DNA from: Clostridium saccharobutylicum DSM 13864
GTDB taxonomy: Bacteria > Bacillota > Clostridia > Clostridiales > Clostridiaceae
Direction: 5' to 3'
NCBI RefSeq assembly: GCF_000473995.1
Contig: NC_022571.1
Span: 2,449,416 to 2,513,415 of the forward strand
Length of the DNA: 64,000 nt
Made by a program: the position numbers and the translations under genes. Every line of letters begins with the position of its first letter. Position 1 is the first letter of the stretch. The notes beneath the pieces were generated by a model. It was not told the DNA's origin, made no database searches, and worked only from the letters and a program-made list of their open reading frames with translations. This document shows, in pieces, positions 1 through 64,000 of the stretch.

Positions 1-110
1 ATTTATTTTCTTGTTATTTATTTTCATGTAAGTTATACAAAGTAAGTATATCATTTTGATCTATTATTTTTTTATATGCCTAATCAATTATGAGAGGAGA
101 GTACAATTAA

Positions 111-887
111 GTGAAGAGCATTAGCTTATATGAAGATAAAAATTCAGTTATAAATATGTTAGCTCCTATGACAAAAGTTATATATATAATTACAGCACTT
201 ATAGTTCCATTTATACTTAGTTCTAGGATAATTAGTCTGGCTTTTATTGGAATCAGCATATTAATATTAATTATAGGAAAGGTGCTAAAAAAGATAGTTC
301 CAATTGTAGGATTTTCAGCTATTATAGTTTTATCAGTAATCATTATTCAAGGTTTATTTCGTGCTGGTAATGTTACACCTTTATTTTCAATAGGTCCAGC
401 AATATTTTATAAAGAAGGATTGCTATTTGCATTAGATATTGGGATAAATATATTAAATATTTTACTAAGCTTTTCTGTGTTGGTTCTCACTACAAAGCCA
501 TCAGACTTAGTTGAAGATTTTGTAAGAATTGGACTTTCACCACGTTTTGGTTATGTGCTTATATCAGTGTTTCAAATTATTCCTCAGATGACAGAAACAA
601 TGGCAACTATTACAGATGCACAACGAAGCAGGGGAATGGAAACTGAAGGTAATCTTATTACTCGTATTAGAGCATTTTTTCCACTTATCTCTCCAGTAGT
701 AATGAGTTCACTTGTAAATACAAGGGAACGTGCTATTGCATTAGAAGTAAGAGGGTTTAATTCTAAAGAGAAAAAAACTTTTTTAAATGAAGAACATAAA
801 ACAAGAATGGATATAGTGATTAGAATTATTTTAGTATTTGCTATTGTAATTTCAATTATTGGGAAGGTGATTATATGGCTAAGATAA
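111..887 (+). CDS. ecfT: ECF transporter transmembrane subunit (EcfT)
   Basis: This is the membrane coupling subunit of an energy-coupling-factor importer; it links two ATPases to a substrate-capture S subunit. The 258-residue product is strongly hydrophobic, with likely membrane segments near residues 23-37, 40-58, 62-80, 105-127 and 234-255. It carries the two coupling-helix Arg-Gly motifs of the family, AQRSRG at 170-175 and ALEVRGFN at 210-217. It starts with GTG behind a GAGAGGAGAG ribosome site. Its end overlaps the first ATPase by 13 bases, so the genes are translationally coupled. No S component is visible; it probably lies upstream of the window, so the substrate (vitamin, metal or other) cannot be named. 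Family assignment is secure. Confidence 0.93.
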   Translation: MKSISLYEDKNSVINMLAPMTKVIYIITALIVPFILSSRIISLAFIGISILILIIGKVLKKIVPIVGFSAIIVLSVIIIQGLFRAGNVTPLFSIGPAIFYKEGLLFALDIGINILNILLSFSVLVLTTKPSDLVEDFVRIGLSPRFGYVLISVFQIIPQMTETMATITDAQRSRGMETEGNLITRIRAFFPLISPVVMSSLVNTRERAIALEVRGFNSKEKKTFLNEEHKTRMDIVIRIILVFAIVISIIGKVIIWLR

Positions 888-1738
888 TGGTAGAACATTT
901 AAAATATAGATATCCCCAGACAGATAAACTAGTCCTAAATGATATTTCATTTACAATAGAACCAGGTGAATTCATAGGGATTGTTGGAAAAAATAATTCT
1001 GGAAAGAGCACTTTATGTCAAGCTTTCGTAGGACTTGTACCTACATTTTATAAAGGGGCATATGGTGGAAAAGTATTTATTGATGATATGGAAGTTTCCA
1101 AAAGTGATATTTCAGAGGTATGTAAAAAGGTTGGAATCGTATTTCAAAATCCATTTAATCAAGTAACAGGTTCTAAAATGAGTGTATATGAGGAGATTGC
1201 ATTTGGACTAGAAAATATGGGGATTCCACGTGGAGAAATGATAGAACGTATAGATGAAGCAATGGAATTATTAGATATTAGTAAATATAAAGATAGAAAT
1301 TCTTTTGATCTATCAGGAGGCCAAATGCAGAGAATGGCAATTGCCAGTATTATTGCAATGCGCCCAGAGGTAATTATTCTTGATGAACCAACTTCTCAAT
1401 TAGATCCACAAGGAAGTGAAGAAGTGTTTCAAGCGGTGCAAGCTTTGAGTAAAAAAGGCATAACAATTATTATGGTTGAACATAAAATAGAGAAGATTGC
1501 ACAGTATAGCGACAAAGTTATGCTGCTTAATGATGGAAAGTTAATACACTTTGATACACCACAACAAATATTCTCAATGGATAATATTTTAGAATACGGA
1601 ATAGCACCACCAGCATTTACACAAATTTGTAGAGGATTAAAAATTTATAATAAAGAAATTGGATTGTATCCAGTAACTTTAGATGAAGCACAAAATATTC
1701 TTTCATCAAAGCAGATTGGAGGAATGTTAAATGAGTAA
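875..1738 (+). CDS. ECF transporter ATP-binding subunit A1
   Basis: This is the first of two ABC ATPases that power the ECF importer. The 287-residue product has Walker A GKNNSGKST (38-46), Q-loop FQNP (about 90), signature LSGGQ (146-150), Walker B IILDEPT (167-173) and H-loop His 203. The C-terminal 60 residues are the usual ECF A-subunit extension that contacts EcfT. It begins inside the end of ecfT (ATG, RBS GGGAAGGTG) and overlaps the next ATPase by 8 bases, so the three genes form one operon. All catalytic motifs are canonical, unlike those of its partner. Confidence 0.93.
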   Translation: MAKIMVEHLKYRYPQTDKLVLNDISFTIEPGEFIGIVGKNNSGKSTLCQAFVGLVPTFYKGAYGGKVFIDDMEVSKSDISEVCKKVGIVFQNPFNQVTGSKMSVYEEIAFGLENMGIPRGEMIERIDEAMELLDISKYKDRNSFDLSGGQMQRMAIASIIAMRPEVIILDEPTSQLDPQGSEEVFQAVQALSKKGITIIMVEHKIEKIAQYSDKVMLLNDGKLIHFDTPQQIFSMDNILEYGIAPPAFTQICRGLKIYNKEIGLYPVTLDEAQNILSSKQIGGMLNE

Positions 1739-2537
1739 AATTGAAATAAAAAATTTATCATTTTCTTATATTGAAAATGAACCTATTTTAGAAAATATTA
1801 ATTTAGTAATCGACGAAAGATCAACAGCAATAGTGGGTCAAAATGGAGCAGGAAAAACAACTTTTGTAAAATTACTAAAGGGGTTATTAAAACCAGATGA
1901 AGGGGACATTTTGTTAAATGATGTGAGCATAAAGTCCATGACAGTAGCAAAACTAGCAAAGCGCATTGGTTTAGTTTTTCAAAATCCAAATGATCAAATT
2001 TTCAAAAACAAAGTAATTGATGAAGTTATGTTTGGACCATTAAATATTGGAATGACTAAGGAAGATGCAATTAGAAATTCTAAGAAAGCACTAGAAATGG
2101 TTGGATTAAGCAGTAAAATAGACAATAATCCATATGATTTAGGGCTTTCCGAGAGAAAATTAATTACAATTGCATCTGTTCTTGCAATGAATACAGATGT
2201 AGTTATTTTTGATGAACCAACAATAGCGCAAGATTTTTCTGGAAAAGAGTTAATTAAATCGATAATAAGACAATTAAAAGATGAAGGAAAGATTGTCCTT
2301 ACAATTATTCATGATATGGATTTTGTGGCAGAAACTTTTGAAAGAACCGTTGTTTTTGCAAAGGGAAATGTGCTACTTGACTGCGATACAAGAGATGTTT
2401 TTTCTAAAGGTGAAATACTTAAAAAAGCATATCTTGAAGAGCCTAATGTTACAAAACTATGCAGAGCTTTAGGGTATGATGAAACATTTTTGACAGTAAA
2501 TGAATTTGTTGAATTTAGAAAAAATAATCACTTATAA
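1731..2537 (+). CDS. ECF transporter ATP-binding subunit A2 with degenerate signature motif
   Basis: This is the second ABC ATPase of the ECF module, 268 residues. Walker A is GQNGAGKTT (36-44), the Q-loop FQNPNDQ is near 83, Walker B is VVIFDEPT (157-164) and the H-loop is in TIIHD near 192. The signature motif reads LSERK (139-143) instead of LSGGQ. The paired A1 subunit keeps LSGGQ. In ABC dimers each ATP site combines the Walker A of one subunit with the signature of the other, so one of the two sites would be altered. The gene is last in the operon; a non-coding gap of about 170 bases follows it. Confidence 0.92.
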   Translation: MSKIEIKNLSFSYIENEPILENINLVIDERSTAIVGQNGAGKTTFVKLLKGLLKPDEGDILLNDVSIKSMTVAKLAKRIGLVFQNPNDQIFKNKVIDEVMFGPLNIGMTKEDAIRNSKKALEMVGLSSKIDNNPYDLGLSERKLITIASVLAMNTDVVIFDEPTIAQDFSGKELIKSIIRQLKDEGKIVLTIIHDMDFVAETFERTVVFAKGNVLLDCDTRDVFSKGEILKKAYLEEPNVTKLCRALGYDETFLTVNEFVEFRKNNHL

Positions 2538-2705
2538 AAAAGTGATTAAGCAAAAGAATAATTACGCTGATATTAGTGTTTGAAGTATAAATTATATAAT
2601 ATATATGTTGAAAATTGAAATCTAAATTAAAACTATGTACTATATAACTAAATCATAGTGCAACATATATACATTAATATTAGTATGTAAATGAAGGTGA
2701 ATTTA

Positions 2706-3587
2706 ATGTTATTGAAAGAGAAATTTATTAAAAAACATATTTTATTGTTTAGTTTTATATTAGCAATATTTATGCTTTTTGTGGTAGATTTTTTGAAAAT
2801 TCCAAATCCTAATGTTGTTTTACTTGCAGTTATGGTATATTTGACTTTCCTTGGAGGGTTTAGATGTGGAATTTTAAGTGGGTTTACTGTTATAAGTTAT
2901 TCTATATACTTTTTTTCAATACAGCATAACTTTATAAGTTTTTCTATTGAAAATTTTAAAAAGGTTATTATAATTATGCTAGTTGTTCCTGTATTAATTT
3001 TAATAGTTGGAACTTTAAAAAAGCAGTATGTTTTGAAAACTAAAGAATTGCAATTAGCGAATAAAGAATTAAAAAGAATAGCAAGAATAGATTCTTTAAC
3101 TGGTGTTGCAAATAGACGTTATTTTGATGAAGTTTTATTAAATGAATATAATAGTGCTATTCGTCAACGAAGTTTTCTTTCTTTATTAATGATAGATGTA
3201 GATTTTTTTAAAAATTATAATGATAATTATGGTCATGTTCTAGGAGATGAGTGCTTAAAATTAGTTATACAGGCAATATCTAAAGAGCTTTATCATCCAG
3301 AGAATTTTATTGCACGATATGGTGGAGAAGAATTTGTAGTTTTACTTCCCAATACAGATGATAAAGGAGCAATAATCTTGGCTGAGAAAATAGTTGAATC
3401 AGTTTTTTCTTATAAAATACCCCATTGTGCATCAAAAAATTGCAGTTATATAACAGTCAGTATCGGTGTTACAACACTGACTAACTTTGAAGAAGAAAAT
3501 GCATTGAACTTGCTAAATGGTGCAGATAAAGCACTATATTTAGCTAAAAAAAATGGCCGTAATCAAAGCAGGTTCTTTAAAATTTAA
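2706..3587 (+). CDS. membrane diguanylate cyclase (GGDEF, GGEEF active site)
   Basis: This predicted diguanylate cyclase makes cyclic di-GMP from two GTP. The start chosen is the ATG at 2706, which sits six bases after GAAGGTGA; an in-frame ATG at 2691 lies inside that ribosome site. The 293-residue product has four hydrophobic segments (about 12-30, 36-51, 54-72, 87-104), a short linker helix and a GGDEF domain from about residue 128. The active loop is GGEEF (206-210), a functional variant in the family, followed by the late motif ITVSIGV. The product-inhibition motif RxxD is absent (HPEN at that position). It is transcribed alone and ends at a strong bidirectional terminator. The input signal is unknown; no named sensor domain is recognisable in the N-terminal membrane region. 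Confidence 0.9.
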   Translation: MLLKEKFIKKHILLFSFILAIFMLFVVDFLKIPNPNVVLLAVMVYLTFLGGFRCGILSGFTVISYSIYFFSIQHNFISFSIENFKKVIIIMLVVPVLILIVGTLKKQYVLKTKELQLANKELKRIARIDSLTGVANRRYFDEVLLNEYNSAIRQRSFLSLLMIDVDFFKNYNDNYGHVLGDECLKLVIQAISKELYHPENFIARYGGEEFVVLLPNTDDKGAIILAEKIVESVFSYKIPHCASKNCSYITVSIGVTTLTNFEEENALNLLNGADKALYLAKKNGRNQSRFFKI

Positions 3588-3604
3588 AATATATTTTAGA
3601 AAAT

Positions 3605-3644
3605 AAAAGTACTCTTATTGCTACATTGCAATAAGAGTACTTTT
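3605..3644. terminator. bidirectional intrinsic terminator
   Basis: A perfect 17-bp inverted repeat (3605-3621 with 3628-3644) around a 6-base loop, flanked by A and T runs on both sides. It separates two convergent genes, the GGDEF gene on + and the symporter on -, so it probably ends transcription from both directions. Confidence 0.9.
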
Positions 3645-3678
3645 ATTTTCGGTTAGTTATAATATAAATTTTAAGTTA

Positions 3679-4950
3679 TTATGCGGCTTTCTCAATAGAT
3701 TCTAGATACTCTTTAGCTTTTATGGAATTATATTTTCCTTCCCACTTTGATATAACAACAACTGCTAGAGAATTACCTAATACATTTACAGCAGTTCTAG
3801 CCATATCAAGTATACGATCTATTCCTGCTATGAAAGCTAAACCTTCAACAGGAATTCCAACTGAACCAAGTGTAGCTAGAAGAACTACAAAAGATACGCC
3901 CGGCACTCCTGCTATGCCTTTTGAAGTAAGCATCAATACAATAACTAAATTGATTTGAGCAGATATAGATAAATTAATACCATATAATTGTGCTATAAAT
4001 AGAGCAGCAATAGCTTGGTAAAGTGTAGAACCATCTAAATTAAATGAATAACCTGTTGGGACTACAAATGTTGCAATAGCTTTAGGACATCCGAATTTCT
4101 CCATCTTCTCCATGATTTTAGGTAGAACTGTCTCTGAACTTGCAGTACTATAAGCAAGTATAAGTTCGTTCTTTAAAATTTTCATGATTGAAAATATACT
4201 TGTCCCAACTAACTTTGCAATTAATCCTAATACTACTAGTATAAAAATAATCATTGAACCGTAAGTAGTAATTACTAATTTTCCAAGTGGAATTAAAGAT
4301 GAAAGTCCAAACTTAGAAACTGTTACACCAATTAAAGCAAATACTCCAAAAGGTGCTGTTTTCATTATTTGATTTGTTACCCAAAACATTGCATCAGCTG
4401 TACCTTGAGCAATCTTTATAACAGGCTTTCCTTTTTCACCAATTGCAGCAATTCCTAAACCAAACATAACTGAAAAGAAAATAACTGAAAGCATATCTCC
4501 TTTTGCAAGTGATTCAAAAATATTAGTAGGTACAATATTTATAAATGTATCTGCAAAACTATGATGAGATACAGTTTCTGCAGTGTTTACATAACTATCA
4601 ATACTAGATGTAGTAAGACTTTGCATATTTATCCCTGTACCTGGATGCACAACGTTAGCTATTAAAAGTCCTATTACAATAGCAATAGTAGTTACAACTT
4701 CAAAATAAAGAAGAGTCTTTCCTCCAAGTCTTCCAACTTGTTTAATATCTCCTGTTCCAGCAATACCAACAACAAGTGATGAAAACACAATTGGAACCAC
4801 TATCATTTTAATTAGCCTAATAAAAATGTCTCCAATAGGTTTTAAATACCATTCAACAGCTGGATTACCATAAAATAATCCGCCTACTATAATTCCAAGT
4901 ATAAGTCCAACAAGAATTTGTAATGCCAGACTTAATTTAATTTTCTTCAT
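3679..4950 (-). CDS. dicarboxylate/amino acid:cation symporter (GltT/GltP type)
   Basis: This is a secondary transporter of the DAACS family that imports glutamate, aspartate or C4-dicarboxylates with Na+ or H+. It has 423 residues, the normal length. The family fingerprints are all present: the Ser-rich hairpin STASSET (268-274), GYSFNLDGS (300-308), the second hairpin SKGIAGVPG (343-351) and the substrate/ion helix DMARTAVNVLGN (382-393). The Arg in DMAR and the ending NVLGN resemble bacterial GltT-type glutamate/aspartate carriers more than DctA. The start ATG follows AAAAGGGGGAATAAGT. The gene is monocistronic, with a long 5' region shared with the divergently transcribed MATE gene. The exact substrate is inferred from motif similarity only. 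Confidence 0.93.
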   Translation of the reverse strand: MKKIKLSLALQILVGLILGIIVGGLFYGNPAVEWYLKPIGDIFIRLIKMIVVPIVFSSLVVGIAGTGDIKQVGRLGGKTLLYFEVVTTIAIVIGLLIANVVHPGTGINMQSLTTSSIDSYVNTAETVSHHSFADTFINIVPTNIFESLAKGDMLSVIFFSVMFGLGIAAIGEKGKPVIKIAQGTADAMFWVTNQIMKTAPFGVFALIGVTVSKFGLSSLIPLGKLVITTYGSMIIFILVVLGLIAKLVGTSIFSIMKILKNELILAYSTASSETVLPKIMEKMEKFGCPKAIATFVVPTGYSFNLDGSTLYQAIAALFIAQLYGINLSISAQINLVIVLMLTSKGIAGVPGVSFVVLLATLGSVGIPVEGLAFIAGIDRILDMARTAVNVLGNSLAVVVISKWEGKYNSIKAKEYLESIEKAA

Positions 4951-5552
4951 ACTTATTCCCCCTTTTTAAGTAAAAAAATTAAAATAAACAAAAAATAAGA
5001 TTGAATATGACACTTGATTTGCATTGTGTTGCAAATTTACATAAAAATCATACCAACATTTTGAATTATAACACAAAAAATGAATAATGTCTCTATAAAT
5101 TATTCATTTTTTAAAATAAAGAATACGATTTTTTTCTGGTGGTCAATTAATTAAAAACATTACTGTCTGGCTATTATTATTTTTGCAAGCTGAATATTGC
5201 GCGTTACAACAATAATAATGGCTTTAATACATAGTTATAATTTATATTATGATATATTGGACTAGAAATAATATTGTATATTAAGGTTAATTTGTAGTTG
5301 AATTTAAATATTAAAATGAATAAAAGATACTAATTTTATGCAATTCTTTTGCTATGTCAATTCATTTCTTAAAGAATATTGATACTGAGATAATAGTAGC
5401 ATTTTAAAATATTTAGAATATACTTTGTAGTGTTGTGTATCATTTGATTTGCTGGTAAAATATGTTTTGGACTTGTTTACCATTAATATTATGATTTATA
5501 TGATAGTGACAATATAAGTGAGATATCACGAATGTTTTAAGGGGGTAGAATA
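4951..5552. other. 600-base divergent intergenic region
   Basis: Non-coding stretch between the divergent symporter and MATE genes. Beyond the hairpin at 5170-5222 and a short TGGTAAA/TTTACCA inverted repeat near 5453-5482, I see no gene and no recognised riboswitch. It presumably carries both promoters and regulatory sites. Confidence 0.5.
5170..5222. repeat. 16-bp imperfect inverted repeat
   Basis: Positions 5170-5185 pair with 5207-5222 with one mismatch and one G-U pair around a 21-base loop. No T run follows, so it is not an obvious terminator. It could be an RNA element or operator for either divergent gene; the function is not known. Confidence 0.55.
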
Positions 5553-6953
5553 TTGGCTGGAACTAGAAATCTAACAGAAGGTAATCCTGCTAAATTAATA
5601 TTATTATTTACTGTTCCTTTGTTAATAGGAAATATATTTCAACAATTTTATAATATAGCTGATACATTTATTGTTGGTCGTACTATAGGCATTAATGCTT
5701 TAGCAGCTGTTGGCTGTACAGGTAGTATAATGTTTTTGATAGTAGGATTTGCTCAAGGTTTAACAGCTGGACTTACAATTATTACAGCTCAAAAATTTGG
5801 TGCAGATGATAAACAGGGAGTTAAAGAAAGTTATTTTGTAGGTATACTAATTAGTTTGATATTAACTATAATTCTTACAACTATAAGTACAATTTTTGCT
5901 AGACCTATATTAGAATTAATGAATACACCAGCAGAAATTATAGATGATGCATATAATTTTGTGTTTATCATATTTCTTGGAATAATAGCATCAATGTTTT
6001 TTAATTTCTTCTCAAACATTATTCGTGCTTTAGGAGATAGTAGAACACCATTAGTATATTTAGTAGTAGCTTGTATTTTAAATATAATATTAGAGTTTGG
6101 CTTTATTTTAATATTTAAAATGGGAGTAAGAGGAGCAGCACTTGCAACTGTTATAGCACAAGGTGTTTCAGCTTTATTATGTATATGGTACATAAAAAGG
6201 AACTTACCAGTACTTAAGCTTACAAAGAGTGATTTAAAAATATCAAAGGATGTTTTTATTGAACATGTAAGGATGGCTTTACCAATGGGATTCCAAGCAT
6301 CTATAATTGCAATTGGAGCTATTATAGTACAATTTGCACTTAATAGTCTTGGTGCTGTTTCTGTTGCTGCATATACAGCAGCTCAAAAAATTGATACTAT
6401 TGCAATTCAGCCTATGATGTCTTTTGGAATTACAATGGCTACCTATACAGCTCAAAATTATGGTGCTGGAAAAATTGAAAGAATAAAAGAAGGTGTAAGA
6501 AAATGCATTCTTATATCAATGTCCTTCAGCATTATTGTAGGACTTACTAATACACTTGGAGGACATTTCTTTACAGCAATTTTTGTTGGATATGACCAAA
6601 AAGAAGTTATTTCATTATCACAATTATATTTAACGTCTAATGGACTTTGTTATTTTATACTTTCACTGCTTTTTATATATAGGTATACGCTTCAAGGCTT
6701 AGGCCAAAGCTTTATTCCAACTGTCGCAGGTATTATGGAGCTGTTGATGAGAACATTTGCTGCAATAGAGTTATCTAAGCCATTAGGTTTTTTAGGTGTA
6801 TCATTATCAAATCCGCTAGCATGGTTTGGAGCATGTATTCCACTTATTAGTGCATACTATATTACTATAAAGAAGGTAAGTAATGAACATTTGGAAAAAG
6901 AACATTATGAAAATGATAATGAAACAGGTACATGTAGCTGTGTGAATAAGTAA
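5553..6953 (+). CDS. MATE family multidrug efflux transporter
   Basis: This is a cation-coupled efflux pump of the MATE (NorM/DinF) family, an integral membrane protein of 466 residues with about twelve hydrophobic helices in two related halves. Typical family sequence is visible: the N-terminal GNPAKLILLFTVPLLIGN, the first-half QQFYNIADTFIVGR and the second-half GFQASIIAIGAIIVQFALN. It starts with TTG (5553) behind AAGGGGGTAG; no ATG of comparable quality is near. The Asn/Glu-rich, Cys-containing tail (NDNETGTCSCVNK) is hydrophilic. It is monocistronic, with its own terminator directly after it. A second, distantly similar MATE gene lies at 15664. The substrate cannot be predicted from sequence. 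Confidence 0.92.
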   Translation: MAGTRNLTEGNPAKLILLFTVPLLIGNIFQQFYNIADTFIVGRTIGINALAAVGCTGSIMFLIVGFAQGLTAGLTIITAQKFGADDKQGVKESYFVGILISLILTIILTTISTIFARPILELMNTPAEIIDDAYNFVFIIFLGIIASMFFNFFSNIIRALGDSRTPLVYLVVACILNIILEFGFILIFKMGVRGAALATVIAQGVSALLCIWYIKRNLPVLKLTKSDLKISKDVFIEHVRMALPMGFQASIIAIGAIIVQFALNSLGAVSVAAYTAAQKIDTIAIQPMMSFGITMATYTAQNYGAGKIERIKEGVRKCILISMSFSIIVGLTNTLGGHFFTAIFVGYDQKEVISLSQLYLTSNGLCYFILSLLFIYRYTLQGLGQSFIPTVAGIMELLMRTFAAIELSKPLGFLGVSLSNPLAWFGACIPLISAYYITIKKVSNEHLEKEHYENDNETGTCSCVNK

Positions 6954-6962
6954 TAATATAAT

Positions 6963-6992
6963 AAAAAAGATGGTTTTCGCACCATCTTTTTT
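6963..6992 (+). terminator. intrinsic terminator after the MATE gene
   Basis: A perfect 12-bp stem (6963-6974 with 6981-6992) with the loop TTTCGC and a run of six T, nine bases after the stop codon. Confidence 0.92.
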
Positions 6993-7086
6993 ATTTGGAA
7001 AAAAATGTAAAATGGTTTATAATTAACTTAATATAGATAAAAAAATTAAGAACTGGAATTATAGTTAGAATATATACATGTTTACT

Positions 7087-7224
7087 AACTTAAAGTGGTA
7101 TCTATAATAGAAATCATATACATATTCGTGAAAGAGACATTTAGAATCTTCCAGCAAAAATTTCATGAGTCCGATGGAACAAATATGTATATGATTTTGG
7201 TTAGTTACCACATAAATTTAAGTT
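7087..7224. ncRNA. long structured leader (candidate RNA element) before the helicase gene
   Basis: A perfect 16-bp inverted repeat (7111-7126 with 7182-7197) encloses 55 bases. Outside it, ACTTAAA and GTGGTA (7088-7100) pair with TACCAC and TTTAAGT (7206-7223), with an asymmetric bulge. Together they form one 138-base closed structure that ends 31 bases before the helicase start. The interior holds a small TCC-GAT-GGA hairpin. It matches no riboswitch or ribozyme consensus that I recognise. It could be a regulatory leader, a separate small RNA or a miniature inverted-repeat element. Confidence 0.5.
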
Positions 7225-7254
7225 GTATATCTATATATTTTCATATTAAGCGAG

Positions 7255-9831
7255 GTGAGTACAATTAATATACAAGATTTGTTTAAGAAAGTTAATTTTA
7301 AACCAAATGATGCACAATACAAAGCAATTGTAGATGTTAATCAGCCATTATATTTAGTTGCAGGACCAGGTTCAGGAAAGACAAGAGTGCTTTTATGGAG
7401 AGTTGTTAATTTAATTGTTTTTCATAATGTAAAAATAGAAGAGATATTTTTAAGTACATTTACAGAAAAAGCAGCTATGCAGCTAAAAGAAGGATTAATG
7501 TGGTTACTTGGATTAGCTACTCAAGAAAATAAAATACATTATGATATTTCAGATATGTATGTGGGGACAGTTCATTCATTATGTCAAAAGTTTATTTTAG
7601 ATAATAGATTTAAAAATAATTTTAAAAAAAAGCTGCCTGTAATATTGCAAGAATTAGATCAATATTTTCATATATATGATAGTTTGAATAAAGCTAAAAA
7701 AGAATTGAATCTTCCAGAGGATTATAATGAATGTCTTAAAGAATATATGTGTTTAAAATCTTCAAGCAAACATGAAATAGTTTCTTGTCTTATTTCAGTA
7801 TTTAATAGGTTTTCGGAAGAAAGCTTATCTGCAGATGAAGTAATTTATAATGCAGATAATGATGTAATGATAATGTTAGGTAATTTATATAAGTTTTATT
7901 TGGAAAGTTTAAATTCAGGAAGAAAAAAAATAGATCTTTCATTATTACAGCAATATGGATATAAGGTTCTTTTAAAAAGTGAAAATAGTGGGGAAATATT
8001 TAAACATGTAATTATTGATGAATATCAGGATACAAACAATATTCAAGAAAAAATTTTCTTTAAATTATCTGGCAAGTATAAGAACATTTGTGTTGTAGGT
8101 GATGATGATCAATCGTTATATAGATTCAGAGGGGCAACTGTTGAAAACTTTGTTCAATTTGATAAAAAGTGCGAGAGTATTTTAGGTATAAAACCACAAA
8201 AAATAAAACTTAACATAAATTATAGATCTAGAAAGAGAATTGTTGATTTTTATAAGAATTTTATGGAAAAGGAGATTTGGGAAAGTCAATCTCAAAAAGG
8301 CATGTATTACAGAAATGTAGATAAGAATATAAAAGCATTTAGTAAAGATGATGGAATATCAGTGGTTACTACAATATGTGATAAAGCTGTTAATGTATAT
8401 AATGAAATTGCAAAAAAAATTAAAGAAATGATTGATAAAAAAATAATATCTGATCCTAGTGAGATCGCTGTTTTATTTACTTACTTAAAGGGAAATCAAA
8501 ATGTTCAAAGATTAAAAGAAGCTTTTGAAAGATTTGATTTAAAGGTATATGCACCTCGTGCAGGAAAGTTTTTAGAAAATGAAGAACCTATGGCTGTATT
8601 TGGTTTATATTTAAATGTATTTGGGATTCCATATATTGATGAACGCTATAATTATGGAAGGAATAAAAAGTTTAATGATTGGATGGAAAAATGTTATCAA
8701 TTTGGTATAGAACTTATAGAAGATGATTTTGATTTAAAAAATTTTATAGAAAAGATAAAAGAACAATTAACCAAATTAAAAAATGATTATGGTGTTATTA
8801 AAGAATATATGTCTGAAAACAATATAAATATTGATGATAATATTGATGATATATATAAATTTGATAAGTTTAAAAGAGGAACTATGAGTTTATTATCTAA
8901 TTTAGGCAAATATAAAATTCAGAAAAAATCTGTTCGTATAATTATAGAGAAAAAGATAAAGGAAGATAAAAAAATTAATTATAGATGGTTAGTAACAAGA
9001 ATAAATTCGGTAAACTGGAATCTACTAGATTTATTTTATAAGTTGTGTAAATTTGAGTATTTAAAATGTATTTTTGATGAAGCAGAGAATATGTGTGATG
9101 AAGGGCCAATGTACAATTTATCAAATGTAACTACTTATATTCAATTTTTTATAGAGAACAAAATATCATTAATAACAGGAAAAAACTTATATGAAGATAG
9201 ATTTATGAGAACGTTTTTTACTTCTTATTTAGGAGCAATATTTAGAAGAGAAGAAGGAAATTATGAAATAAAAGATGAACCAATACCTAAAGGTAGAATA
9301 TCATTTTTAACTATCCACCAATCTAAAGGACTTGAATTCCCAGTAGTTATTTTAGGAGCCATTCCTCCATGCAAAAACAGAAATGGTAAAAATAGAATTG
9401 AAGAAATAATTAGGCCTTATTTGAAAGGAGAATATGAGCCATTAGAAAAAGTATTAGAGTTTGACAGAATGAGAAGTTATTATGTTGCTTTATCTAGAGC
9501 TGAAAATCTTTTAATATTACCTCATTTTAAAGGAACAGCTATACACCCATATTTTAAGGATGATTTGAAATGCGGAGCTATACCATTGTTAGATAATTTA
9601 GATATTGATTCAATTCCTAAAAAAGTTATTAAGGAAAGTTTTGCAACTAAAGTGTATTCATATACATCAGATTTCTTATTTTATAATGAATGTCCAAGAA
9701 AGTATATGATTTATAAAAAATATGGTTTTGTTCCTGCAAGAACTACTATATCTTTCTTTGGAAATCTTGTTAATAAAACGCTAGAAGATATTCATAATTA
9801 TTATATAAGTTTAGGAAATGAGGCTGAATGA
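7255..9831 (+). CDS. UvrD/Rep superfamily 1 helicase, N-terminal part of a helicase-nuclease
   Basis: This is an ATP-dependent 3'-5' DNA helicase of the UvrD/PcrA/AddA group, 858 residues. It has the Q-motif NDAQYKAI (18-25), Walker A AGPGSGKT (36-43), motif II IIDEYQDT, motif III VVGDDDQSLYRFRGA, motif IV NYRS, motif V TIHQSKGLEFPVV and motif VI YVALSRAENLL. After the helicase comes SDFLFYNECPRKY, the opening of a RecB/AddB-type nuclease domain whose first Cys normally binds an Fe-S cluster. The frame then stops at 9831 and the rest of the nuclease continues in the next gene. GTG 7255 abuts the ribosome site AGCGAGGTGAG. A start a few codons later, possibly non-canonical, is likely because no ATG occurs there. 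It probably acts in double-strand-break repair or replication restart. Confidence 0.88.
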   Translation: MSTINIQDLFKKVNFKPNDAQYKAIVDVNQPLYLVAGPGSGKTRVLLWRVVNLIVFHNVKIEEIFLSTFTEKAAMQLKEGLMWLLGLATQENKIHYDISDMYVGTVHSLCQKFILDNRFKNNFKKKLPVILQELDQYFHIYDSLNKAKKELNLPEDYNECLKEYMCLKSSSKHEIVSCLISVFNRFSEESLSADEVIYNADNDVMIMLGNLYKFYLESLNSGRKKIDLSLLQQYGYKVLLKSENSGEIFKHVIIDEYQDTNNIQEKIFFKLSGKYKNICVVGDDDQSLYRFRGATVENFVQFDKKCESILGIKPQKIKLNINYRSRKRIVDFYKNFMEKEIWESQSQKGMYYRNVDKNIKAFSKDDGISVVTTICDKAVNVYNEIAKKIKEMIDKKIISDPSEIAVLFTYLKGNQNVQRLKEAFERFDLKVYAPRAGKFLENEEPMAVFGLYLNVFGIPYIDERYNYGRNKKFNDWMEKCYQFGIELIEDDFDLKNFIEKIKEQLTKLKNDYGVIKEYMSENNINIDDNIDDIYKFDKFKRGTMSLLSNLGKYKIQKKSVRIIIEKKIKEDKKINYRWLVTRINSVNWNLLDLFYKLCKFEYLKCIFDEAENMCDEGPMYNLSNVTTYIQFFIENKISLITGKNLYEDRFMRTFFTSYLGAIFRREEGNYEIKDEPIPKGRISFLTIHQSKGLEFPVVILGAIPPCKNRNGKNRIEEIIRPYLKGEYEPLEKVLEFDRMRSYYVALSRAENLLILPHFKGTAIHPYFKDDLKCGAIPLLDNLDIDSIPKKVIKESFATKVYSYTSDFLFYNECPRKYMIYKKYGFVPARTTISFFGNLVNKTLEDIHNYYISLGNEAE

Positions 9832-10612
9832 AATGGATGTTAATGAGTTAAGAGAATTATTTGAAGAAAATTTTGAACAACTTAAATATGAATATGGACG
9901 TTCTATAACGCTAAATATGAAGGAATATGCGTGGCAGCAAGTAAAATTATATTATGAAAGACTAGGGAATATTGCAAAAAAGGTTAAAGAAACAGAAGTT
10001 AAGCTTATTTTGCCAGAGCAAGTGACTCCTAAAGGTAAAAAATATACTATTGAAGGAAGCGTTAATATTATAAAAGAAAAAGATAAAATTACAATATGTG
10101 ATGTAAAAACAAATGAAGCAAAAGATGTACAAGCTAATAAAGAATATTATAAAGGACAACTAAATGTATACGCTCATATATGGAAAAAATTAAAGAATTC
10201 AAATATTGATGATATGGCTATAATAGCAACAGCACCACCAAAAGAATTAAGAAATGCACTGAATAACAATGATAAAGAAGAAGTCGAGAAACAATTAAAA
10301 AATTGGAATCCACTTGTTAAAGTTTCATTAGAACAATTAGATATAGATAATCAAATAAGAAAGTTTGGAGAATTCGTAGATAATATACAAGAAGGAAAAT
10401 TTAATTCTCCATCTTTAAAATATCTCAAAACAGTTCAAAAAGGACAAAGAGCTCCATTTGGAACAGCAGTATGCAGGCATTGTGATGTAAGACATTCATG
10501 TGATTCATATAATCAATATATTAATAAAATAGAATTAGATGAAGAAATAAAAAAAGATATAGCAATAGAAGATGAGATTGAGAGGGAACAATGGATGAAA
10601 TCCTATGAATAA
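9818..10612 (+). CDS. PD-(D/E)XK nuclease with Fe-S cysteines, C-terminal part of the split helicase-nuclease
   Basis: 264 residues that continue the nuclease domain begun at the end of the upstream helicase. Visible are the core strand IEGSVNIIKEKDK followed by ICDVKTN (the D..D-x-K nuclease signature), a QLNVYAHIW helix, and C-terminal CRHCDVRHSC. Those three Cys, with the Cys of CPRKY in the upstream frame, give the four-Cys Fe-S pattern of AddB/Cas4-type nucleases. The acidic residue usual in the first strand (GxxD) is Asn here. The ORF starts at ATG 9818, 14 bases inside the helicase gene and in its +1 frame, and that frame is closed by TAG at 9812. The two frames together would give a roughly 1,120-residue fused protein. 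Confidence 0.8.
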   Translation: MRLNEMDVNELRELFEENFEQLKYEYGRSITLNMKEYAWQQVKLYYERLGNIAKKVKETEVKLILPEQVTPKGKKYTIEGSVNIIKEKDKITICDVKTNEAKDVQANKEYYKGQLNVYAHIWKKLKNSNIDDMAIIATAPPKELRNALNNNDKEEVEKQLKNWNPLVKVSLEQLDIDNQIRKFGEFVDNIQEGKFNSPSLKYLKTVQKGQRAPFGTAVCRHCDVRHSCDSYNQYINKIELDEEIKKDIAIEDEIEREQWMKSYE

Positions 10613-10711
10613 TTCTATTTGATCATTAACCGAAATTAAAAATAATTTTATTACGTAGACTATGCAAATTTATTTGATTGTGATTTATCTGGAAGGTTCT
10701 AAATAGATGAC

Positions 10712-10766
10712 ATTATCCACTTTAGTATGTTCCAACTATTAAGTGCTACACGCTAAAGTGGATAAT
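10712..10766 (+). terminator. long-loop intrinsic terminator
   Basis: A perfect 14-bp stem (10712-10725 with 10753-10766) with a 27-base loop, followed by a T run. It lies 100 bases after the nuclease gene and ends that operon. Confidence 0.8.
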
Positions 10767-10788
10767 TTTTTAAATAATATAGATACTG

Positions 10789-10812
10789 AATAATTATTAT
10801 GTAAAGTAAAGT
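10789..10812. repeat. 24-base dispersed repeat, copy 1
   Basis: Identical over 24 bases to 24232-24255, and the identity extends four bases upstream with one mismatch. Both copies sit in non-coding DNA. No terminal inverted repeats or transposase accompany them. Confidence 0.6.
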
Positions 10813-11127
10813 ATATAAAAACATAAGTTTAAGTGCAACAAAAAATCAAAAGAAATACTTAGAACAAAAATAGTTTTTAGTATTCCTTTTTCATTTTAAA
10901 GAAGGAATACAAATAATAAATTAATTAGAAATTGCTATTCTAACAGAGAATGAGCAACGGAATAAAGTTATTTTCTATATTTGTCTAGTCATTCATTTAG
11001 ATTAACAGAATTTAAAGTAAAACCTGAAACTTAAATTCATAATCTCTGGTTTTCTGATAGTATTAAAGAAATTCATTTAAATTCTGTTTAAAAAGGAATG
11101 GTATAATAAATTTAAGAGGTGTTTGTT

Positions 11128-11814
11128 TTGAGTAAAATATTAGTTGTAGATGATGATAAAAATATAAATAAATTAATTCAGTCATTACTGGAAAATGAAA
11201 ATTATGAAGTGATAGTATCATTTGATGGTAAAGATGCTTTAGAAAAACTAGACAATGAAAAAGTAGACATGCTAATTACAGATGTTATGATGCCTAACAT
11301 GGATGGATGGGAACTTTGCAGAGAGGTACGTTTATTTAGTAATATGCCAATTTTAATGTTAACTGTTTTAGGGGAAACAACTCAAAAAGTAAAGGGGTTT
11401 GTAATTGGAGCTGATGATTATTTAACTAAACCGTTTGAACCAATAGAGCTTATTGCCAGAGTAAAAGCATTATTTAGAAGAGCTAATATAAATGATTCTA
11501 TGTCAATCACTGTTGGAAATCTTGTTATTGATAAAAATAGTTATATTGTAAAAACAAATTCAGAAAATTTTACATTACCTCCCAAAGAATTTGAATTGCT
11601 ATTTGCCCTAGCAAGTACACCCAGTAAAACTTTTTCTAGAGATTCATTAATTGAAGATATCTGGGGCTATGATTTTGATGGAAATGAAAGAACTTTAGAT
11701 GTGCATATTGGCAGAATTCGTGATAGATTTCCTCAAGAACAATTTGGAATAAAAATAACAACTATAAGAGGTTTGAGTTATAGATTGGAGGAAACAAGTG
11801 AGAAAACTAAATAG
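11128..11814 (+). CDS. OmpR/PhoB family response regulator
   Basis: A two-component transcription regulator of 228 residues from the preferred TTG start at 11128, which follows AAGAGGTG at a six-base gap; the upstream in-frame GTG 11119 lies within that ribosome site. The receiver domain has the acidic pocket VDDD, the phospho-acceptor Asp in LITDVMMPN and the Lys of DDYLTKPF. The C-terminal winged helix shows RTLDVHIGRIRDRF and TTIRGLSYRLE, so it binds DNA. It overlaps the following sensor kinase gene by 17 bases, a normal regulator-kinase arrangement. Because the kinase is interrupted by a stop codon, the regulator may be orphaned. No target is evident nearby. Confidence 0.92.
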   Translation: MSKILVVDDDKNINKLIQSLLENENYEVIVSFDGKDALEKLDNEKVDMLITDVMMPNMDGWELCREVRLFSNMPILMLTVLGETTQKVKGFVIGADDYLTKPFEPIELIARVKALFRRANINDSMSITVGNLVIDKNSYIVKTNSENFTLPPKEFELLFALASTPSKTFSRDSLIEDIWGYDFDGNERTLDVHIGRIRDRFPQEQFGIKITTIRGLSYRLEETSEKTK

Positions 11815-12850
11815 CAAAAGATTAGGCCATCATATCAGAAATCTATTGGGAATGATTACATCTATTTTTGTAGGATTTTTTATAGTATACAAAGTTTTTA
11901 ACTTGCAAATTAACTTTTATTCTATGATATTAAATATAATTAGCTGTTTTTTAGGAATAGGAATATATTTAAGTATAATTTTCATTATTTATAGTAAAGG
12001 GGAACATTTTGCAGATAATTTTAAAATTGTATTTGATGCAATTGATAAAATATCTGATGGAGATTTTTAAGTTTTTGTAGACAGTAGTAAATATAAACAT
12101 AATCGTCATAATCATATGATGAATGTATTAGCTCAAAAAGTAAACGATATGGCAAAACAATTAAGCACTATGGAGATGATGCGCCAGGATTTCGTGTCTA
12201 ATGTATCTCATGAAATACAATCTCCGCTTACATCAATTCAAGGCTTTGCTGTTTTACTTAAAAATGACAATTTATCTAAAGAAGATAAGAAAGCTTATTT
12301 AGAAATTATTGATACTGAAACTAAAAGGTTATCTAAGCTAAGTAATAATTTATTAAAATTATCAGCATTAGATTCTGGAGCAAAGGAATTACAAATTAAA
12401 AGATATGATCTAGGAAATCAGCTTAGAAATGTAATTTTATCTTTGGAGCCTCAATGGTCAAAGAAGAATATTGAATTTGAAATAGAGTGTCCAAAGACAA
12501 ATGTAAATGCTGATGAAGAACTTATGAGTGAGGTCTGGATTAATTTATTAAGTAATGGAATTAAATTTACACCTAATGATAGTAAAATGTATGTATCAGT
12601 TAAAAGAGAATCTGAAAATATTCAAGTAACAATTAGAGATAGTGGTATTGGCATAAAGGAACAAGAACCAAAGCGTATCTTTGAACGTTTTTATATGGCT
12701 GATAAATCAAGGAAAAGAGAACTTGGAGGAAATGGGTTAGGTCTTTCTATTGTTAAAAAAATAATTGATTTGCATGTAGGAAGTATTAGGGTTGAAAGTG
12801 AAATAAATAGAGGAGCTACATTTATTGTATGCCTATTAGCAGAAATGTAA
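11798..12850 (+). pseudogene. sensor histidine kinase interrupted by an in-frame TAA
   Basis: Partner kinase of the preceding regulator. Starting at GTG 11798 (RBS GGAGG), 90 codons encode two membrane segments (about 17-33 and 40-63) and the beginning of a HAMP-like linker ending ISDGDF. Then TAA at 12068-12070 interrupts the frame. The same frame continues without a shift as VFVDSSKYKHNRHNHMMNVL and on through a complete kinase: H-box SHEIQSPLTS, N-box WINLLSNGIKF, G1 RDSGIGI and G2 GGNGLGLSI. A single base change, for example AAA to TAA, would explain it. Restart at ATG 12116 has no ribosome site. The full product would be 350 residues. The membrane sensor is therefore probably uncoupled from the kinase, unless the stop is read through or is a sequence error. 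Confidence 0.85.
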
Positions 12851-13000
12851 TTAGGTTTATAAAAAATATAATAATTATAATATATTCTAAATTATTTCAT
12901 CAAAATTATATTTTTATTTAAATTTGTTTAAGTAAAAAGCATAGAAGGAAGTTCAGAAGTTTTTGATTATGGTATATAATGAATAGTATTAATTTATATT

Positions 13001-13052
13001 AAAACTGTGCTATAGATTGCAACTAGTAATATGTAACCTATAGCACAGTTTT
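13001..13052. terminator. bidirectional long-loop hairpin terminator
   Basis: A perfect 15-bp stem (13001-13015 with 13038-13052) with A and T runs on both sides, between convergent genes. Its loop starts ATTGCAACTAG and resembles the loop of the hairpin at 17069-17119. Confidence 0.8.
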
Positions 13053-13134
13053 TATTTTAAAAATTTATATTAAATAACAACTAAGTATAAAATGATAAAA
13101 TTAATGCAAATATATAGTTATTTAATTTTAATTA

Positions 13135-14550
13135 TTAAAATTCATTTATAGTTTCATACTTATCTTTCTTCATAGCTCTGTTAATTGTTACTAAAACACC
13201 AAACAAACATAATATTGCTAATATTATATATACCCCTTTCATTCCAAATACGAATATATCGTCTCTTTCAGATAGATATGTTGTAATATGGTAGCCTATT
13301 TTGTAACTCATAAGACTATACAAAATAGTAGTTCCAAAGGTTACCCCTATTACTTGTCCGAAGTTCCTTACTAACGAATTAACACTGCCAGCAATGCCAA
13401 GTTTATTTTTTGGTGCTGCAGACATAATCAAATAATTATTAGATGGCTGGAAAAATCCATTTCCTATAGCCATGACTATTTGAAAGGTTATTACAATAAA
13501 TACACTTGAGTTACAGTCCCAAAAAGACATAAGTAAAAAGCCTAAGCCAGTAAAAATTAAACCTAAAACTGTAATTGAATTTGCACCAATTTTATCTGAG
13601 ATTGCTCCACTTATAGGAGAAATTAAAGTAATAACTAATGGTGATATCATTAAAATTAATCCTGATTCATAGGTATTAATTTTTAAAGTATATTGTAAGT
13701 AAAATGGTACTATTATGCCTGAAGCACTTATGCAAACAAAAGAAATGAATGCACAAAGTAAGCTAACTGAAAATAATTTGTTTTTAAATATGTCAAGGTT
13801 TAGCAATGGATTTGCTTTAACTTTTTGAACCCTAATAAATATTGCAAAACTAAATAAAGTTAAAATTAGCCCTCCCACAATTAATGGATTAAACAAACCT
13901 AAATTCTGTTCTCCAATAAGAGTACATATTAATGATGTGCTGAAAATAAAGAAAGTGATGGCTCCTGTAATATCTAGTTTCCCTTTTGCTTTATTATCTT
14001 TTGGTAGAAACTTCATACCTAATATCAATGCTGCTATACCAATGGGTACATTTACCCAAAATATATAAGTCCAATTTAATGAACCTAGTATTACACCACC
14101 TACTGCCGGTCCTAACATTGTTCCAAGTGCTACCATGGAGGCTAATACACCTAATGCTTTTCCTCTTTCTTTTTGATCAAATACTTCCGTTATTATCCCT
14201 TGATTATTTGCCATAAAAGCTGCAGCACCAATAGCTTGAATCATTCTAGCGACTATGAGGAAAATAATGTTATTAACCATTCCACACATAAATGAAGCGG
14301 TCGTAAATATTATTATGCCTATCTTAAAAATAGTAACCTTACCAACTAAGTCACCCAGCTTTCCAAAAACCATTATTATTGAACAGATAATCGTTATATA
14401 GCTTAATACTACTAATTCAATAATAGACATGCTGACAGAAAGAGATTTAGCCATTACAGGCAGTGCGATATTTACAATGCTCATATCTAAGCAGGCTACA
14501 AAAGACATTAATACAATTACAAATAAAATTATTCCGTTATTTTTTTTCAT
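13135..14550 (-). CDS. MFS efflux transporter, DHA2 (EmrB/QacA) family
   Basis: A proton-driven drug or metabolite exporter with fourteen predicted membrane helices. Motif A GKLGDLVGK follows helix 2, and the long helix-5 motif C-like GTMLGPAVGGVILG, typical of exporters, is present. The start chosen is ATG 14550, nine bases after AAAAAAGGATTG; in-frame GTG 14577 and ATG 14556 lie too close to or upstream of that site. The product is 471 residues. It is divergent from the AraC-type regulator across about 140 bases, so that regulator probably controls it. The substrate is unknown. Confidence 0.92.
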   Translation of the reverse strand: MKKNNGIILFVIVLMSFVACLDMSIVNIALPVMAKSLSVSMSIIELVVLSYITIICSIIMVFGKLGDLVGKVTIFKIGIIIFTTASFMCGMVNNIIFLIVARMIQAIGAAAFMANNQGIITEVFDQKERGKALGVLASMVALGTMLGPAVGGVILGSLNWTYIFWVNVPIGIAALILGMKFLPKDNKAKGKLDITGAITFFIFSTSLICTLIGEQNLGLFNPLIVGGLILTLFSFAIFIRVQKVKANPLLNLDIFKNKLFSVSLLCAFISFVCISASGIIVPFYLQYTLKINTYESGLILMISPLVITLISPISGAISDKIGANSITVLGLIFTGLGFLLMSFWDCNSSVFIVITFQIVMAIGNGFFQPSNNYLIMSAAPKNKLGIAGSVNSLVRNFGQVIGVTFGTTILYSLMSYKIGYHITTYLSERDDIFVFGMKGVYIILAILCLFGVLVTINRAMKKDKYETINEF

Positions 14551-14649
14551 TTTCATCAATCCTTTTTTATATAGCACTATATTGTTAATTTCAATTTAAA
14601 TTGTTATATTTATATTATCAGTATTAATTATATTTATCATGAATTATCT

Positions 14650-14664
14650 TGCTAAATATTAGCA
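14650..14664. promoter_or_regulatory. 15-base palindrome between MFS and AraC genes (candidate operator)
   Basis: TGCTAAATATTAGCA is a palindrome around a central base, 27 bases before the AraC start codon and about 100 bases before the MFS start. It is a candidate site for the adjacent regulator; this is inference from position and symmetry. Confidence 0.45.
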
Positions 14665-14690
14665 TGATTTTGCTATTGATGGAGGTATAT

Positions 14691-15563
14691 ATGAAAGATT
14701 TATCTAATTACTATTATAAGGAAATGCCAAATGAAAACTTTTTTGTAGATATTTTTGAAAATTGCCATAAGGAATTAGGTTCAACTTTTGAGAGACATTG
14801 GCATGAACATCTTCAATTTTTTTATTTTACTATTGGAGAGGCTATTTTGAATTGTAGCCACATCCAAATAAAAGTGCATACAGGAGATTTAGTAATAATA
14901 AATAGCAATGAACTACATGACTGCACAAATCTATGTTGTAATCTTAAATATTATATTATAAGGGTAGACTTAGAATTTCTTTTTAGTAATCAAGTAGATA
15001 CCCTACAAACTAAGTTCTTAATACCCCTAGCACAAAACCTAATTTTATTTAAAAATTTAGTTAGAGATGATAAGAATATTAATAGTTGCATTGAAAAAAT
15101 AATTGTTGAGTACTTTGAGAGAAAGCTAGGCTATGAGTTAGCTATAAAAGGATATTTTTACGATTTAATAGTTAATTTAATGAGAAATTATGTTGAAGAA
15201 ATTCTAACTCAAAAACAGTTTGATGATAGAATAAATAATTTGGCTCGTTTTGATGACATAATTAAATATATTGAAAATAATTATTATGAAAAAATAAAAT
15301 TAGAGGAGCTTGCTAAGATGGCTAATATGAGTACTTATTATTTTGTTCGGTCTTTTAAACAAATTACTGGCAGATCGCCAATAGATTATATAAATAAATT
15401 AAGGATTGATAAGGCTTTTTCTCTTTTAAAAGGAGGTAAGTTCAATGTAACTGAAGCTGCCTTAGATTGCGGTTTTAATGATGTTAATTACTTTAGTAGA
15501 TTATTTAAAAAATATAATAAAATGTCGCCAAGTGAAGCAAAAAAATTATCAGGTAAAAAGTAA
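14691..15563 (+). CDS. AraC family transcriptional regulator
   Basis: A DNA-binding activator of 290 residues, using ATG 14691, which follows GATGGAGGTATAT; upstream in-frame codons lack a ribosome site. The N-terminal 150 residues form a cupin-like ligand domain (ERHWHEHLQFFYF, then GDLVIINSNELHDC). The C-terminal 100 residues contain the two helix-turn-helix units of the family: KLEELAKMANMSTYYFVRSF and VTEAALDCGFNDVNYFSRLF, followed by MSPSEAKK. The divergent MFS exporter is the likely target. The ligand is unknown; the cupin motif says only that it binds a small molecule. Confidence 0.92.
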   Translation: MKDLSNYYYKEMPNENFFVDIFENCHKELGSTFERHWHEHLQFFYFTIGEAILNCSHIQIKVHTGDLVIINSNELHDCTNLCCNLKYYIIRVDLEFLFSNQVDTLQTKFLIPLAQNLILFKNLVRDDKNINSCIEKIIVEYFERKLGYELAIKGYFYDLIVNLMRNYVEEILTQKQFDDRINNLARFDDIIKYIENNYYEKIKLEELAKMANMSTYYFVRSFKQITGRSPIDYINKLRIDKAFSLLKGGKFNVTEAALDCGFNDVNYFSRLFKKYNKMSPSEAKKLSGKK

Positions 15564-15663
15564 TATATTGATTATTTGTAGAAAATACTATTTTATTTAA
15601 GTTCTGTTTAAATTATAATCTTAAAATTAATTTAAGATAGAATATCAATCAGGAGGTATTTTC

Positions 15664-17049
15664 ATGCAATCAAATAGCAAAAACATAAGAATTATGAAGA
15701 AAGGAAAAGTATCTAAAGCATTATTAACACTTGGTATACCAATTATTATAGGGATGCTTATAAATTGTTCATATAATGTGATAGATGCATATTTTACTAG
15801 TACACTTGGAATAAATCAAGTAGGAGCTATATCTGTTATATTTCCTCTTATCATGGCAATTAGCGGAATTGGTATTGGAATTGGAGCAGGTGCAGGATCA
15901 TATATTTCACGCCTTTTAGGAAAGAAAGATGACTATAAGGCAAACATTACTGCATCTACAGCTGTATGTAGCAGCATAATAGCAGGAATAGTTATTACTA
16001 TTTTTACAATTGCATTTTTAGATAAAATATTATTAGCAATAGGTGCAACAGAAACTATTCTTCCCTTTGCAAAAGAGTATGGTTCAATTTATATTTCTTT
16101 TAGCGTATTGTCAATTCTTAATATAACTATGAATAATATTATGGCAGCACAAGGTGAAGGAAAAATATCCATGACAGCAATGATAATTGGAGCAATTGCC
16201 AATACAATACTTGCACCAATATTTATATTTGAGTTAAATTTAGGGATAAAGGGAGCAGCAATAGCGACTGTAATTGCGCAAGGAATAACATCAAGTTTTT
16301 ATGTTTGGTATGCAGTTTCCAAGAGTTATTTAAGAATATCCATTCATAATATAAGTTTTCAAAAAGAAATTTGTATAGAAACACTTAAGGTTGGAGTTCC
16401 AACTATACTATTTACCTTACTTTCAAGTACTTCAGTAGGGTTAATTAATATAAAAGCTAGTATGTATGGAAGTGAGCAGGTGGCTGCCATGGGAATTGTA
16501 ACACGTGTATTTGCAATAGCTACCCATATTGTTTTTGGTTATTCAAAAGGCTTGCAACCAATTGTAGGTTATAACTATGGTGCAAAAAACTATAAACGCT
16601 TGAATGAAATAATGAAGGTATCTCTAATTCAGGCAACAGTATTTTGCTTTATTGCAACAACATTAATGATTATATGTTCAAATCAAATAATGTCTATATT
16701 CAGCAACGATTATTTAGTGAAAAATACAGGTAATCTAGCATTAAAAGTTAATGGAATTGCATTTTTAACTTTTGGAATTCAAATGGTATTTGCAACATTT
16801 TTCTTATCACTTGGTAAAGGCAGAGAAGGAGGCATTCTTAGTATTTGTAGACAAGGAATTATGTTTATACCTGTAATACTTATTTTACCTAGTTTAATTG
16901 GATTTAATGGAGTTATATATTCTCAAGCTATTGCAGATTTGTTAACTACAATATTAACAATCATTTTTGCATTTGACTTGGTTAAAAAGCTAAAAAATCT
17001 TCAATATGAAAGAATGAATTTAAACATCATGTCCAAAGATTATATTTGA
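15664..17049 (+). CDS. MATE family efflux transporter (second copy)
   Basis: 461 residues, about twelve membrane helices in two halves. Family sequence includes SKALLTLGIPIIIGMLINCS and DAYFTSTLGINQVGAISV in the first half and VGVPTILFTLLSS with MGIVTRVFAIATHIVFGY in the second. ATG 15664 follows CAGGAGGTATTTTC, a very strong ribosome site. The gene stands alone between the AraC gene and a terminator. It differs strongly from the MATE protein at 5553, so they are not recent duplicates. Together with the DHA2 pump this gives three drug-type exporters within 12 kb. The substrate is unknown. Confidence 0.92.
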   Translation: MQSNSKNIRIMKKGKVSKALLTLGIPIIIGMLINCSYNVIDAYFTSTLGINQVGAISVIFPLIMAISGIGIGIGAGAGSYISRLLGKKDDYKANITASTAVCSSIIAGIVITIFTIAFLDKILLAIGATETILPFAKEYGSIYISFSVLSILNITMNNIMAAQGEGKISMTAMIIGAIANTILAPIFIFELNLGIKGAAIATVIAQGITSSFYVWYAVSKSYLRISIHNISFQKEICIETLKVGVPTILFTLLSSTSVGLINIKASMYGSEQVAAMGIVTRVFAIATHIVFGYSKGLQPIVGYNYGAKNYKRLNEIMKVSLIQATVFCFIATTLMIICSNQIMSIFSNDYLVKNTGNLALKVNGIAFLTFGIQMVFATFFLSLGKGREGGILSICRQGIMFIPVILILPSLIGFNGVIYSQAIADLLTTILTIIFAFDLVKKLKNLQYERMNLNIMSKDYI

Positions 17050-17068
17050 AGCAAAATTTCATAAATTT

Positions 17069-17119
17069 AAACTGTATTATAGATTGCAATAGATGGTACA
17101 CAAGTTTATAATACAGTTT
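17069..17119 (+). terminator. long-loop terminator after the second MATE gene
   Basis: A perfect 13-bp stem (17069-17081 with 17107-17119) with a 25-base loop and a TTTTCC tail. The stem begins AAACTGT and the loop begins GATTGCAA, close to the hairpin at 13001-13052. Confidence 0.8.
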
Positions 17120-17191
17120 TCCTTTTGTAAAAAATATATATCCTATAAAATTTACTACAAATAGAATATTACTTTTATTTTATAGTGTTTT

Positions 17192-18634
17192 TTATTTCTC
17201 TTTTTTAAATAAAATTTCTTTTATATTGGGTTCAAAAGGTATTGAAACGCTTTTAATATTTCCATCATTATCATAATTGAATTTAACTGATATTACATAA
17301 TAATCCATAACGCTCATGGTAAAAATATCATAGCATTTATGATCAAGTGTGTATTCTATATTATTATAAGTTAATTTCAAGCTATTATCTTTTATTTGGA
17401 TTTTTACAGATCCATATCCTGGATTTTCATATATGCCTACATATTCTTCAAGGGAGTGGGAAGGAGTCAGAGATTCCTTTTTAGAGTTTCTTTCTGCTTC
17501 ATTAGCAGATTCCATTGTTTTCAACATATTTTCAACTTCATTTTGAAGTTTTTTATTAAAAGCAGTATAATCATAGCCTAAAAGCTTGTCATATATATAG
17601 TAAGCTATAGGCATAGTGCAAAAAGCATTACTTAAATTAGTAAGAATAACTATACCAATATTTTCATCTGGAAGAAAGCTTGTATAGGAACAAAACCCAT
17701 CTATATTTCCACCATGATTAACATGTTTTCGTCCTCTATAGGATTCAATAAACCAGCCTAATCCATAAGATGAAAATTGTAATTCATCAAGATTTAGAGG
17801 AAATAGTTGACAAGGGATTTGAGGCGAATGCAACTCATTTATAGTTTTCTCTGATATAATCTGATTTCCATTTACTTTACCTTTATTTAAATGAAGGCTA
17901 AGCCATTTTAACATATCAGTTAAATTTGAATTTATACAACCAGCAGGCCCCATAGAATCTATTTTTCTAAAGTTTATTTTGGTAATTTCATCTCCTTTTT
18001 GTACGTATGGCTGGCTGTAATTTGTAGATTTTTTTGAAACATCCACTGAGAAATTTGTGCTGTTCATACCAGGAGGTTCAAGAATTCTTGATTTTACAAA
18101 TTCTTCCCAAGTCATTCCTGTAACCAGCTCAATAATATAGCCAGCAGTAGCATACATTAAATTATTGTACTGCCATGTTTCTCTGAAATCTTTACTAAAT
18201 TCCAAGTATTTAATTCTATCTACTAGTTCTTTTCTGCTTAAAGAAGAGTTATACCATAATGCATCATGTCTAGGTAGTCAAGAACGATGGCAAAGCATGT
18301 CTCTTAATGTAAGGTGTTCTTCAGCATATTTATTGTGCATTTCAAAGTTTGGCATGTACTTTTTTATAGGAGTATCGAGATCAAGTTTACCTTCATCTAC
18401 CAATATGCCTATTGATAGTGAAGTAAAAGCTTTACTGGCAGAACCTATAGCAAATAAAGTGTCTTTTGTAACATTTGAATTTTTATTAATATCACGCAGA
18501 CCAAATTCACCATAGTATATTATTTCATCATTTCTGATTATACCTACAGTCATTCCAGGAATTTTGGATTCTTGCATCTTTCCAGATAAGAAGTCATTAA
18601 GATATTCAAAGTTATTAGATATGTTATTCTTCAT
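17192..18634 (-). pseudogene. serine beta-lactamase-like hydrolase interrupted by TGA
   Basis: A class C beta-lactamase/esterase-like enzyme (PBP fold) with a C-terminal DUF3471-like domain. From ATG 18634, 118 codons run to TGA at 18280-18278, then the same frame continues to 17192; the intact length is 480 codons. Before the stop lie the catalytic SxxK (SASK, residues 65-68) and RDMLCHRS. After it come LPRHDALWYN, the YxN motif in WQYNN and the third-box HGG in VNHGGNIDGF. Relatives read HRSGLPRHD at this point, so one GGA-to-TGA change explains the stop. It lies 39 bases after the MarR gene and is probably its operon partner. As it stands, the SxxK and YxN boxes are on separate fragments, so activity is unlikely. 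Confidence 0.87.
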
Positions 18635-18673
18635 AATATTGTTGCACCACCTTTGTTTATTGAATTAAATTTT

Positions 18674-19222
18674 TTATTTTTTATAATTTCTCATTCTTTC
18701 AAATTCGTTTAATGCTCTTTCTTGTATCTCATCTGCATCTTCACCCATGTCAAATTCAGCTTCTTCTTCAAAACCATCCTGTTCTTCGCCATCAAATCTA
18801 TATAATTTCTTTAATAGTGTCCATAATATTTCCATTTCTTCAATAGAAAAATCTTTAGAAAGCTTACCAAAGAACCCAATTGATTTTTCAGCACATATTT
18901 TCATGGCATCTGTTCCAGCTTCAGTAATTTTCACATTAACTGCACGCTTATCATATTGACTTGGTAAAGTAATGACATATCCTTTGTTTTCTAGATTAGT
19001 AATCAATTGCTTTATACTTTGTTTTGTTGTACCTAGTTTTTTTGCAATATTGTTTAAAGTTGTTTCATTTTCAGGTAAATGCATGATAGAAACCATTGCC
19101 ATAAGCTGTCTGCTGGTTAAAGGTTCGCAATATTCATCACCTTTAATCTGAATTTTATTAGTGAGAGAAAATAGTGTTGCGTATATTTGTTGCATTAGAA
19201 ATAATGCTTTGTAATTATTCAT
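18674..19222 (-). CDS. MarR family transcriptional regulator
   Basis: A dimeric winged-helix repressor of 182 residues. The HTH is visible in ETTLNNIAKKLGTTKQSIKQ, followed by the wing LENKGYVITLPSQYDKRAVNV, where the Asp-Lys-Arg of the wing is conserved. The acidic C-terminus (EEQDGFEEEAEFDMGEDADE) is longer than usual. ATG 19222 follows AAAAAGGAGGTATCTT. Upstream lies a perfect 18-bp palindrome and a related second copy, typical MarR autoregulation. The next gene in the operon is the interrupted serine hydrolase, the likely regulated function. The inducing ligand is unknown. Confidence 0.92.
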   Translation of the reverse strand: MNNYKALFLMQQIYATLFSLTNKIQIKGDEYCEPLTSRQLMAMVSIMHLPENETTLNNIAKKLGTTKQSIKQLITNLENKGYVITLPSQYDKRAVNVKITEAGTDAMKICAEKSIGFFGKLSKDFSIEEMEILWTLLKKLYRFDGEEQDGFEEEAEFDMGEDADEIQERALNEFERMRNYKK

Positions 19223-19241
19223 AAGATACCTCCTTTTTAAA

Positions 19242-19259
19242 TAGACAATATATTGTCTA
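19242..19259. promoter_or_regulatory. MarR operator, perfect palindrome
   Basis: TAGACAATATATTGTCTA is a perfect 18-bp palindrome, 20 bases upstream of the marR start codon. It is the best candidate site for autorepression. Confidence 0.75.
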
Positions 19260-19286
19260 AAATTACGATGGCATATTATTCTAATA

Positions 19287-19304
19287 TAGTCAATATACTG
19301 TCTA
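19287..19304. promoter_or_regulatory. MarR operator, second imperfect copy
   Basis: TAGTCAATATACTGTCTA matches the 19242-19259 palindrome in 16 of 18 positions and lies 45 bases from it, about four helical turns. The spacing suggests cooperative binding of two dimers. Confidence 0.65.
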
Positions 19305-19718
19305 TTAGTTTTGATGTGATTTATTAGTTAAATTTATTGAAGATGGTTATTAATTAATAGTATTAGGTAGTACAGCTGTAATATTATTAAATCTTGTTTG
19401 CAGAAAGGATGATTTGCTTATATTACCATCATTAATGTTTTGGATTGGAAAGATATCTATTATTACAATAATGTCTAATATGAGAAAAATATAAAAATAT
19501 CCAGTTTTAGAACTAAGTGAAATAAATGGATTCAACAGTACCAAATGTGAAAAATATGTTATCACTAAGTGGGATTAGGGCAGTTGCTTTGCTTTGTATA
19601 TCTGTTAAAAATCCTAAGAATACAATTTTGTAACAATGATTTCATTGCTACATAAAATAAATATATAGACTATTATATATTTATAAAATATATAAACTAA
19701 GTTAAAATAGAAAAAGTA
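19305..19718. other. intergenic stretch with possible coding relic
   Basis: No intact gene is seen. From about 19363 the + strand reads LGSTAVILLNLVCRKDDLLI and ends at a TAA near 19493; a second hydrophobic piece, LSLSGIRAVALL, appears near 19560. These could be remains of a membrane protein gene, but I cannot name it and the support is weak. Confidence 0.3.
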
Positions 19719-19747
19719 TTGACGTTATATAAATAGTATTCTATATT
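19719..19747 (+). promoter_or_regulatory. sigma-A promoter of arsR
   Basis: A -35 box TTGACG (19719-19724), a 17-base spacer and a -10 box TATATT (19742-19747), placed 35 bases before the arsR start. Confidence 0.7.
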
Positions 19748-19748
19748 T

Positions 19749-19768
19749 TATAGATATATATATCTATA
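19749..19768. promoter_or_regulatory. ArsR operator, perfect 20-bp palindrome
   Basis: TATAGATATA joined to its complement TATATCTATA forms a perfect 20-bp palindrome directly after the -10 box, over the expected transcription start. ATA-rich palindromes of this kind are bound by ArsR/SmtB repressors. It ends 13 bases before the start codon. Confidence 0.7.
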
Positions 19769-19781
19769 TGGAGAGGTGTTA

Positions 19782-20105
19782 ATGAAAATGAGTTATGAAG
19801 ATAATGCAAAAATTTTTAAAGCACTATCTGACCCAAGTAGGTTAAAGATATTGGACATATTATCTTGTGGTGAGAAGTGTGCATGTAATATTTTAGAGTA
19901 TTTTGAATTTACTCAACCAACGCTTTCACATCATATGAAAGTATTAAGTGATTGTGGACTTGTAGAGGTAAGAAAAGAAGGACTTTGGAATTACTATGAA
20001 TTAAATATGAATAATTGTAACAAGTTAACTTTATATTTAATGAATCTTGTAACAGAAACAGATAATTGCATTTGTAAAGATAAGACTAAATGTAATTGTA
20101 AATAA
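19782..20105 (+). CDS. arsR: ArsR family arsenite-responsive repressor
   Basis: A small winged-helix repressor of 107 residues, using ATG 19782 with GGAGAGG five bases before it; an in-frame GTG at 19776 overlaps that site. It contains the ArsR helix KIFKALSDPSRLKILDIL, then CGEKCACNILEYF, where the Cys-x-Cys pair matches the As(III)-binding ELCVC-type motif, and the recognition helix QPTLSHHMKVLSDCGLV. A Cys-rich tail (CICKDKTKCNCK) may add metalloid ligands. A promoter and a palindromic operator precede it. arsC follows after 127 bases. It probably represses this short ars operon and releases on arsenite or antimonite. Confidence 0.9.
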   Translation: MKMSYEDNAKIFKALSDPSRLKILDILSCGEKCACNILEYFEFTQPTLSHHMKVLSDCGLVEVRKEGLWNYYELNMNNCNKLTLYLMNLVTETDNCICKDKTKCNCK

Positions 20106-20232
20106 GGGATTAGTTTGATGATAAACAAAGTAAATGAAATTTTACAGTAATAGAATTTAGATGTGAAGACGTAAGAAGAAATAATTTAATTAACTTAATT
20201 CAATAAACTTGTTTCAAGGAGAGATTCGAAAA

Positions 20233-20646
20233 ATGAAAACAAAAGTAGCATTTATATGTGTTCATAATTCATGTAGATCACAAATGGCGGAAGCACTTGG
20301 AAAACTTTATGGAGATTCAGTATTTGAAAGTTATTCTGCAGGAACAGAAACTAAGCCTAAAATAAATGAAGATGCGGTAAGAATTATAAAAAAATTGTAT
20401 AGTATTGATATGAATGAAACACAAAAATCTAAGCTTTTATCAGAAATACCCAATATGGATATTGTTATAAAAATGGGATGCAATGTTGCATGTCCTTATT
20501 TGTCAGCTAAGCATATAGAAGATTGGGGATTAGATGATCCGACAGGAAAAAGTGATGAAGAATTTATAGTAACAGCTAAAAAAATAGAAGGTAAAATAAA
20601 AGATTTAGCAAAGCGAATTGAGAATAATGAAATTAATGTAGATTGA
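20233..20646 (+). CDS. arsC: arsenate reductase, low-molecular-weight phosphatase type
   Basis: Reduces arsenate to arsenite using a thiol relay. 137 residues from ATG 20233, which follows CAAGGAGAGATTCGAAAA. The phosphatase loop C-x5-R is ICVHNSCRSQ (Cys 9, Arg 15), the resolving cysteines are in MGCNVACPYL, and the general-acid loop is WGLDDPTG. It belongs to the thioredoxin-type class, not to the glutaredoxin-type ArsC of E. coli. No ArsB or Acr3 efflux pump lies next to it. The gap from 20106 to 20232 holds only a ten-codon ORF, so either the pump gene is elsewhere or it was lost. Confidence 0.9.
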   Translation: MKTKVAFICVHNSCRSQMAEALGKLYGDSVFESYSAGTETKPKINEDAVRIIKKLYSIDMNETQKSKLLSEIPNMDIVIKMGCNVACPYLSAKHIEDWGLDDPTGKSDEEFIVTAKKIEGKIKDLAKRIENNEINVD

Positions 20647-20713
20647 TTTATTTTAAATGTTTTTTGTCAATAATATTAACATACCTATAAAAATTAAGGA
20701 GTGATTAATTATT

Positions 20714-20917
20714 ATGATATGGCAATATAAAGTATTTTCAGTTGAACATTTTTTAAATTCAGATAAAGATCTAACAATGGAAGAAAAATTAAATAAATAT
20801 GGAGCAGATGGCTGGGAACTTGTTGGAGTATTGGAAAAGCCATCTACAGGACTTGGAAATCCTCCTGAAGCTTTAGATCGTGAATCAATAGTGTTTAAAA
20901 AAGCCATAAAGAGTTGA
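20714..20917 (+). CDS. DUF4177 domain small protein
   Basis: A 67-residue soluble protein with the DUF4177 pattern: an initial IWQYKVF strand, then MEEKLNKYGADGWELVGVLE, where the GWELV core is the family hallmark. The biochemical role of DUF4177 is not known. ATG 20714 follows TTAAGGAGTG. It stands between arsC and the hydrogenase and has its own terminator. It may be cotranscribed with ars, but no functional link is evident. Confidence 0.8.
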   Translation: MIWQYKVFSVEHFLNSDKDLTMEEKLNKYGADGWELVGVLEKPSTGLGNPPEALDRESIVFKKAIKS

Positions 20918-20928
20918 AAAATTCATTA

Positions 20929-20970
20929 AAAGTTATACCAGTGCAAAATAAATTGCACTGATATAACTTT
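20929..20970 (+). terminator. intrinsic terminator
   Basis: An 18-bp stem with one mismatch (20929-20946 with 20953-20970), a 6-base loop and a T run, 11 bases after the DUF4177 stop codon. Confidence 0.9.
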
Positions 20971-21044
20971 TTGTATTTAGAATAAACTATCATTTAAAAA
21001 TCATAGACTTAAATATATAATCTATTTAAAATATGGAGATGTCT

Positions 21045-22622
21045 ATGAGTAAATCAAAAAAACATAGAGTTCAAGAAGATAATATTATACAAATGAATAA
21101 AAAGAAATGTATTGGATGTACAGCTTGTGCATTTACATGTGCAAAGGAAACTAAGATATCTGTATTAAAAGCAGTTGATAATGGAAGGAGGACAGTAGAT
21201 CCGAAGCAAGTTACTTTTGGAGCTAGTGGATGTATATATTGTGGACAATGTACACTTGCTTGTCCAACAACAGCAATTAATGTTAGAAATGATGTATCTT
21301 TAGTAAAAGAAGCATTAAATAGTGGTAAATATTTAATATTAACAGCAGCTCCAGCAGTAAAAGCAACACTTGGAGAAGAATTTAGTCTTCCAATAGGTAC
21401 AAATGTAGGAGGAAAGATTGCACCATCTGCTAAAAAAATGGGATTTCAAAATGTATTTGATACTGATTTTGGTGCAGATATGACAGTTATAGAAGAGGGG
21501 ACTGAACTTATAAAAAGAATTGTTAGTAAAGAAAATTTACCCATGTTTACTTCTTGTTGTCCTGCATGGGTACGCTATGTTGAACTTTTTCATCCAGAAA
21601 TATTAAAGAATGTTTCAACTTCAAAGTCTCCCCAGCAAATGATGGGAGCAAGTATAAAAACATATTTTGCAGATACATATAATGTTTTACCTACTAATAT
21701 AGTTACAGTATCTGTAAAACCATGTACTGCTAAAAAATACGAAGCACAAAGAGATGAGATGGGCAGAAATGGATATAAAGATATTGATATAGTTTTGACT
21801 ATAAGAGAATATGCACAGCTTTTAAAAGAAAAAGGAATAAATATAACTGCAATACCCGATGAAAGTTCAGATCCATTTATGGGAGAATATACTGGAGCAG
21901 CAGTTATTTTTGGGGCAAGCGGAGGCGTTATGCAAGCAACTCTTAGAACAGTAGCAAATTACTTAAAAGGTGATGTGGCAGAAGTTAATAATATTAAATT
22001 TAATAAAATAGATGGATATGAGGATATAAAGGAATCAATTATTAGTTTGGGAGGACAAAATTACAAAGTTGCAATTGTAAATGGACTAAAAGAAATTGAA
22101 AAATTTTTAAGTGGTAGAAAATGGAAGGAGTATTTATTTGTTGAAGTTATGGCATGCCCAGGCGGATGTATAAATGGAGGGGGAACTCCAAGAATAGAAA
22201 TGAAATCTAAAATTAATGAAAAGTTATGTATAGCATGTGGAACGTGTATAGAAAATTGTCCTGTTGGAGCTATACAATATAATGCACAAGGACGTGCAGA
22301 AGCTCAAAAAGACAAATGCGTTGGATGTAAATTATGTAGCAATATTTGCAGATCTGAGGCAATAAAAATGCAGTATTATGATAAAGCGACAAATAAACCT
22401 TTAGAAGAAAATTATATAAAATTAAGAACAGATGTCTTAAAAAATATTGATAAAGAATCAAAAATAAGAATTTCAGATGAAAATGAAAATCTTCAGAATA
22501 TGTATAAGAATTACATGGGTGAAGCTGACGGAGGAAAAGCAAATGCTTTACTTCACACTAATTATTTAGATAAATCATCTGAACTTCAGAATAATTTTAG
22601 AACAAAAAGGAAAAAACATTAA
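21045..22622 (+). CDS. [FeFe] hydrogenase with N-terminal and C-terminal ferredoxin domains
   Basis: An iron-only hydrogenase for H2 evolution or sensing, 525 residues from ATG 21045 (RBS ATGGAGATG). An N-terminal 2[4Fe-4S] ferredoxin (Cys at 22-32 and 63-73) is followed by the H-cluster domain: L1 TSCCPAW (169-175), L2 KPCTAKKYE (225-233) and L3 MACPGGCINGGGTP (369-382). The four H-cluster Cys (172, 227, 371, 375) and the proton-relay Cys 171 are present. A second 2[4Fe-4S] ferredoxin (395-435) is inserted after L3, before the usual C-terminal tail (NMYKNYMGEADGGKANALLH). In L2 the usual Met of MPC is Lys. No signal peptide is present. It stands alone; maturases are not in the window. A specialised clostridial type rather than the main enzyme is likely. 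Confidence 0.9.
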   Translation: MSKSKKHRVQEDNIIQMNKKKCIGCTACAFTCAKETKISVLKAVDNGRRTVDPKQVTFGASGCIYCGQCTLACPTTAINVRNDVSLVKEALNSGKYLILTAAPAVKATLGEEFSLPIGTNVGGKIAPSAKKMGFQNVFDTDFGADMTVIEEGTELIKRIVSKENLPMFTSCCPAWVRYVELFHPEILKNVSTSKSPQQMMGASIKTYFADTYNVLPTNIVTVSVKPCTAKKYEAQRDEMGRNGYKDIDIVLTIREYAQLLKEKGINITAIPDESSDPFMGEYTGAAVIFGASGGVMQATLRTVANYLKGDVAEVNNIKFNKIDGYEDIKESIISLGGQNYKVAIVNGLKEIEKFLSGRKWKEYLFVEVMACPGGCINGGGTPRIEMKSKINEKLCIACGTCIENCPVGAIQYNAQGRAEAQKDKCVGCKLCSNICRSEAIKMQYYDKATNKPLEENYIKLRTDVLKNIDKESKIRISDENENLQNMYKNYMGEADGGKANALLHTNYLDKSSELQNNFRTKRKKH

Positions 22623-22659
22623 TTATTTTCACGTGCCTTATAATAAAAAATAATGTAAT

Positions 22660-22699
22660 AAAAGCATTGCTGAAAGTTTAAGTTTTCAGCAATGCTTTT
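22660..22699. terminator. bidirectional terminator between hydrogenase and wall-binding pseudogene
   Basis: A perfect 16-bp stem (22660-22675 with 22684-22699) flanked by A and T runs, serving two convergent genes. Confidence 0.9.
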
Positions 22700-22714
22700 A
22701 AAAAATATAGTAAA

Positions 22715-23836
22715 TTATCTAATCCATGCTCCTGATGGTTGAAGGAAATACCAAGTACCATTGTCATTTAACCAACCAGTCTTCATAGCAGCTGATCCAT
22801 TTAAGTAGTACCAGTTTCTGCCATCTTTAATCCAACCTGTAGACATAATACCATCCGCTTTTATATAATACCAAACGCCTCCATCATTAACCCGTTGTCC
22901 TTTTAATTGATTTCCTGAAGCATTATAGAATGTAACCCATCCTTTGTTTGCAATTGGAGTTGTTTCAACTGGAGTTTGAGCTTGTGTTAAAGTTTGTCCT
23001 CCAATTACTGAATAAACTTCATGGCTTTGATTCCATGCAACAATATTGTTGTCATCATAAACAGATATTTTATTGAAAGATCCATCTACTTTATATACTT
23101 TTATCCAAGTTTTGTCATTGTCCCATTTATAGATATATCCAGATGATAATCTCCATAGGCTTCCGTTTACATCTGTGTCTACTGCTAATGTACTATCAAT
23201 AATTTCTGCAGAATCATTTGATTGGTTGTTGACATCAGTGTAATAATATGAGCTCTTTGAGACTAATGTTATTGTTTGAGTTTTTATTGAATTTCCACTA
23301 ATAGTGTAATTAATTAACTTTCCGTTAGAAATAGTATAGTTGCTAAGTAAAGTATGATTTGAATCTAAAGCATTACCATTATCTTGAGAAATTATTTAAA
23401 CTTTTAACTGTTCCGGCATCAGTAACGTCGTATCTTTCATCTGTATCCTTTTTAAGATTTTTTCTTAAAGTTGAAGAAGCATCATCTTGTGAATTCTCTT
23501 TTATTGAATCATCAGTAACTGAACCGTTATTTAAATTAATAAAATGATCTCCACTTTGTATATCTAAGTACTTAGAACCATAAGTTTTGATAGATGATCC
23601 ACTGTCGACATTTGATAAATTGTTATATTTACCGTTTGATAAATAGTAAGCTGATTCATCTTTATTATTAACTTCTCCATCAATATAGAATTTTCCATCT
23701 TTGTATGCCATGGCATTATAGATAGTACCTTCTTGAGAATCTATTTTTTGTAATCAGCTGCATTTGCAGGTATTATTGAAATAATAGCAGCAGTAGCTAA
23801 TAATAATGATGTCGCTTTACTCATTCTTTTTAACAT
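22715..23836 (-). pseudogene. secreted cell-wall-binding repeat protein with two frameshifts
   Basis: ATG 23836 follows CGGAGGAAAAAATT and opens a clear signal peptide (MLKRMSKATSLLLATAAIIS, cleaved after ANA). The frame breaks at ADYKK within a T6 run at 23744-23749. The protein resumes in another frame (IDSQEGTIYNAMAYKDGKF) to about 23385, then shifts again (SQDNGNALDSNHTLL) and reads to 22715. The C-terminus has three choline/glucan-binding repeats (GGVWYYIKADGIMSTGWIKD, NWYYLNGSAAMKTGW, TWYFLQPSGAW). The intact protein would be about 370 residues, secreted and bound to wall polymers. Two independent frame breaks indicate a true pseudogene or poor sequence. The lysozyme at 55687 has the same type of repeat and is intact. 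Confidence 0.82.
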
Positions 23837-24423
23837 AATTTTTTCCTCCGTATTTGTATAAGATTTAATATTAGTGAATATTTAATTTTAAATAAAGGTG
23901 ATTTTTGTTTTTGACACTATATTATACAGATTAATATTGGTTATTTTGGTGCCTTTTAAAAAAAGTCGAATTTAGAGTTATAATAGAAAATAAATTTAAG
24001 TATATAACGTGAAAATTTATTTAAATAGATGATATACATCAAACCTTGATCCAACATAGGTGAAAGAACAAATGTTGAAGATTTAGCGAAATTTGTAAGG
24101 TTAATTTAAAGCTAATTATTTTGGAGACGATATTGAAGCTTATAATGGTTCAGAAGTAGTTAAGTTTACTCTCCTTAGACAGCAAGAGGATAAAGCTTAC
24201 CAATAGTTTAAAACTTGAAAGTAGACTACTAAATAATTATTATGTAAAGTAAAGTGTGACAAAAACTTAAAATTAAATGAAGAAATGAAAAAATAAGAAA
24301 AATTATTCTACAAAAACATATGATTATTAAAAAGAAAATAAATTAAAATACAAACATAGATTAATAAATTGCATTATATTCATCATATCCGTATTTTGGA
24401 TTTAAATATAATTAATTTTCAAA
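23837..24423. other. degraded intergenic region with gene relic
   Basis: About 590 bases without an intact gene. On the + strand, near 24073-24115, there is NVEDLAKFVRLI followed by a stop. Near 24121-24206 there is FGDDIEAYNGSEVVKF with TLLRQQEDKAYQ and a stop. The codon pattern looks protein-like, so these may be two pieces of a dead gene that I cannot name. The second copy of the 24-base repeat follows at 24232. Confidence 0.35.
24232..24255. repeat. 24-base dispersed repeat, copy 2
   Basis: Same 24 bases as 10789-10812, in direct orientation, beside the gene relic. Confidence 0.6.
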
Positions 24424-24452
24424 TTGACATGAATATCCGTCTAACTTATAAT
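24424..24452 (+). promoter_or_regulatory. consensus sigma-A promoter of the stalk-protein gene
   Basis: A perfect TTGACA (24424-24429), a 17-base spacer and a perfect TATAAT (24447-24452), 43 bases before the start codon. Strong constitutive transcription is expected. Confidence 0.85.
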
Positions 24453-24494
24453 TTAATTACACAATATTGAAAAAATAAGGAAGCGAAAATTAGT

Positions 24495-25682
24495 ATGATA
24501 AGTGTTATTAAAACTGCAATTATAACTATAATAATATCATTTATATCTGGGTTGCTTTTAGACTATTATAAAGGGTTAGCACCTAGAATATTATGTAACA
24601 TAGGAAAAGGCGTACCGCTAGTAATGAATAACAAAAAAATTTGTGCTTATATTCTTACTGTTAGGAACATATCAAATAAAACAATCCATAATATAAGCCT
24701 AAATGTACAAGGTTCACAGAATAACTTAAGAAGTGGAGATGCCAAAATAACAAAAGGTTTAAAATTTGATTCTTCAGAAAAAAATAATGTTTTAGATGTA
24801 TCTATACCTTTTTTAAGTAAGAATGATGAATTTTCAGTCACTTTATATGTGGAAAATCAATATGGGGTGTATAATAAGCCTGTTGCTACAATTCGATCAC
24901 CCGAAAATTTTAAGGAGATAAACTCTGTAAAACAAATTGGAATTCTATCGGGATTGTTTAATATACCTAAAAGTATAAGTAATGTATTTTCAAACACAGT
25001 GAAAGACAATGAAGCAAAAGCTCATAATAAAAAACATGATTCTAGAACTTACATGAGCAATGAACGAGGTAATAAGAAAACAGGAAATGGTAAACTTAGT
25101 AAGAATAAAAAGGCAATGATAGCAATTGCATCACTTATTTTAGTTATAAGTATTGGAGGGGTAGGAGCATTTTACTACAAACAGATAGCTGCTAGTACAC
25201 AAACTCCTGATACAAAAACTAACGTTCAAAAACAATCCAATGATACAACAGAATCAACAAATGGAACAACTAAAAATACAGATACAAAATCATTAACAGG
25301 TGGAACAACTAAAAATTCAGGCACAAAATCATCAGCAAATGAAACAACTAAAAATTCAGGTGCAAAATCATCAACAAGTGGAACAAACGAAAATACAGAT
25401 TTGAAAGCATCGACAGATGGAACAGGTAAAAATGTAAATTCAAAATCATCAACAAATGGAACAAATGAAAGTACAGATACAAAAACATCAGGAAGCGGAA
25501 CAACTAAAAACACAGATGCAAAGACATCAGTAAGTGGAACAAGCGCAAGTACAGATATGAAGACACCAGTAAGTGGAACAAGCGGAAATATGGATGCAAA
25601 GACATCGACAACTGGAACAACAGGAAATACCGCAGATACAAAAACATCAACAAGTGGAACAAATAAAAATTCTTCCAATTAA
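24495..25682 (+). CDS. membrane-anchored protein with Thr/Ser-rich 13-residue repeat stalk
   Basis: A 395-residue protein that I do not recognise. It has a hydrophobic N-terminus (about 4-23), a soluble middle domain (about 45-140) with beta-strand-like segments such as AYILTVRNISNKTIHNISLN, a Lys-rich region, a second membrane helix (about 209-226, AMIAIASLILVISIGGVG), and then about 160 residues of Thr/Ser/Gly/Asn repeats. The repeats are ten copies of roughly TTKNTDxKSSTxG. Positive residues flank the inner side of both helices, so the middle domain is probably cytoplasmic and the repeat tail outside. The stalk could span the wall and be O-glycosylated. No LPXTG motif or wall-binding repeat is present. 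ATG 24495 follows AAGGAAG. It is monocistronic, with a consensus promoter and a terminator. Confidence 0.75.
   Translation: MISVIKTAIITIIISFISGLLLDYYKGLAPRILCNIGKGVPLVMNNKKICAYILTVRNISNKTIHNISLNVQGSQNNLRSGDAKITKGLKFDSSEKNNVLDVSIPFLSKNDEFSVTLYVENQYGVYNKPVATIRSPENFKEINSVKQIGILSGLFNIPKSISNVFSNTVKDNEAKAHNKKHDSRTYMSNERGNKKTGNGKLSKNKKAMIAIASLILVISIGGVGAFYYKQIAASTQTPDTKTNVQKQSNDTTESTNGTTKNTDTKSLTGGTTKNSGTKSSANETTKNSGAKSSTSGTNENTDLKASTDGTGKNVNSKSSTNGTNESTDTKTSGSGTTKNTDAKTSVSGTSASTDMKTPVSGTSGNMDAKTSTTGTTGNTADTKTSTSGTNKNSSN
25263..25680 (+). repeat. 39-base tandem coding repeats (13 residues per unit)
   Basis: About ten in-frame units of 39 bases (one has 42) encode the Thr/Ser stalk. The units have diverged from one another, most strongly at the third, fourth and seventh residues. 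Such arrays expand and contract by slippage, so length polymorphism between strains is expected. Confidence 0.85.
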
Positions 25683-25723
25683 TATTTTGTATATTGGTCT
25701 ATAACTATCAAATCAAATTTTAT

Positions 25724-25780
25724 ATGCTCCCTTTATAAGAACAGTTTTATTATTTTAACTGCCTACTATAATGGGAGCAT
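25724..25780 (+). terminator. terminator after the stalk-protein gene
   Basis: A 14-bp stem with one mismatch (25724-25737 with 25767-25780), an inner CAGTT/AACTG hairpin in the loop and a trailing TTTT. Confidence 0.75.
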
Positions 25781-25915
25781 TTTAATTACTGCATCCTACC
25801 ACAGTTTCCATAACGATTAAATAAATTTCTATTCTAATTAATACATTAACTATACAAAAATATATTTGTTAGATACAATAGATATAAAATTACTTACGAT
25901 AAGGAGTCTTATAAC

Positions 25916-26884
25916 ATGAAATACTATTTTGCACCGCTAGAAGGTATTACTGGATATATATATAGAAATGCATATCAAGCTTTTTTTGGACAAATTGATA
26001 AATACTTTATGCCTTTTATATCGCCAACTAAAAATAAGGGGTTTACTTCAAGAGAATTAAATGATGTATTACCAGAACATAATCAAGGACTTACTGTAGT
26101 ACCTCAGATACTTACGAATAATTCAGAATATTTCATTGGTACGATGAATGAGCTAACTAAGTTTGGTTATAATGAATTTAATTTAAATTTAGGCTGTCCA
26201 TCTGGGACAGTTGTTGCAAAACATAAAGGTTCAGGATTTCTTTCACAAAGAAAACAGCTGGATGAATTTTTAGAAGATATCTTTTCAAAATCATCAATGA
26301 AGATTTCTATAAAAACAAGAATCGGAAAGGATTCATCAGATGAATTTTATGAATTAATAGAAATCTTTAACAAGTATCCTTTAGAAGAACTTATAATTCA
26401 TCCAAGAATACAAACAGACTTTTATAAGAACAAGCCAAATATGAAAGTATTTAAGGATGCATTAGAATTAAGCAAGAATCCTGTTTGTTATAATGGTGAC
26501 ATTTTTAATGTGAAGGATTATGTAGAATTGACAGAAATGTATCCTAGTTTGGATGCAGTAATGTTAGGTCGGGGTTTAATTGCGAATCCAGGACTAATCC
26601 GAAAAATTAAGAATGATAATGTCATAGATAAATATACAATAAAATCATTTCATGATGCAGTTTACGCAGGATATAAAGAAATACTTTCTGGAGATAGAAA
26701 TGTATTATTTAAAATGAAAGAAATATGGTTTTATATGATACGTTTGTTTGATGAGAGTGATAAATATGCTAAAAAAATAAGGAAGACAGATAGATTATGC
26801 GAGTATGAAGTAATTATATCGATGTTGTTTGAAGAACTTGATATAGATGAAACACTTATACAAGGATTTAATATAGTCAATTAA
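25916..26884 (+). CDS. tRNA-dihydrouridine synthase family protein
   Basis: An FMN enzyme that reduces uridine to dihydrouridine in tRNA D-loops. 322 residues, TIM barrel. Visible are the start strand YYFAPLEGIT, the active-site segment NLNLGCPSGTVVAKHKGSG with the catalytic Cys, KTRIG, IIHPRIQ in place of the usual HGRTR, the phosphate loop YNGDI, and MLGRGLIANPGL. The altered His motif marks a divergent paralogue rather than the housekeeping DusB. ATG 25916 follows AAGGAGTCTTATAAC. It is monocistronic, with a terminator at 26897. Which uridine it modifies cannot be said. Confidence 0.9.
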   Translation: MKYYFAPLEGITGYIYRNAYQAFFGQIDKYFMPFISPTKNKGFTSRELNDVLPEHNQGLTVVPQILTNNSEYFIGTMNELTKFGYNEFNLNLGCPSGTVVAKHKGSGFLSQRKQLDEFLEDIFSKSSMKISIKTRIGKDSSDEFYELIEIFNKYPLEELIIHPRIQTDFYKNKPNMKVFKDALELSKNPVCYNGDIFNVKDYVELTEMYPSLDAVMLGRGLIANPGLIRKIKNDNVIDKYTIKSFHDAVYAGYKEILSGDRNVLFKMKEIWFYMIRLFDESDKYAKKIRKTDRLCEYEVIISMLFEELDIDETLIQGFNIVN

Positions 26885-26896
26885 ATGAAGAAGCTA

Positions 26897-26936
26897 TTAA
26901 GCATTATAGGTGGATCGTTCCATTTATAATGCTTAA
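26897..26936 (+). terminator. terminator after dus
   Basis: A 12-bp perfect stem (26897-26908 with 26925-26936), with further weak pairing inside the loop and a downstream T-rich tail. Confidence 0.8.
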
Positions 26937-27030
26937 ATTTATTTTTGCACGATATTAAAATAAAAAATATGATAAAAGGCAAGAGTTTTGTATGAAATAT
27001 TTAGTATAATAGATAGATGAGGTGATATTT

Positions 27031-29451
27031 TTGGGCGTAAATAATTTTTTGAGTTTTGTATTATTATTATCTGCATTAACGTTAATCTATATAGGTTATT
27101 ATTCATGGAAAAGGAATAAGATATATGTTTCAATATCTTTACTTCCTGTTTCAATTTATGCATTTGGATATGCATTTGAAATATCATGTACAAGCATTCA
27201 ATGCGTGAAGTTTTGGATTAAAATAGAATATCTTGGAATACCATTTTTAGCTGTGGTTTGGTTAATGCTTGCACTTGATTTTACTGGATATAAGGAAAAA
27301 ATTAAAAAGAATATTCTAGCATTATCATATATTATACCCATTATTATAGTAATATTGAATTATACAAATGATTTTCATCATTTATTTTATAAAAAATTAT
27401 ATATGAATTATGATGGGATTTTCCCAATTGTAGAAATAACACAAGGTCCTTGGTATTGGGTAAATATTGAATATACATATGCTTTGATGATGATAGGTCT
27501 AATAATTTTTATACTAACATATTTAAAATCAGTATCAATTGTAAGAAAACAGATATTACTTTTAATAATGGCGTGGGTAATTCCTTGGATTTCAAATACT
27601 ATTTATTTGTTAAAATTACTACCGTTTAATCTAGATATAGGCCCACTTGCATTAGCTTTTTCAGGAGTAATGTATAGTTTTGCAATATTAAAATTTAAAT
27701 TTTTAAAACTCACACCAATAGCACTTGAAAAAGTTTTTTTTAGCGTATCAGAAGGTATTATAATAATAGATTCTGAAAATAATATAGTAAATTTCAATAA
27801 TGTATCAAAAAATATTATTTCAGAATTAAAATACATACAAGCTGGCGATAAAAAAATTGATGAAGTATTAAAAGAATATGAAATGTTGTTGAACATAGTA
27901 AATGATGTTTCGTGCAATGAAGGTTTATTAAGTATAAAAGATAAAGAACAGTTAAGATATTATAAGATTAATGTTAACAATGTATGTGAGAAAAGTGATA
28001 AAATTATTGGAAAAGTTTTAATTTTACACGATGTTACTGAAATTGAAATTCAGAAGAGAGAATTAACTGATAATTTTAATTTCCTTCAAACGCTTATGGA
28101 TGCTATTCCGAATCCTATATATTCAAAAAATAAACATGGAGTTTATAATCATTGCAATATTGCGTTTACAGAATTTTTAGGGATGAATAAAGAAGAATTT
28201 ATAGGAAACACTGCTTATGATGTATTTGAAGAAAAATCAGCAAAAACTTATGATGAGTTAGATAAGAAATTAATGAATAAAAAAGGAACACAAGTTTATG
28301 AAGAAAAGCTTATTCATAGAGATTGTATGCATCATGATGTTATTTTTAACAAATCAGTTGTTGTAAATGAAGATGATAATGTTAAAGGATTGGTTGGCGT
28401 AATAATAGATATTACTGAACAAAAAAAGAATATAGAGAAAATAAATAAGTTATTGAAGTTAAAAGGATCAATGTTAAAGATGAGTTATTCAATTAATGAA
28501 ATATCTAATATTAATAATTTATTGCAATTAATGCTTAATGAGGTTATTAATTGTATTGATGATAGAAGTTGCGGTTCAGTATTGCTTTTAGATAAGAATG
28601 ATAATTTGAAAATAGCTGTAGCAAAAGGTTATAACTCAGAAGAGATTAAAATATTTAAATTTAAATTAGGACAACATTTTGGATGGTTTAATGAAAAAAT
28701 AGCCATAGAGAAAACAGTTATTCTTAATGATATAGATAAAATGAAAAATGTAAAAATGTTAAATACGGATGAAGGAATAAAAATAAAATCAGCTATTAGT
28801 TCGCCAATTATTATAGATGGTAAGTTATATGGATTTTTAAATATTGATAGTATTTATAATAATATGTTTAACGAAGGCGATTTGGAATTAATGGAATACA
28901 TGAGAAATCAAGTTTCAATTGTAATTAAAAATCATAGACTTTACGAAGAAACAGTATATTTATCTAGATATGATAAATTAACTAATGTATATAATAGAAG
29001 TTATTTTGAACAATTACTTTATACTGAGATTAATAAGAATAATGAATATAAAAGAGAATTTTTTTTAATAGTTTTTGATTTAAATGATTTGAAATTTGTT
29101 AATGATAATTATGGTCATTTAGCTGGTGATGAATTAATTAAAACATTTTCGAGAGGTTTAAGCGGTTTAGCTAAAGAGTTTGACATTATAGGGAGATTTG
29201 GTGGGGATGAATTTGTTGGAGCTTTCTTTAATATACATTTACAAAGATTGGTTAATAAATTGCAAGAATTGATTGAATACTTCAAAAGTAATCCAATAAT
29301 ATATGAAGGAAACAACATTGTTTGTAGCTATAGTTATGGTATTGTTAGCTTCCCACGAGATGGAACAGAATTTAACAAACTAATAAAAATTGCTGATAAA
29401 CGCATGTATGAATATAAAAAAATAGTGAAAAGTAAAAATAAAACTAAATAA
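27031..29451 (+). CDS. membrane 7TM-PAS-PAS-GAF diguanylate cyclase
   Basis: A multi-sensor diguanylate cyclase of 806 residues. The start chosen is TTG 27031, six bases after GATGAGGTG; the in-frame GTG at 27022 is within that site. Order: seven membrane segments of the HisKA_7TM sensor type (1-220), a PAS-like region (230-335), a second PAS (DNFNFLQTLMDAIPNPIYSK to DITEQKK), a GAF domain (about 475-640), and GGDEF. Active site RFGGDEFVGAF, with substrate motif FDLNDLKFVNDNYGH. The inhibitory RxxD is degenerate (KEFD). The gene is preceded by the dus terminator and is followed within 100 bases by the RNase H gene. The signal is unknown; the many sensor domains suggest integration of several inputs. 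Confidence 0.9.
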   Translation: MGVNNFLSFVLLLSALTLIYIGYYSWKRNKIYVSISLLPVSIYAFGYAFEISCTSIQCVKFWIKIEYLGIPFLAVVWLMLALDFTGYKEKIKKNILALSYIIPIIIVILNYTNDFHHLFYKKLYMNYDGIFPIVEITQGPWYWVNIEYTYALMMIGLIIFILTYLKSVSIVRKQILLLIMAWVIPWISNTIYLLKLLPFNLDIGPLALAFSGVMYSFAILKFKFLKLTPIALEKVFFSVSEGIIIIDSENNIVNFNNVSKNIISELKYIQAGDKKIDEVLKEYEMLLNIVNDVSCNEGLLSIKDKEQLRYYKINVNNVCEKSDKIIGKVLILHDVTEIEIQKRELTDNFNFLQTLMDAIPNPIYSKNKHGVYNHCNIAFTEFLGMNKEEFIGNTAYDVFEEKSAKTYDELDKKLMNKKGTQVYEEKLIHRDCMHHDVIFNKSVVVNEDDNVKGLVGVIIDITEQKKNIEKINKLLKLKGSMLKMSYSINEISNINNLLQLMLNEVINCIDDRSCGSVLLLDKNDNLKIAVAKGYNSEEIKIFKFKLGQHFGWFNEKIAIEKTVILNDIDKMKNVKMLNTDEGIKIKSAISSPIIIDGKLYGFLNIDSIYNNMFNEGDLELMEYMRNQVSIVIKNHRLYEETVYLSRYDKLTNVYNRSYFEQLLYTEINKNNEYKREFFLIVFDLNDLKFVNDNYGHLAGDELIKTFSRGLSGLAKEFDIIGRFGGDEFVGAFFNIHLQRLVNKLQELIEYFKSNPIIYEGNNIVCSYSYGIVSFPRDGTEFNKLIKIADKRMYEYKKIVKSKNKTK

Positions 29452-29548
29452 AAAAATGTGTCTATACATAAACAGGTTTCAAATTAAAGATATCTGTATG
29501 AAATGTTTGAGCAAGAAGTGTAGAAAATTTAAATAAGGAGTAACTTTT

Positions 29549-30345
29549 ATGAAAATGATACTTTTTACAATGGAAATAATAGATGTTGAAAATAGTAAAT
29601 ATAAAATTAAAATAACCAATGATACTGAATGCTCTTTAATAGAATTTGACCCTTTAAAAAAAGAATTATATTTTATAAGTGATAATGCTTTGACGATTTA
29701 TCTTAAAATTAACGAATATCAACTTAGAAAGATGTTGCATAATAAAAGAATAGATACATACTATGTTGGATTTTATGTAAAATTTGTTTTAACTGATGGC
29801 AAAGATGTAGCAGCTTTTAATGATAGAAGCAAGATTGTAGTTTTAGATAAACGTAACAATAAATGTGATAGTTATGTAATAGATGAAAATAATGCTGAAG
29901 AAAAAACTTATAAAATTTTTACAGATGCTAGCTATTTTGAAAAGCAAAGATATGGTGGAATTGCTTTTATAATAGAAGACTTAAAAGGAAATTATAGTTT
30001 ATATACAGAAAAAGTTGAAGAAATGGGTAGCAGTCAGGCAGAACTTGAAGCAGCTATAGAGGCCCTTAAATTATTAAAAGATATAGAAAAGATAAGAATA
30101 ATAACTGATAGCCAGTATGTGAGAAAAGGACTAACAGAATGGTTACCAATTTGGAAATTAAATGGGTTTAAAACCGTAAATGGAGAAATTCCCAAGAATA
30201 TGGATAAATGGATTAACTTTGATAAATCATGTGATAAAAAAATATTGAATTTCAATGGGTACAAGGACATTCTAACCATTTTGAGAACTCTCTCTGCGAT
30301 ATGTATGCAAGGGAAGCAGCTAAAAATTTAAAGGTAGTAAAGTAA
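29549..30345 (+). pseudogene. RNase H family protein with a frameshift at an A7 run
   Basis: Begins at ATG 29549 after AATAAGGAGTAACTTTT. Residues 1-125 are a domain I do not recognise. RNase HI follows: FTDASYF (first Asp), SSQAELEAAIEALKLL (Glu), IITDSQYVRKGLTEW (second Asp). At the A7 run 30236-30242 the annotated frame turns into unrelated residues and ends at 30331. Adding one A restores IEFQWVQGHSNHFE and NSLCDMYAREAAKNL to TAA at 30345, which supplies the His and last Asp of the active site. So one A is missing from an A8 run, by mutation, error or slippage. If real, the shorter product lacks the C-terminal catalytic Asp. If polymerase slippage occurs, both forms may be made. Confidence 0.83.
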
Positions 30346-30663
30346 TATTTTTGTTTTAATTCAAGTTAATATTTTTTAAGTTATAATAGAGTTTTAATTT
30401 ACCGTTTAGATAATGTATTTGGATATGGAAGATACTTATACAAAATATAAAGAAAAGTACTTGAATTTTATTAAATTGAATATATTTGAGAATATAGGAA
30501 TAATTTATAGACTGTTTATCTATAATATTTTTTATGTTGCTTTAAGTGAATTTATAAGAAATAAGGTATGGATTTGTTATTGGTAAGGAATAAAAAGCAA
30601 AATTAATTATGCATATTATATTTATTAATAACGATTCTTTGCAGATAGAATCAAGGAGGATTT
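30346..30663. other. intergenic stretch with a 53-codon ORF
   Basis: An ATG ORF at 30425-30586 would encode 53 residues (MEDTYTKYKEKYLNF and onward) but has no ribosome site and no recognised domain. It could be a relic. Otherwise nothing is seen apart from the good RBS of the next gene. Confidence 0.3.
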
Positions 30664-31905
30664 ATGGTGAAAGATATAGAAAAATTTATTGAAGTATATG
30701 GCGATTTTAAAATGCGGAAATTAACAGAAGATGATTTAGAACAATTTAATGGACTTTTGAGATATGCTTTTCAAATAACAATGGAAGATCTTTTGCATAC
30801 TGGTTGGACAGAGAATCAAATTATGCAAGCAAAAATGCCTATTCTTAAAAATGGTTATGTAATAGGGTGGTTCTATCATGATAAATTAGCTTCAATGATT
30901 GTAGTTTACTCTATGAAAGTGAACATTCATGATAATATTTGTAAGATGGGTGGAGTTACAGGAGTTGCTACTTATCCTGAGTATACAGGTAAAGGATTAA
31001 TTCATTCATTGATTAAACACGCTATCATGCATATGTATCAAGAAGGACAATCTATTTCTTTTTTATATCCGTATTCAATTCCTCTTTATAGAAAACATGG
31101 CTGGGAAATCATTTCTGATAAGATTACTTTTACAATAAAAGATACTCAGCTTCCTAAAAAAGAGCCAGTAGAAGGTATGATGGAACGTGTAGATTTAGAA
31201 TGTGAAGATCTTTTAAATGTACATGATTATTTTTCTATGCAGCGTCATGGGGCGATGATTCGTGATAAACTGGCTTGGGATGAATATTGGCGCTGGGATA
31301 GTGATGATATTATTGCTGCTGTTTATTATAACAAAAATCATAAGCCCCTTGGATATCTAATTTACTATATAAGAAATGATATATTTTATATTAAGGAATT
31401 GATTTATCTAAATACTGAAGCACATCATGGAATTTGGAATTATATAAGTGCACATTATTCTATGGTAAAGGAAGTAAAAGGTAATAATTACTCTGGAGAA
31501 CCAATGGCTTTTTTATTTGAAGATAGTGAAATCGTTGAAAAAATCGAGCCATATTTCATGGCAAGAATTATAGACGTACAAGAATTTATTTTAAGATATC
31601 CTTTTTTAGTCAAATTACAAAAATTAAATCTTAATTTTAAAATAAATGATTCTATAGCTAAATGGAATAATGGAGTTTTTAATGTTTATTGGAATGGAGA
31701 AGAAACAATTTGTCAAAAAACTAATGACATTCGTGCAGCTAATTTGGTAGAAATGGATATTCAGACATTTACAACTATGCTTATGGGATATAAGCGTCCT
31801 ACATTTTTATATGAATGTGGAAGGATACAGACAGAATATTATATGCTAAGAATTTTAGAACAATTGATACCAGTAGAAAAACCTTACTTTTCAGATTATT
31901 TTTAA
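30664..31905 (+). CDS. Eis-type GNAT N-acetyltransferase
   Basis: An acetyl-CoA-dependent acetyltransferase of the Eis family (413 residues, as usual). The N-terminal GNAT domain contains MGGVTGVATYPEYTGKGLIHSLI, the acetyl-CoA pyrophosphate loop. A second GNAT-like half follows, and a C-terminal sterol-carrier-like domain ends in YF, where the terminal carboxylate takes part in catalysis in characterised Eis enzymes. ATG 30664 follows CAAGGAGGATTT. Eis proteins acetylate aminoglycosides or polyamine/peptide amines; the substrate here is unknown. It is monocistronic. Confidence 0.88.
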   Translation: MVKDIEKFIEVYGDFKMRKLTEDDLEQFNGLLRYAFQITMEDLLHTGWTENQIMQAKMPILKNGYVIGWFYHDKLASMIVVYSMKVNIHDNICKMGGVTGVATYPEYTGKGLIHSLIKHAIMHMYQEGQSISFLYPYSIPLYRKHGWEIISDKITFTIKDTQLPKKEPVEGMMERVDLECEDLLNVHDYFSMQRHGAMIRDKLAWDEYWRWDSDDIIAAVYYNKNHKPLGYLIYYIRNDIFYIKELIYLNTEAHHGIWNYISAHYSMVKEVKGNNYSGEPMAFLFEDSEIVEKIEPYFMARIIDVQEFILRYPFLVKLQKLNLNFKINDSIAKWNNGVFNVYWNGEETICQKTNDIRAANLVEMDIQTFTTMLMGYKRPTFLYECGRIQTEYYMLRILEQLIPVEKPYFSDYF

Positions 31906-32206
31906 TTTAAATACATTTTAATCGTTTGGGCTAGTATAGATACATCAATATTATAGTTCAAAATTTCTATTAGATTACCCTCAAAATTAATGAATACTTA
32001 AAATAAAGGTTAGCATAAAATTAGTGAAGAGATTTATAATTATCTTAAATTATGTAATAAGCCATAATTTTGCAATTAAATTTTCTTAAATAAAATTTAA
32101 TTGCAGAAATATAGAAAAAGAGGTATAATAATGTCTATTATACATTTATAACAATATATGTTTTTGAACAGTTGTAAAATATATTGTAAGGAAAAGGAGT
32201 CTAAAT
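31906..32206. other. intergenic region with a 14-bp hairpin
   Basis: A perfect 14-bp inverted repeat (32071-32084 with 32092-32105, loop CTTAAAT) lies 100 bases before the GGDEF gene. No T run follows on either strand, so it is not a classical terminator. Nothing else is recognised. Confidence 0.5.
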
Positions 32207-34141
32207 GTGAAAAAAAGATTCATAGTTAAAATATACTTAATTCTTAGTATTTTTACTGTATTAATCCCCACATCATCAATTATTTTGGCTCAGCAAAAAA
32301 TAATTCCTTCTTTTGATAGGTGGAGAATTAACAATTTTACTTTCTTTTTGCTAGTTACATTATCTATTTCTATTATTCCTACTTTATTTTTAGTTAATAA
32401 AATAACAAGAATATATGTAAAAATTAAAGAAATAAAAAATAATTTAAATATGAAAAATGAAAAAAAATTAAATAAATTTAAATTAAAAAACATTGATTTT
32501 TTCTTTGAAGAAATAGATAAAATAAGTAGAGAAGCACGGATACTGCAGTTTGAAAATAGAATTTTGTATGATACAGCGTTGGCAATACACAGTACAGCCT
32601 CTTTTCAAGAGTTATTAGATACAATATTGGCTAGGCTTACAACTCATATAAATGCAGATTTTGGTTTAATATTTTTATTAGAAAATGATGAACTTAGGCT
32701 AAAAGCATATTCTAATATTTTTGATCAAGATATAGAAAAAACAAGCTTTAGAATAGGAGAAGGGCTTGTAGGATGGTCTGTTCATAAAGGCGAAGGAATA
32801 CTAACTCGAGATGTGCAAAATGATTATCGTTATATACGTTGTATTAACTATACAAAAGCTCAAATTACCATTCCTATAAAAATGTACGAAAGAATACTTG
32901 GGGTTCTGGTTTTAGGAAGTAAAAAATCTTCTGATTTTAATGAGTCAGATTTTAAACTAATTAATACAATATCAGGTGAAATTGGACTTGCAATAAATAA
33001 TGCTCAATTAACAGAACATCTTAAAAAAGAAAATGAAAATAATCAAATGCTTTTTAAATTAACCAAAAAAATAACATCTTCTGTAGAATTAAATAAAGTA
33101 GCTGAAATTGGTGTTAAAACAATAATAGGTGTTATAAACGTTAAATCTTGTGTTTTAGCAATATTAGAAGAAGGCAACGAAGATGTTTTAAAGATTATTT
33201 CATCATATGGAACAGATAAAGAAAAATCACAATTTTTAGAATTGAAAGAAACTATAAGAGAGGCATTTACTGAAAAACGATCTGTTGAACAAAAAATAGA
33301 TACTGGATATGTATATTCCATTCCAATATTGTCTAAAGAAAACTGCATAGGGATTTTACATATAAATACAGAAAATATATTAACTATAGAAGAAATTGAA
33401 CTTATTAATAGTGCAGTAACTTCTTTATCTAGTGCGTTAGAGAATGCTTTTTTATATAAAAGTGTAGAGACTTTAGCCATAAGAGATGGATTAACGAGTA
33501 CGTATAATCGCCGTTATTTTCAAGATGTAATTGATGAATATACTAAGAAAGCTCAAATAAATAATGAAGATTTATCGTTAGTAATGTTAGATGTAGATAA
33601 TTTTAAAAAATATAATGATACTTATGGACATATAGTAGGAGATTTTATCTTAAAAAAGATTGCAAACATTATGGAGAACTCTTTAAGACATGATGATATA
33701 ATATCCAGATATGGTGGTGATGAATTTATTATTATTTTACCTAATACTAAGATTGAAGAAGCAAAAATTATTATGGAAAATATACGAGATTCAATCTCTT
33801 CTTATAAATTTGAAATTGATGATGAAAAGAAAGAAGTAGAAGAAGAGAAAGTTGCAGAGTTAAAAGAAGTTATAGAAGTAGAAGGTAAAAAGGGTAATAT
33901 GTTCAAAGGTGAGAATTTATTTAATAATAATTTTAAAAATTGGATTATTGAAAAAGTGGGATTAAATCAATTTAATCGTACTTCTCAATCTTTCAATGTT
34001 ACAATTAGTGTAGGAATAAGTTCTTTGATGCATACTAATTACGATAAAGAAATGTTGATAAAGAATGCTGATAAATCATCTTTAGAATCAAAACGAAAAG
34101 GAAAGAATCAAGTAAGTATATGTATGCCTGAATTGAATTAA
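32207..34141 (+). CDS. membrane GAF-GAF diguanylate cyclase with product-inhibition site
   Basis: A diguanylate cyclase of 644 residues. GTG 32207 follows AAAAGGAG. Two N-terminal membrane helices (about 6-28 and 43-66) precede a coiled region, GAF domain 1 (about 125-275), GAF 2 (about 285-425) and GGDEF. The active site is SRYGGDEFIIIL. RHDD at the correct spacing is an intact RxxD inhibitory site, the only one among the three cyclases here. A charged insertion of about 60 residues (EKKEVEEEKVAELKEV and onward) separates the GGDEF loop from the late TISVGISS motif. A terminator follows at 34265. The insertion is unusual and may be a regulatory or binding module. Confidence 0.9.
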   Translation: MKKRFIVKIYLILSIFTVLIPTSSIILAQQKIIPSFDRWRINNFTFFLLVTLSISIIPTLFLVNKITRIYVKIKEIKNNLNMKNEKKLNKFKLKNIDFFFEEIDKISREARILQFENRILYDTALAIHSTASFQELLDTILARLTTHINADFGLIFLLENDELRLKAYSNIFDQDIEKTSFRIGEGLVGWSVHKGEGILTRDVQNDYRYIRCINYTKAQITIPIKMYERILGVLVLGSKKSSDFNESDFKLINTISGEIGLAINNAQLTEHLKKENENNQMLFKLTKKITSSVELNKVAEIGVKTIIGVINVKSCVLAILEEGNEDVLKIISSYGTDKEKSQFLELKETIREAFTEKRSVEQKIDTGYVYSIPILSKENCIGILHINTENILTIEEIELINSAVTSLSSALENAFLYKSVETLAIRDGLTSTYNRRYFQDVIDEYTKKAQINNEDLSLVMLDVDNFKKYNDTYGHIVGDFILKKIANIMENSLRHDDIISRYGGDEFIIILPNTKIEEAKIIMENIRDSISSYKFEIDDEKKEVEEEKVAELKEVIEVEGKKGNMFKGENLFNNNFKNWIIEKVGLNQFNRTSQSFNVTISVGISSLMHTNYDKEMLIKNADKSSLESKRKGKNQVSICMPELN

Positions 34142-34264
34142 TATTTGGAAATAAAACTATATAAATGTTCACTAAAAATAGTAAGAAATATACAAAAGCA
34201 AGGAAACTTTCTTAAATACAAAAATTACAAGAGAGTAGTAATACTACTGAAACTTATAAAATAT

Positions 34265-34299
34265 AAGCATAGTACTAAATATATTTTAGTACTGTGCTT
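34265..34299 (+). terminator. terminator after the GAF-GGDEF gene
   Basis: A 15-bp stem with one G-U pair (34265-34279 with 34285-34299) and a T6 run. The remaining DNA from 34300 to 34462 holds nothing recognisable apart from the next ribosome site. Confidence 0.88.
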
Positions 34300-34462
34300 T
34301 TTTAGTGTTGAAAATTATTCTTTTCAATGTAATTAATTTGAAGAAGTTTATTAGATTGAAAAGAATTATGTTATTTAATATATATAAAATTAGAATATTT
34401 TTTTTATTAAAACGCAACCTAAGATTAATAATATAACTAAATAGATATTATGGAGGAGCACA

Positions 34463-35518
34463 ATGAGAAATTTAAAAAAAATATTAGTATCTATTATGAT
34501 TCCAGTTATGATGATTATCCTAATTACTGGGAGTTATAGAAATAATGTATATGCTGGTCCAAAGGTTTGCAGAGAAACTCCGATTAAGATAGCTGTATTT
34601 TTAGATAATGCTGACGCTATGTATATTTCTCTTCTTAAACAAAACCTAGAAAGTATTGAAAAAGAAAATAAGGATAAAGTTAAATTTACTTTCTTTAATG
34701 CAAAAGATAATCAAAGTATACAAAATGAAAGCATTGATAAAGCTCTTGAGGATAATTATGATCTTTTTATTATAAATACAATTAGTCCTAATTTAAAGGA
34801 TGTGGAAGACACTTTTCGTAGAATTATGGAAAAAAACATTCCTATAATTTTAAATCCAGATCCAACTAAAGAGATAATAGACTTTGTTAAACCTTATAAA
34901 AAATTTGTTGTTATTGGAGCGGATTTTGAGCAATCAGGTACTATGGAGGGTAAAATTTTAGCAGATGAATGGAATTCTAATAAACAGGTTATAGATAGAA
35001 ATCATGATGATATATTGCAGTATGTTATTTTAAAAGGTAGAATCGGAAGCCCATTAACTTATTTAAGAACAAAATATTCTGTTTTAGCTCTCAATCAGTC
35101 TGGAATAAAAACAGAAGAAATTGATTCAAATAATTGTGAATGGTTAGAAGATTGTGCTAAGAGTTCTATTGAATCTCTATTTCTTAGATACGGAAACAAA
35201 ATTGAAGCAATAATTTCTAATAATGATGCTATGGCAGTAGGTGCAGTGAAAGCTTTGAAAGAATATGGATACAATAAAGGTGATAAATCAATGACAATTC
35301 CAGTTGTAGGTATTGATGGAATGCCACAAGCTAAAGAATTTATACAAAAAGGTTATATGACAGGTACAGTTATTGTAGAGCCTCATGATCTTGCTGAAGT
35401 CCTTTATACTATAGGAATTAATTTAGTATGCAATAGAAATCCTCTTGAAAATACAAATTATAAGTTTGATGATACAGGATATACAGTTCATCTAAATTAT
35501 ACTGAATACATAAAATAA
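34463..35518 (+). CDS. periplasmic galactose/sugar-binding-type protein (sensor component)
   Basis: A type I periplasmic binding protein fold, 351 residues. A signal/anchor peptide is present (MRNLKKILVSIMIPVMMIIL) but no lipobox Cys follows, so it is either secreted or anchored by that helix. The mature part resembles galactose-binding MglB: PIKIAVFLDNADAMYISLLK, LFIINTISPN, NIPIILNPDP, VVIGADFEQSG, AIISNNDAMAVGAVKAL and VVGIDGMPQAK. ATG 34463 follows TATGGAGGAGCACA. No permease or ATPase gene is near; the following genes encode kinases, a second binding protein and CheR. It therefore probably presents a sugar-like ligand to a membrane kinase. The ligand is inferred only from fold similarity. 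Confidence 0.85.
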   Translation: MRNLKKILVSIMIPVMMIILITGSYRNNVYAGPKVCRETPIKIAVFLDNADAMYISLLKQNLESIEKENKDKVKFTFFNAKDNQSIQNESIDKALEDNYDLFIINTISPNLKDVEDTFRRIMEKNIPIILNPDPTKEIIDFVKPYKKFVVIGADFEQSGTMEGKILADEWNSNKQVIDRNHDDILQYVILKGRIGSPLTYLRTKYSVLALNQSGIKTEEIDSNNCEWLEDCAKSSIESLFLRYGNKIEAIISNNDAMAVGAVKALKEYGYNKGDKSMTIPVVGIDGMPQAKEFIQKGYMTGTVIVEPHDLAEVLYTIGINLVCNRNPLENTNYKFDDTGYTVHLNYTEYIK

Positions 35519-35772
35519 TTCTTAAATGTAGGAGCAAAAAAGTAAATGAAGTCAAAAAATGGAATAATGGATATTGAGCTGATATTATAATATGAATACC
35601 AATGAAAAACAATCATTATTGTAAGATTTTGTTATATATATAATTGGTAAAAAAGTAAAAATTGTGATATAATCAACAATAAAAAAGCAAAAAAATTACA
35701 AAATGGAATTAATTGCTGTTTTTTTAGAAATTTAGCTAAGTTATATTAGTTATTTAAGTGAGGTATTGAAAT

Positions 35773-37035
35773 ATGGGAACAAGTAATTTGTATACAATTT
35801 TAGTCGTAGATGATAATCGCAATAATTTATTTACTGTCAGATCACTTATTGAAGAATATATAGATGCTCAGGTTATTCTTGCAGATACTTCGACAAAGGC
35901 GTTACATGAACTTATAAAGCATCAAGTGGATTTAATTATTTTAGATGTACACATGGAGAAGGGAATGGATGGATTTGAGCTAGCAAAAATTATAAAAAGC
36001 AGAAAAAAAACAGAACATATTCCTATTGTATTTTTGACTGCAGCGTGCATAAACGAAGAGTTTAAAAGAAAAGGTTTTGAAATAGGAGCAGTAGATTATC
36101 TTACTAAACCTATTGATGACTTTTTAATGATAAATAGAATAAATGTTTATTTAAAGCTGATTGAAAAAGAAAGAAAGATGAACATAATTTTACAAGAGCA
36201 GGCTGAGGAACTAAAAAGGGCAAGGAATGTAGCAGAAGCTGCAAATAGAGCTAAAGATGTATTTCTTGCCAATATATCACATGAACTTAGAACTCCTTTG
36301 AATATTTTGTTTGGAACAACTCAAATAATAAAATTTCATCTTGATAATGATGAAATTTTAGATATAAGAGAATTAAAGACTAAATTAAAAACACAAACTC
36401 AAAATTGTTATAGGCTTATAAGATTAGTAAACAATCTTATTGACATTACAAAAATTGATTCTAGTAACTTTGCTCTTAACTTATCAAATTGTAACATTGT
36501 TGAGATAGTAGAGGCTATTGTAACATCAGTAGTTGAATATGCACAATTAAAAAATATTAAAATAATATTTGATACAGATGTTGAAGAAGTAATACTTGCA
36601 TGTGACCTAGATTCCATTGAAAGAATTATTTTAAATCTTTTATCTAATGCTATAAAGTTTACTCCTAAGGATGGACATGTTTTTGTAAATATAAGTACTA
36701 ATGATAACTTAGTTCAAATTAAAGTTAAGGATTCAGGTATAGGGATTCCTGAAGACGAACAGAATATGATATTCGAAAGATTCAAACAAGTGGACAACCT
36801 TCTTACAAGAACAAATGAGGGTAGTGGAATTGGACTTAATCTGGTAAAGTCTCTTGTTGAAATGCATGGTGGAACTATAAAAGTTAATAGTGAATATAAA
36901 AAAGGGAGCGAATTTGTCATTGAAATTCCCATAACAAAAATTAATAATAATGAATCACATGAAAAGGGTGCCAACAATATTTTTAGCAATGTAATTTCAA
37001 AAATTGACGTTGAATTTTCTGATATATATTTCTAG
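35773..37035 (+). CDS. REC-histidine kinase (response regulator fused to kinase)
   Basis: 420 residues: an N-terminal receiver (VDDNRNNLF, phospho-acceptor Asp in LIILDVHMEKGMDG, Lys in VDYLTKPID), a coiled linker (QEQAEELKRARNVAEAANRA), the dimerisation His in ANISHELRTPLN, and the ATPase domain with N-box LNLLSNAIKFTP, G1 DSGIGIPEDE and G2 SGIGLNLVKSL. It has no membrane segment, so it is cytoplasmic and is likely to be phosphorylated or switched by another kinase, probably the hybrid kinase two genes later. ATG 35773 follows AAGTGAGGTATTGAAAT. The gap of 254 bases after the first binding protein gene contains no terminator. Only 16 bases separate it from the second binding-protein gene. 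Confidence 0.9.
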   Translation: MGTSNLYTILVVDDNRNNLFTVRSLIEEYIDAQVILADTSTKALHELIKHQVDLIILDVHMEKGMDGFELAKIIKSRKKTEHIPIVFLTAACINEEFKRKGFEIGAVDYLTKPIDDFLMINRINVYLKLIEKERKMNIILQEQAEELKRARNVAEAANRAKDVFLANISHELRTPLNILFGTTQIIKFHLDNDEILDIRELKTKLKTQTQNCYRLIRLVNNLIDITKIDSSNFALNLSNCNIVEIVEAIVTSVVEYAQLKNIKIIFDTDVEEVILACDLDSIERIILNLLSNAIKFTPKDGHVFVNISTNDNLVQIKVKDSGIGIPEDEQNMIFERFKQVDNLLTRTNEGSGIGLNLVKSLVEMHGGTIKVNSEYKKGSEFVIEIPITKINNNESHEKGANNIFSNVISKIDVEFSDIYF

Positions 37036-37051
37036 GGAGGTAAACAAAACA

Positions 37052-38014
37052 ATGAAAAGAATTTTAACAATGATACTTGCTAGTATTATGATTATGTATT
37101 TGTTTGCTGGATGCACTGATAGAACAAATCATAGGACAGATATTAATAAGAAAATTAAAATTGGTGTTTGTGTTTCTAATCTCAATGATAAATTTATGTC
37201 TTATTTGATTAAAGAAATGAAAGATTATGCACAATCTTTAAATAATGTTGAAATAGAATATGTTGATGCTAAAATAGATTCTAATACACAGTTGTCGCAG
37301 GTTGAAAATTTCATATCAGAGAAGGTAGATGTTTTAGCTGTTAATCCAGTGGATAGTAATTCGACTAAGGTAATAAGTGACAAAGCTAATGCAGCTGGAA
37401 TTCCAATAGTTAGTTTTAATAATAACTTTGAAGATTCTAGTGATGTAATATGTTCGGTAGACTCGGATTTAAAACAATCTGGTTTATTAGAGATGGAGAA
37501 TTTGGCAAAAAAAGTTAATTACAAAGGCAATGTTGCAATTATCATGGGCACTATGGGGCAGCAAGGTCAAAGACTTAGAACACAAGCGATTCGTGAAGTA
37601 GTATCAAAGTATCCAGATATGAAAATTGTTGCTGAGCAAACAGCTGGATGGAATAGAGCTAAAGGTATGGCTCTAATGGAAGGCTGGATTGAATCAGGCA
37701 AAGATATTGATGTTGTAGCTTGTGAAGACGATGAAATGGCAATAGGTGCATTAGAGGCTATAGAGCAATCTGGAAAACTTGATAAGATAACTGTAGGAGG
37801 GATTGATGCTACTCCTGATGGTCTTTATTACTTAAAAAATGGTAAATTATCTGTTACAGTATTTCCTAATGTAAGCGATCAAAGTAAAGCTGTTTTAGAT
37901 AATGCAATTAAAGTAGCTAATGGAGAAAAAGTAGAGAAAGATGTAAGCTTTCCAAATGAATTAATCACTTTGGAAAATGTGGACCAATATATAGCTAAAT
38001 GGCAAAATAAATAA
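37052..38014 (+). CDS. ribose/rhizopine-type substrate-binding lipoprotein
   Basis: A type I periplasmic binding protein of 320 residues from ATG 37052, which follows TAGGGAGGTAAACAAAACA. The lipobox LFAGC (Cys 22) makes it a membrane-anchored lipoprotein. The mature part resembles ribose/inositol/rhizopine binders: KIKIGVCVSNLNDKFMSYLI, VDVLAVNPVDSNSTKVI, AGIPIVSFNN, GNVAIIMGTMGQQGQRLR, VVACEDDEMAIGALEA and VGGIDATPDGLYYLK. It is only distantly similar to the binding protein at 34463, so the cluster may sense two ligands. No transporter genes accompany it. It is followed after 21 bases by the large hybrid kinase, whose extracytoplasmic domain is the probable partner. Confidence 0.88.
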   Translation: MKRILTMILASIMIMYLFAGCTDRTNHRTDINKKIKIGVCVSNLNDKFMSYLIKEMKDYAQSLNNVEIEYVDAKIDSNTQLSQVENFISEKVDVLAVNPVDSNSTKVISDKANAAGIPIVSFNNNFEDSSDVICSVDSDLKQSGLLEMENLAKKVNYKGNVAIIMGTMGQQGQRLRTQAIREVVSKYPDMKIVAEQTAGWNRAKGMALMEGWIESGKDIDVVACEDDEMAIGALEAIEQSGKLDKITVGGIDATPDGLYYLKNGKLSVTVFPNVSDQSKAVLDNAIKVANGEKVEKDVSFPNELITLENVDQYIAKWQNK

Positions 38015-38035
38015 CACTACTTTAAGGAGGAATTT

Positions 38036-41000
38036 ATGAAGAATTTTAGAAATTTTAGCATAAAGAAAAGATTTTTAATATTATTTTTTATATGTATTAT
38101 AACCTTTGTTAGTTTTGGCGTTTTTGCCTTAATTCAAATGGATAATTTGGCAGAAGTAACTCAAAAATTGTATACTCAATCGTCAAAAGTTTCAGAAGCG
38201 GCAGTAAAAGCAAAATTAGATTTGATTAAGATTAATAGCTCAATTAAAGATGTAATTTTGTTATCAAATACCAATGAGATTGAAAGTCAGATTAATAAGG
38301 TTTCAGAATATGAAACTGATATTCAAAAAAATTTAGATATAATGGATCAAAATTCTGTTGATTCTAATACAAAAAGAAATTTACAGGATTCAAATGATCT
38401 CCTTTCAAAATGGTGGAAGCCACAAAGAGATAAAATTATTGAAGATGTGAAGAATGGGAAAAAAAATGAAGCAATAGATATATCTAAAGGAATCAGTTCG
38501 GATTTTGTTGACCAACTTGAACTTGATCTTGATAATATATATTCAACTTCGTCAGACAATCAAATTAGTTTAATCCAACAATCGAATGAAATGCAGAATT
38601 CAGAGAGAACAACATTAATTATAACTTTAACAGTTTTAATTAGTATACTAACATTGACTTTTATTTTGATGGCATTAAGCATTTTAAACCCTATTAATAA
38701 ATTAAAAGAACACATGGCTAAAATATCAAAGTCAGGAGATTTAGAAGAATATAAAATAATAGATCATAAAAATGAAATTACAGAAATGGCTAAAAATTAT
38801 AATGAATTGATAAACAAATTGAAGCATGAATTCTGGATAAATGATAATAGAAATTCTTTAAATGAACAAATGGTGGGTAATATATCTGTAAAAGAATTAA
38901 CTCAAAAGACAATAAATTTCTTATCTAGATCATTAGATTCCGGAACTGGAACATTTTATATATATAATAGTGAAAAAAATGTGCTTACACTAAATTCTTC
39001 ATTTGCATTTACAGAAAGAGAAGTGTTATCTAATACATATGAAATTGGTCAAGGAATAATTGGTCAAGTAGCTTTAGAAAAAAAACCTATACTTTTAACA
39101 AATGTAAGAAAATCAGATGCAGTAATTTGTAGTGGTACCATAAATGGAACTCCGCTAAATGTTTATGCTTTCCCATTAATTTATAATGACCAGCTTTATG
39201 GTGTAATTGAGTTATCATCTTTTGAAGCAATCAATGAATTAAAGCAGAAATTTATAGAAAGGATAAGCAGTGTTATTGCTGTTAATCTATATTCTGCAGT
39301 TCAAAATGAAAAAATTAAACAATTATTAAAAGTAAGTGAAAAAGCAACAAAAGAAGCTCAAGAAGTATCAGCTCAGTTAATAAGTGCTAATAGTGTATTA
39401 GAAGAACAACAAAGGCAACTTCAGGCTCAAACTGAAGAATTGCAACAAACAAATTCTCAGCTTGAAGAACAGCAACAAATACTTCAACAGCAAAGTGAAG
39501 AATTGCAACAGACAAACGCTCAACTTGAAGAAAATCAATCATATATGGAAGAACAGTCAAAACTTTTAAATGCTAAAAATGATGAATTGGAAAAATCAAG
39601 AATAGAAATTTTAGAGCGTTCTAAGGATCTAGAAATGGCTAATAAATATAAAACTCAATTCTTGGCGAACGTATCTCATGAACTTAGAACACCACTTAAT
39701 TCCATTATATTATTATCAAAACTCTTAATAAAAGGCTGCAAAGACGTTACACTACATGATTCACAGGAAAAGATAAAAGTTATATTTAATGCCGGTCAAG
39801 ATTTACTTAATTTGATAAACGATATTTTAGATTTATCTAAGATAGAGGCTGGAAAAATAGAATTAAACTATACATACTTTAATTCCAGTGAGATTACAGA
39901 AGAACTTAATAGTCTATTTAATGAGAATGCGGTAGAAAAAAATATTCAATTTATATGTGAAGATAAATTTAAAGATACTATCTATGGAGATAAAGAAAAA
40001 ATATCTCAAGTGTTAAAGAATTTCTTATCTAACTCATTTAAGTTTACAGAAAATGGTTCTGTAAAATTAAAAATCGAAGAAAATACTAAAGGGGATAACA
40101 GCATAGTATTTTCTGTAATAGATACTGGAATTGGTATATCTAAAGAGCATTTAGATACAATTTTTGATGAGTTCCATCAAGCAGATGGTTCAATTTCAAG
40201 AAAATATGGTGGTACAGGACTTGGCCTGTCTATAAGTACTAAGCTCTGTGATCTTATGAAGGGAAAAATAAATGTAATAAGTGAAGTTGACATGGGAAGT
40301 ACATTCTCATTACATTTACCTATTATAGTTCAAGAACATTCTATTTCTAGTCTTGAAGAAGTAGCAGCAACATCAACTATTATGAATAATGAAGTTCAGC
40401 ATATAATAAATGTTCAAGAAAATGAGATAAAGAAAGAAAAAAATAAACAATTACTGATCATTGAAGATGATAAAACTTTAATTGATTCTATTAAAGCAAT
40501 ATCTGAAGGGATAGGATTTCAAACAGTAACATCAAATAATGGAAATGAAGGGTTTAAACTTTTAAAAGAAAATGATGTTGATGGCATTGTACTTGATTTA
40601 GGATTGCCAGATGTAGGGGGAATTGAATTATTAAAAAAGATTAATTTAGAATTAAAACAAAGAAAATTGAGCATACCTGTTGTTATTTATACGGGAATGC
40701 AGATAAATAAAGAGCAAGAAAAAGAAATAAAACTATATGCAGACAGCATAATAATCAAGACTACGAATTCTTTTGAAAGACTGCTAGATGAATTGACTCT
40801 AATACTTCATAAATTTAATGGAGAAAAAGAATATAAGAACATAATTACATCTAAGATTAATAAAGATAGAGCGCTGAATTTAGAAAATAAAAAAATACTA
40901 ATTGTAGATGATGATTCAAGAAATATATTTGTACTAGCAGCGGCTTTAGAAGAATATGGTGCAGAAATTATTGAAGCAGAAAACGGAAAAATTGCACTTG

Positions 41001-41254
41001 ATGAGCTTCAAAATGAAACTTGTGATTTAATCCTGATGGATATAATGATGCCAGTTATGAATGGATATGATACCATTAAAGCTATAAGAAATAATGATTC
41101 AATGAAAGACATACCAATTATAGCAACTACAGCAAAATCCCTAAAAGGTGATAGAGAAAAATGTATGGAAGCTGGTGCAAATGATTATATTTCTAAGCCA
41201 ATTGACTACGATGTACTTATAACACTAGTAAAAGCTTGGATTAATAAAGCGTAA
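38036..41254 (+). CDS. membrane hybrid histidine kinase: 4-helix sensor, HAMP, GAF, kinase, two receivers
   Basis: 1,072 residues. A membrane helix (about 15-35), an extracytoplasmic four-helix (MCP/CHASE3-like) domain (about 36-190), a second helix (about 195-220), HAMP (LNPINKLKEHMAKIS), a GAF domain (about 285-420), and a long Gln/Glu-rich coiled coil (about 430-540, with repeated TEELQQTNSQLEEQQ units). Then come the H-box ANVSHELRTPLN, N-box LKNFLSNSFKFTE, G1 DTGIGIS and G2 GGTGLGLSIS. The first receiver has its Asp in GIVLDLGLPD and the second in LILMDIMMPV. There is no HPt or DNA-binding domain. It is flanked by binding-protein and cheR genes. ATG 38036 follows TAAGGAGGAATTT. Output is presumably through the REC-kinase or another relay protein. 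Confidence 0.92.
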   Translation: MKNFRNFSIKKRFLILFFICIITFVSFGVFALIQMDNLAEVTQKLYTQSSKVSEAAVKAKLDLIKINSSIKDVILLSNTNEIESQINKVSEYETDIQKNLDIMDQNSVDSNTKRNLQDSNDLLSKWWKPQRDKIIEDVKNGKKNEAIDISKGISSDFVDQLELDLDNIYSTSSDNQISLIQQSNEMQNSERTTLIITLTVLISILTLTFILMALSILNPINKLKEHMAKISKSGDLEEYKIIDHKNEITEMAKNYNELINKLKHEFWINDNRNSLNEQMVGNISVKELTQKTINFLSRSLDSGTGTFYIYNSEKNVLTLNSSFAFTEREVLSNTYEIGQGIIGQVALEKKPILLTNVRKSDAVICSGTINGTPLNVYAFPLIYNDQLYGVIELSSFEAINELKQKFIERISSVIAVNLYSAVQNEKIKQLLKVSEKATKEAQEVSAQLISANSVLEEQQRQLQAQTEELQQTNSQLEEQQQILQQQSEELQQTNAQLEENQSYMEEQSKLLNAKNDELEKSRIEILERSKDLEMANKYKTQFLANVSHELRTPLNSIILLSKLLIKGCKDVTLHDSQEKIKVIFNAGQDLLNLINDILDLSKIEAGKIELNYTYFNSSEITEELNSLFNENAVEKNIQFICEDKFKDTIYGDKEKISQVLKNFLSNSFKFTENGSVKLKIEENTKGDNSIVFSVIDTGIGISKEHLDTIFDEFHQADGSISRKYGGTGLGLSISTKLCDLMKGKINVISEVDMGSTFSLHLPIIVQEHSISSLEEVAATSTIMNNEVQHIINVQENEIKKEKNKQLLIIEDDKTLIDSIKAISEGIGFQTVTSNNGNEGFKLLKENDVDGIVLDLGLPDVGGIELLKKINLELKQRKLSIPVVIYTGMQINKEQEKEIKLYADSIIIKTTNSFERLLDELTLILHKFNGEKEYKNIITSKINKDRALNLENKKILIVDDDSRNIFVLAAALEEYGAEIIEAENGKIALDELQNETCDLILMDIMMPVMNGYDTIKAIRNNDSMKDIPIIATTAKSLKGDREKCMEAGANDYISKPIDYDVLITLVKAWINKA

Positions 41255-41272
41255 AAATAATGGAGGATAATT

Positions 41273-42415
41273 TTGAACTTTAGAATAATTTATAATCAAA
41301 CAGAAGATAATATAGTTGTTGTAGGAGAATTCGAAGAGTACAAGCACGAAGAACAACTTATGGAATTTTTAAATTTGCTACAAAAGCAAAACTTTTATAT
41401 AACTTTTTTAGAAGCTAATATAGTTCCTCGTAATATAGTAGAAAAACTTTTTACTTTACAAGAGGATGGCAGGTGTACAATTTTTGTTTTAGAAAGATAC
41501 TTATATTCATACTTGCAAAATTTAGGAATAAAATGCAAATATACTGAAGCACACTGGTGTTTTAACAAATTAGAAAATAAACTGCCTAATGAAAAACAAA
41601 CTTTAAATAAGGAAGATGTCTATATTTTTTTAAATGAATTAAATAATGTTTATGGTTATGATTATACAGATTATCAAATTGACAGTATATCAAGGCGTAT
41701 AAATGTAGCCATGATAAAAGAGGGAATCTGTGATTTTGCTTTGTTTAAACATAAAGTTTTAAATAATCAGAAATTATTTCATAATTTATTTCTTGATTTT
41801 TCAATAAATACTACAGAATTTTTTAGGGATCCTGAGGTGTTTGCATTAATTAAAAATAAAATACTTCCGTATTTAGATTCATACAATCATATTAAAATTT
41901 GGTGTGCAGGGTGCTCTACTGGAAAAGAAGTTTATTCATTAGCAATAATGCTTGAGGAAGCAGGAATGCTTGGTAAAACTCAGATCTATGCTACAGACCT
42001 TAACCCTTATGTAATAGAAGAGGGTAAAAATGGCATGTATTCTACAGGCACTTTAGATAAAGATATAAATAATTATAGAAATGCACAAGGAGAAAAAAGT
42101 TTTATTCAATATTTTGACATTACTAAAGGTTATATAAAAGTTAAATCTGAGCTTATGAAAAATATATTGTTTTTTCATCATAGTTTACTTAGTAATGGGA
42201 CATTAAATGAATTTAATCTCATACTTTGCAGAAATGTATTTATTTATTTTAATGATGGTTTGCAGGAGAAAATATTAAGAAATTTTTATAATTCATTAGA
42301 TAACAATGGATTCTTAGTACTAGGAAAAAGTGAAGGAATTCAAAGAAATAATGGAGAAAAATATTTTTGTAAGTATGATGAAAAATTAAAAGTATATACT
42401 AGAATATATTCATAA
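41273..42415 (+). CDS. CheR-type protein methyltransferase with extra N-terminal domain
   Basis: An S-adenosylmethionine-dependent glutamate methyltransferase, 380 residues. TTG 41273 follows ATGGAGGATAAT, 18 bases after the hybrid kinase, so it is in the same operon. The CheR part occupies about 115-380: NTTEFFRDPEVFALIKNKIL, the SAM loop IWCAGCSTGKEVYSLAIML, YATDLNP and NLILCRNVFIYF. Residues 1-105 are an additional domain beginning MNFRIIYNQTEDNIVVVGEF that I do not recognise. CheR normally methylates chemoreceptor coiled coils, but no receptor, CheB or CheA is present in the window. The adjacent hybrid kinase carries a Gln/Glu-rich coiled coil that could be its substrate. Confidence 0.9.
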   Translation: MNFRIIYNQTEDNIVVVGEFEEYKHEEQLMEFLNLLQKQNFYITFLEANIVPRNIVEKLFTLQEDGRCTIFVLERYLYSYLQNLGIKCKYTEAHWCFNKLENKLPNEKQTLNKEDVYIFLNELNNVYGYDYTDYQIDSISRRINVAMIKEGICDFALFKHKVLNNQKLFHNLFLDFSINTTEFFRDPEVFALIKNKILPYLDSYNHIKIWCAGCSTGKEVYSLAIMLEEAGMLGKTQIYATDLNPYVIEEGKNGMYSTGTLDKDINNYRNAQGEKSFIQYFDITKGYIKVKSELMKNILFFHHSLLSNGTLNEFNLILCRNVFIYFNDGLQEKILRNFYNSLDNNGFLVLGKSEGIQRNNGEKYFCKYDEKLKVYTRIYS

Positions 42416-42523
42416 AAGAGATGCTGCAGAAAAGATAAAATACAATATATTGATTTGATTTACTATTTAATAAACCCAATCAATATATTGTACTAAAAAT
42501 TCATTTTGCGACAAGCTCTTTTT
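42414..42523. repeat. nested palindrome at the convergent gene ends (terminator plus inserted palindrome)
   Basis: Outer arms AAAAGAG (42414-42420) and CTCTTTT (42517-42523) with partly pairing GC-richer neighbours look like an ordinary terminator. Within its loop sits a perfect 15-bp inverted repeat (42441-42455 with 42478-42492, stem starting TACAATATATT). A similar stem occurs at 60631-60676. It probably terminates cheR and the opposite small gene. Confidence 0.65.
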
Positions 42524-42767
42524 ATTTTTTCTTATCTAGTTTACTTTGTTCATATTCATTATTTATTCTTTTCCAATTCTTAAACATGAAAGCTAAACCA
42601 ATTAGTTCAAAAAATATTGTCAATTGAAATAGTTTTGGGAATTTAAATCCAAAAATAAAAAATGCAATTCCAATATACATAAATTTTAAGTGTATCGTGT
42701 ATTTACTATTGGTGTGTTTTTTTATTTTATCATTTTTAAATTTAAATCTTCTTTCTTTACGTCCCAT
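42522..42767 (-). CDS. small basic two-helix membrane protein
   Basis: 81 residues: a Lys/Arg-rich N-terminus (MGRKERRFKFKNDKIKKH), two adjacent hydrophobic segments (about 31-42 and 47-61, separated by a short FPKLF turn) and a charged C-terminus. ATG 42767 is preceded by GTGAAAGAGGTGATATT, a good ribosome site, which supports a real gene. It is not recognised as a named family. Its stop codon lies within the nested palindrome shared with cheR. The positive ends suggest both termini are cytoplasmic. Confidence 0.7.
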   Translation of the reverse strand: MGRKERRFKFKNDKIKKHTNSKYTIHLKFMYIGIAFFIFGFKFPKLFQLTIFFELIGLAFMFKNWKRINNEYEQSKLDKKK

Positions 42768-43149
42768 AATATCACCTCTTTCACTATTATATATTGATTT
42801 ATAAAATAATAATATATTTTTTTACATTCGATTTATAAATTTATTAAAAACATTGTATCAAACTATTTTTAATAGATTTAACTTTATTTAATATAAAATT
42901 TGATCTTATTATAATCTATAAAGTTTAGAATATCTCAATGAAATCAAGTTAGAAATATAATGATATAGAGTTTGTTCGTATTTTATCAAATTATGAGAAA
43001 TGTATAATAAATTTTCGAAAGCAGATACTAAAAAATGATAGAACATGTTGATATAAAAAATAGAATTTAGGAATATCACAAAAAGCTATCATTTTTATTT
43101 TTTAAAAGAAAAATTAGAATATAAAAAGTAATATAAGAAAGGAGATACG
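42768..43149. other. intergenic region before selO
   Basis: AT-rich. Besides the 43031-43096 hairpin I see no gene, no clear sigma-A promoter and no recognised RNA. Confidence 0.4.
43031..43096 (+). promoter_or_regulatory. hairpin with T-rich tail in the selO leader (possible attenuator)
   Basis: An 11-bp perfect stem (43031-43041 with 43086-43096) followed by TATTTTTT, ending 50 bases before the selO start. The 44-base loop holds a second short pairing (TTGATAT with ATATCAC). A terminator just before a gene suggests attenuation or the end of an unseen small RNA. Confidence 0.45.
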
Positions 43150-44610
43150 ATGGCAACAATAAAGATAGGGTGGAACTTAGACAACAGTTATGCTAATTTA
43201 CCAAAAACATTTTTTAGTAAACAAAACCCAAGACGTGTACATTCGCCAGAACTTGTTATCCTTAATGAACCACTAGCAGAATATTTAGGGTTAAATAGTG
43301 AATCATTACGAAGCAATGATGGTATATCTATATTTGCTGGAAATGAAATACCAGAGGGCAGCATACCTATTGCTCAAGCATATGCAGGACATCAATTTGG
43401 ATATTTTAATATGCTAGGTGATGGAAGGGCTATATTACTTGGTGAACAAATTACACCAAGAGGTAAAAAGCTTGATATTCAATTAAAAGGTTCTGGTAGA
43501 ACACCTTATTCGAGAGGTGGGGATGGTAGAGCAGCACTTGCACCAATGCTTCGTGAATATATAATTAGTGAAGCAATGCATGCACTTGGAATTCCTACTA
43601 CTCGTAGTTTAGCAGTAGTTACAACTGGTGAATCAGTAATACGTGAAAAAGAATTACAGGGTGCAATTTTGACTCGTGTGGCTGCAAGCCACATTAGAGT
43701 TGCTACATTTCAATATGCATCAAAGTATGGAAATGTTGAAGAACTTCGTACATTAGCCGATTATACACTAAAACGACATTTTTCAGATGGAGAAAGTTCA
43801 GAACTGCCATATCTTTTCTTACTTAAGGAAGTTATTAAGCGTCAAGCATCATTGATAGCAAAATGGCAGTTAGTTGGATTTATTCATGGGGTCATGAATA
43901 CAGATAATATGGCTATTAGTGGAGAAACCATTGATTATGGTCCTTGTGCATTCATGGATACTTATGATCCTTCAACAGTGTTTAGCTCAATTGATAAACA
44001 AGGAAGATACGCATATGGTAATCAACCACCTATTGGAGAATGGAATTTAGCTCGATTTGCAGAAACTTTATTGCCATTGTTAGACGATGATCATAATAAA
44101 GCTGTTAAATTGGCACAAGATGCACTTTCAAATTTTGAAGGATTATATAATAATAGTTGGTTAAATGGAATGAGAGCAAAATTAGGAATATTTAATGAAG
44201 ATCCGCAAGATGAATCTCTTATTCAAGTTCTCTTAAGTATAATGCATAAATATAATGCAGATTATACAAACACTTTTAGAGCATTAACTTTGGATAAACT
44301 ATCAGATATGGATTTATTTGATACAATTCACTTTAAAAACTGGTATGAATTATGGAAACGTAGATTAAGCAGTCAGCAGGAGTCTAAGGAGCGTGTTCAT
44401 GAATTAATGAAAAGTTCTAATCCTACAGTAATTCCTCGTAATCATAGAGTAGAGGAAGCACTTGAAGCAGCTGAAAAGGGAGACTATAGTATAATGGAAA
44501 AACTTCTTGATGTTCTTTCAAAGCCATATGAACATTCTAAGAAGCAGGATGAATATGCTGAATTACCTCCAAAATCTACGTGTGGTTACAGAACTTTTTG
44601 TGGTACATAA
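43150..44610 (+). CDS. selO: SelO/YdiU family protein adenylyltransferase
   Basis: A pseudokinase-fold enzyme that transfers AMP to protein Ser, Thr or Tyr. 486 residues, full length. Characteristic sequence: [39 protein letters not shown] (nucleotide loop), [20 protein letters not shown], the catalytic loop [12 protein letters not shown] and metal site [10 protein letters not shown]. The C-terminus ends CGYRTFCGT, with Cys where eukaryotic SelO has selenocysteine. ATG 43150 follows AAGAAAGGAGATACG. It is monocistronic, with an upstream hairpin and a downstream terminator. In other bacteria SelO responds to oxidative stress; no local evidence bears on this. Confidence 0.93.
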
Positions 44611-44662
44611 TATATGGTGTTAAATTAACTCATAATATAATAAGTTAAAAACAAAACAAAAT

Positions 44663-44701
44663 ATAAAAGGGCAAAAAATACATAACTAATAGCCCTTTTA
44701 T
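44663..44701 (+). terminator. terminator after selO
   Basis: A perfect 10-bp stem (44663-44672 with 44692-44701) with the loop AAAAAATACATAACTAATA, followed by a weak T-rich tail. Confidence 0.7.
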
Positions 44702-44883
44702 ATTGCATAGAATTTATATCTTTTTAGGAATTAAAGATTAATATATAAGTTCTAATTTAATAAAATTAATAATTAGTAAATGAACAATATTTCTTTTAGA
44801 ACTTATATAATTAAAGAATATATTATTATATCAAATAATTGTGTATAATAATTTATCATAACTAAAGATTTAGGAGAAGATAA

Positions 44884-45809
44884 ATGAATTTTGTAGCGAT
44901 AGATTTTGAAACTGCCAATGAAAAAAGGAATAGCCCATGTTCTATAGGAATTGTTGTTGTGGAGAATGGTGAAATTATAGAAAAAGTACATCATCTAATT
45001 AAACCTAAAGAAATGAGATTTATGCCAATAAATATTGGTATTCATGGAATAAGACCTAGTATGGTTAAAGATGAATTGGAATTTGATAAAGTATGGCAAA
45101 AGATTAATCATTATTTTAATAATAATTTAGTAATAGCGCATAATGCTTCTTTTGATATATCTGTGTTAAGAAACACACTGGAACTTTATAATATTGAAAT
45201 GCCAAGTTTTAAATATATATGTACAATGAAACTTTCTAGAAATTTTTACATAGGCCTTGATAATGCAAGATTAAATACAGTAAATAAATTTTTAGGATAT
45301 AAGTTTAAACATCATGATGCTTTAGCAGATGCAATGGCATGTAGCAATATATTAACTAGCATATGTGAAGAATTAAATTGCAACAATATTAATGAGATAT
45401 CAAATTTAGTTGGAGTAACTTTAGGGTGCGTAAATCAGAGCGGGTACAAGCCATCTTCTACAAAAGGAAGAATTTTAAAGCACTCTAATAGACAAGAATT
45501 AGAAAAAACTGAAAATGAAATGAATAAACTTAATATTAATGCATTCCAAAATGAGGTTGTTGTATTTACTGGAGGTTTAGTTTCTATGACAAGAGATGAA
45601 GCTATAAGATTAGTTAGAAAACTTAATGGTATGGTTGGAAGTTCTGTGACCAAAAGACAACATGCATAATCACTAATATGAAAAACATAGAAGAATTACA
45701 TAGAGATGAAATGAGCACTAAACTTAGGAAAAGCGTGGATTTAACGAAAACAGGACAAAATATAAAGTTTTTAGATGAAGAAGAATTTTTAAAGATATGT
45801 TTTTACTAA
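44884..45809 (+). pseudogene. DEDDh 3'-5' exonuclease with BRCT domain, frameshifted
   Basis: A DNA polymerase III epsilon-like exonuclease. ATG 44884 follows TTTAGGAGAAGATA. Exonuclease motifs: VAIDFETAN (Asp, Glu), VIAHNASFDISVL (Asp) and HHDALADAMA (His, Asp). After a linker a BRCT domain begins (VVFTGGLVSMTRDEAIRLVR), then VTKRQHA and a stop at 45669. In the next frame the BRCT continues as TTCIITNMKNIEELHRDEMS and KLRKSVDLTKTGQNIKFLDE to TAA at 45809. Adding one A to the A4 run at 45652-45655 restores a continuous frame. The exonuclease domain itself is intact, so a truncated product could still be an active nuclease without its BRCT targeting domain. Confidence 0.85.
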
Positions 45810-45841
45810 GCTTAAGTTGCTTAAATTGAAATTTAACTAGT

Positions 45842-46028
45842 ATAATTTTTGATGAAAAATCGCACAAGCTTTTTAGTAGCACACCGTTTATCTACAATCA
45901 GATATGCAGATTATATTATGATAATTAGTGATGGAGAAATATTGGAAAGTAGAAATCATGAGAGCCTTATGCAGAAAAAAGGGCAAGATTATAAAATGAT
46001 AGTTAGTCAAATGGGGAAAATTAATTAA
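45842..46028 (+). pseudogene. ABC exporter ATPase relic
   Basis: The 3' remnant of an exporter-type ABC ATPase. IIFDE (Walker B, 45842-45856) is followed, in another frame, by MKNRTSFLVAHRLSTIRYAD (H-loop His) and IISDGEILESRNHESLMQ, ending at 46028. The DEATS/D-loop part between them is missing, and nothing upstream encodes Walker A or the membrane domain. Two deletions therefore left only the tail. It has no ribosome site. Confidence 0.8.
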
Positions 46029-46056
46029 ATCTTAATAATTTACATATAGCTGAAAG

Positions 46057-46103
46057 AATGGTCTGTATAAATTTGTTTTTACATAAAATAAACACAGACT
46101 ATT
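46057..46103 (+). terminator. terminator of the ABC relic
   Basis: A 10-bp stem with one G-U pair (46057-46066 with 46094-46103) and a T-rich tail, 29 bases after the relic stop codon. It is probably the original terminator of the lost ABC gene. From 46104 to 46335 nothing is seen. Confidence 0.65.
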
Positions 46104-46335
46104 TTATTTTTTATGAAAATATAATTCAGTTAAATTTGAAAATAACTTTTGAAAGTGGTACGAACACACAGCTTAGCAAATAAAATTTCTTGTATTCTAA
46201 TGACCAATTGACATCATGTAGTTTATGAGGACAGTATAATTCAAAGATATTATGTTAAAACATAAATAACTTTGCAAAAAATAGATAAAAAGTTAAAAAA
46301 GTAATAAAGATTTAATAACTTGGATACGTTTTCAT

Positions 46336-46364
46336 TTGAAAAAATTCTAAGTTTATGGTACAAT
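46336..46364 (+). promoter_or_regulatory. sigma-A promoter of the 3D-domain gene
   Basis: TTGAAA (46336-46341), a 17-base spacer and TACAAT (46359-46364), 33 bases before the start codon. Confidence 0.75.
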
Positions 46365-46397
46365 GTAAAGCATACACATTGAAAAAGGAGAGATTTA

Positions 46398-46820
46398 ATG
46401 ATAAAAAGTTATAATTGGACGAAAGTGATGAAAAAATCAGTTGCTGTTTTAACGGCTCTAAGTATTTGTTTGGGTACAGAATTTGCTTTTCCAAGTAAAG
46501 CAGCTAAGGCACAAACAGCAAATTATGATTTGATTTGTTCATCAACGGCTTATACAGCAGATGCTGGAAGTCTTACAGCAAGTGGAAGAGTAGTAGAAAG
46601 AAATCCACGAAGGATAAGTACAGTTGCCGTCGATCCAGATGTAATTCCTCTAGGATCAATTTTATACATTCAAGGCTATGGATATGCAGTAGCAGCAGAT
46701 ACAGGTGGCGCAATAAAAGGAAACAAGATTGATGTATTCTTTGATAGTGAGAGCGACTGTGATGATTGGGGTGTAAAAACTGTTAAAGTTACAGTATTAG
46801 GGGATTCTACAAATTCATAG
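46398..46820 (+). CDS. secreted 3D-domain (MltA-like barrel) wall-active protein
   Basis: 140 residues. A signal peptide (about 1-38, hydrophobic core VAVLTALSICLG) precedes a 3D domain: SSTAYTADAGSLTASGR, VAVDPDVIPLGSILYIQGYG and AADTGGAIKGNKIDVFF, where the conserved Asp residues form the family's catalytic site. The domain is the double-psi barrel of lytic transglycosylases and stationary-phase/resuscitation proteins (YocH/Rpf-type). ATG 46398 follows GAAAAAGGAGAGATTTA. With no other domain, this is the minimal form; it probably cleaves or binds peptidoglycan. It has its own promoter. Confidence 0.9.
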   Translation: MIKSYNWTKVMKKSVAVLTALSICLGTEFAFPSKAAKAQTANYDLICSSTAYTADAGSLTASGRVVERNPRRISTVAVDPDVIPLGSILYIQGYGYAVAADTGGAIKGNKIDVFFDSESDCDDWGVKTVKVTVLGDSTNS

Positions 46821-47100
46821 ATATAGATAAATAAGTAAAAGGGTTTACTTATACATTGTATTAAAACAAAATTATCTGCAATTTGTATTGTTACGAAGTA
46901 AAGTTTATTACCTGTTTATCGATGATTAAAGAATTATAAAAAGTTAATTTGATTATATAAAATGCTTTACATAATATATGTAATTTTATAGTGTAAGGAT
47001 AAACTTTCTATGTTAATAAACTTGGACAAGCTTATTAGGGTAATAGTAATGTTAAACAATTATAAGATAAGATACAGTAAATATATTCTGTAAAAGAGCT

Positions 47101-47122
47101 GGCTGTTGCATTTGCAACAGCC
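47101..47122 (+). terminator. strong intrinsic terminator
   Basis: GGCTGTTGCA pairs perfectly with TGCAACAGCC, followed by TTTTTT. The only GC-rich stem of this kind in the region. Confidence 0.88.
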
Positions 47123-47138
47123 TTTTTTGTTATGATGA

Positions 47139-47166
47139 AAAATAGGATTCAATAGAATCCTATTTT
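47139..47166. terminator. second tandem hairpin
   Basis: A perfect 12-bp stem (47139-47150 with 47155-47166), loop AATA, flanked by A and T runs, 16 bases after the first terminator. It may act on either strand. Confidence 0.8.
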
Positions 47167-47348
47167 TGCATAAATTATTATTATAGAATAGAAAAATTCT
47201 TGTGATATTTTTCACATTGGCTAGTATTATAGATTAAAACAAAGGCTACATTATTAGAATATAATTTTATTATATTGTTAATTTCAATTCTATAAAGAAT
47301 AAACTTGATAAAAAGCTAATAATTCTACAACATTTCGTGGTAATATGA

Positions 47349-47377
47349 TTGACAAACTCTGATAAAGTTGCTAATAT
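47349..47377 (+). promoter_or_regulatory. sigma-A promoter of the amino-acid ABC operon
   Basis: A perfect TTGACA (47349-47354), a 17-base spacer and TAATAT (47372-47377), 61 bases before the first permease gene. A TATTCCT/AGGAATA pairing lies in the transcribed leader. Confidence 0.75.
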
Positions 47378-47438
47378 ATATTTATTCCTAGCGGAATTGT
47401 ATGAATTGATAGAAGGAATAAAAAAAGGTGGTAGATAA

Positions 47439-48104
47439 ATGAATATTGACTGGAATTTTGTAGTGACCAACTTACCTTTATATGAGAAAGCGGCATGGAT
47501 CACACTGAAGCTTGGCTTTGCTGGAATAATCATATCATTGGTAATTGGATTATTATGTGGCATAATATTATATTTTAAAGTAAAAGTCATTGATTCTATT
47601 GTACAAGCTTATATAGAACTTTCAAGAAATACCCCATTGCTTGTACAGATATTTTTCCTTTATTTTGGATTACCAAAATTGGGATTAAAAATGAACGAGA
47701 GTACTTGCGCAATAATTGGACTTGCATTCTTAGGTGGAAGCTACATGGCCGAAGCGTTTAGAAGTGGACTTGAGGCTGTTGGAAAAACACAAATTGAATC
47801 TGGAATAAGTCTTGGTCTTTCAAAAATTCAACTTGTAAGATATGTAATAATTCCACAGGCTTTTTCAATAAGTATGCCTGCATTAAGTGCAAACTGTATA
47901 TTTTTATTAAAAGAAACTTCAATATTAGGAGCTATTTCTATACTAGATGTTACCAATCTAACAAAGGATTTAATAGGAATGTATTATAGAACATTTGAAT
48001 CATTAGCGATGTTAGTTGTAGTTTACCTTATAATGATTCTGCCTTTATCATTTGTACTGTCTTGGTTAGAAAGGAAGGTGCGATATGCAGAATTCGGCAA
48101 TTAA
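47439..48104 (+). CDS. polar amino-acid ABC transporter permease 1
   Basis: A HisM/GlnP-type membrane subunit of 221 residues with five or so membrane helices. The cytoplasmic EAA loop that docks to the ATPase is EAFRSGLEAVGKTQIESGIS followed by LGLSKIQLVRYVIIPQA. The N-terminal ITLKLGFAGIIISL and SRNTPLLVQIFFLYFGLP are family signatures. ATG 47439 follows AAAAAAGGTGGTAGATAA. It overlaps permease 2 by 20 bases. The permeases should form a heterodimer in the importer. Confidence 0.93.
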   Translation: MNIDWNFVVTNLPLYEKAAWITLKLGFAGIIISLVIGLLCGIILYFKVKVIDSIVQAYIELSRNTPLLVQIFFLYFGLPKLGLKMNESTCAIIGLAFLGGSYMAEAFRSGLEAVGKTQIESGISLGLSKIQLVRYVIIPQAFSISMPALSANCIFLLKETSILGAISILDVTNLTKDLIGMYYRTFESLAMLVVVYLIMILPLSFVLSWLERKVRYAEFGN

Positions 48105-48762
48105 CGTTATTTTTCAAGAAAAAAATATTCAGCGTTTATTTGAAGGGTTATTTGTAACAGCAGAAATTGCTTTTATATCTATTATTATAGGATCTATACT
48201 AGGTATACTTATAGGATTGAGTAGAACAACAAAATTCAAGATAGTACTTTTTATTAATAGAGTGTATCTTGAAGCCTTTAGAATAATACCAACACTAGTT
48301 TGGCTGTTTATTTTCTATTTTGGAGTTACAACAGCACTAGATATAAATCTTGATGGAGAAATAGTTTCTATTATTGTATTTAGTCTGTGGGGAGCAGCAG
48401 AAATGGGGGATATTGTTAGAGGAGCACTTCAATCGCTTCCGAAACATCAAATTGAGTCTGGTAAGGCTTTAGGGTTAAGTTATTTTCAATTATATAGGTA
48501 TATAATGATACCCCAAGCTATAAGAAGAATGATACCTGGAACTATAAATTTAGCTACTAGAATGGTTAAAACTACTTCTCTTGTAGTTTTAATAGGTGTT
48601 ATAGATGTAGTTAAAATAGGTCAGCAAATTATTGAAAGTTCAAGATTTGAATTTCCTACTGCATCTTTTTGGATTTATGGTTTTATATTCTTCTTATACT
48701 TTATAATATGTTATCCACTATCAAGGCTATCAAAAAAACTAGAAGCAAAGTGGAATAATTAG
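48085..48762 (+). CDS. polar amino-acid ABC transporter permease 2
   Basis: 225 residues, same family as its neighbour. Signatures: [35 protein letters not shown] and the ATPase-docking loop [20 protein letters not shown] followed by [21 protein letters not shown] 48085 lies within permease 1 behind AAGGAAGGTGCGAT, so the two are translationally coupled. The next gene starts 11 bases after its stop. Confidence 0.93.
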
Positions 48763-48772
48763 GAGGAGTATA

Positions 48773-49522
48773 ATGGATAAAAATAATAATCCTGTTTTAT
48801 TACAGATACAGGATGTTCATAAAAAATATGAAGATAAAGAAATATTAAAGGGAATCGATTTAAGTATTCATAAGGGTGAGGTTTTAGTTGTATTAGGACC
48901 ATCAGGTTGTGGAAAAAGTACTTTCTTAAGATGTCTTAATGGTCTTGAAAAGATTCAAGGTGGAGATATTAAGTTTAAAGATACAAGTTTTTGCGATAAA
49001 AATGCTAATTGGCAGGAGATTCACCAAAAAATAGGAATGGTATTTCAAAATTATGAATTGTTTCCACATATGACGATTATAGAAAACATACTTCTTGGTC
49101 CACTGAAAGTTCAAAAAAGAGATAAAGCTGAAGCTCTTGCGCAGGCAGAACAGCTTTTAGATAGGGTAGGGTTATTAGATAGAAAGAACTCATATCCACG
49201 TCAGCTTTCAGGAGGTCAAAAACAAAGAATAGCTATTGTTAGAGCATTATGTATGAATCCAGAAATAATTCTTTTTGATGAAGTAACTGCCTCTCTTGAT
49301 CCAGAAATGGTAAGAGAAGTTTTGGATGTTATACTAGGCTTAGCTAAGCAAGGTATGACTATGGTAATTGTAACTCATGAAATGGGCTTTGCGGAGTCTG
49401 TAGCAGATAGAATAATATTTATGGATGAAGGAAAAATATGTGAAGAATCAAAACCAAAAGAATTCTTTACAAATCCAAAGACTGAACGTGCTAAGCACTT
49501 TCTAAATATATTTCAATATTAA
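48773..49522 (+). CDS. polar amino-acid ABC transporter ATPase
   Basis: A GlnQ/HisP-type ATPase of 249 residues: Walker [11 protein letters not shown]-loop [12 protein letters not shown], signature LSGGQKQR, Walker [13 protein letters not shown] (Val replaces the Pro of DEPT), and H-loop VTHEMGFA. Length and end (HFLNIFQY) are normal. ATG 48773 follows TTAGGAGGAGTATA. All catalytic residues are present. Confidence 0.93.
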
Positions 49523-49572
49523 TTAATAAGGTAATTCAAAAATAATAATTATTAACGAGAGGATGATGAATT

Positions 49573-50445
49573 ATGAAAAAAATCAAAAAAATCGTAGCAA
49601 CATTACTTTTAAGTACTGTAGTAATTGGAGGCTTTGCTGGTTGCGGTAATTCAGCATCAACAAGCAAAAGTAACTCAAATGATACAGCAGCTAGTTCTAT
49701 TCAAGATATTAAAGATCGTGGAACTATAAAAATTGGTGTATTTAGTGATAAAGCTCCATTTGGTTATGTAGATTCAGATGGAAAGAACCAAGGGTTTGAT
49801 GTATATCTTGCAAAAAGATTTGCAAAAGATCTTTTAGGGGATGAATCAAAGGTTGAATTTGTTTTAGTTGATGCAGCAAGCAGAGTATCATACTTAGAAT
49901 CTAAAAAGGTTGATATAATAATGGCAAACTTTACTGTTACAGATGAAAGAAAACAAAAAGTAGATTTTGCAAATCCTTATATGAAGGTATCTCTGGGTAT
50001 AGTTTCACCAGACGATAATAAAATTACTTCAGTCGATCAGCTTAAAGGTAAAAAAGTTATAGTAGCAAAAGGAACAACTGCTGAAACATATATGACAAAA
50101 AATTATCCAGATGTTGAATTAGTTAAATATGAACAATACTCAGAAATATTCCAAGCATTAAAAGATAAACGTGGTGATGCCATAGTAAGTGATAATACAG
50201 AAGTTATTGCATGGGCTAAAGATAATCCAGGATTCACTGTTGGTGTATCATCACTTGGAAGTCCAGACACAATTGCACCAGCTGTAACTAAAGGTAACAC
50301 AGAACTTAAAGATTGGATCAATACAGAACTTGAAACTTTAGGTAAAGAAAATTTTGTACACAAAGCTTATGATGAAACATTAAAATCTGTATATGGTACA
50401 GAATTTGAAGATAGTCTTGTAGTTGAAGGTGGAAAAATAGAATAA
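49573..50445 (+). CDS. amino-acid-binding lipoprotein of the ABC importer
   Basis: A family 3 solute-binding lipoprotein of 290 residues. The lipobox GFAGC anchors it to the membrane. Visible: IQDIKDRGTIKIGVFSDKAP, GFDVYLAKRFAKDLLG, AASRVSYLESKKVDIIMANF followed by TVTDERKQKVDFANPYMKV, and LKGKKVIVAKGTTAETYM. The AASR...LANF-TVT pattern resembles cysteine/aspartate/glutamine binders; which amino acid is bound cannot be fixed from sequence. ATG 49573 follows GAGAGGATGATGAATT. Last gene of the four-gene operon, ended by a terminator. Confidence 0.92.
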   Translation: MKKIKKIVATLLLSTVVIGGFAGCGNSASTSKSNSNDTAASSIQDIKDRGTIKIGVFSDKAPFGYVDSDGKNQGFDVYLAKRFAKDLLGDESKVEFVLVDAASRVSYLESKKVDIIMANFTVTDERKQKVDFANPYMKVSLGIVSPDDNKITSVDQLKGKKVIVAKGTTAETYMTKNYPDVELVKYEQYSEIFQALKDKRGDAIVSDNTEVIAWAKDNPGFTVGVSSLGSPDTIAPAVTKGNTELKDWINTELETLGKENFVHKAYDETLKSVYGTEFEDSLVVEGGKIE

Positions 50446-50463
50446 TAAACATGAATTTTTTAA

Positions 50464-50492
50464 ATGGGTTGTATCAATTTGGTACAACTCAT
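50464..50492 (+). terminator. terminator of the amino-acid ABC operon
   Basis: A 10-bp stem with one G-U pair (50464-50473 with 50483-50492) and a T7 run. Confidence 0.85.
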
Positions 50493-50787
50493 TTTTTTAA
50501 CTTGATTAGTAAAATTAATATTTAATTAGTAAGTTGTTATATTGCTTATTTTGTTTTTAAAGTATAAAAATTTATACAAATTGATTTTTTATATCATTTA
50601 ATTTCTGAATATTTTTTTACATGGTAAAAAGTTTAAGAATATGCTAATATATTTAAATAAGAAGCGCTACTGATGATGCCATCCTTTAGGGTTTGTTTAG
50701 TAAAGAAATATTATATTTCTAGTTTCATTTTTGTTTACAAAAGATTGAAGCCTGGTAAATAATTAATTATTTAATTTGGAGGTACAT
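50493..50787. other. leader region of the HD-GYP operon
   Basis: AT-rich, with one GC-richer patch (AGCGCTACTGATGATGCCAT near 50663-50682) that does not match a riboswitch I recognise. No gene is seen. Confidence 0.35.
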
Positions 50788-51858
50788 ATGAGAGTTGTTA
50801 GCGTATCCAGCCTGAAGGGAGACGAAATACTTGGAAAGCAGATTTTTGATGAGTCTGGCAGAGTTTTGCTTAGTGTTGGAGTAAAGTTAAGACCCTTTTA
50901 CATACAAAGGATTAAAGAACTTGGAATTACTTCAGTTTATATTGATGATGATATATCAAAAAATGTAGTTATAGAAGAAAACATTTGTGAAAAGACAAGG
51001 CAAATGAGTAAACATGCAGTCAAAAATATGATTGAAGGTTATTGTCGTGAAGGGAAAACTGATAGTACTAGCATTATGAACTCAGTTAATTCAGTAATTG
51101 AGGATGTATTATCTAATAAAGATGTTTTAATAAATGTTGCAGAAATAAGTTCAAGTGATAATAATATATATTCCCATTCAGTAAATGTAAGTGTTCTATC
51201 TACAATAATAGGAACGCATATGGGATTCAGCATGCCAAAGCTTAAAGATATAGCTACAGCTGCAATGCTGCATGATATTGGTAAAATAAAAATTATGAAT
51301 GATAAAAACATTTTATCAGAGTTTAAAACACAAGAAGAATTAGACAAATATATTGAACTTATGCATCCAAAGGTTGGTTATGATGTTTTAGGAGAGCAAT
51401 ATGTTTGGAATGCACAAGTGAAAGTGGCTGCATTAATGCATCATGAAAGAAGTGATGGTAGTGGGTATCCTTTAAAATTACGAGGTGATGAAATAAACCA
51501 AATTGCAAAGATAGTTTCAATATGTGATGTTTTTGATAATTTAATATGTGGTAGAAATGTTGAGTCATCTAAAACTGTATATGAAGTTATCGAATATCTT
51601 CTAGGAATGAGCAACAGATATTTTGATGAAGAAATGGTCAGAAAATTTACAATGAACATAGCCGCTTTTCCAACTGGTAGTGGAGTTTTACTAAACTCAA
51701 ATGAAAAGGGATTAGTAGTAAAGCAAAATAACTCAATGCCAATGAGACCAGTAGTTAAAGTTGTATATGATAAAGATGGGAATAAACTTTTAGAATCTTA
51801 CGAAATTGATTTATTAAAAGAACTAACAGTTTTTATTATAAAAACCTGTGAAATTTAA
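50788..51858 (+). CDS. HD-GYP cyclic di-GMP phosphodiesterase
   Basis: 356 residues from ATG 50788, which follows ATTTGGAGGTACAT; the in-frame TTG 50776 overlaps that site. An N-terminal domain of about 110 residues with ILGKQIFDESGRVLLSVGVK is common in clostridial HD-GYP proteins. The HD-GYP domain has HSVNVSVLS, the metal site MLHDIGKI, MHPKVGYDVL, and HHERSDGSGYPLKLRGDEI with the GYP triad. All the metal ligands I can recognise are present, so it probably hydrolyses cyclic di-GMP. It overlaps nothing but is 17 bases before the hybrid kinase, so a shared operon is clear. It opposes the three cyclases elsewhere in the window. Confidence 0.92.
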   Translation: MRVVSVSSLKGDEILGKQIFDESGRVLLSVGVKLRPFYIQRIKELGITSVYIDDDISKNVVIEENICEKTRQMSKHAVKNMIEGYCREGKTDSTSIMNSVNSVIEDVLSNKDVLINVAEISSSDNNIYSHSVNVSVLSTIIGTHMGFSMPKLKDIATAAMLHDIGKIKIMNDKNILSEFKTQEELDKYIELMHPKVGYDVLGEQYVWNAQVKVAALMHHERSDGSGYPLKLRGDEINQIAKIVSICDVFDNLICGRNVESSKTVYEVIEYLLGMSNRYFDEEMVRKFTMNIAAFPTGSGVLLNSNEKGLVVKQNNSMPMRPVVKVVYDKDGNKLLESYEIDLLKELTVFIIKTCEI

Positions 51859-51875
51859 ATTTGGGGAGTGACTTT

Positions 51876-54725
51876 ATGAAGGGTAGAGAGAATTGCACAA
51901 ATGATGTGTATTTCAATAACTGTATAAAACTGATTCATAATATTTTTCAGAAATTTTTAGATGTGGATAGTATCAATTATAAAATTGAATTAGAAAAAAC
52001 ATTGGAGGAAATTGGATTTTGCTTTAATTTAGATAGAATTTTTATTTATTATTTTTCTAAGGATCCTACTTTTATGCAAATGGAATGCCAATGGAATAGG
52101 AAAGAGGTAAATCCCAAAAGAAAAATACAGGAGGAAGAGGCAGTTTATACTCTTCCTTGGTTAATCCGCGAGATTAAGAATAATGATTTTGTTGCAATAA
52201 ATAATACAGAGGAACTTCCAAATGAAGCAATATTTGAATCTGAGACGTTTAGAAAAGAGGGTATAAAAGCGTTACTTATACTTCCGTTGAAAAATAAAAA
52301 CAAATTAATTGGTTTTGTAGGCTATGAAAGTTTGTCAAAGCCTATAACATGGGAAGAACACTTAATCAAAATATTAACTGATATTTCAAGGGCTTTTTCA
52401 TATGCAAGGATAAGGATTACAAATGAGAAAACATATAAAGCCATAATTGATGGACAAGCAATTTTACTAAATAATTCAAAATCTCAAATTTGGGCGTTAA
52501 GCAATATTACTTCTTATGCAACTGTTAATGAGGCTCATGCAAAATTTTTTGGCAAGAAGAAAGATGATTTAGAGTATCAGGATTTGTATGATATATTTGA
52601 TATAGATACAGCAAATAAACTTGCTGAAATTAATTGGGATTTATTTCAAAATAATGAACCATCAGAAAAAGAACTTGAAATCAAGAATTGGAAAGGTGAG
52701 AATAGGCTGCTTAAAATAAAAAGTAAGCCTCAGAGAGATGAAGTAGGTAATATAAAATATCTTATCTGTACTGCTGAGGATATTACAGAACAGAGATTGT
52801 CAGAAATTGAGTTATATAAGGCAAAAGAACAGGCAGAATCAGCAAATATTGCTAAGAGTCAATTTCTCGCAAATATGTCTCACGAAATAAGAACACCAAT
52901 GAATGGAATATTTGGATTTCTTGAGCTATTGCAATCAACTAATTTATCATTGGAACAAAAAGAATTTATATGTGAAGCAAAATCTGCTTCAGAGATATTA
53001 TTACATATTATTAATGATATATTAGACTTTTCGAAAATTGAAGCAAAAAAGTTAACTATGGAAAAGATTGAATTCAATTTAAGATCTATCATTGAAAATT
53101 CAGTTTCACTTTTCGCTCCAAAAGCAACGGAAAAAGGAATAGAACTTCATTCAATGATTGTCTCAGATGTTCCTGAAGAAGTAATTGGTGATCCATCAAG
53201 GCTTAGACAAATATTAAATAACCTAATAAGCAATGCAGTTAAGTTTACTGAAAATGGTGAGATTTTGGTCACGGTTGATTATTTAGAGGAGGAAAACGAA
53301 ATTGGATTGCTTAATTTTGAAGTAAAGGATACTGGAATTGGAATTCGCAAGGAAGAAATTACCAATCTTTTTCAATCTTTTACTCAAGCAGATGCTTCTA
53401 CAACAAGAAAGTACGGAGGAACAGGTCTTGGACTTGCAATTTCTAGTGAACTAGTAAAAATGATGGGTGGAGAAATTTCTGTTAAAAGCACTCTAGGTGA
53501 AGGTTCAATATTTAAATTTAATGTTAGACTAAAAATAGCTAAAAGAGCTTCTGAACAAAAAAATATGTTTGAAATGTTTGATGATATAAATATTTTAATT
53601 GTCGATGATAACTATAATAATAGAAAAATTGTTAGTTCGTATCTTCAAGGAACTGGTTTGAATATATTTGAAGCTGAAGATTCTACTAGTGCACTTACTA
53701 CAATTCTCTCAAATGTAAATACAAAAAACAAAATAAGTGTTGCTATCATAGATTATCAAATGCCTGATATGAATGGTTATCAACTTGTAGCTACTTTAAA
53801 AACAATACCTTTTGTAAATGATATTAAGTTAGTACTTTTAAATCGTGCAATGCAAAGAGAAAATGGTAAGGATGTAAAAGAACATGGTTTTTCATCGTAT
53901 TTAACTAAACCTGTTAAAAGAGATGATTTACTTAACTGTATTGCCACAGTATTAGGATTAAAAAAAGAAGAGAAACAAGAACAAGAAGTTACAACAAAAA
54001 ATATAGTTAAAGAAGTTAAGGAACTATCAAAGCCTAGAATTTTATTGGTAGAAGACAATCAAGTAAATCGAAAAATCGTTATAAGTATGCTTAAATCTCA
54101 TAATATGACTTGTGATGTAGCATTAAATGGTAGTCAGGCATTAAAGGCAATATCAGAAAAGGATTATGATATTGTATTTATGGATTGTCAGATGCCAATA
54201 ATGGATGGGTATGAAAGCACAGCTAAGATAAGGCGTATGGAAGGAGACAAAAAGCATACTACAATTATTGCAATGACTGCTAATGCAATGCAAGGGGATA
54301 GACAAAAGTGTATTGATGCTGGTATGGATGATTATATTAGTAAACCTGTTAATTTTGAGATAATGTTTAATATGATAGAAACAAATACTAAAGTACGAAA
54401 AGTTGCAACCGAGTATAATAATATAATACATAATTATATTGATAACTTTGTTAAAATTACAGGACTTGAAAAAGAAGATGCAATTGAAATATTTGAGGAA
54501 TACATAAAATGTCTACCAGATTTATTATCAGGTATTAATGATGCTATTCAGAACAGTGATTTTAAAAAATTGGAAGGATTAGCGCATGAATTAAAAGGTT
54601 CAACCGGAACTTTAAGAATGGATTCTATTCATCAATTAGCAGTTAATCTCGAACAAAAAGCTATAAAACAAGAAATGAATGAATGTGCTAGACTTTTTAT
54701 TCAAATAAGAGACTTGTTTTGTTAA
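51876..54725 (+). CDS. cytoplasmic hybrid histidine kinase: GAF, PAS, kinase, two receivers, HPt
   Basis: 949 residues from ATG 51876 (RBS TTGGGGAGTGACTTT). No membrane segment. Order: GAF-like (about 20-175), PAS (about 190-305, ending AEDITEQRLSE), H-box ANMSHEIRTPMN, N-box LNNLISNAVKFTE, G1 DTGIGIRKEE and G2 GGTGLGLAIS. The first receiver has its Asp in AIIDYQMPDM, the second in IVFMDCQMPI with Lys in DYISKPV. A C-terminal HPt has the phospho-His in AHELKGSTGTL. This is a BarA/RcsC-like complete phosphorelay. The HPt could pass phosphate to the single receiver protein encoded 35 bases downstream. Confidence 0.92.
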   Translation: MKGRENCTNDVYFNNCIKLIHNIFQKFLDVDSINYKIELEKTLEEIGFCFNLDRIFIYYFSKDPTFMQMECQWNRKEVNPKRKIQEEEAVYTLPWLIREIKNNDFVAINNTEELPNEAIFESETFRKEGIKALLILPLKNKNKLIGFVGYESLSKPITWEEHLIKILTDISRAFSYARIRITNEKTYKAIIDGQAILLNNSKSQIWALSNITSYATVNEAHAKFFGKKKDDLEYQDLYDIFDIDTANKLAEINWDLFQNNEPSEKELEIKNWKGENRLLKIKSKPQRDEVGNIKYLICTAEDITEQRLSEIELYKAKEQAESANIAKSQFLANMSHEIRTPMNGIFGFLELLQSTNLSLEQKEFICEAKSASEILLHIINDILDFSKIEAKKLTMEKIEFNLRSIIENSVSLFAPKATEKGIELHSMIVSDVPEEVIGDPSRLRQILNNLISNAVKFTENGEILVTVDYLEEENEIGLLNFEVKDTGIGIRKEEITNLFQSFTQADASTTRKYGGTGLGLAISSELVKMMGGEISVKSTLGEGSIFKFNVRLKIAKRASEQKNMFEMFDDINILIVDDNYNNRKIVSSYLQGTGLNIFEAEDSTSALTTILSNVNTKNKISVAIIDYQMPDMNGYQLVATLKTIPFVNDIKLVLLNRAMQRENGKDVKEHGFSSYLTKPVKRDDLLNCIATVLGLKKEEKQEQEVTTKNIVKEVKELSKPRILLVEDNQVNRKIVISMLKSHNMTCDVALNGSQALKAISEKDYDIVFMDCQMPIMDGYESTAKIRRMEGDKKHTTIIAMTANAMQGDRQKCIDAGMDDYISKPVNFEIMFNMIETNTKVRKVATEYNNIIHNYIDNFVKITGLEKEDAIEIFEEYIKCLPDLLSGINDAIQNSDFKKLEGLAHELKGSTGTLRMDSIHQLAVNLEQKAIKQEMNECARLFIQIRDLFC

Positions 54726-54760
54726 GTTCTTAAAAATTGTAGGTAAAAGGAGTTTTTGAC

Positions 54761-55123
54761 ATGAAAAAGGTATTAATAGTGGATGATTCATCGTATATGC
54801 GTATGTTTGTAAAAAAGATTATTAAAAAAGGTGGCTCATATTCAACTTTTGAAGCATCAGGGAAAGAAGAAGCAATAGAGATTTATAAGACTGAAAATCC
54901 AGATATTGTGATTTTGGATTTGAATATGTCTGAGTTTAGAAAAGATGGTATTGATGTATTAACTGAAATAATGAATATTAATTCTGAAGCAGTTGTGATT
55001 ATAATATCAGCAGTAGGATATGAAGAAGTAAAAGATGAATGTATAGCCCTTGGTGCTAAGAGTTATATTAGGAAACCATTTGATACACAGGTTTTATTAA
55101 ATACATTGGAACAATACAAATAA
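54761..55123 (+). CDS. single-domain CheY-like response regulator
   Basis: 120 residues, receiver only: acidic pocket IVDDS, phospho-acceptor Asp in IVILDLNMSEF, Ser/Thr switch in IIISAVG and Lys in SYIRKPF. No output domain, so it acts by protein contact. ATG 54761 follows AAAAGGAGTTTTTGAC. It is the last gene of the HD-GYP/hybrid kinase operon, and the likely phosphate acceptor from the HPt. A large hairpin follows at 55181. Confidence 0.92.
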   Translation: MKKVLIVDDSSYMRMFVKKIIKKGGSYSTFEASGKEEAIEIYKTENPDIVILDLNMSEFRKDGIDVLTEIMNINSEAVVIIISAVGYEEVKDECIALGAKSYIRKPFDTQVLLNTLEQYK

Positions 55124-55180
55124 TATTGTATAAATTCTTTAGTTCGAATTATAAATTTAAGAAATAGCACAATGAAAATA

Positions 55181-55305
55181 AATAACAAGTCTAAAGTTGA
55201 TGCTTTTCATCATTTAACATAATCAAATTTACGTAATAAGCTTGGTATTGCAGAAATTTGATTATGTAAAATGATGAAAATAAGTTAACAAATGAACTTG
55301 TTATT
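55181..55305. repeat. nested palindrome with a 27-bp inner stem
   Basis: Outer arms AATAACAAGT (55181-55190) and ACTTGTTATT (55296-55305) followed by T7 resemble a terminator. Inside lies a 27-bp inverted repeat with a single mismatch (55204-55230 with 55254-55280). A related outer stem (AATAACAAG) occurs at 59787-59830 without the large inner palindrome. It probably still terminates the phosphorelay operon. Confidence 0.7.
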
Positions 55306-55318
55306 TTTTTCATGTATC

Positions 55319-55371
55319 TAAATACACTAAAAAAGCTGAAGTTCTCGTGTATTTAAAAAACTCAGCTTTTT
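55319..55371. ncRNA. interleaved stems (possible pseudoknot or terminator switch)
   Basis: TAAATACAC (55319-55327) pairs with GTGTATTTA (55347-55355), and AAAAAGCTGA (55330-55339) pairs with TCAGCTTTTT (55362-55371). The arms alternate, so the stems form a pseudoknot or exclude one another. The second stem ends in T and could be a terminator. It lies between the phosphorelay operon and the lysozyme gene. The 310 bases after it hold no gene. Confidence 0.45.
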
Positions 55372-55686
55372 ACATGGTGCGCTGCAAGCTGTTTTTCATC
55401 TTTATTAGAAAGAAATTTAATATTTTGAAAGTGAAATTTTTGTAATTGTAATATTGTTGTTCATAATAGGCCTATGGTTTAGAGAAAATTAAATGAATTT
55501 TTAAGATTATGTAGATAGAAATTTTAATATTACCAGTGTATAATATTAAATGGTATTGTTTTTAAAGAAAAGAAGGTGATCCAAATATTGATAAAAAATA
55601 ATACAAATATATACGTCCTATAATGGATTATAAGTGCAAAACTAATTCGCTAAGTATAAGAAAGTATAACAAGGAGAATGATAATT

Positions 55687-57156
55687 GTGAATATTAAAAA
55701 GAATATTATTGGTTTTATTTTAGTTTTTGCGGTATTATTTAGTTTAATGCCAGAATTAAATGTACAAGCAGCAACAACTGATTTAAAAATATATGCAACA
55801 CCATCATCAGGTTCAATTGCAAAAGTAGCAACGTCTGAAAATAAGTCTGATGCACTTAACATAACAGATTCTACTGTAAATAATAATAGTGAAGTGGACA
55901 AGCCTAATATAACGTCAACAATTGGCTGGAAAAATGAAAATGGAGATTGGTATTATTATAAATCAGATAATACTAAAGCAACAGGTTGGATTAAGCCAGA
56001 TAAGAATTGGTATTATTTAGGATATGATGGAAAAATGAAAACTGGCTGGATTAATCCTAATGGTACTTGGTATTACTTGGATTATTCTGGAGCTATGGCA
56101 AAGGGCTGGAAAGAATTAAACAACTCTAAATACTTTCTTCAAGATGATGGAAGCATGGTAACTGGCTTAAAAGAAATAAACGGCAAGAAATATATGTTTA
56201 AGAGCAGTGGTGCTATGGCAACAGGTTGGGCATTGTTAAATAATCAGTGGTATTACTTGAATGTTGATGGATCTATGGTAACTGGTTGGGTTAAAGATAA
56301 TAATAAATCTTATTATCTAAATAATTCAGGAGCTATGACAATAGGTTGGATTAAAATTGATGAATCATGGTATGACTTTAAAGACGATGGAAGTATGGCA
56401 ACAGGTTGGGTTACATATAATGGAGAATCATATTATTTAGATACAGCTACAGGAAAAATGCTTGTTAATACTACAATAGATGGTTATACATTGGGTGACG
56501 ATGGAAAAAGTACAAAAAAGGTAGATTTAAGTGCAAACTTTGAAACTAAATTTGTGCCAGTTAAAGAAAATACTTTATATAAGGGAATTGATATTAGTAA
56601 TTGGGATGGAAATGTAAATTTCTCAAGCGTTAAAGCTGATGGAGTACAATTAGTATATATGAAAGCTACACAAGGTTCAACATTTAGAGATCAGTATTTA
56701 GATACTTATTATACTAATGCAAAAAGTGTTGGTTTAAAAGTTGGATTCTATCATTATTTAGATGGGTCAAGCTCTCCAGAATCACAAGCTGAGAACTTTT
56801 ATAATAGTATAAAGGATAAGCAAAGTGATTTAAAACCAGCACTTGATGTAGAATCAAGTGGATTTAATGTTATGGATTATACTTTAAGATTCATAAATAA
56901 GTTTAAAAGTTTAAGTAATATGGATGTATGTATATATACATATAGTAGCTTTATTAATAGTAATCTTGATAGTAGATTATCCGGATATACTTTATGGGAA
57001 GCTAACTATAACAATAATCCACTTAATAACTTACCATCAAATAATGTATGGTCTTCAGGTTCAAGAGTAGGTCATCAATATTCTGATAAAGGAAGTGTTA
57101 GTGGAATAGATAGCGATGTAGATTTAGATGAATTTACACAAGGTATTTTAAGATAA
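55687..57156 (+). CDS. secreted GH25 lysozyme with wall-binding repeats
   Basis: A peptidoglycan muramidase of 489 residues. GTG 55687 is ten bases after AAGGAG; in-frame ATG 55678 is only one base away and so is unlikely. A signal peptide (IIGFILVFAVLFSLMP, cleavage near VQAA) is followed by eight or nine choline/glucan-type repeats of about 20 residues (WYYLDYSGAMAKGW and similar). A GH25 domain occupies about residues 290-489: GIDISNWDGNVNF with the catalytic Asp, YMKATQGSTF, GFYHYLDGSSSPESQAENF, the acid ALDVES, and VGHQYSDKGSVSGIDSDVDL. The repeats match those of the broken protein at 22715. It may act as an autolysin or remodelling enzyme. Confidence 0.92.
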   Translation: MNIKKNIIGFILVFAVLFSLMPELNVQAATTDLKIYATPSSGSIAKVATSENKSDALNITDSTVNNNSEVDKPNITSTIGWKNENGDWYYYKSDNTKATGWIKPDKNWYYLGYDGKMKTGWINPNGTWYYLDYSGAMAKGWKELNNSKYFLQDDGSMVTGLKEINGKKYMFKSSGAMATGWALLNNQWYYLNVDGSMVTGWVKDNNKSYYLNNSGAMTIGWIKIDESWYDFKDDGSMATGWVTYNGESYYLDTATGKMLVNTTIDGYTLGDDGKSTKKVDLSANFETKFVPVKENTLYKGIDISNWDGNVNFSSVKADGVQLVYMKATQGSTFRDQYLDTYYTNAKSVGLKVGFYHYLDGSSSPESQAENFYNSIKDKQSDLKPALDVESSGFNVMDYTLRFINKFKSLSNMDVCIYTYSSFINSNLDSRLSGYTLWEANYNNNPLNNLPSNNVWSSGSRVGHQYSDKGSVSGIDSDVDLDEFTQGILR

Positions 57157-57215
57157 CATCTTATTATGCATGCAAGGATAAAACATTGATATTATTTAAA
57201 AAATAATTAGGTTCT

Positions 57216-57246
57216 AAAAAGCTATCCTCAAAAGGGATAGCTTTTT
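57216..57246 (+). terminator. terminator after the lysozyme gene
   Basis: A perfect 12-bp stem (57216-57227 with 57235-57246) with a T run. Confidence 0.92.
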
Positions 57247-57386
57247 TATGTATCATTCATGAAAATGTATTTATATAATCAATAAGACATGTTATAATAT
57301 TAGTTTCGTATGAAAAAATAGAATTAAAAGTTATCTGCTTTTGTTCATTAAGATTTATTAAACACCGGAAGAGAGAGGAAATAAAA

Positions 57387-58178
57387 ATGAGATTAGATAA
57401 ATTTTTAGCAATATCCTCAATTGGGAGGAGGAAAGATGTTAGGAGTTATATAAAAGAAGGTATGGTTAAGGTAAATGGAAGTTTGATAACAGAACCTGCA
57501 ATTGAAATTGATGAAAATTCTGATGTTATTGAATATCTTAATAAAGTGGTAACTTATATTGGAAAAGTGTATTATATGTTTAATAAACCTGCTGGCTGTG
57601 TTACTGCAAGAAGAGATGACGTTAATAAAACAGTATTTGATTATTTTAATGATGTTAATATGGAAGGAATATTTCATGTTGGAAGATTGGATAAGGATAC
57701 AGAAGGATTACTTTTATTAACAAATGATGGTGAATTTGAACATAAACTAATGTATCCAGAAAAGCATGTTGAAAAAACGTACTATTTTTGGGCTTTAGGT
57801 TCTTTACATGAAGATGATATTAAAAAATTAAAGGAAGGACTTTACATTCAAAAAGGTGAAATACGTACAAGACCTGCAAAAATTCAAGTTCAAAATTGTG
57901 GAACGTACAAAGAGTATAAACATGAAATGAATATTAATAATTTATATAATATAGATTCAAATTATTATAATCAGCCTGTTGTTTCTGGGTATCTTACTAT
58001 TTCAGAGGGGCGTAAGCATCAAGTAAAACGTATGTTAAAAGCAGTAGGTTGTTATGTTGTATATTTGAAGAGGGTTTCTATTGGTGAATTAAAATTAGAT
58101 GAATCATTAGATAAAGGTCAGTATAGAGTTTTAAATGAAGATGAGATTCAAAGTTTGATTGGAAATTTGAAAAAATGA
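57387..58178 (+). CDS. RsuA/RluF family rRNA pseudouridine synthase
   Basis: 263 residues. An N-terminal S4 RNA-binding domain (MRLDKFLAISSIGRRKDVRS to about residue 55) is followed by the synthase domain with the catalytic loop GRLDKDTEGLLLLTNDG (Asp 102) and YYMFNKPAGCVTARRD. Near 175-200 there is an insertion (YKHEMNINNLYNIDSNYY) before the late motif SEGRKHQVKRML. ATG 57387 follows AAGAGAGAGGAAATAAAA. Family members modify 16S U516 (RsuA) or 23S U2604 (RluF); the sequence alone does not decide. Monocistronic. Confidence 0.9.
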   Translation: MRLDKFLAISSIGRRKDVRSYIKEGMVKVNGSLITEPAIEIDENSDVIEYLNKVVTYIGKVYYMFNKPAGCVTARRDDVNKTVFDYFNDVNMEGIFHVGRLDKDTEGLLLLTNDGEFEHKLMYPEKHVEKTYYFWALGSLHEDDIKKLKEGLYIQKGEIRTRPAKIQVQNCGTYKEYKHEMNINNLYNIDSNYYNQPVVSGYLTISEGRKHQVKRMLKAVGCYVVYLKRVSIGELKLDESLDKGQYRVLNEDEIQSLIGNLKK

Positions 58179-58205
58179 AAATGAATTGAAAAATAACACC
58201 TAATG

Positions 58206-58240
58206 AAGTGAGATTTTCTTTGAATTAGAAAATTTCACTT
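58206..58240 (+). terminator. terminator after the pseudouridine synthase gene
   Basis: A 14-bp stem with one wobble pair (58206-58219 with 58227-58240) and a TTTT tail. Confidence 0.85.
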
Positions 58241-58821
58241 TTAGTTATTATGGATAAAAAATTTAATGGGATAGTTGTGTCCATAGTTAATTACAGAAGG
58301 TTAGTTTTGGATTAGAATAACTAAATTAATATGGTATGCTTTATGAAATTTGTATAAGTATGTTAAATCGTGATTTACATCACGGTTTTATAAAAAAAAG
58401 AATGATATTGTATTTTATGGAGTCATAATATTAATAATCTAGAATTGAGTGGAATAGAAATAAACCTGCATATTGCTGTTAGCTTTTTGTAGGATTTTTT
58501 GCTTGTAGTATCATTTACTAATTGAATCACATGTGCTTTATGTAACTTTTTGAGAATATATGACTCTAACAAATTAGTTTCCTAGTTATTAGACAAATTT
58601 ATTAAATTATATATAGTGTATTTATAATATTAATTTTAAATTTCATTTTGTTCTAATTTTTATAATTCAAGAAGGTCATTAAGCATGGATAATATAATGA
58701 ATCGATGTTATAGTTTTGCAATTTATAGTTAACGTAAAATTGCAATTATATTTGTCTGAAGTAATTAGCCATTAATTAAAACATATATGAATTGTTTTCT
58801 AGAGAAAGGATTGAATGACAA
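58241..58821. other. long leader before the siroheme reductase gene
   Basis: About 580 non-coding bases. It holds the CRP/FNR-like palindrome at 58368-58385 and otherwise only AT-rich DNA. No ORF or known riboswitch is recognised. Confidence 0.4.
58368..58385. promoter_or_regulatory. CRP/FNR-type palindrome
   Basis: GTGATTTACATCAC (58370-58383), flanked by C and G, has GTGA-N6-TCAC symmetry, the shape of CRP/FNR-family sites. It also forms a short hairpin. It lies about 440 bases before the reductase start, so its target is uncertain. Confidence 0.4.
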
Positions 58822-59679
58822 TTGAATAAGGAAGAACTTAGATTATTAAAATTAGAAGGTTATATGCGACAAGAAGATAAAGAACATTTTTCACTTCGAG
58901 TAATGACGACAGCTGGAAATTTAACCTCTGATCAGGTACGTTGTTTGTCTGATATAGCTGATATGTATGGAAAGGGATATATGGGATTTACTACTAGACA
59001 ATGTATAGAAATTCCTTGGATAAAAGAAGAATTAATTCCACAAGTAAAGAGAAAAATTGCAGAAGCAGGTCTTAAAACAGGTGGTACAGGATTTACAGTT
59101 GTAGGTGTTGCTGGTTGTAAAGGTTCAATTTGCAAATATGGATTAATAGATTCGCAAGAAATTGCTAGAAAGTTAGATGAAAAGTTTTTAGGAATGGAGT
59201 TACCAGGCAAATTTAAAATCGGAATAACTGCATGTCCCAATAATTGCGTAAAAGCACCAATAAGCGATTTAGGATTTATGGCTCAAAATGAACCAAAAGT
59301 AGAAATAGATACTTGTAAGGGATGCAAAATTTGTGAACGTACTTGCAAGGTAAAAGCTATTGAGATTGTAGATAAGAAGGCTGTAATAAATTATGGTAAA
59401 TGCCTTTCATGTGGACAATGCATAAAGAATTGTCCTTTTAAAGCTATGAAGCTTGAAAAAGAAGGCATAGTAATGTATATAGGTGGTAAGTTTGGACGAG
59501 ATATAAGGTTGGGAAATCGCGTTATTAGATATGTGAATGTTGATGAGATAGAATCACTTTCAGAAAAAGTAATAAATTATTACAAAGAAAGTGGTAAAAA
59601 AGGAGAAAGACTGGGAAAAACAATAGATAGATTAGGAATTGATAGCATAAAAAAAGCTTTAGATCTTGAAATTAATTAA
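58822..59679 (+). CDS. small siroheme sulfite/nitrite reductase with ferredoxin insert
   Basis: 285 residues. An N-terminal ferredoxin-like half (GYMRQEDKEHFSLRVMTTAG, GKGYMGFTTRQCIEI) precedes the siroheme/[4Fe-4S] ligands: Cys 99 and Cys 104 (GCKGSICKYG) and Cys 138 and Cys 142 (ACPNNCVKAP). A 2[4Fe-4S] ferredoxin follows (Cys 165-175 and 194-204). The first pair is spaced C-x4-C, one shorter than the common C-x5-C. TTG 58822 lies 11 bases after AAAGGA. It reduces sulfite or nitrite with reduced ferredoxin; which substrate is used cannot be decided. It resembles the single-subunit reductases of anaerobes. No siroheme synthesis genes adjoin. Confidence 0.88.
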   Translation: MNKEELRLLKLEGYMRQEDKEHFSLRVMTTAGNLTSDQVRCLSDIADMYGKGYMGFTTRQCIEIPWIKEELIPQVKRKIAEAGLKTGGTGFTVVGVAGCKGSICKYGLIDSQEIARKLDEKFLGMELPGKFKIGITACPNNCVKAPISDLGFMAQNEPKVEIDTCKGCKICERTCKVKAIEIVDKKAVINYGKCLSCGQCIKNCPFKAMKLEKEGIVMYIGGKFGRDIRLGNRVIRYVNVDEIESLSEKVINYYKESGKKGERLGKTIDRLGIDSIKKALDLEIN

Positions 59680-59773
59680 TATAGATAAAAAACTTTGATT
59701 TTAAGAAAATATACATATAAATATAAGAATATTTTTAAGAATATAAAAATTAAAAACTGTAGAACTTTTTGTA

Positions 59774-59842
59774 AGGTACATAAAAGAAAATAACAAGCCA
59801 AAATGTGATGGAAAATAGACTTGTTATTTTTTGTATGTGCCT
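59774..59842. repeat. nested hairpin related to 55181-55305
   Basis: Outer AGGTACATA (59774-59782) pairs with TATGTGCCT (59834-59842) through one wobble. Inside, AAAATAACAAG (59787-59797) pairs perfectly with CTTGTTATTTT (59820-59830) followed by T. The inner stem shares AATAACAAG with the outer stem at 55181. Confidence 0.65.
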
Positions 59843-59858
59843 AAAATTATAAATGGAG

Positions 59859-59890
59859 GCATTGCACTAAAATTTTATTTAGTGTTGTGC
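59859..59890 (+). terminator. second hairpin with T5 tail
   Basis: GCATTGCACTAAA (59859-59871) pairs with TTTAGTGTTGTGC (59878-59890), with two wobbles and a mismatch, followed by TTTTT. It is a back-up terminator after the reductase gene. Confidence 0.6.
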
Positions 59891-60011
59891 TTTTTCTTAT
59901 ATATAATAATTTGATATTTTTAATTTAATAAGGAAAAGATATTATTAGAATTATTGTAGATTTGTTATTAAAACATATGTAATTTAATTATGAAAGGTAT
60001 CAGAGGAAGGG

Positions 60012-60617
60012 ATGATTTTTATGAATAATAAGAATAGTAACTTAGCAATTGGAATTACAGTGATATTTGAGATAATGTTAACAATTACAACTATTCTGCG
60101 TATTACATTAAGACAAGAGCAAAATCTAGGCCAGATTATTTTGGCAGGTTTGTGTATTACTATTCCTTTTATAATTACTTATGTTACAAATAAAAAGAAA
60201 ATATTTCTACCTTCAAATTTTCAATTAATATCAGTATTGTTTATTATACTTACATTGTACTTTGGTGAAATCAAAAGATTCTATGTTAAGTTTTGGTGGT
60301 GGGACTTGTTTCTTCATGGATTGTTTGGCTGTTATGCTGTTATTATAGCGTTAAATATAATACAAGGAATTATTATAAAAGGGAAAGGAACAACTGAAAA
60401 ACGATTTATTATTTTTACTTTAATATTTGCATTTTGTTTTTCAATTACTTTAGGAACTCTATGGGAAATTTTTGAATTTATAGGAGATTATTTTTTTAAA
60501 ACAGATATGATAAATGGAGGACTTGAAGATACTGCATCAGATCTTATGATAAAAATTTTATTTGCTTTTATAACTTCGATAATATGGTATTTTTATAAGC
60601 TTAATAAGAAAAAATGA
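60012..60617 (+). CDS. YjdF/DUF2238-like membrane protein
   Basis: 201 residues with six predicted membrane helices. The conserved part, WWWDLFLHGLFG with GTLWEIFEFIGDYFF and GGLEDTASDLMIKIL, matches the DUF2238/YjdF pattern of acidic and His residues within membrane helices. The function of the family is unknown. Two starts are possible: ATG 60012, and ATG 60021, which is better spaced from GGAAGGGATG. It is monocistronic and ends at a 16-bp palindrome. Confidence 0.75.
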   Translation: MIFMNNKNSNLAIGITVIFEIMLTITTILRITLRQEQNLGQIILAGLCITIPFIITYVTNKKKIFLPSNFQLISVLFIILTLYFGEIKRFYVKFWWWDLFLHGLFGCYAVIIALNIIQGIIIKGKGTTEKRFIIFTLIFAFCFSITLGTLWEIFEFIGDYFFKTDMINGGLEDTASDLMIKILFAFITSIIWYFYKLNKKK

Positions 60618-60630
60618 CTAGCTTTATGCG

Positions 60631-60676
60631 TAATTACAATATATTAATATCTGTTCAATTTAATATATTGTAATTA
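60631..60676. repeat. 16-bp perfect palindrome sharing the TACAATATATT stem
   Basis: 60631-60646 pairs perfectly with 60661-60676 around a 14-base loop. The stem contains TACAATATATT as in 42441-42455. It has no clear T tail, so its role as a terminator is doubtful. Confidence 0.6.
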
Positions 60677-60823
60677 TATAATGTTTTTAAACTAATGTTT
60701 AAGATTAATAGTAATTATATAAATCGCATTAATTTAATGTATATTTCAATTATTAATATAGAATTTATATTAATTAGATTAAGAAATATATAACACTTCA
60801 ATTATCATCCATTATTTATTTAA

Positions 60824-61561
60824 TTCAATTTTAATGTAAATGGTTTTGACATAAAATCATCTTATTCCCAGAAAACTATTAATAAAATTTTTATTCCAAT
60901 GTTAAAAAAATGGACAAAAATGAGCAAGAAAAAGGATGAACGATTTATAATTTTTTTAGCAGCACCTCCTGCAGTTGGAAAAACAACTTTATCACTATTT
61001 CTTGAGTACTTATCCAAAAATGTAGAAGGAGTAGAAGAAATACAAGCGATAGGATTAGATGGATTTCATTTTTATGCAGATTATATAAAAAGCCATAGTA
61101 TCAATATAAATGGTAATGAAACTCCTATGAGTGAAGTTAAAGGATGTTTAGAAACATTTGATATAGATAAATTAATAGTTAAGTTAAAGGAATTACAAAA
61201 GAAAAATATTAAATGGCCAGTATATGATAGAAATATTCATGATGTTGTAGATGAAAATATATTTGTTGATAAAAAAATAGTTATAATTGAGGGGAATTGG
61301 CTATTATCAGATGAAGCAAAGTGGAGCAATTTAAAAGATTTTTGTGACTATAGTATTTTTGTTTATGCAGATGAGAACTTGCTGAAGAGTAGACTGATTG
61401 AAAGAAAGATGAAAGGTGGACTTAGTCATGAAGAGGCTGTAAGTTTTTATAAAAAGAGTGATAGAGTTAATATTAGAAGAGTTCTAAAAAATCATTATTC
61501 AGCTGATTTAGAGTTGATTATGGATGATAATGGAGATTATGTTAGATTAGACTTTAGTTAA
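60824..61561 (+). CDS. P-loop nucleoside/nucleotide kinase family protein, start unclear
   Basis: A uridine/pantothenate-kinase-like P-loop enzyme. It contains Walker A AAPPAVGKTTLS, AIGLDGFHFYADYI, KWPVYDRNIHDVV and IVIIEGNWLL, all typical of the FrcK/YfdH-like kinase group. The first ATG, at 60899, has no ribosome site. The frame is open upstream to TAA at 60821 and reads FNFNVNGFDIKSSYSQKTIN to KIFIP, which looks like real protein sequence and matches what I expect at the N-terminus of the family. No ATG, GTG or TTG exists in that stretch. Either a non-canonical start is used or the 5' end has been lost. The kinase domain itself is complete. The substrate is unknown. Confidence 0.7.
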   Translation, partial: FNFNVNGFDIKSSYSQKTINKIFIPMLKKWTKMSKKKDERFIIFLAAPPAVGKTTLSLFLEYLSKNVEGVEEIQAIGLDGFHFYADYIKSHSININGNETPMSEVKGCLETFDIDKLIVKLKELQKKNIKWPVYDRNIHDVVDENIFVDKKIVIIEGNWLLSDEAKWSNLKDFCDYSIFVYADENLLKSRLIERKMKGGLSHEEAVSFYKKSDRVNIRRVLKNHYSADLELIMDDNGDYVRLDFS

Positions 61562-61710
61562 GTTATTATTAATGTTTTAATTAATGAAAAACACAATAAT
61601 TGTAATGTCTGAAATATTTTTTTGAATATGCATTCTTAGATTTTTTATTTCATTACTATTTTTTAGAGTTGAAAATATAGAAAATAAACAAAAAAACTAA
61701 ATAAAATACG

Positions 61711-61754
61711 AAAATAGAGATAGTACGGGTAGTCATGAATACTATCTCTATTTT
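61711..61754. terminator. terminator 150 bases after the kinase gene
   Basis: A perfect 15-bp stem (61711-61725 with 61740-61754), loop CGGGTAGTCATGAA, with a T run on + and A on the far side, so it could work in both directions. Confidence 0.88.
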
Positions 61755-62118
61755 TTTAGAGTTTCATGTCTTTCTTGATATAATTTACTAATTTTGTATT
61801 AAATATACATCTAGGGTTATATATGTTGATAAATTTAAATGAATTAATAATTAAAAATATAGATTAATAATTAATAATCTGTATTTTTAATTTTTCAGTA
61901 TTAAATCTTCAGTAAAGAGTATTAACATAAGATATAAGAGTATTAAAATATTAGAAAAATAATTAAAGTTTAGATTAAGTATATTAATATAAAAAAATAT
62001 AGTATTAAATATAAAAATAATTTTATGATATATTAAATAATTCCTTATGAATGTATATGACTGATATTGAATGAATATGAATCACCATGATTATTTTTTT
62101 CTTTTGTAATACACTTTG
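61755..62118. other. AT-rich region upstream of the PTS promoter
   Basis: No gene. It is expected to hold the upstream activator site for a sigma-54 enhancer-binding protein; partly symmetric TGAATGAATATGAATCA near 62068-62084 is a weak candidate. Confidence 0.35.
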
Positions 62119-62135
62119 TTGGCATAATAGTTGCT
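62119..62135 (+). promoter_or_regulatory. sigma-54 promoter of the mannose-type PTS operon
   Basis: TTGGCATAATAGTTGCT has GG at 62121-62122 and GC at 62133-62134, exactly ten bases apart, matching the -24/-12 consensus TGGCA-N6-TTGCW. Mannose-family PTS operons of Firmicutes are often sigma-54/LevR controlled. A leader of about 275 bases follows. Confidence 0.75.
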
Positions 62136-62420
62136 TTAAATATAATCAAGAAAGGAGAACAAATACATAAATTTATAAATGCTTTATACAAAGGGATTCA
62201 ACAATTGTAGTTTTTACTTATATCTGCTAAATATATTTCAAATAAGTCATAGTGTATTATTTTGTATATTGAAAACGATTTAGAGGGGATGAATATTTTA
62301 GGATGTAAAATAACTATGTAATTGCGACAACAGTATGAGTAATTATAAATTTTATCAAAAGATTGCCAGAGGATTATGAAAAAACAGAATTATATTAAAG
62401 AAAAATGGAGGAATACAAAA

Positions 62421-62912
62421 ATGGAAATAAGTTTTGTGAGAATTGATGACAGATTAATACATGGACAAGTAGCTACAGTTTGGACTAAAGCTAGCGGATG
62501 CAACAGAATAATGGCTTGCAGCGATGAAGTCGCTAATGATCCTTTAAGAAAACAATTATTATTACAAGTTTGTCCACAAGGATATAAAGCATATGTTTTA
62601 CCAATTGAAAAGGCAATAGCAGCATATAAAAATCCTAAATATGATAGTTTTAAAACATTATTCTTATTTACAAATCCTACTGATGTTTTAAGAATGATAG
62701 AAGGCGGAGTTGATTTTAAGTCTGTAAATGTTGGTGGAATGTGCTTTAAAGAAGGTAAAACACAAATTACTAATGCAGTTTGTGTAGATGATAAGGATAT
62801 TGAATCATTCAAGAAAATTAGCGAAAAAGGTGTTGAATTAGAATTAAGAAAATTAGCACAAGATTCTAAGGTTGATTTAATTGATAAACTTAAAAGTTTA
62901 AATCTTATCTAA
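62421..62912 (+). CDS. PTS mannose/fructose/sorbose family IIB component
   Basis: A cytoplasmic phospho-carrier of 163 residues from ATG 62421, which follows AATGGAGGAATACAAAA; the in-frame ATG 62376 lies close behind its own AGAGGA but adds non-conserved residues. The phosphorylated His is in RIDDRLIHGQVATVW. VNVGGMCFKEGKTQITNAVC is typical of the family. It passes phosphate from IIA to the sugar carried by IIC/IID. No IIA gene precedes it; IIA may follow IID outside the window. Confidence 0.92.
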   Translation: MEISFVRIDDRLIHGQVATVWTKASGCNRIMACSDEVANDPLRKQLLLQVCPQGYKAYVLPIEKAIAAYKNPKYDSFKTLFLFTNPTDVLRMIEGGVDFKSVNVGGMCFKEGKTQITNAVCVDDKDIESFKKISEKGVELELRKLAQDSKVDLIDKLKSLNLI

Positions 62913-62970
62913 ACTATTTAATGTTTAGATTAAATTATAAGTATATGAATATAATTTTTTATTTAATAAA

Positions 62971-63003
62971 AATGTAGAATAGACTATAAGTTGATTCTAC
63001 ATT
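62971..63003 (+). other. intercistronic hairpin between IIB and IIC
   Basis: AATGTAGAAT (62971-62980) pairs perfectly with ATTCTACATT (62994-63003). No T tail is present, so it may tune mRNA processing or stability rather than terminate. Confidence 0.5.
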
Positions 63004-63066
63004 GCAAATAATATATTACGTTATTATTATATATATTTTGTTAAAGAAGAAAGAGGGGAATTACAA

Positions 63067-63861
63067 ATGAGCACTTTACAATTAATTTTATTAATAATAG
63101 TTGCAGCAATTGCTGGTATGGGTAGTGTACTTGATGAAGCACAATTCCATAGACCATTAGTTGCGTGCACACTAGTAGGACTCGTATTAGGTGATCTTCA
63201 AACCGGAATTATATTAGGTGGAACTCTTGAAATGCTAGCACTTGGTTGGATGAATGTTGGTGCCGCTATGGCACCAGATGCAGCACTTGCAAGTGTAATT
63301 TCAGCAGTATTAGTAATAGTTGGAAAGCAATCAATAGGTGCAGGTATAGCGGTTGCAATTCCAATTGCCGCAGCAGGACAAGTACTTACTATATTTGTAA
63401 GAACAATAACAGTATTCTTTCAACATTTGGCTGATAAGTGTGCAGAAAATGCAAATACAACAGGAATAGAAATATGCCATATTGCGGGACTTGCACTTCA
63501 AGGTATTCGTGTTGCTGTGCCAGCTGCAATAGTAGGAGTATTAGCGGGTACTGATGCTGTAAATGCAATGCTTGCAGCTATTCCAGAAGTTATAACAAAG
63601 GGGTTACAAGTATCAGGAGGATTCATAGTTGTAGTTGGATATGCAATGGTAATTAATATGATGAATAGTAAAGCTTTAATGCCATTTTTCTTCATAGGAT
63701 TCTTATTAGCAGCATTTACTAACTTCAATTTAATTGGTTTCGGTGCAGTAGGTGTTATTGCAGCAATATTCCATATCAAATCAATTGCTAATCAAGGTCA
63801 AGCTGTAGCAGCAGTTGCAACTGGCGGCGTTGATGATGTAGATGATTCAGAATTACTATAG
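63067..63861 (+). CDS. PTS mannose/fructose/sorbose family IIC component
   Basis: A membrane subunit of 264 residues with several hydrophobic helices. Family sequence: LVACTLVGLVLGDLQTGIIL and GGTLEMLALGWMNVGAAMAPD, then the ending FFFIGFLLAAFTNFNLIGFG and an acidic tail. ATG 63067 follows AGAAAGAGGGGAATTACAA. It pairs with IID to form the sugar channel. The precise sugar (mannose, fructose, sorbose or another) is undecided. Confidence 0.93.
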   Translation: MSTLQLILLIIVAAIAGMGSVLDEAQFHRPLVACTLVGLVLGDLQTGIILGGTLEMLALGWMNVGAAMAPDAALASVISAVLVIVGKQSIGAGIAVAIPIAAAGQVLTIFVRTITVFFQHLADKCAENANTTGIEICHIAGLALQGIRVAVPAAIVGVLAGTDAVNAMLAAIPEVITKGLQVSGGFIVVVGYAMVINMMNSKALMPFFFIGFLLAAFTNFNLIGFGAVGVIAAIFHIKSIANQGQAVAAVATGGVDDVDDSELL

Positions 63862-63884
63862 CTTAGTTGAGGGAGGTTCTAACG

Positions 63885-64000
63885 ATGAGTGAAAAAAAAT
63901 TAAATAAAAGTGATATAATAAAAATGTTTATTCGTTCAAATTTTTTATTGGGATCATATAACTTTGAAAGAATGCAAGCAATAGGATTTTGTGTAACATT
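63885..64000 (+). CDS. PTS mannose family IID component (partial, runs off the window)
   Basis: Starts at ATG 63885 after GAGGGAGGTTCTAACG. The 38 visible codons read MSEKKLNKSDIIKMFIRSNF then LLGSYNFERMQAIGFCVT, the standard IID N-terminus (a soluble helix followed by the NFERMQ motif). The rest lies beyond the window. Third gene of the PTS operon. Confidence 0.9.
   Translation, partial: MSEKKLNKSDIIKMFIRSNFLLGSYNFERMQAIGFCVT

Follow-up and report, generated by a model that had tools for sequence, protein, structure and literature searches.

A putative binding-protein-gated kinase relay with a CheR-type methyltransferase in Clostridium saccharobutylicum

Gene content and layout of the cluster

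In the 64,000-nt stretch of the Clostridium saccharobutylicum DSM 13864 genome analysed here (hereafter the window), five open reading frames on the forward strand between 34463 and 42415 were confirmed where the original prediction had placed them, with Pfam domain types in agreement with that earlier reading. They encode a binding protein, SBP1 (34463..35518; Peripla_BP_4, PF13407); a REC-kinase (35773..37035) with REC (residues 9–123), HisKA (161–230) and HATPase (278–388) domains; a second binding protein, SBP2 (37052..38014; Peripla_BP_4); a hybrid kinase, HYB (38036..41254); and a CheR-type methyltransferase (41273..42415). Spacing splits the cluster in two: a gap of 254 nt separates SBP1 from a run of four genes that are themselves 16, 21 and 18 nt apart, the first distance being measured to an ATG at 37052. 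This ATG is a likelier SBP2 start than 37004, where the reading frame opens, and gives a lipobox recognised by eye (LFAGC, Cys21), whereas SBP1 has a signal-peptide-like start and, by eye, no lipobox. The two binding proteins were predicted to be of different kinds and are so, because their best NCBIfam models differ (MglB for SBP1, RbsB for SBP2), both matches falling far below the model cut-offs. SBP2 is accordingly annotated as an RbsB-like sugar/polyol-binding lipoprotein; among solved structures, 4yo7 is closest to it in sequence.

Pfam found no transporter genes in the cluster (34463-42415), as the original prediction held for ABC permeases and ATPases. The ABC genes found at 47439-50445 belong to a different type (BPD_transp_1, ABC_tran, SBP_bac_3), and none of the 13 genome-wide matches to CUT2-type permeases (PF02653) lies within 55 kb. 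The claimed lack of a GGDEF or MCP output holds inside the cluster by Pfam, but a GAF-GGDEF gene (32207-34141) sits just upstream, behind a terminator-like hairpin found by sequence scan (34265..34299, forward strand). Neither this gene nor the HD-type gene at 50776-51858 was retained as an output, because neither is a constant partner of the four-gene run across nine genomes. Directly after CheR, a 25-nt inverted repeat (88%; 42441..42492, forward strand) possibly marks the end of an operon. A promoter scan returned 75 sites against 64.7 expected (s.d. 10.0), giving no evidence of promoters; there is no tRNA in the window, and megablast of the cluster against PLSDB, which may omit near records, gave no match to a plasmid.

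HYB combines a four-helix sensor with HAMP, GAF, coiled-coil, HisKA, HATPase and two REC domains. The sensor was described as MCP-like, and Pfam indeed assigns residues 6–170 (38051..38545) to 4HB_MCP_1. Two 63-nt direct repeats (76% alike; 39401..39526, forward strand) encode a conserved 21-residue coiled-coil repeat containing EELQQTN, a candidate methylation region. CheR has a conserved methyltransferase core and an extra N-terminal domain (residues 1–90; 41273..41542), in which Pfam found no STAS match in any of 21 members. Fold searches with the whole CheR model returned lists filled with methyltransferases, so the N-terminal domain was modelled alone; the top Z rows were then STAS-type proteins, with weak Foldseek E-values (best 0.007, none at 0.001), and the domain is predicted to be STAS-like. 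CheR may tune HYB by methylation, by analogy with RsbM, the nearest known counterpart, which works without a cognate CheB and is considered below. Pfam found no CheB in the unit in the window either, and the methylation-based adaptation first suggested is hypothetical as a reversible process.

Conservation of the four-gene run and origin of SBP2

The order REC-kinase, SBP2, HYB, CheR is kept in all nine genomes of one Clostridium clade (eight fetched, plus the window), bearing out the earlier suggestion that a binding protein is coupled to a four-helix hybrid kinase and CheR; on these grounds the run at 35773-42415 looks like one signalling unit. The predicted order had, however, begun with SBP1, which does not share in this conservation. 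Relatives of SBP1 (67–76% identity, drawn from the best 9–10 candidates per genome, 14 loci fetched) occur in 14 other genomes, located apart from the kinases of the unit, including G056 and G066, which possess the unit yet carry the SBP1 relative away from it; in three genomes SBP1 is followed by SelO, and the interval holds no ORF of 100 aa. Because its relatives sit elsewhere, SBP1 was excluded from the unit and seems to be a separate neighbour; the 'two-ligand' relay originally proposed is not supported.

At E ≤ 1e-70, with the best 10 or fewer candidates scored per genome, nine of the family's 206 genomes were found to contain SBP2, and none outside the clade; these nine are also the ones with this clade's CheR. 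A tree of 26 rows, two of them outgroups, places a single gain of SBP2 in this clade with support of 100/100. SBP2 occupies 12 places in total, one of which (G122, contig C36) has no module genes within 19.9 kb, and another of which is situated between G122's two runs.

The remaining three genes are more widespread. In a survey of the best 80 of 166 hits (of 79 loci, 26 were read and later nine, one of them again), all 20 named Clostridia loci whose CheR has the same N-terminal domain carry the triad of REC-kinase, hybrid kinase and CheR, whereas SBP2 is present in six and missing from 14, and is therefore dispensable for the core. At three loci in Bacilli, a Peripla_BP_4-type gene (typed by Pfam at L136 and in part at L181) follows a hybrid kinase, CheR and REC-kinase. 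We think it plausible, if a little short of an even call, that SBP2 was added once to an old, methylation-tuned, two-kinase relay acting on Spo0A, and that Bacilli independently evolved a similar combination.

The HYB sensor is under extra constraint at loci that have SBP2. Among pairs with 68–80% catalytic identity, sensor identity is 66% for the 20 SBP2 pairs, whose catalytic identity averages 77, and 31% for the 33 non-SBP2 pairs, where it averages 70 (rows from the 14 named loci, G213 left out). The rows with SBP2 are less divergent overall, and the matched comparison, at catalytic 75, comprises few pairs: sensor identities of 61–67 in three SBP2 pairs and 33–39 in three non-SBP2 pairs. 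At catalytic identities of 81 and 85, two closer pairs lacking SBP2 have sensor identities of 50 and 62. Across nine SBP2 rows, one per genome with the extra G122 copies omitted, SBP2 distance follows sensor distance once the kinase is allowed for (partial r 0.40, a value reached in 28 of 2000 permutations) but not GAF distance (partial r −0.26; 1908 of 2000). Because the sensor is far more conserved where SBP2 is present, at similar kinase identity, docking of SBP2 on the outer part of the four-helix region is favoured, and SBP2 probably talks to the membrane kinase HYB.

The REC-kinase and a possible route to Spo0A

The original prediction left the cluster with no evident output, and Pfam found no DNA-binding regulator beside the REC-kinase. 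The core of the REC-kinase is 40–52% identical to 12 kinases of its own genome, all 12 of which end in the tail EFS[DE]IY, represented here by DVEFSDIYF (37006..37032, forward strand). None of 22 genes flanking these orphan kinases encodes a receiver domain, and the genome holds one Spo0A gene. Outside the clade, G213, which we take to be Acetivibrio thermocellus, carries a triad without SBP2 whose 424-aa REC-kinase is that genome's only match at E ≤ 1e-30 to include the REC part. It fits Clo1313_1942, a kinship that rests partly on this assumed identity. Clo1313_1942 is a 424-aa REC-HisKA-HATPase protein whose mutant is Spo- and forms no spores, and orphan kinases start sporulation in many Clostridia, with no one pathway covering all (excerpts of PMC11210211). 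This Spo- mutant bears on a triad that lacks SBP2. Given the shared core and tail and the fit to Clo1313_1942, the REC-kinase itself probably supplies the 'missing output'; by sequence it is kin to clostridial orphan kinases of a type linked to Spo0A. This kinship also leads us to prefer phosphotransfer over the control 'by protein contact' first envisaged.

The best explanation, which we hold at roughly even confidence, is that 35773-42415 is an operon for a binding-protein-gated kinase relay into Spo0A. SBP2, a lipoprotein anchored on the membrane's outer face, would bind a sugar or polyol and, by docking on the outer four-helix part of HYB, alter the activity of this kinase. CheR would methylate glutamates in the HYB coiled coil and so set the gain, like RsbM on RsbK. 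HYB and the REC-kinase would exchange phosphate through the latter's REC domain; the REC-kinase would take the response-regulator slot and in turn drive or drain Spo0A, such that an outside nutrient could adjust entry to sporulation or the solvent phase.

The same relay, with SBP2 docking, might instead phosphorylate another regulator, such as a c-di-GMP enzyme or one acting in motility. Of 14 group B places, 13 have a GGDEF gene behind CheR and a kinase of this type (the two typed by Pfam are REC-GGDEF); in the window a GGDEF gene lies ahead of the cluster, and in G056 the unit is followed by an HD-type gene; the inconstancy of such flanking genes across the nine genomes, and the match of the REC-kinase core and tail to orphan kinases lacking an adjoining receiver-domain gene, make this reading rather unlikely. 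SBP2 could also be a scavenging or chemotaxis protein that merely shares the operon, with HYB sensing otherwise through its four-helix or GAF domain. Such domains are able to sense small ligands directly, 14 of the 20 triads manage without SBP2, and one G122 copy stands alone, but the confinement of SBP2 to the clade among the 206 genomes at the threshold and candidate depth given above, the constraint on the sensor, its co-variation with SBP2 rather than the GAF domain doing so, and the similar arrangement in Bacilli lead us to judge this unlikely.

Very improbable, in our view, is a single relay fed by both SBP1 and SBP2. SBP1 and the four-gene run are immediate neighbours on one strand, SBP1 coming first, an orphan-type kinase stands just upstream of SBP1 at three of the 14 fetched loci and a few genes upstream at L234, and at L281, elsewhere in the C. 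saccharobutylicum genome, two SBP1-like genes adjoin an orphan-type kinase; against this stand the gap behind SBP1 and the off-unit positions of its relatives, in unit-bearing genomes and before SelO alike. 

If the relay into Spo0A is correct, the unit would serve clostridial sporulation as a sensor of an outside nutrient, using CheR and its STAS-like domain as gain control, one operon offering a candidate input (SBP2, a binding protein whose ligand can be defined), tuner (CheR) and path (HYB to REC-kinase to Spo0A).

Comparison with known systems

The cluster differs from chemotaxis systems in that the Pfam matches of its five proteins include no MCP signalling domain, CheA or CheW. TorS and LuxQ are hybrid kinases; we know of no partner REC-kinase in TorT-TorS, LuxP-LuxQ or maltose-binding protein-Tar, nor of a CheR-type partner for the kinases. 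In each of these systems the outer domain of the kinase or chemoreceptor is the docking site for the binding protein (excerpts of PMC6321045).

The unit resembles XylFII-LytS and CuaD-CuaS in that its binding-protein gene adjoins a kinase gene, with no transporter genes in the unit. To our knowledge, XylFII-LytS and CuaDSR include neither CheR nor a second kinase. As described in parts of PMC10384115 and PMC6321045, they comprise a sensor kinase and regulator to which a dedicated binding protein signals; CuaD is a lipoprotein of a clostridial relative, and CuaR raises a sugar-uptake operon (PMC10384115). Clo1313_1942 is of the same type as the triad REC-kinases and very probably the one in its own species' triad, but that triad has no SBP2 and the excerpts of PMC11210211 name no hybrid kinase or CheR partner; our results suggest such a partner kinase and methyltransferase for it. 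Among the titles and abstract openings listed by searches of open PubMed Central papers for this combination, none joins a binding protein, hybrid kinase, CheR and REC-kinase.

RsbM, the partner of RsbK in Bacillus cereus, is CheR-like. RsbK has a CHASE3 sensor, HAMP, GAF, signalling helix, kinase and REC, and the adjoining methyltransferase RsbM functions without a cognate CheB methylesterase, while RsbY, with PP2C phosphatase activity, serves sigma-B (excerpts of PMC4574943). HYB shares the sensor-HAMP-GAF-coiled coil-kinase-REC order, with CheR adjoining and no CheB in the unit, but has a four-helix rather than CHASE3 sensor and a second REC, and the CheR here bears a STAS-like domain. The unit falls outside the RsbK-RsbM-RsbY sigma-B pathway as described there, the partner being a REC-HisKA-HATPase protein and not a PP2C-type RsbY. 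SBP2 has no counterpart in those excerpts (PMC4574943), and the unit would widen kinase methylation of the RsbK-RsbM type to binding-protein sensing.

Gene layout and the position of SBP1

All five open reading frames of the original prediction, which had read two binding proteins, a REC-kinase, a hybrid kinase and CheR as a single two-ligand relay, were present at their coordinates, and their domain types were borne out by Pfam. SBP1 (34463–35518), an MglB-like binding protein, is separated by 254 nt from a run of four genes, hereafter the unit: the REC-kinase (35773–37035; REC-HisKA-HATPase), the RbsB-like binding protein SBP2 (37052–38014, 37052 probably being its start), the hybrid kinase HYB (38036–41254; 4HB_MCP_1-HAMP-GAF-HisKA-HATPase-REC-REC) and CheR (41273–42415), whose SAM-binding core is preceded by ~107 extra N-terminal residues. 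Spacing within the unit is 16, 21 and 18 nt; a hairpin with a T-tail lies 5' of SBP1 and a 25-nt inverted repeat 3' of CheR. The lipobox Cys of SBP2 is invariant in all 11 aligned copies. Elsewhere in the window, Pfam places GGDEF in two stretches (the better at 424–543) of a GAF-GGDEF protein (32207–34141), whose GGDEF domain seems to be split by an insertion. An HD_5 gene, a GAF-PAS-HK-REC-REC-Hpt kinase and a REC-like gene follow one another at 50776–54725, and their homologues adjoin the downstream end of the unit in compared genome G056.

Relatives of SBP1 (67–76% identity) occur in 14 other genomes of the genus, and SBP2, HYB or CheR of this type was found in none of the 14 stretches fetched around them (7.8–16 kb). 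Genomes G056 and G066 carry both SBP1 and the unit, on separate contigs; in G056 the unit lies between homologues of 49573 and 50776. Genomes G002, G013 and G003 show the order kinase, SBP1, SelO, 46398-like gene and ABC genes, which is that of the window from SBP1 onward minus the unit. Because SBP1 relatives stand without the unit, and the unit of G056 is placed elsewhere, the unit seems to sit inside an older neighbourhood in which SBP1 is a bystander, and SBP1 has to be withdrawn from the proposed two-ligand system. Against the bystander reading, orphan-type kinases lie upstream of SBP1 in four genomes (directly in G002, G013 and G003; a few genes away in locus L234), so it may be tied to other kinases.

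Distribution of the triad

Full-length CheR matches including the N-terminal part were found in 4 of 68 genomes of the genus, and near-full-length matches in 12 of 206 family genomes, nine at 65–100% identity and three at 54–55%. The order REC-kinase/SBP2/HYB/CheR recurred in all eight other genomes of the nine; the predicted conservation of gene order therefore holds for these four genes and fails for SBP1, whose relatives stand apart. The three more distant genomes carry REC-kinase/HYB/CheR (the triad) without SBP2. Among named genomes (79 loci retained from the best 80 of 166 matches), the triad was present in all 20 loci in which the CheR match extends into the N-terminal region (L113–L132; nine apparently from genomes already compared), and SBP2 in six. 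These proportions argue that the triad is the core, occurring across Clostridia, and SBP2 an addition. One triad copy (L297, 6921–12311, genome G212) has apparently broken REC-kinase and CheR genes.

A second CheR set comprised 14 places in the 206 family genomes, matching in the core only (36–40% identity). At 13 of these, CheR has a HYB-like kinase on its upstream side and a GGDEF gene on its downstream side, separated from the latter in 10 of the 13 by a CheB-like gene; in the fourteenth (L082), neither kinase nor GGDEF gene adjoins CheR. Genes here were called by BLAST and inspection by eye, with Pfam identifying REC-GGDEF in both L041 and L077, and CheB in the former.

Two Bacteroidota loci, L133 (5541–12037; its CheR-bearing gene a CheB-CheR fusion) and L135 (5520–12583), contain a hybrid kinase, a CheR-bearing gene and a REC-kinase, so the logic of the triad may predate the Clostridia. 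Three Bacilli loci (L136, 7235–13797; L147, 7271–13843; L181, 7223–13850) encode hybrid kinase, CheR, REC-kinase and binding protein in that order; Pfam annotation of L136 (three proteins) and L181 (binding protein only) gave 4HB-HAMP-GAF-HK-REC (4HB under Pfam's cut-off), REC-PAS-PAS-HK and Peripla_BP_4. As this binding protein stands at the opposite end of the run, it looks like a separate recruitment.

SBP2 and the outer domain of HYB

At E ≤ 1e-70, with at most 10 candidates scored per genome, SBP2 was found at 12 places, all within the nine genomes of the 65–100% CheR set (9 of the 206 family genomes); ten of these places lie between REC-kinase and HYB. The nine form a single clade in the CheR tree (100/100 support), so a single gain of SBP2 suffices. 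Genome G122 (L067, L248, L249; named locus L117, Clostridium polyendosporum) has four SBP2 copies altogether: REC-kinase/SBP2/HYB is present twice, the second time without CheR after HYB, and two further copies lie between the runs and alone on another contig, possibly a widening of ligands.

The outer domain of HYB, the extracytoplasmic part of its four-helix sensor, shares a one-residue insertion in the nine SBP2 genomes (SKWW in eight, SKWA in G147), versus one W in the 14 named loci without SBP2. At 68–80% identity of the kinase part (catalytic identity), outer-domain identity averaged 66% in 20 pairs with SBP2 and 31% in 33 pairs without, mean catalytic identity within this band being 77% and 70%, respectively. 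At a catalytic identity of 75% (three pairs each) the values were 61–67% versus 33–39%, with a smaller difference in GAF (64–71% versus 57–65%). Two closer pairs without SBP2 (catalytic 81% and 85%) had outer-domain identities of 50% and 62%, and the Bacilli loci 44–45% at catalytic 70% and 83% at 91%. With catalytic distance allowed for, SBP2 and outer-domain distances correlated at 0.40 (28 of 2,000 permutations as high; nine rows), and the same nine-row test gave no correlation with GAF distance (−0.26; 1,908 of 2,000 as high). Nine rows being few, this co-variation supports, but does not prove, a tie between the two proteins; that SBP2 docks on HYB we consider likely.

Output and relation to known systems

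The REC-kinase core matched 12 other kinases of its own 5.1 Mb genome (40–52% identity) through to the last residues, all 12 ending in EFS[DE]IY, and none of the 22 genes flanking them encodes a receiver domain; the next 24 matches do not reach this tail, none extending beyond query residue 407. Triad REC-kinases carry EFSDIY in 21 of 22 cases and ELSDIC in one. Tail-bearing orphan kinases occupy own-genome loci L280–L290, one within a 1969-aa ORF and one (L281, 3697–8579) divergent from two tandem SBP1-like binding protein genes.

REC-kinase was found in three of six Acetivibrio genomes searched, one of the three broken. Acetivibrio mesophilus (L119) has a triad REC-kinase of 424 aa. Genome G213, an Acetivibrio contig of 3,843,301 bases that we take to be A. 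thermocellus ATCC 27405, encodes a 424-aa protein 87% identical to it, followed by hybrid kinase and CheR, with no second match at E ≤ 1e-30 covering the REC part. PMC11210211 describes Clo1313_1942 of A. thermocellus as a 424-aa REC-HisKA-HATPase protein with a Spo- mutant phenotype. Very probably, then, Clo1313_1942 is the triad's REC-kinase, and this suggests Spo0A or sporulation as the output. A single Spo0A is encoded in the window genome, and we narrowly favour it as the REC-kinase target. In the proposed mechanism, SBP2 would signal the presence of a sugar or polyol to the kinase HYB, whose gain CheR would set; HYB would act on the REC-kinase and the latter on Spo0A, a chain to which, as a whole, we give an even chance at best.

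A chemotaxis system is ruled out by the Pfam content of the cluster. By its gene content, the unit resembles RsbK-RsbM in its inner workings, but is not an RsbKMY system, because its partner is a kinase and that of RsbKMY a phosphatase. On its outer side, where a binding protein would meet a kinase, it resembles XylFII-LytS and CuaD-CuaS. We file it as a new variant among binding-protein-coupled, CheR-linked hybrid kinases.
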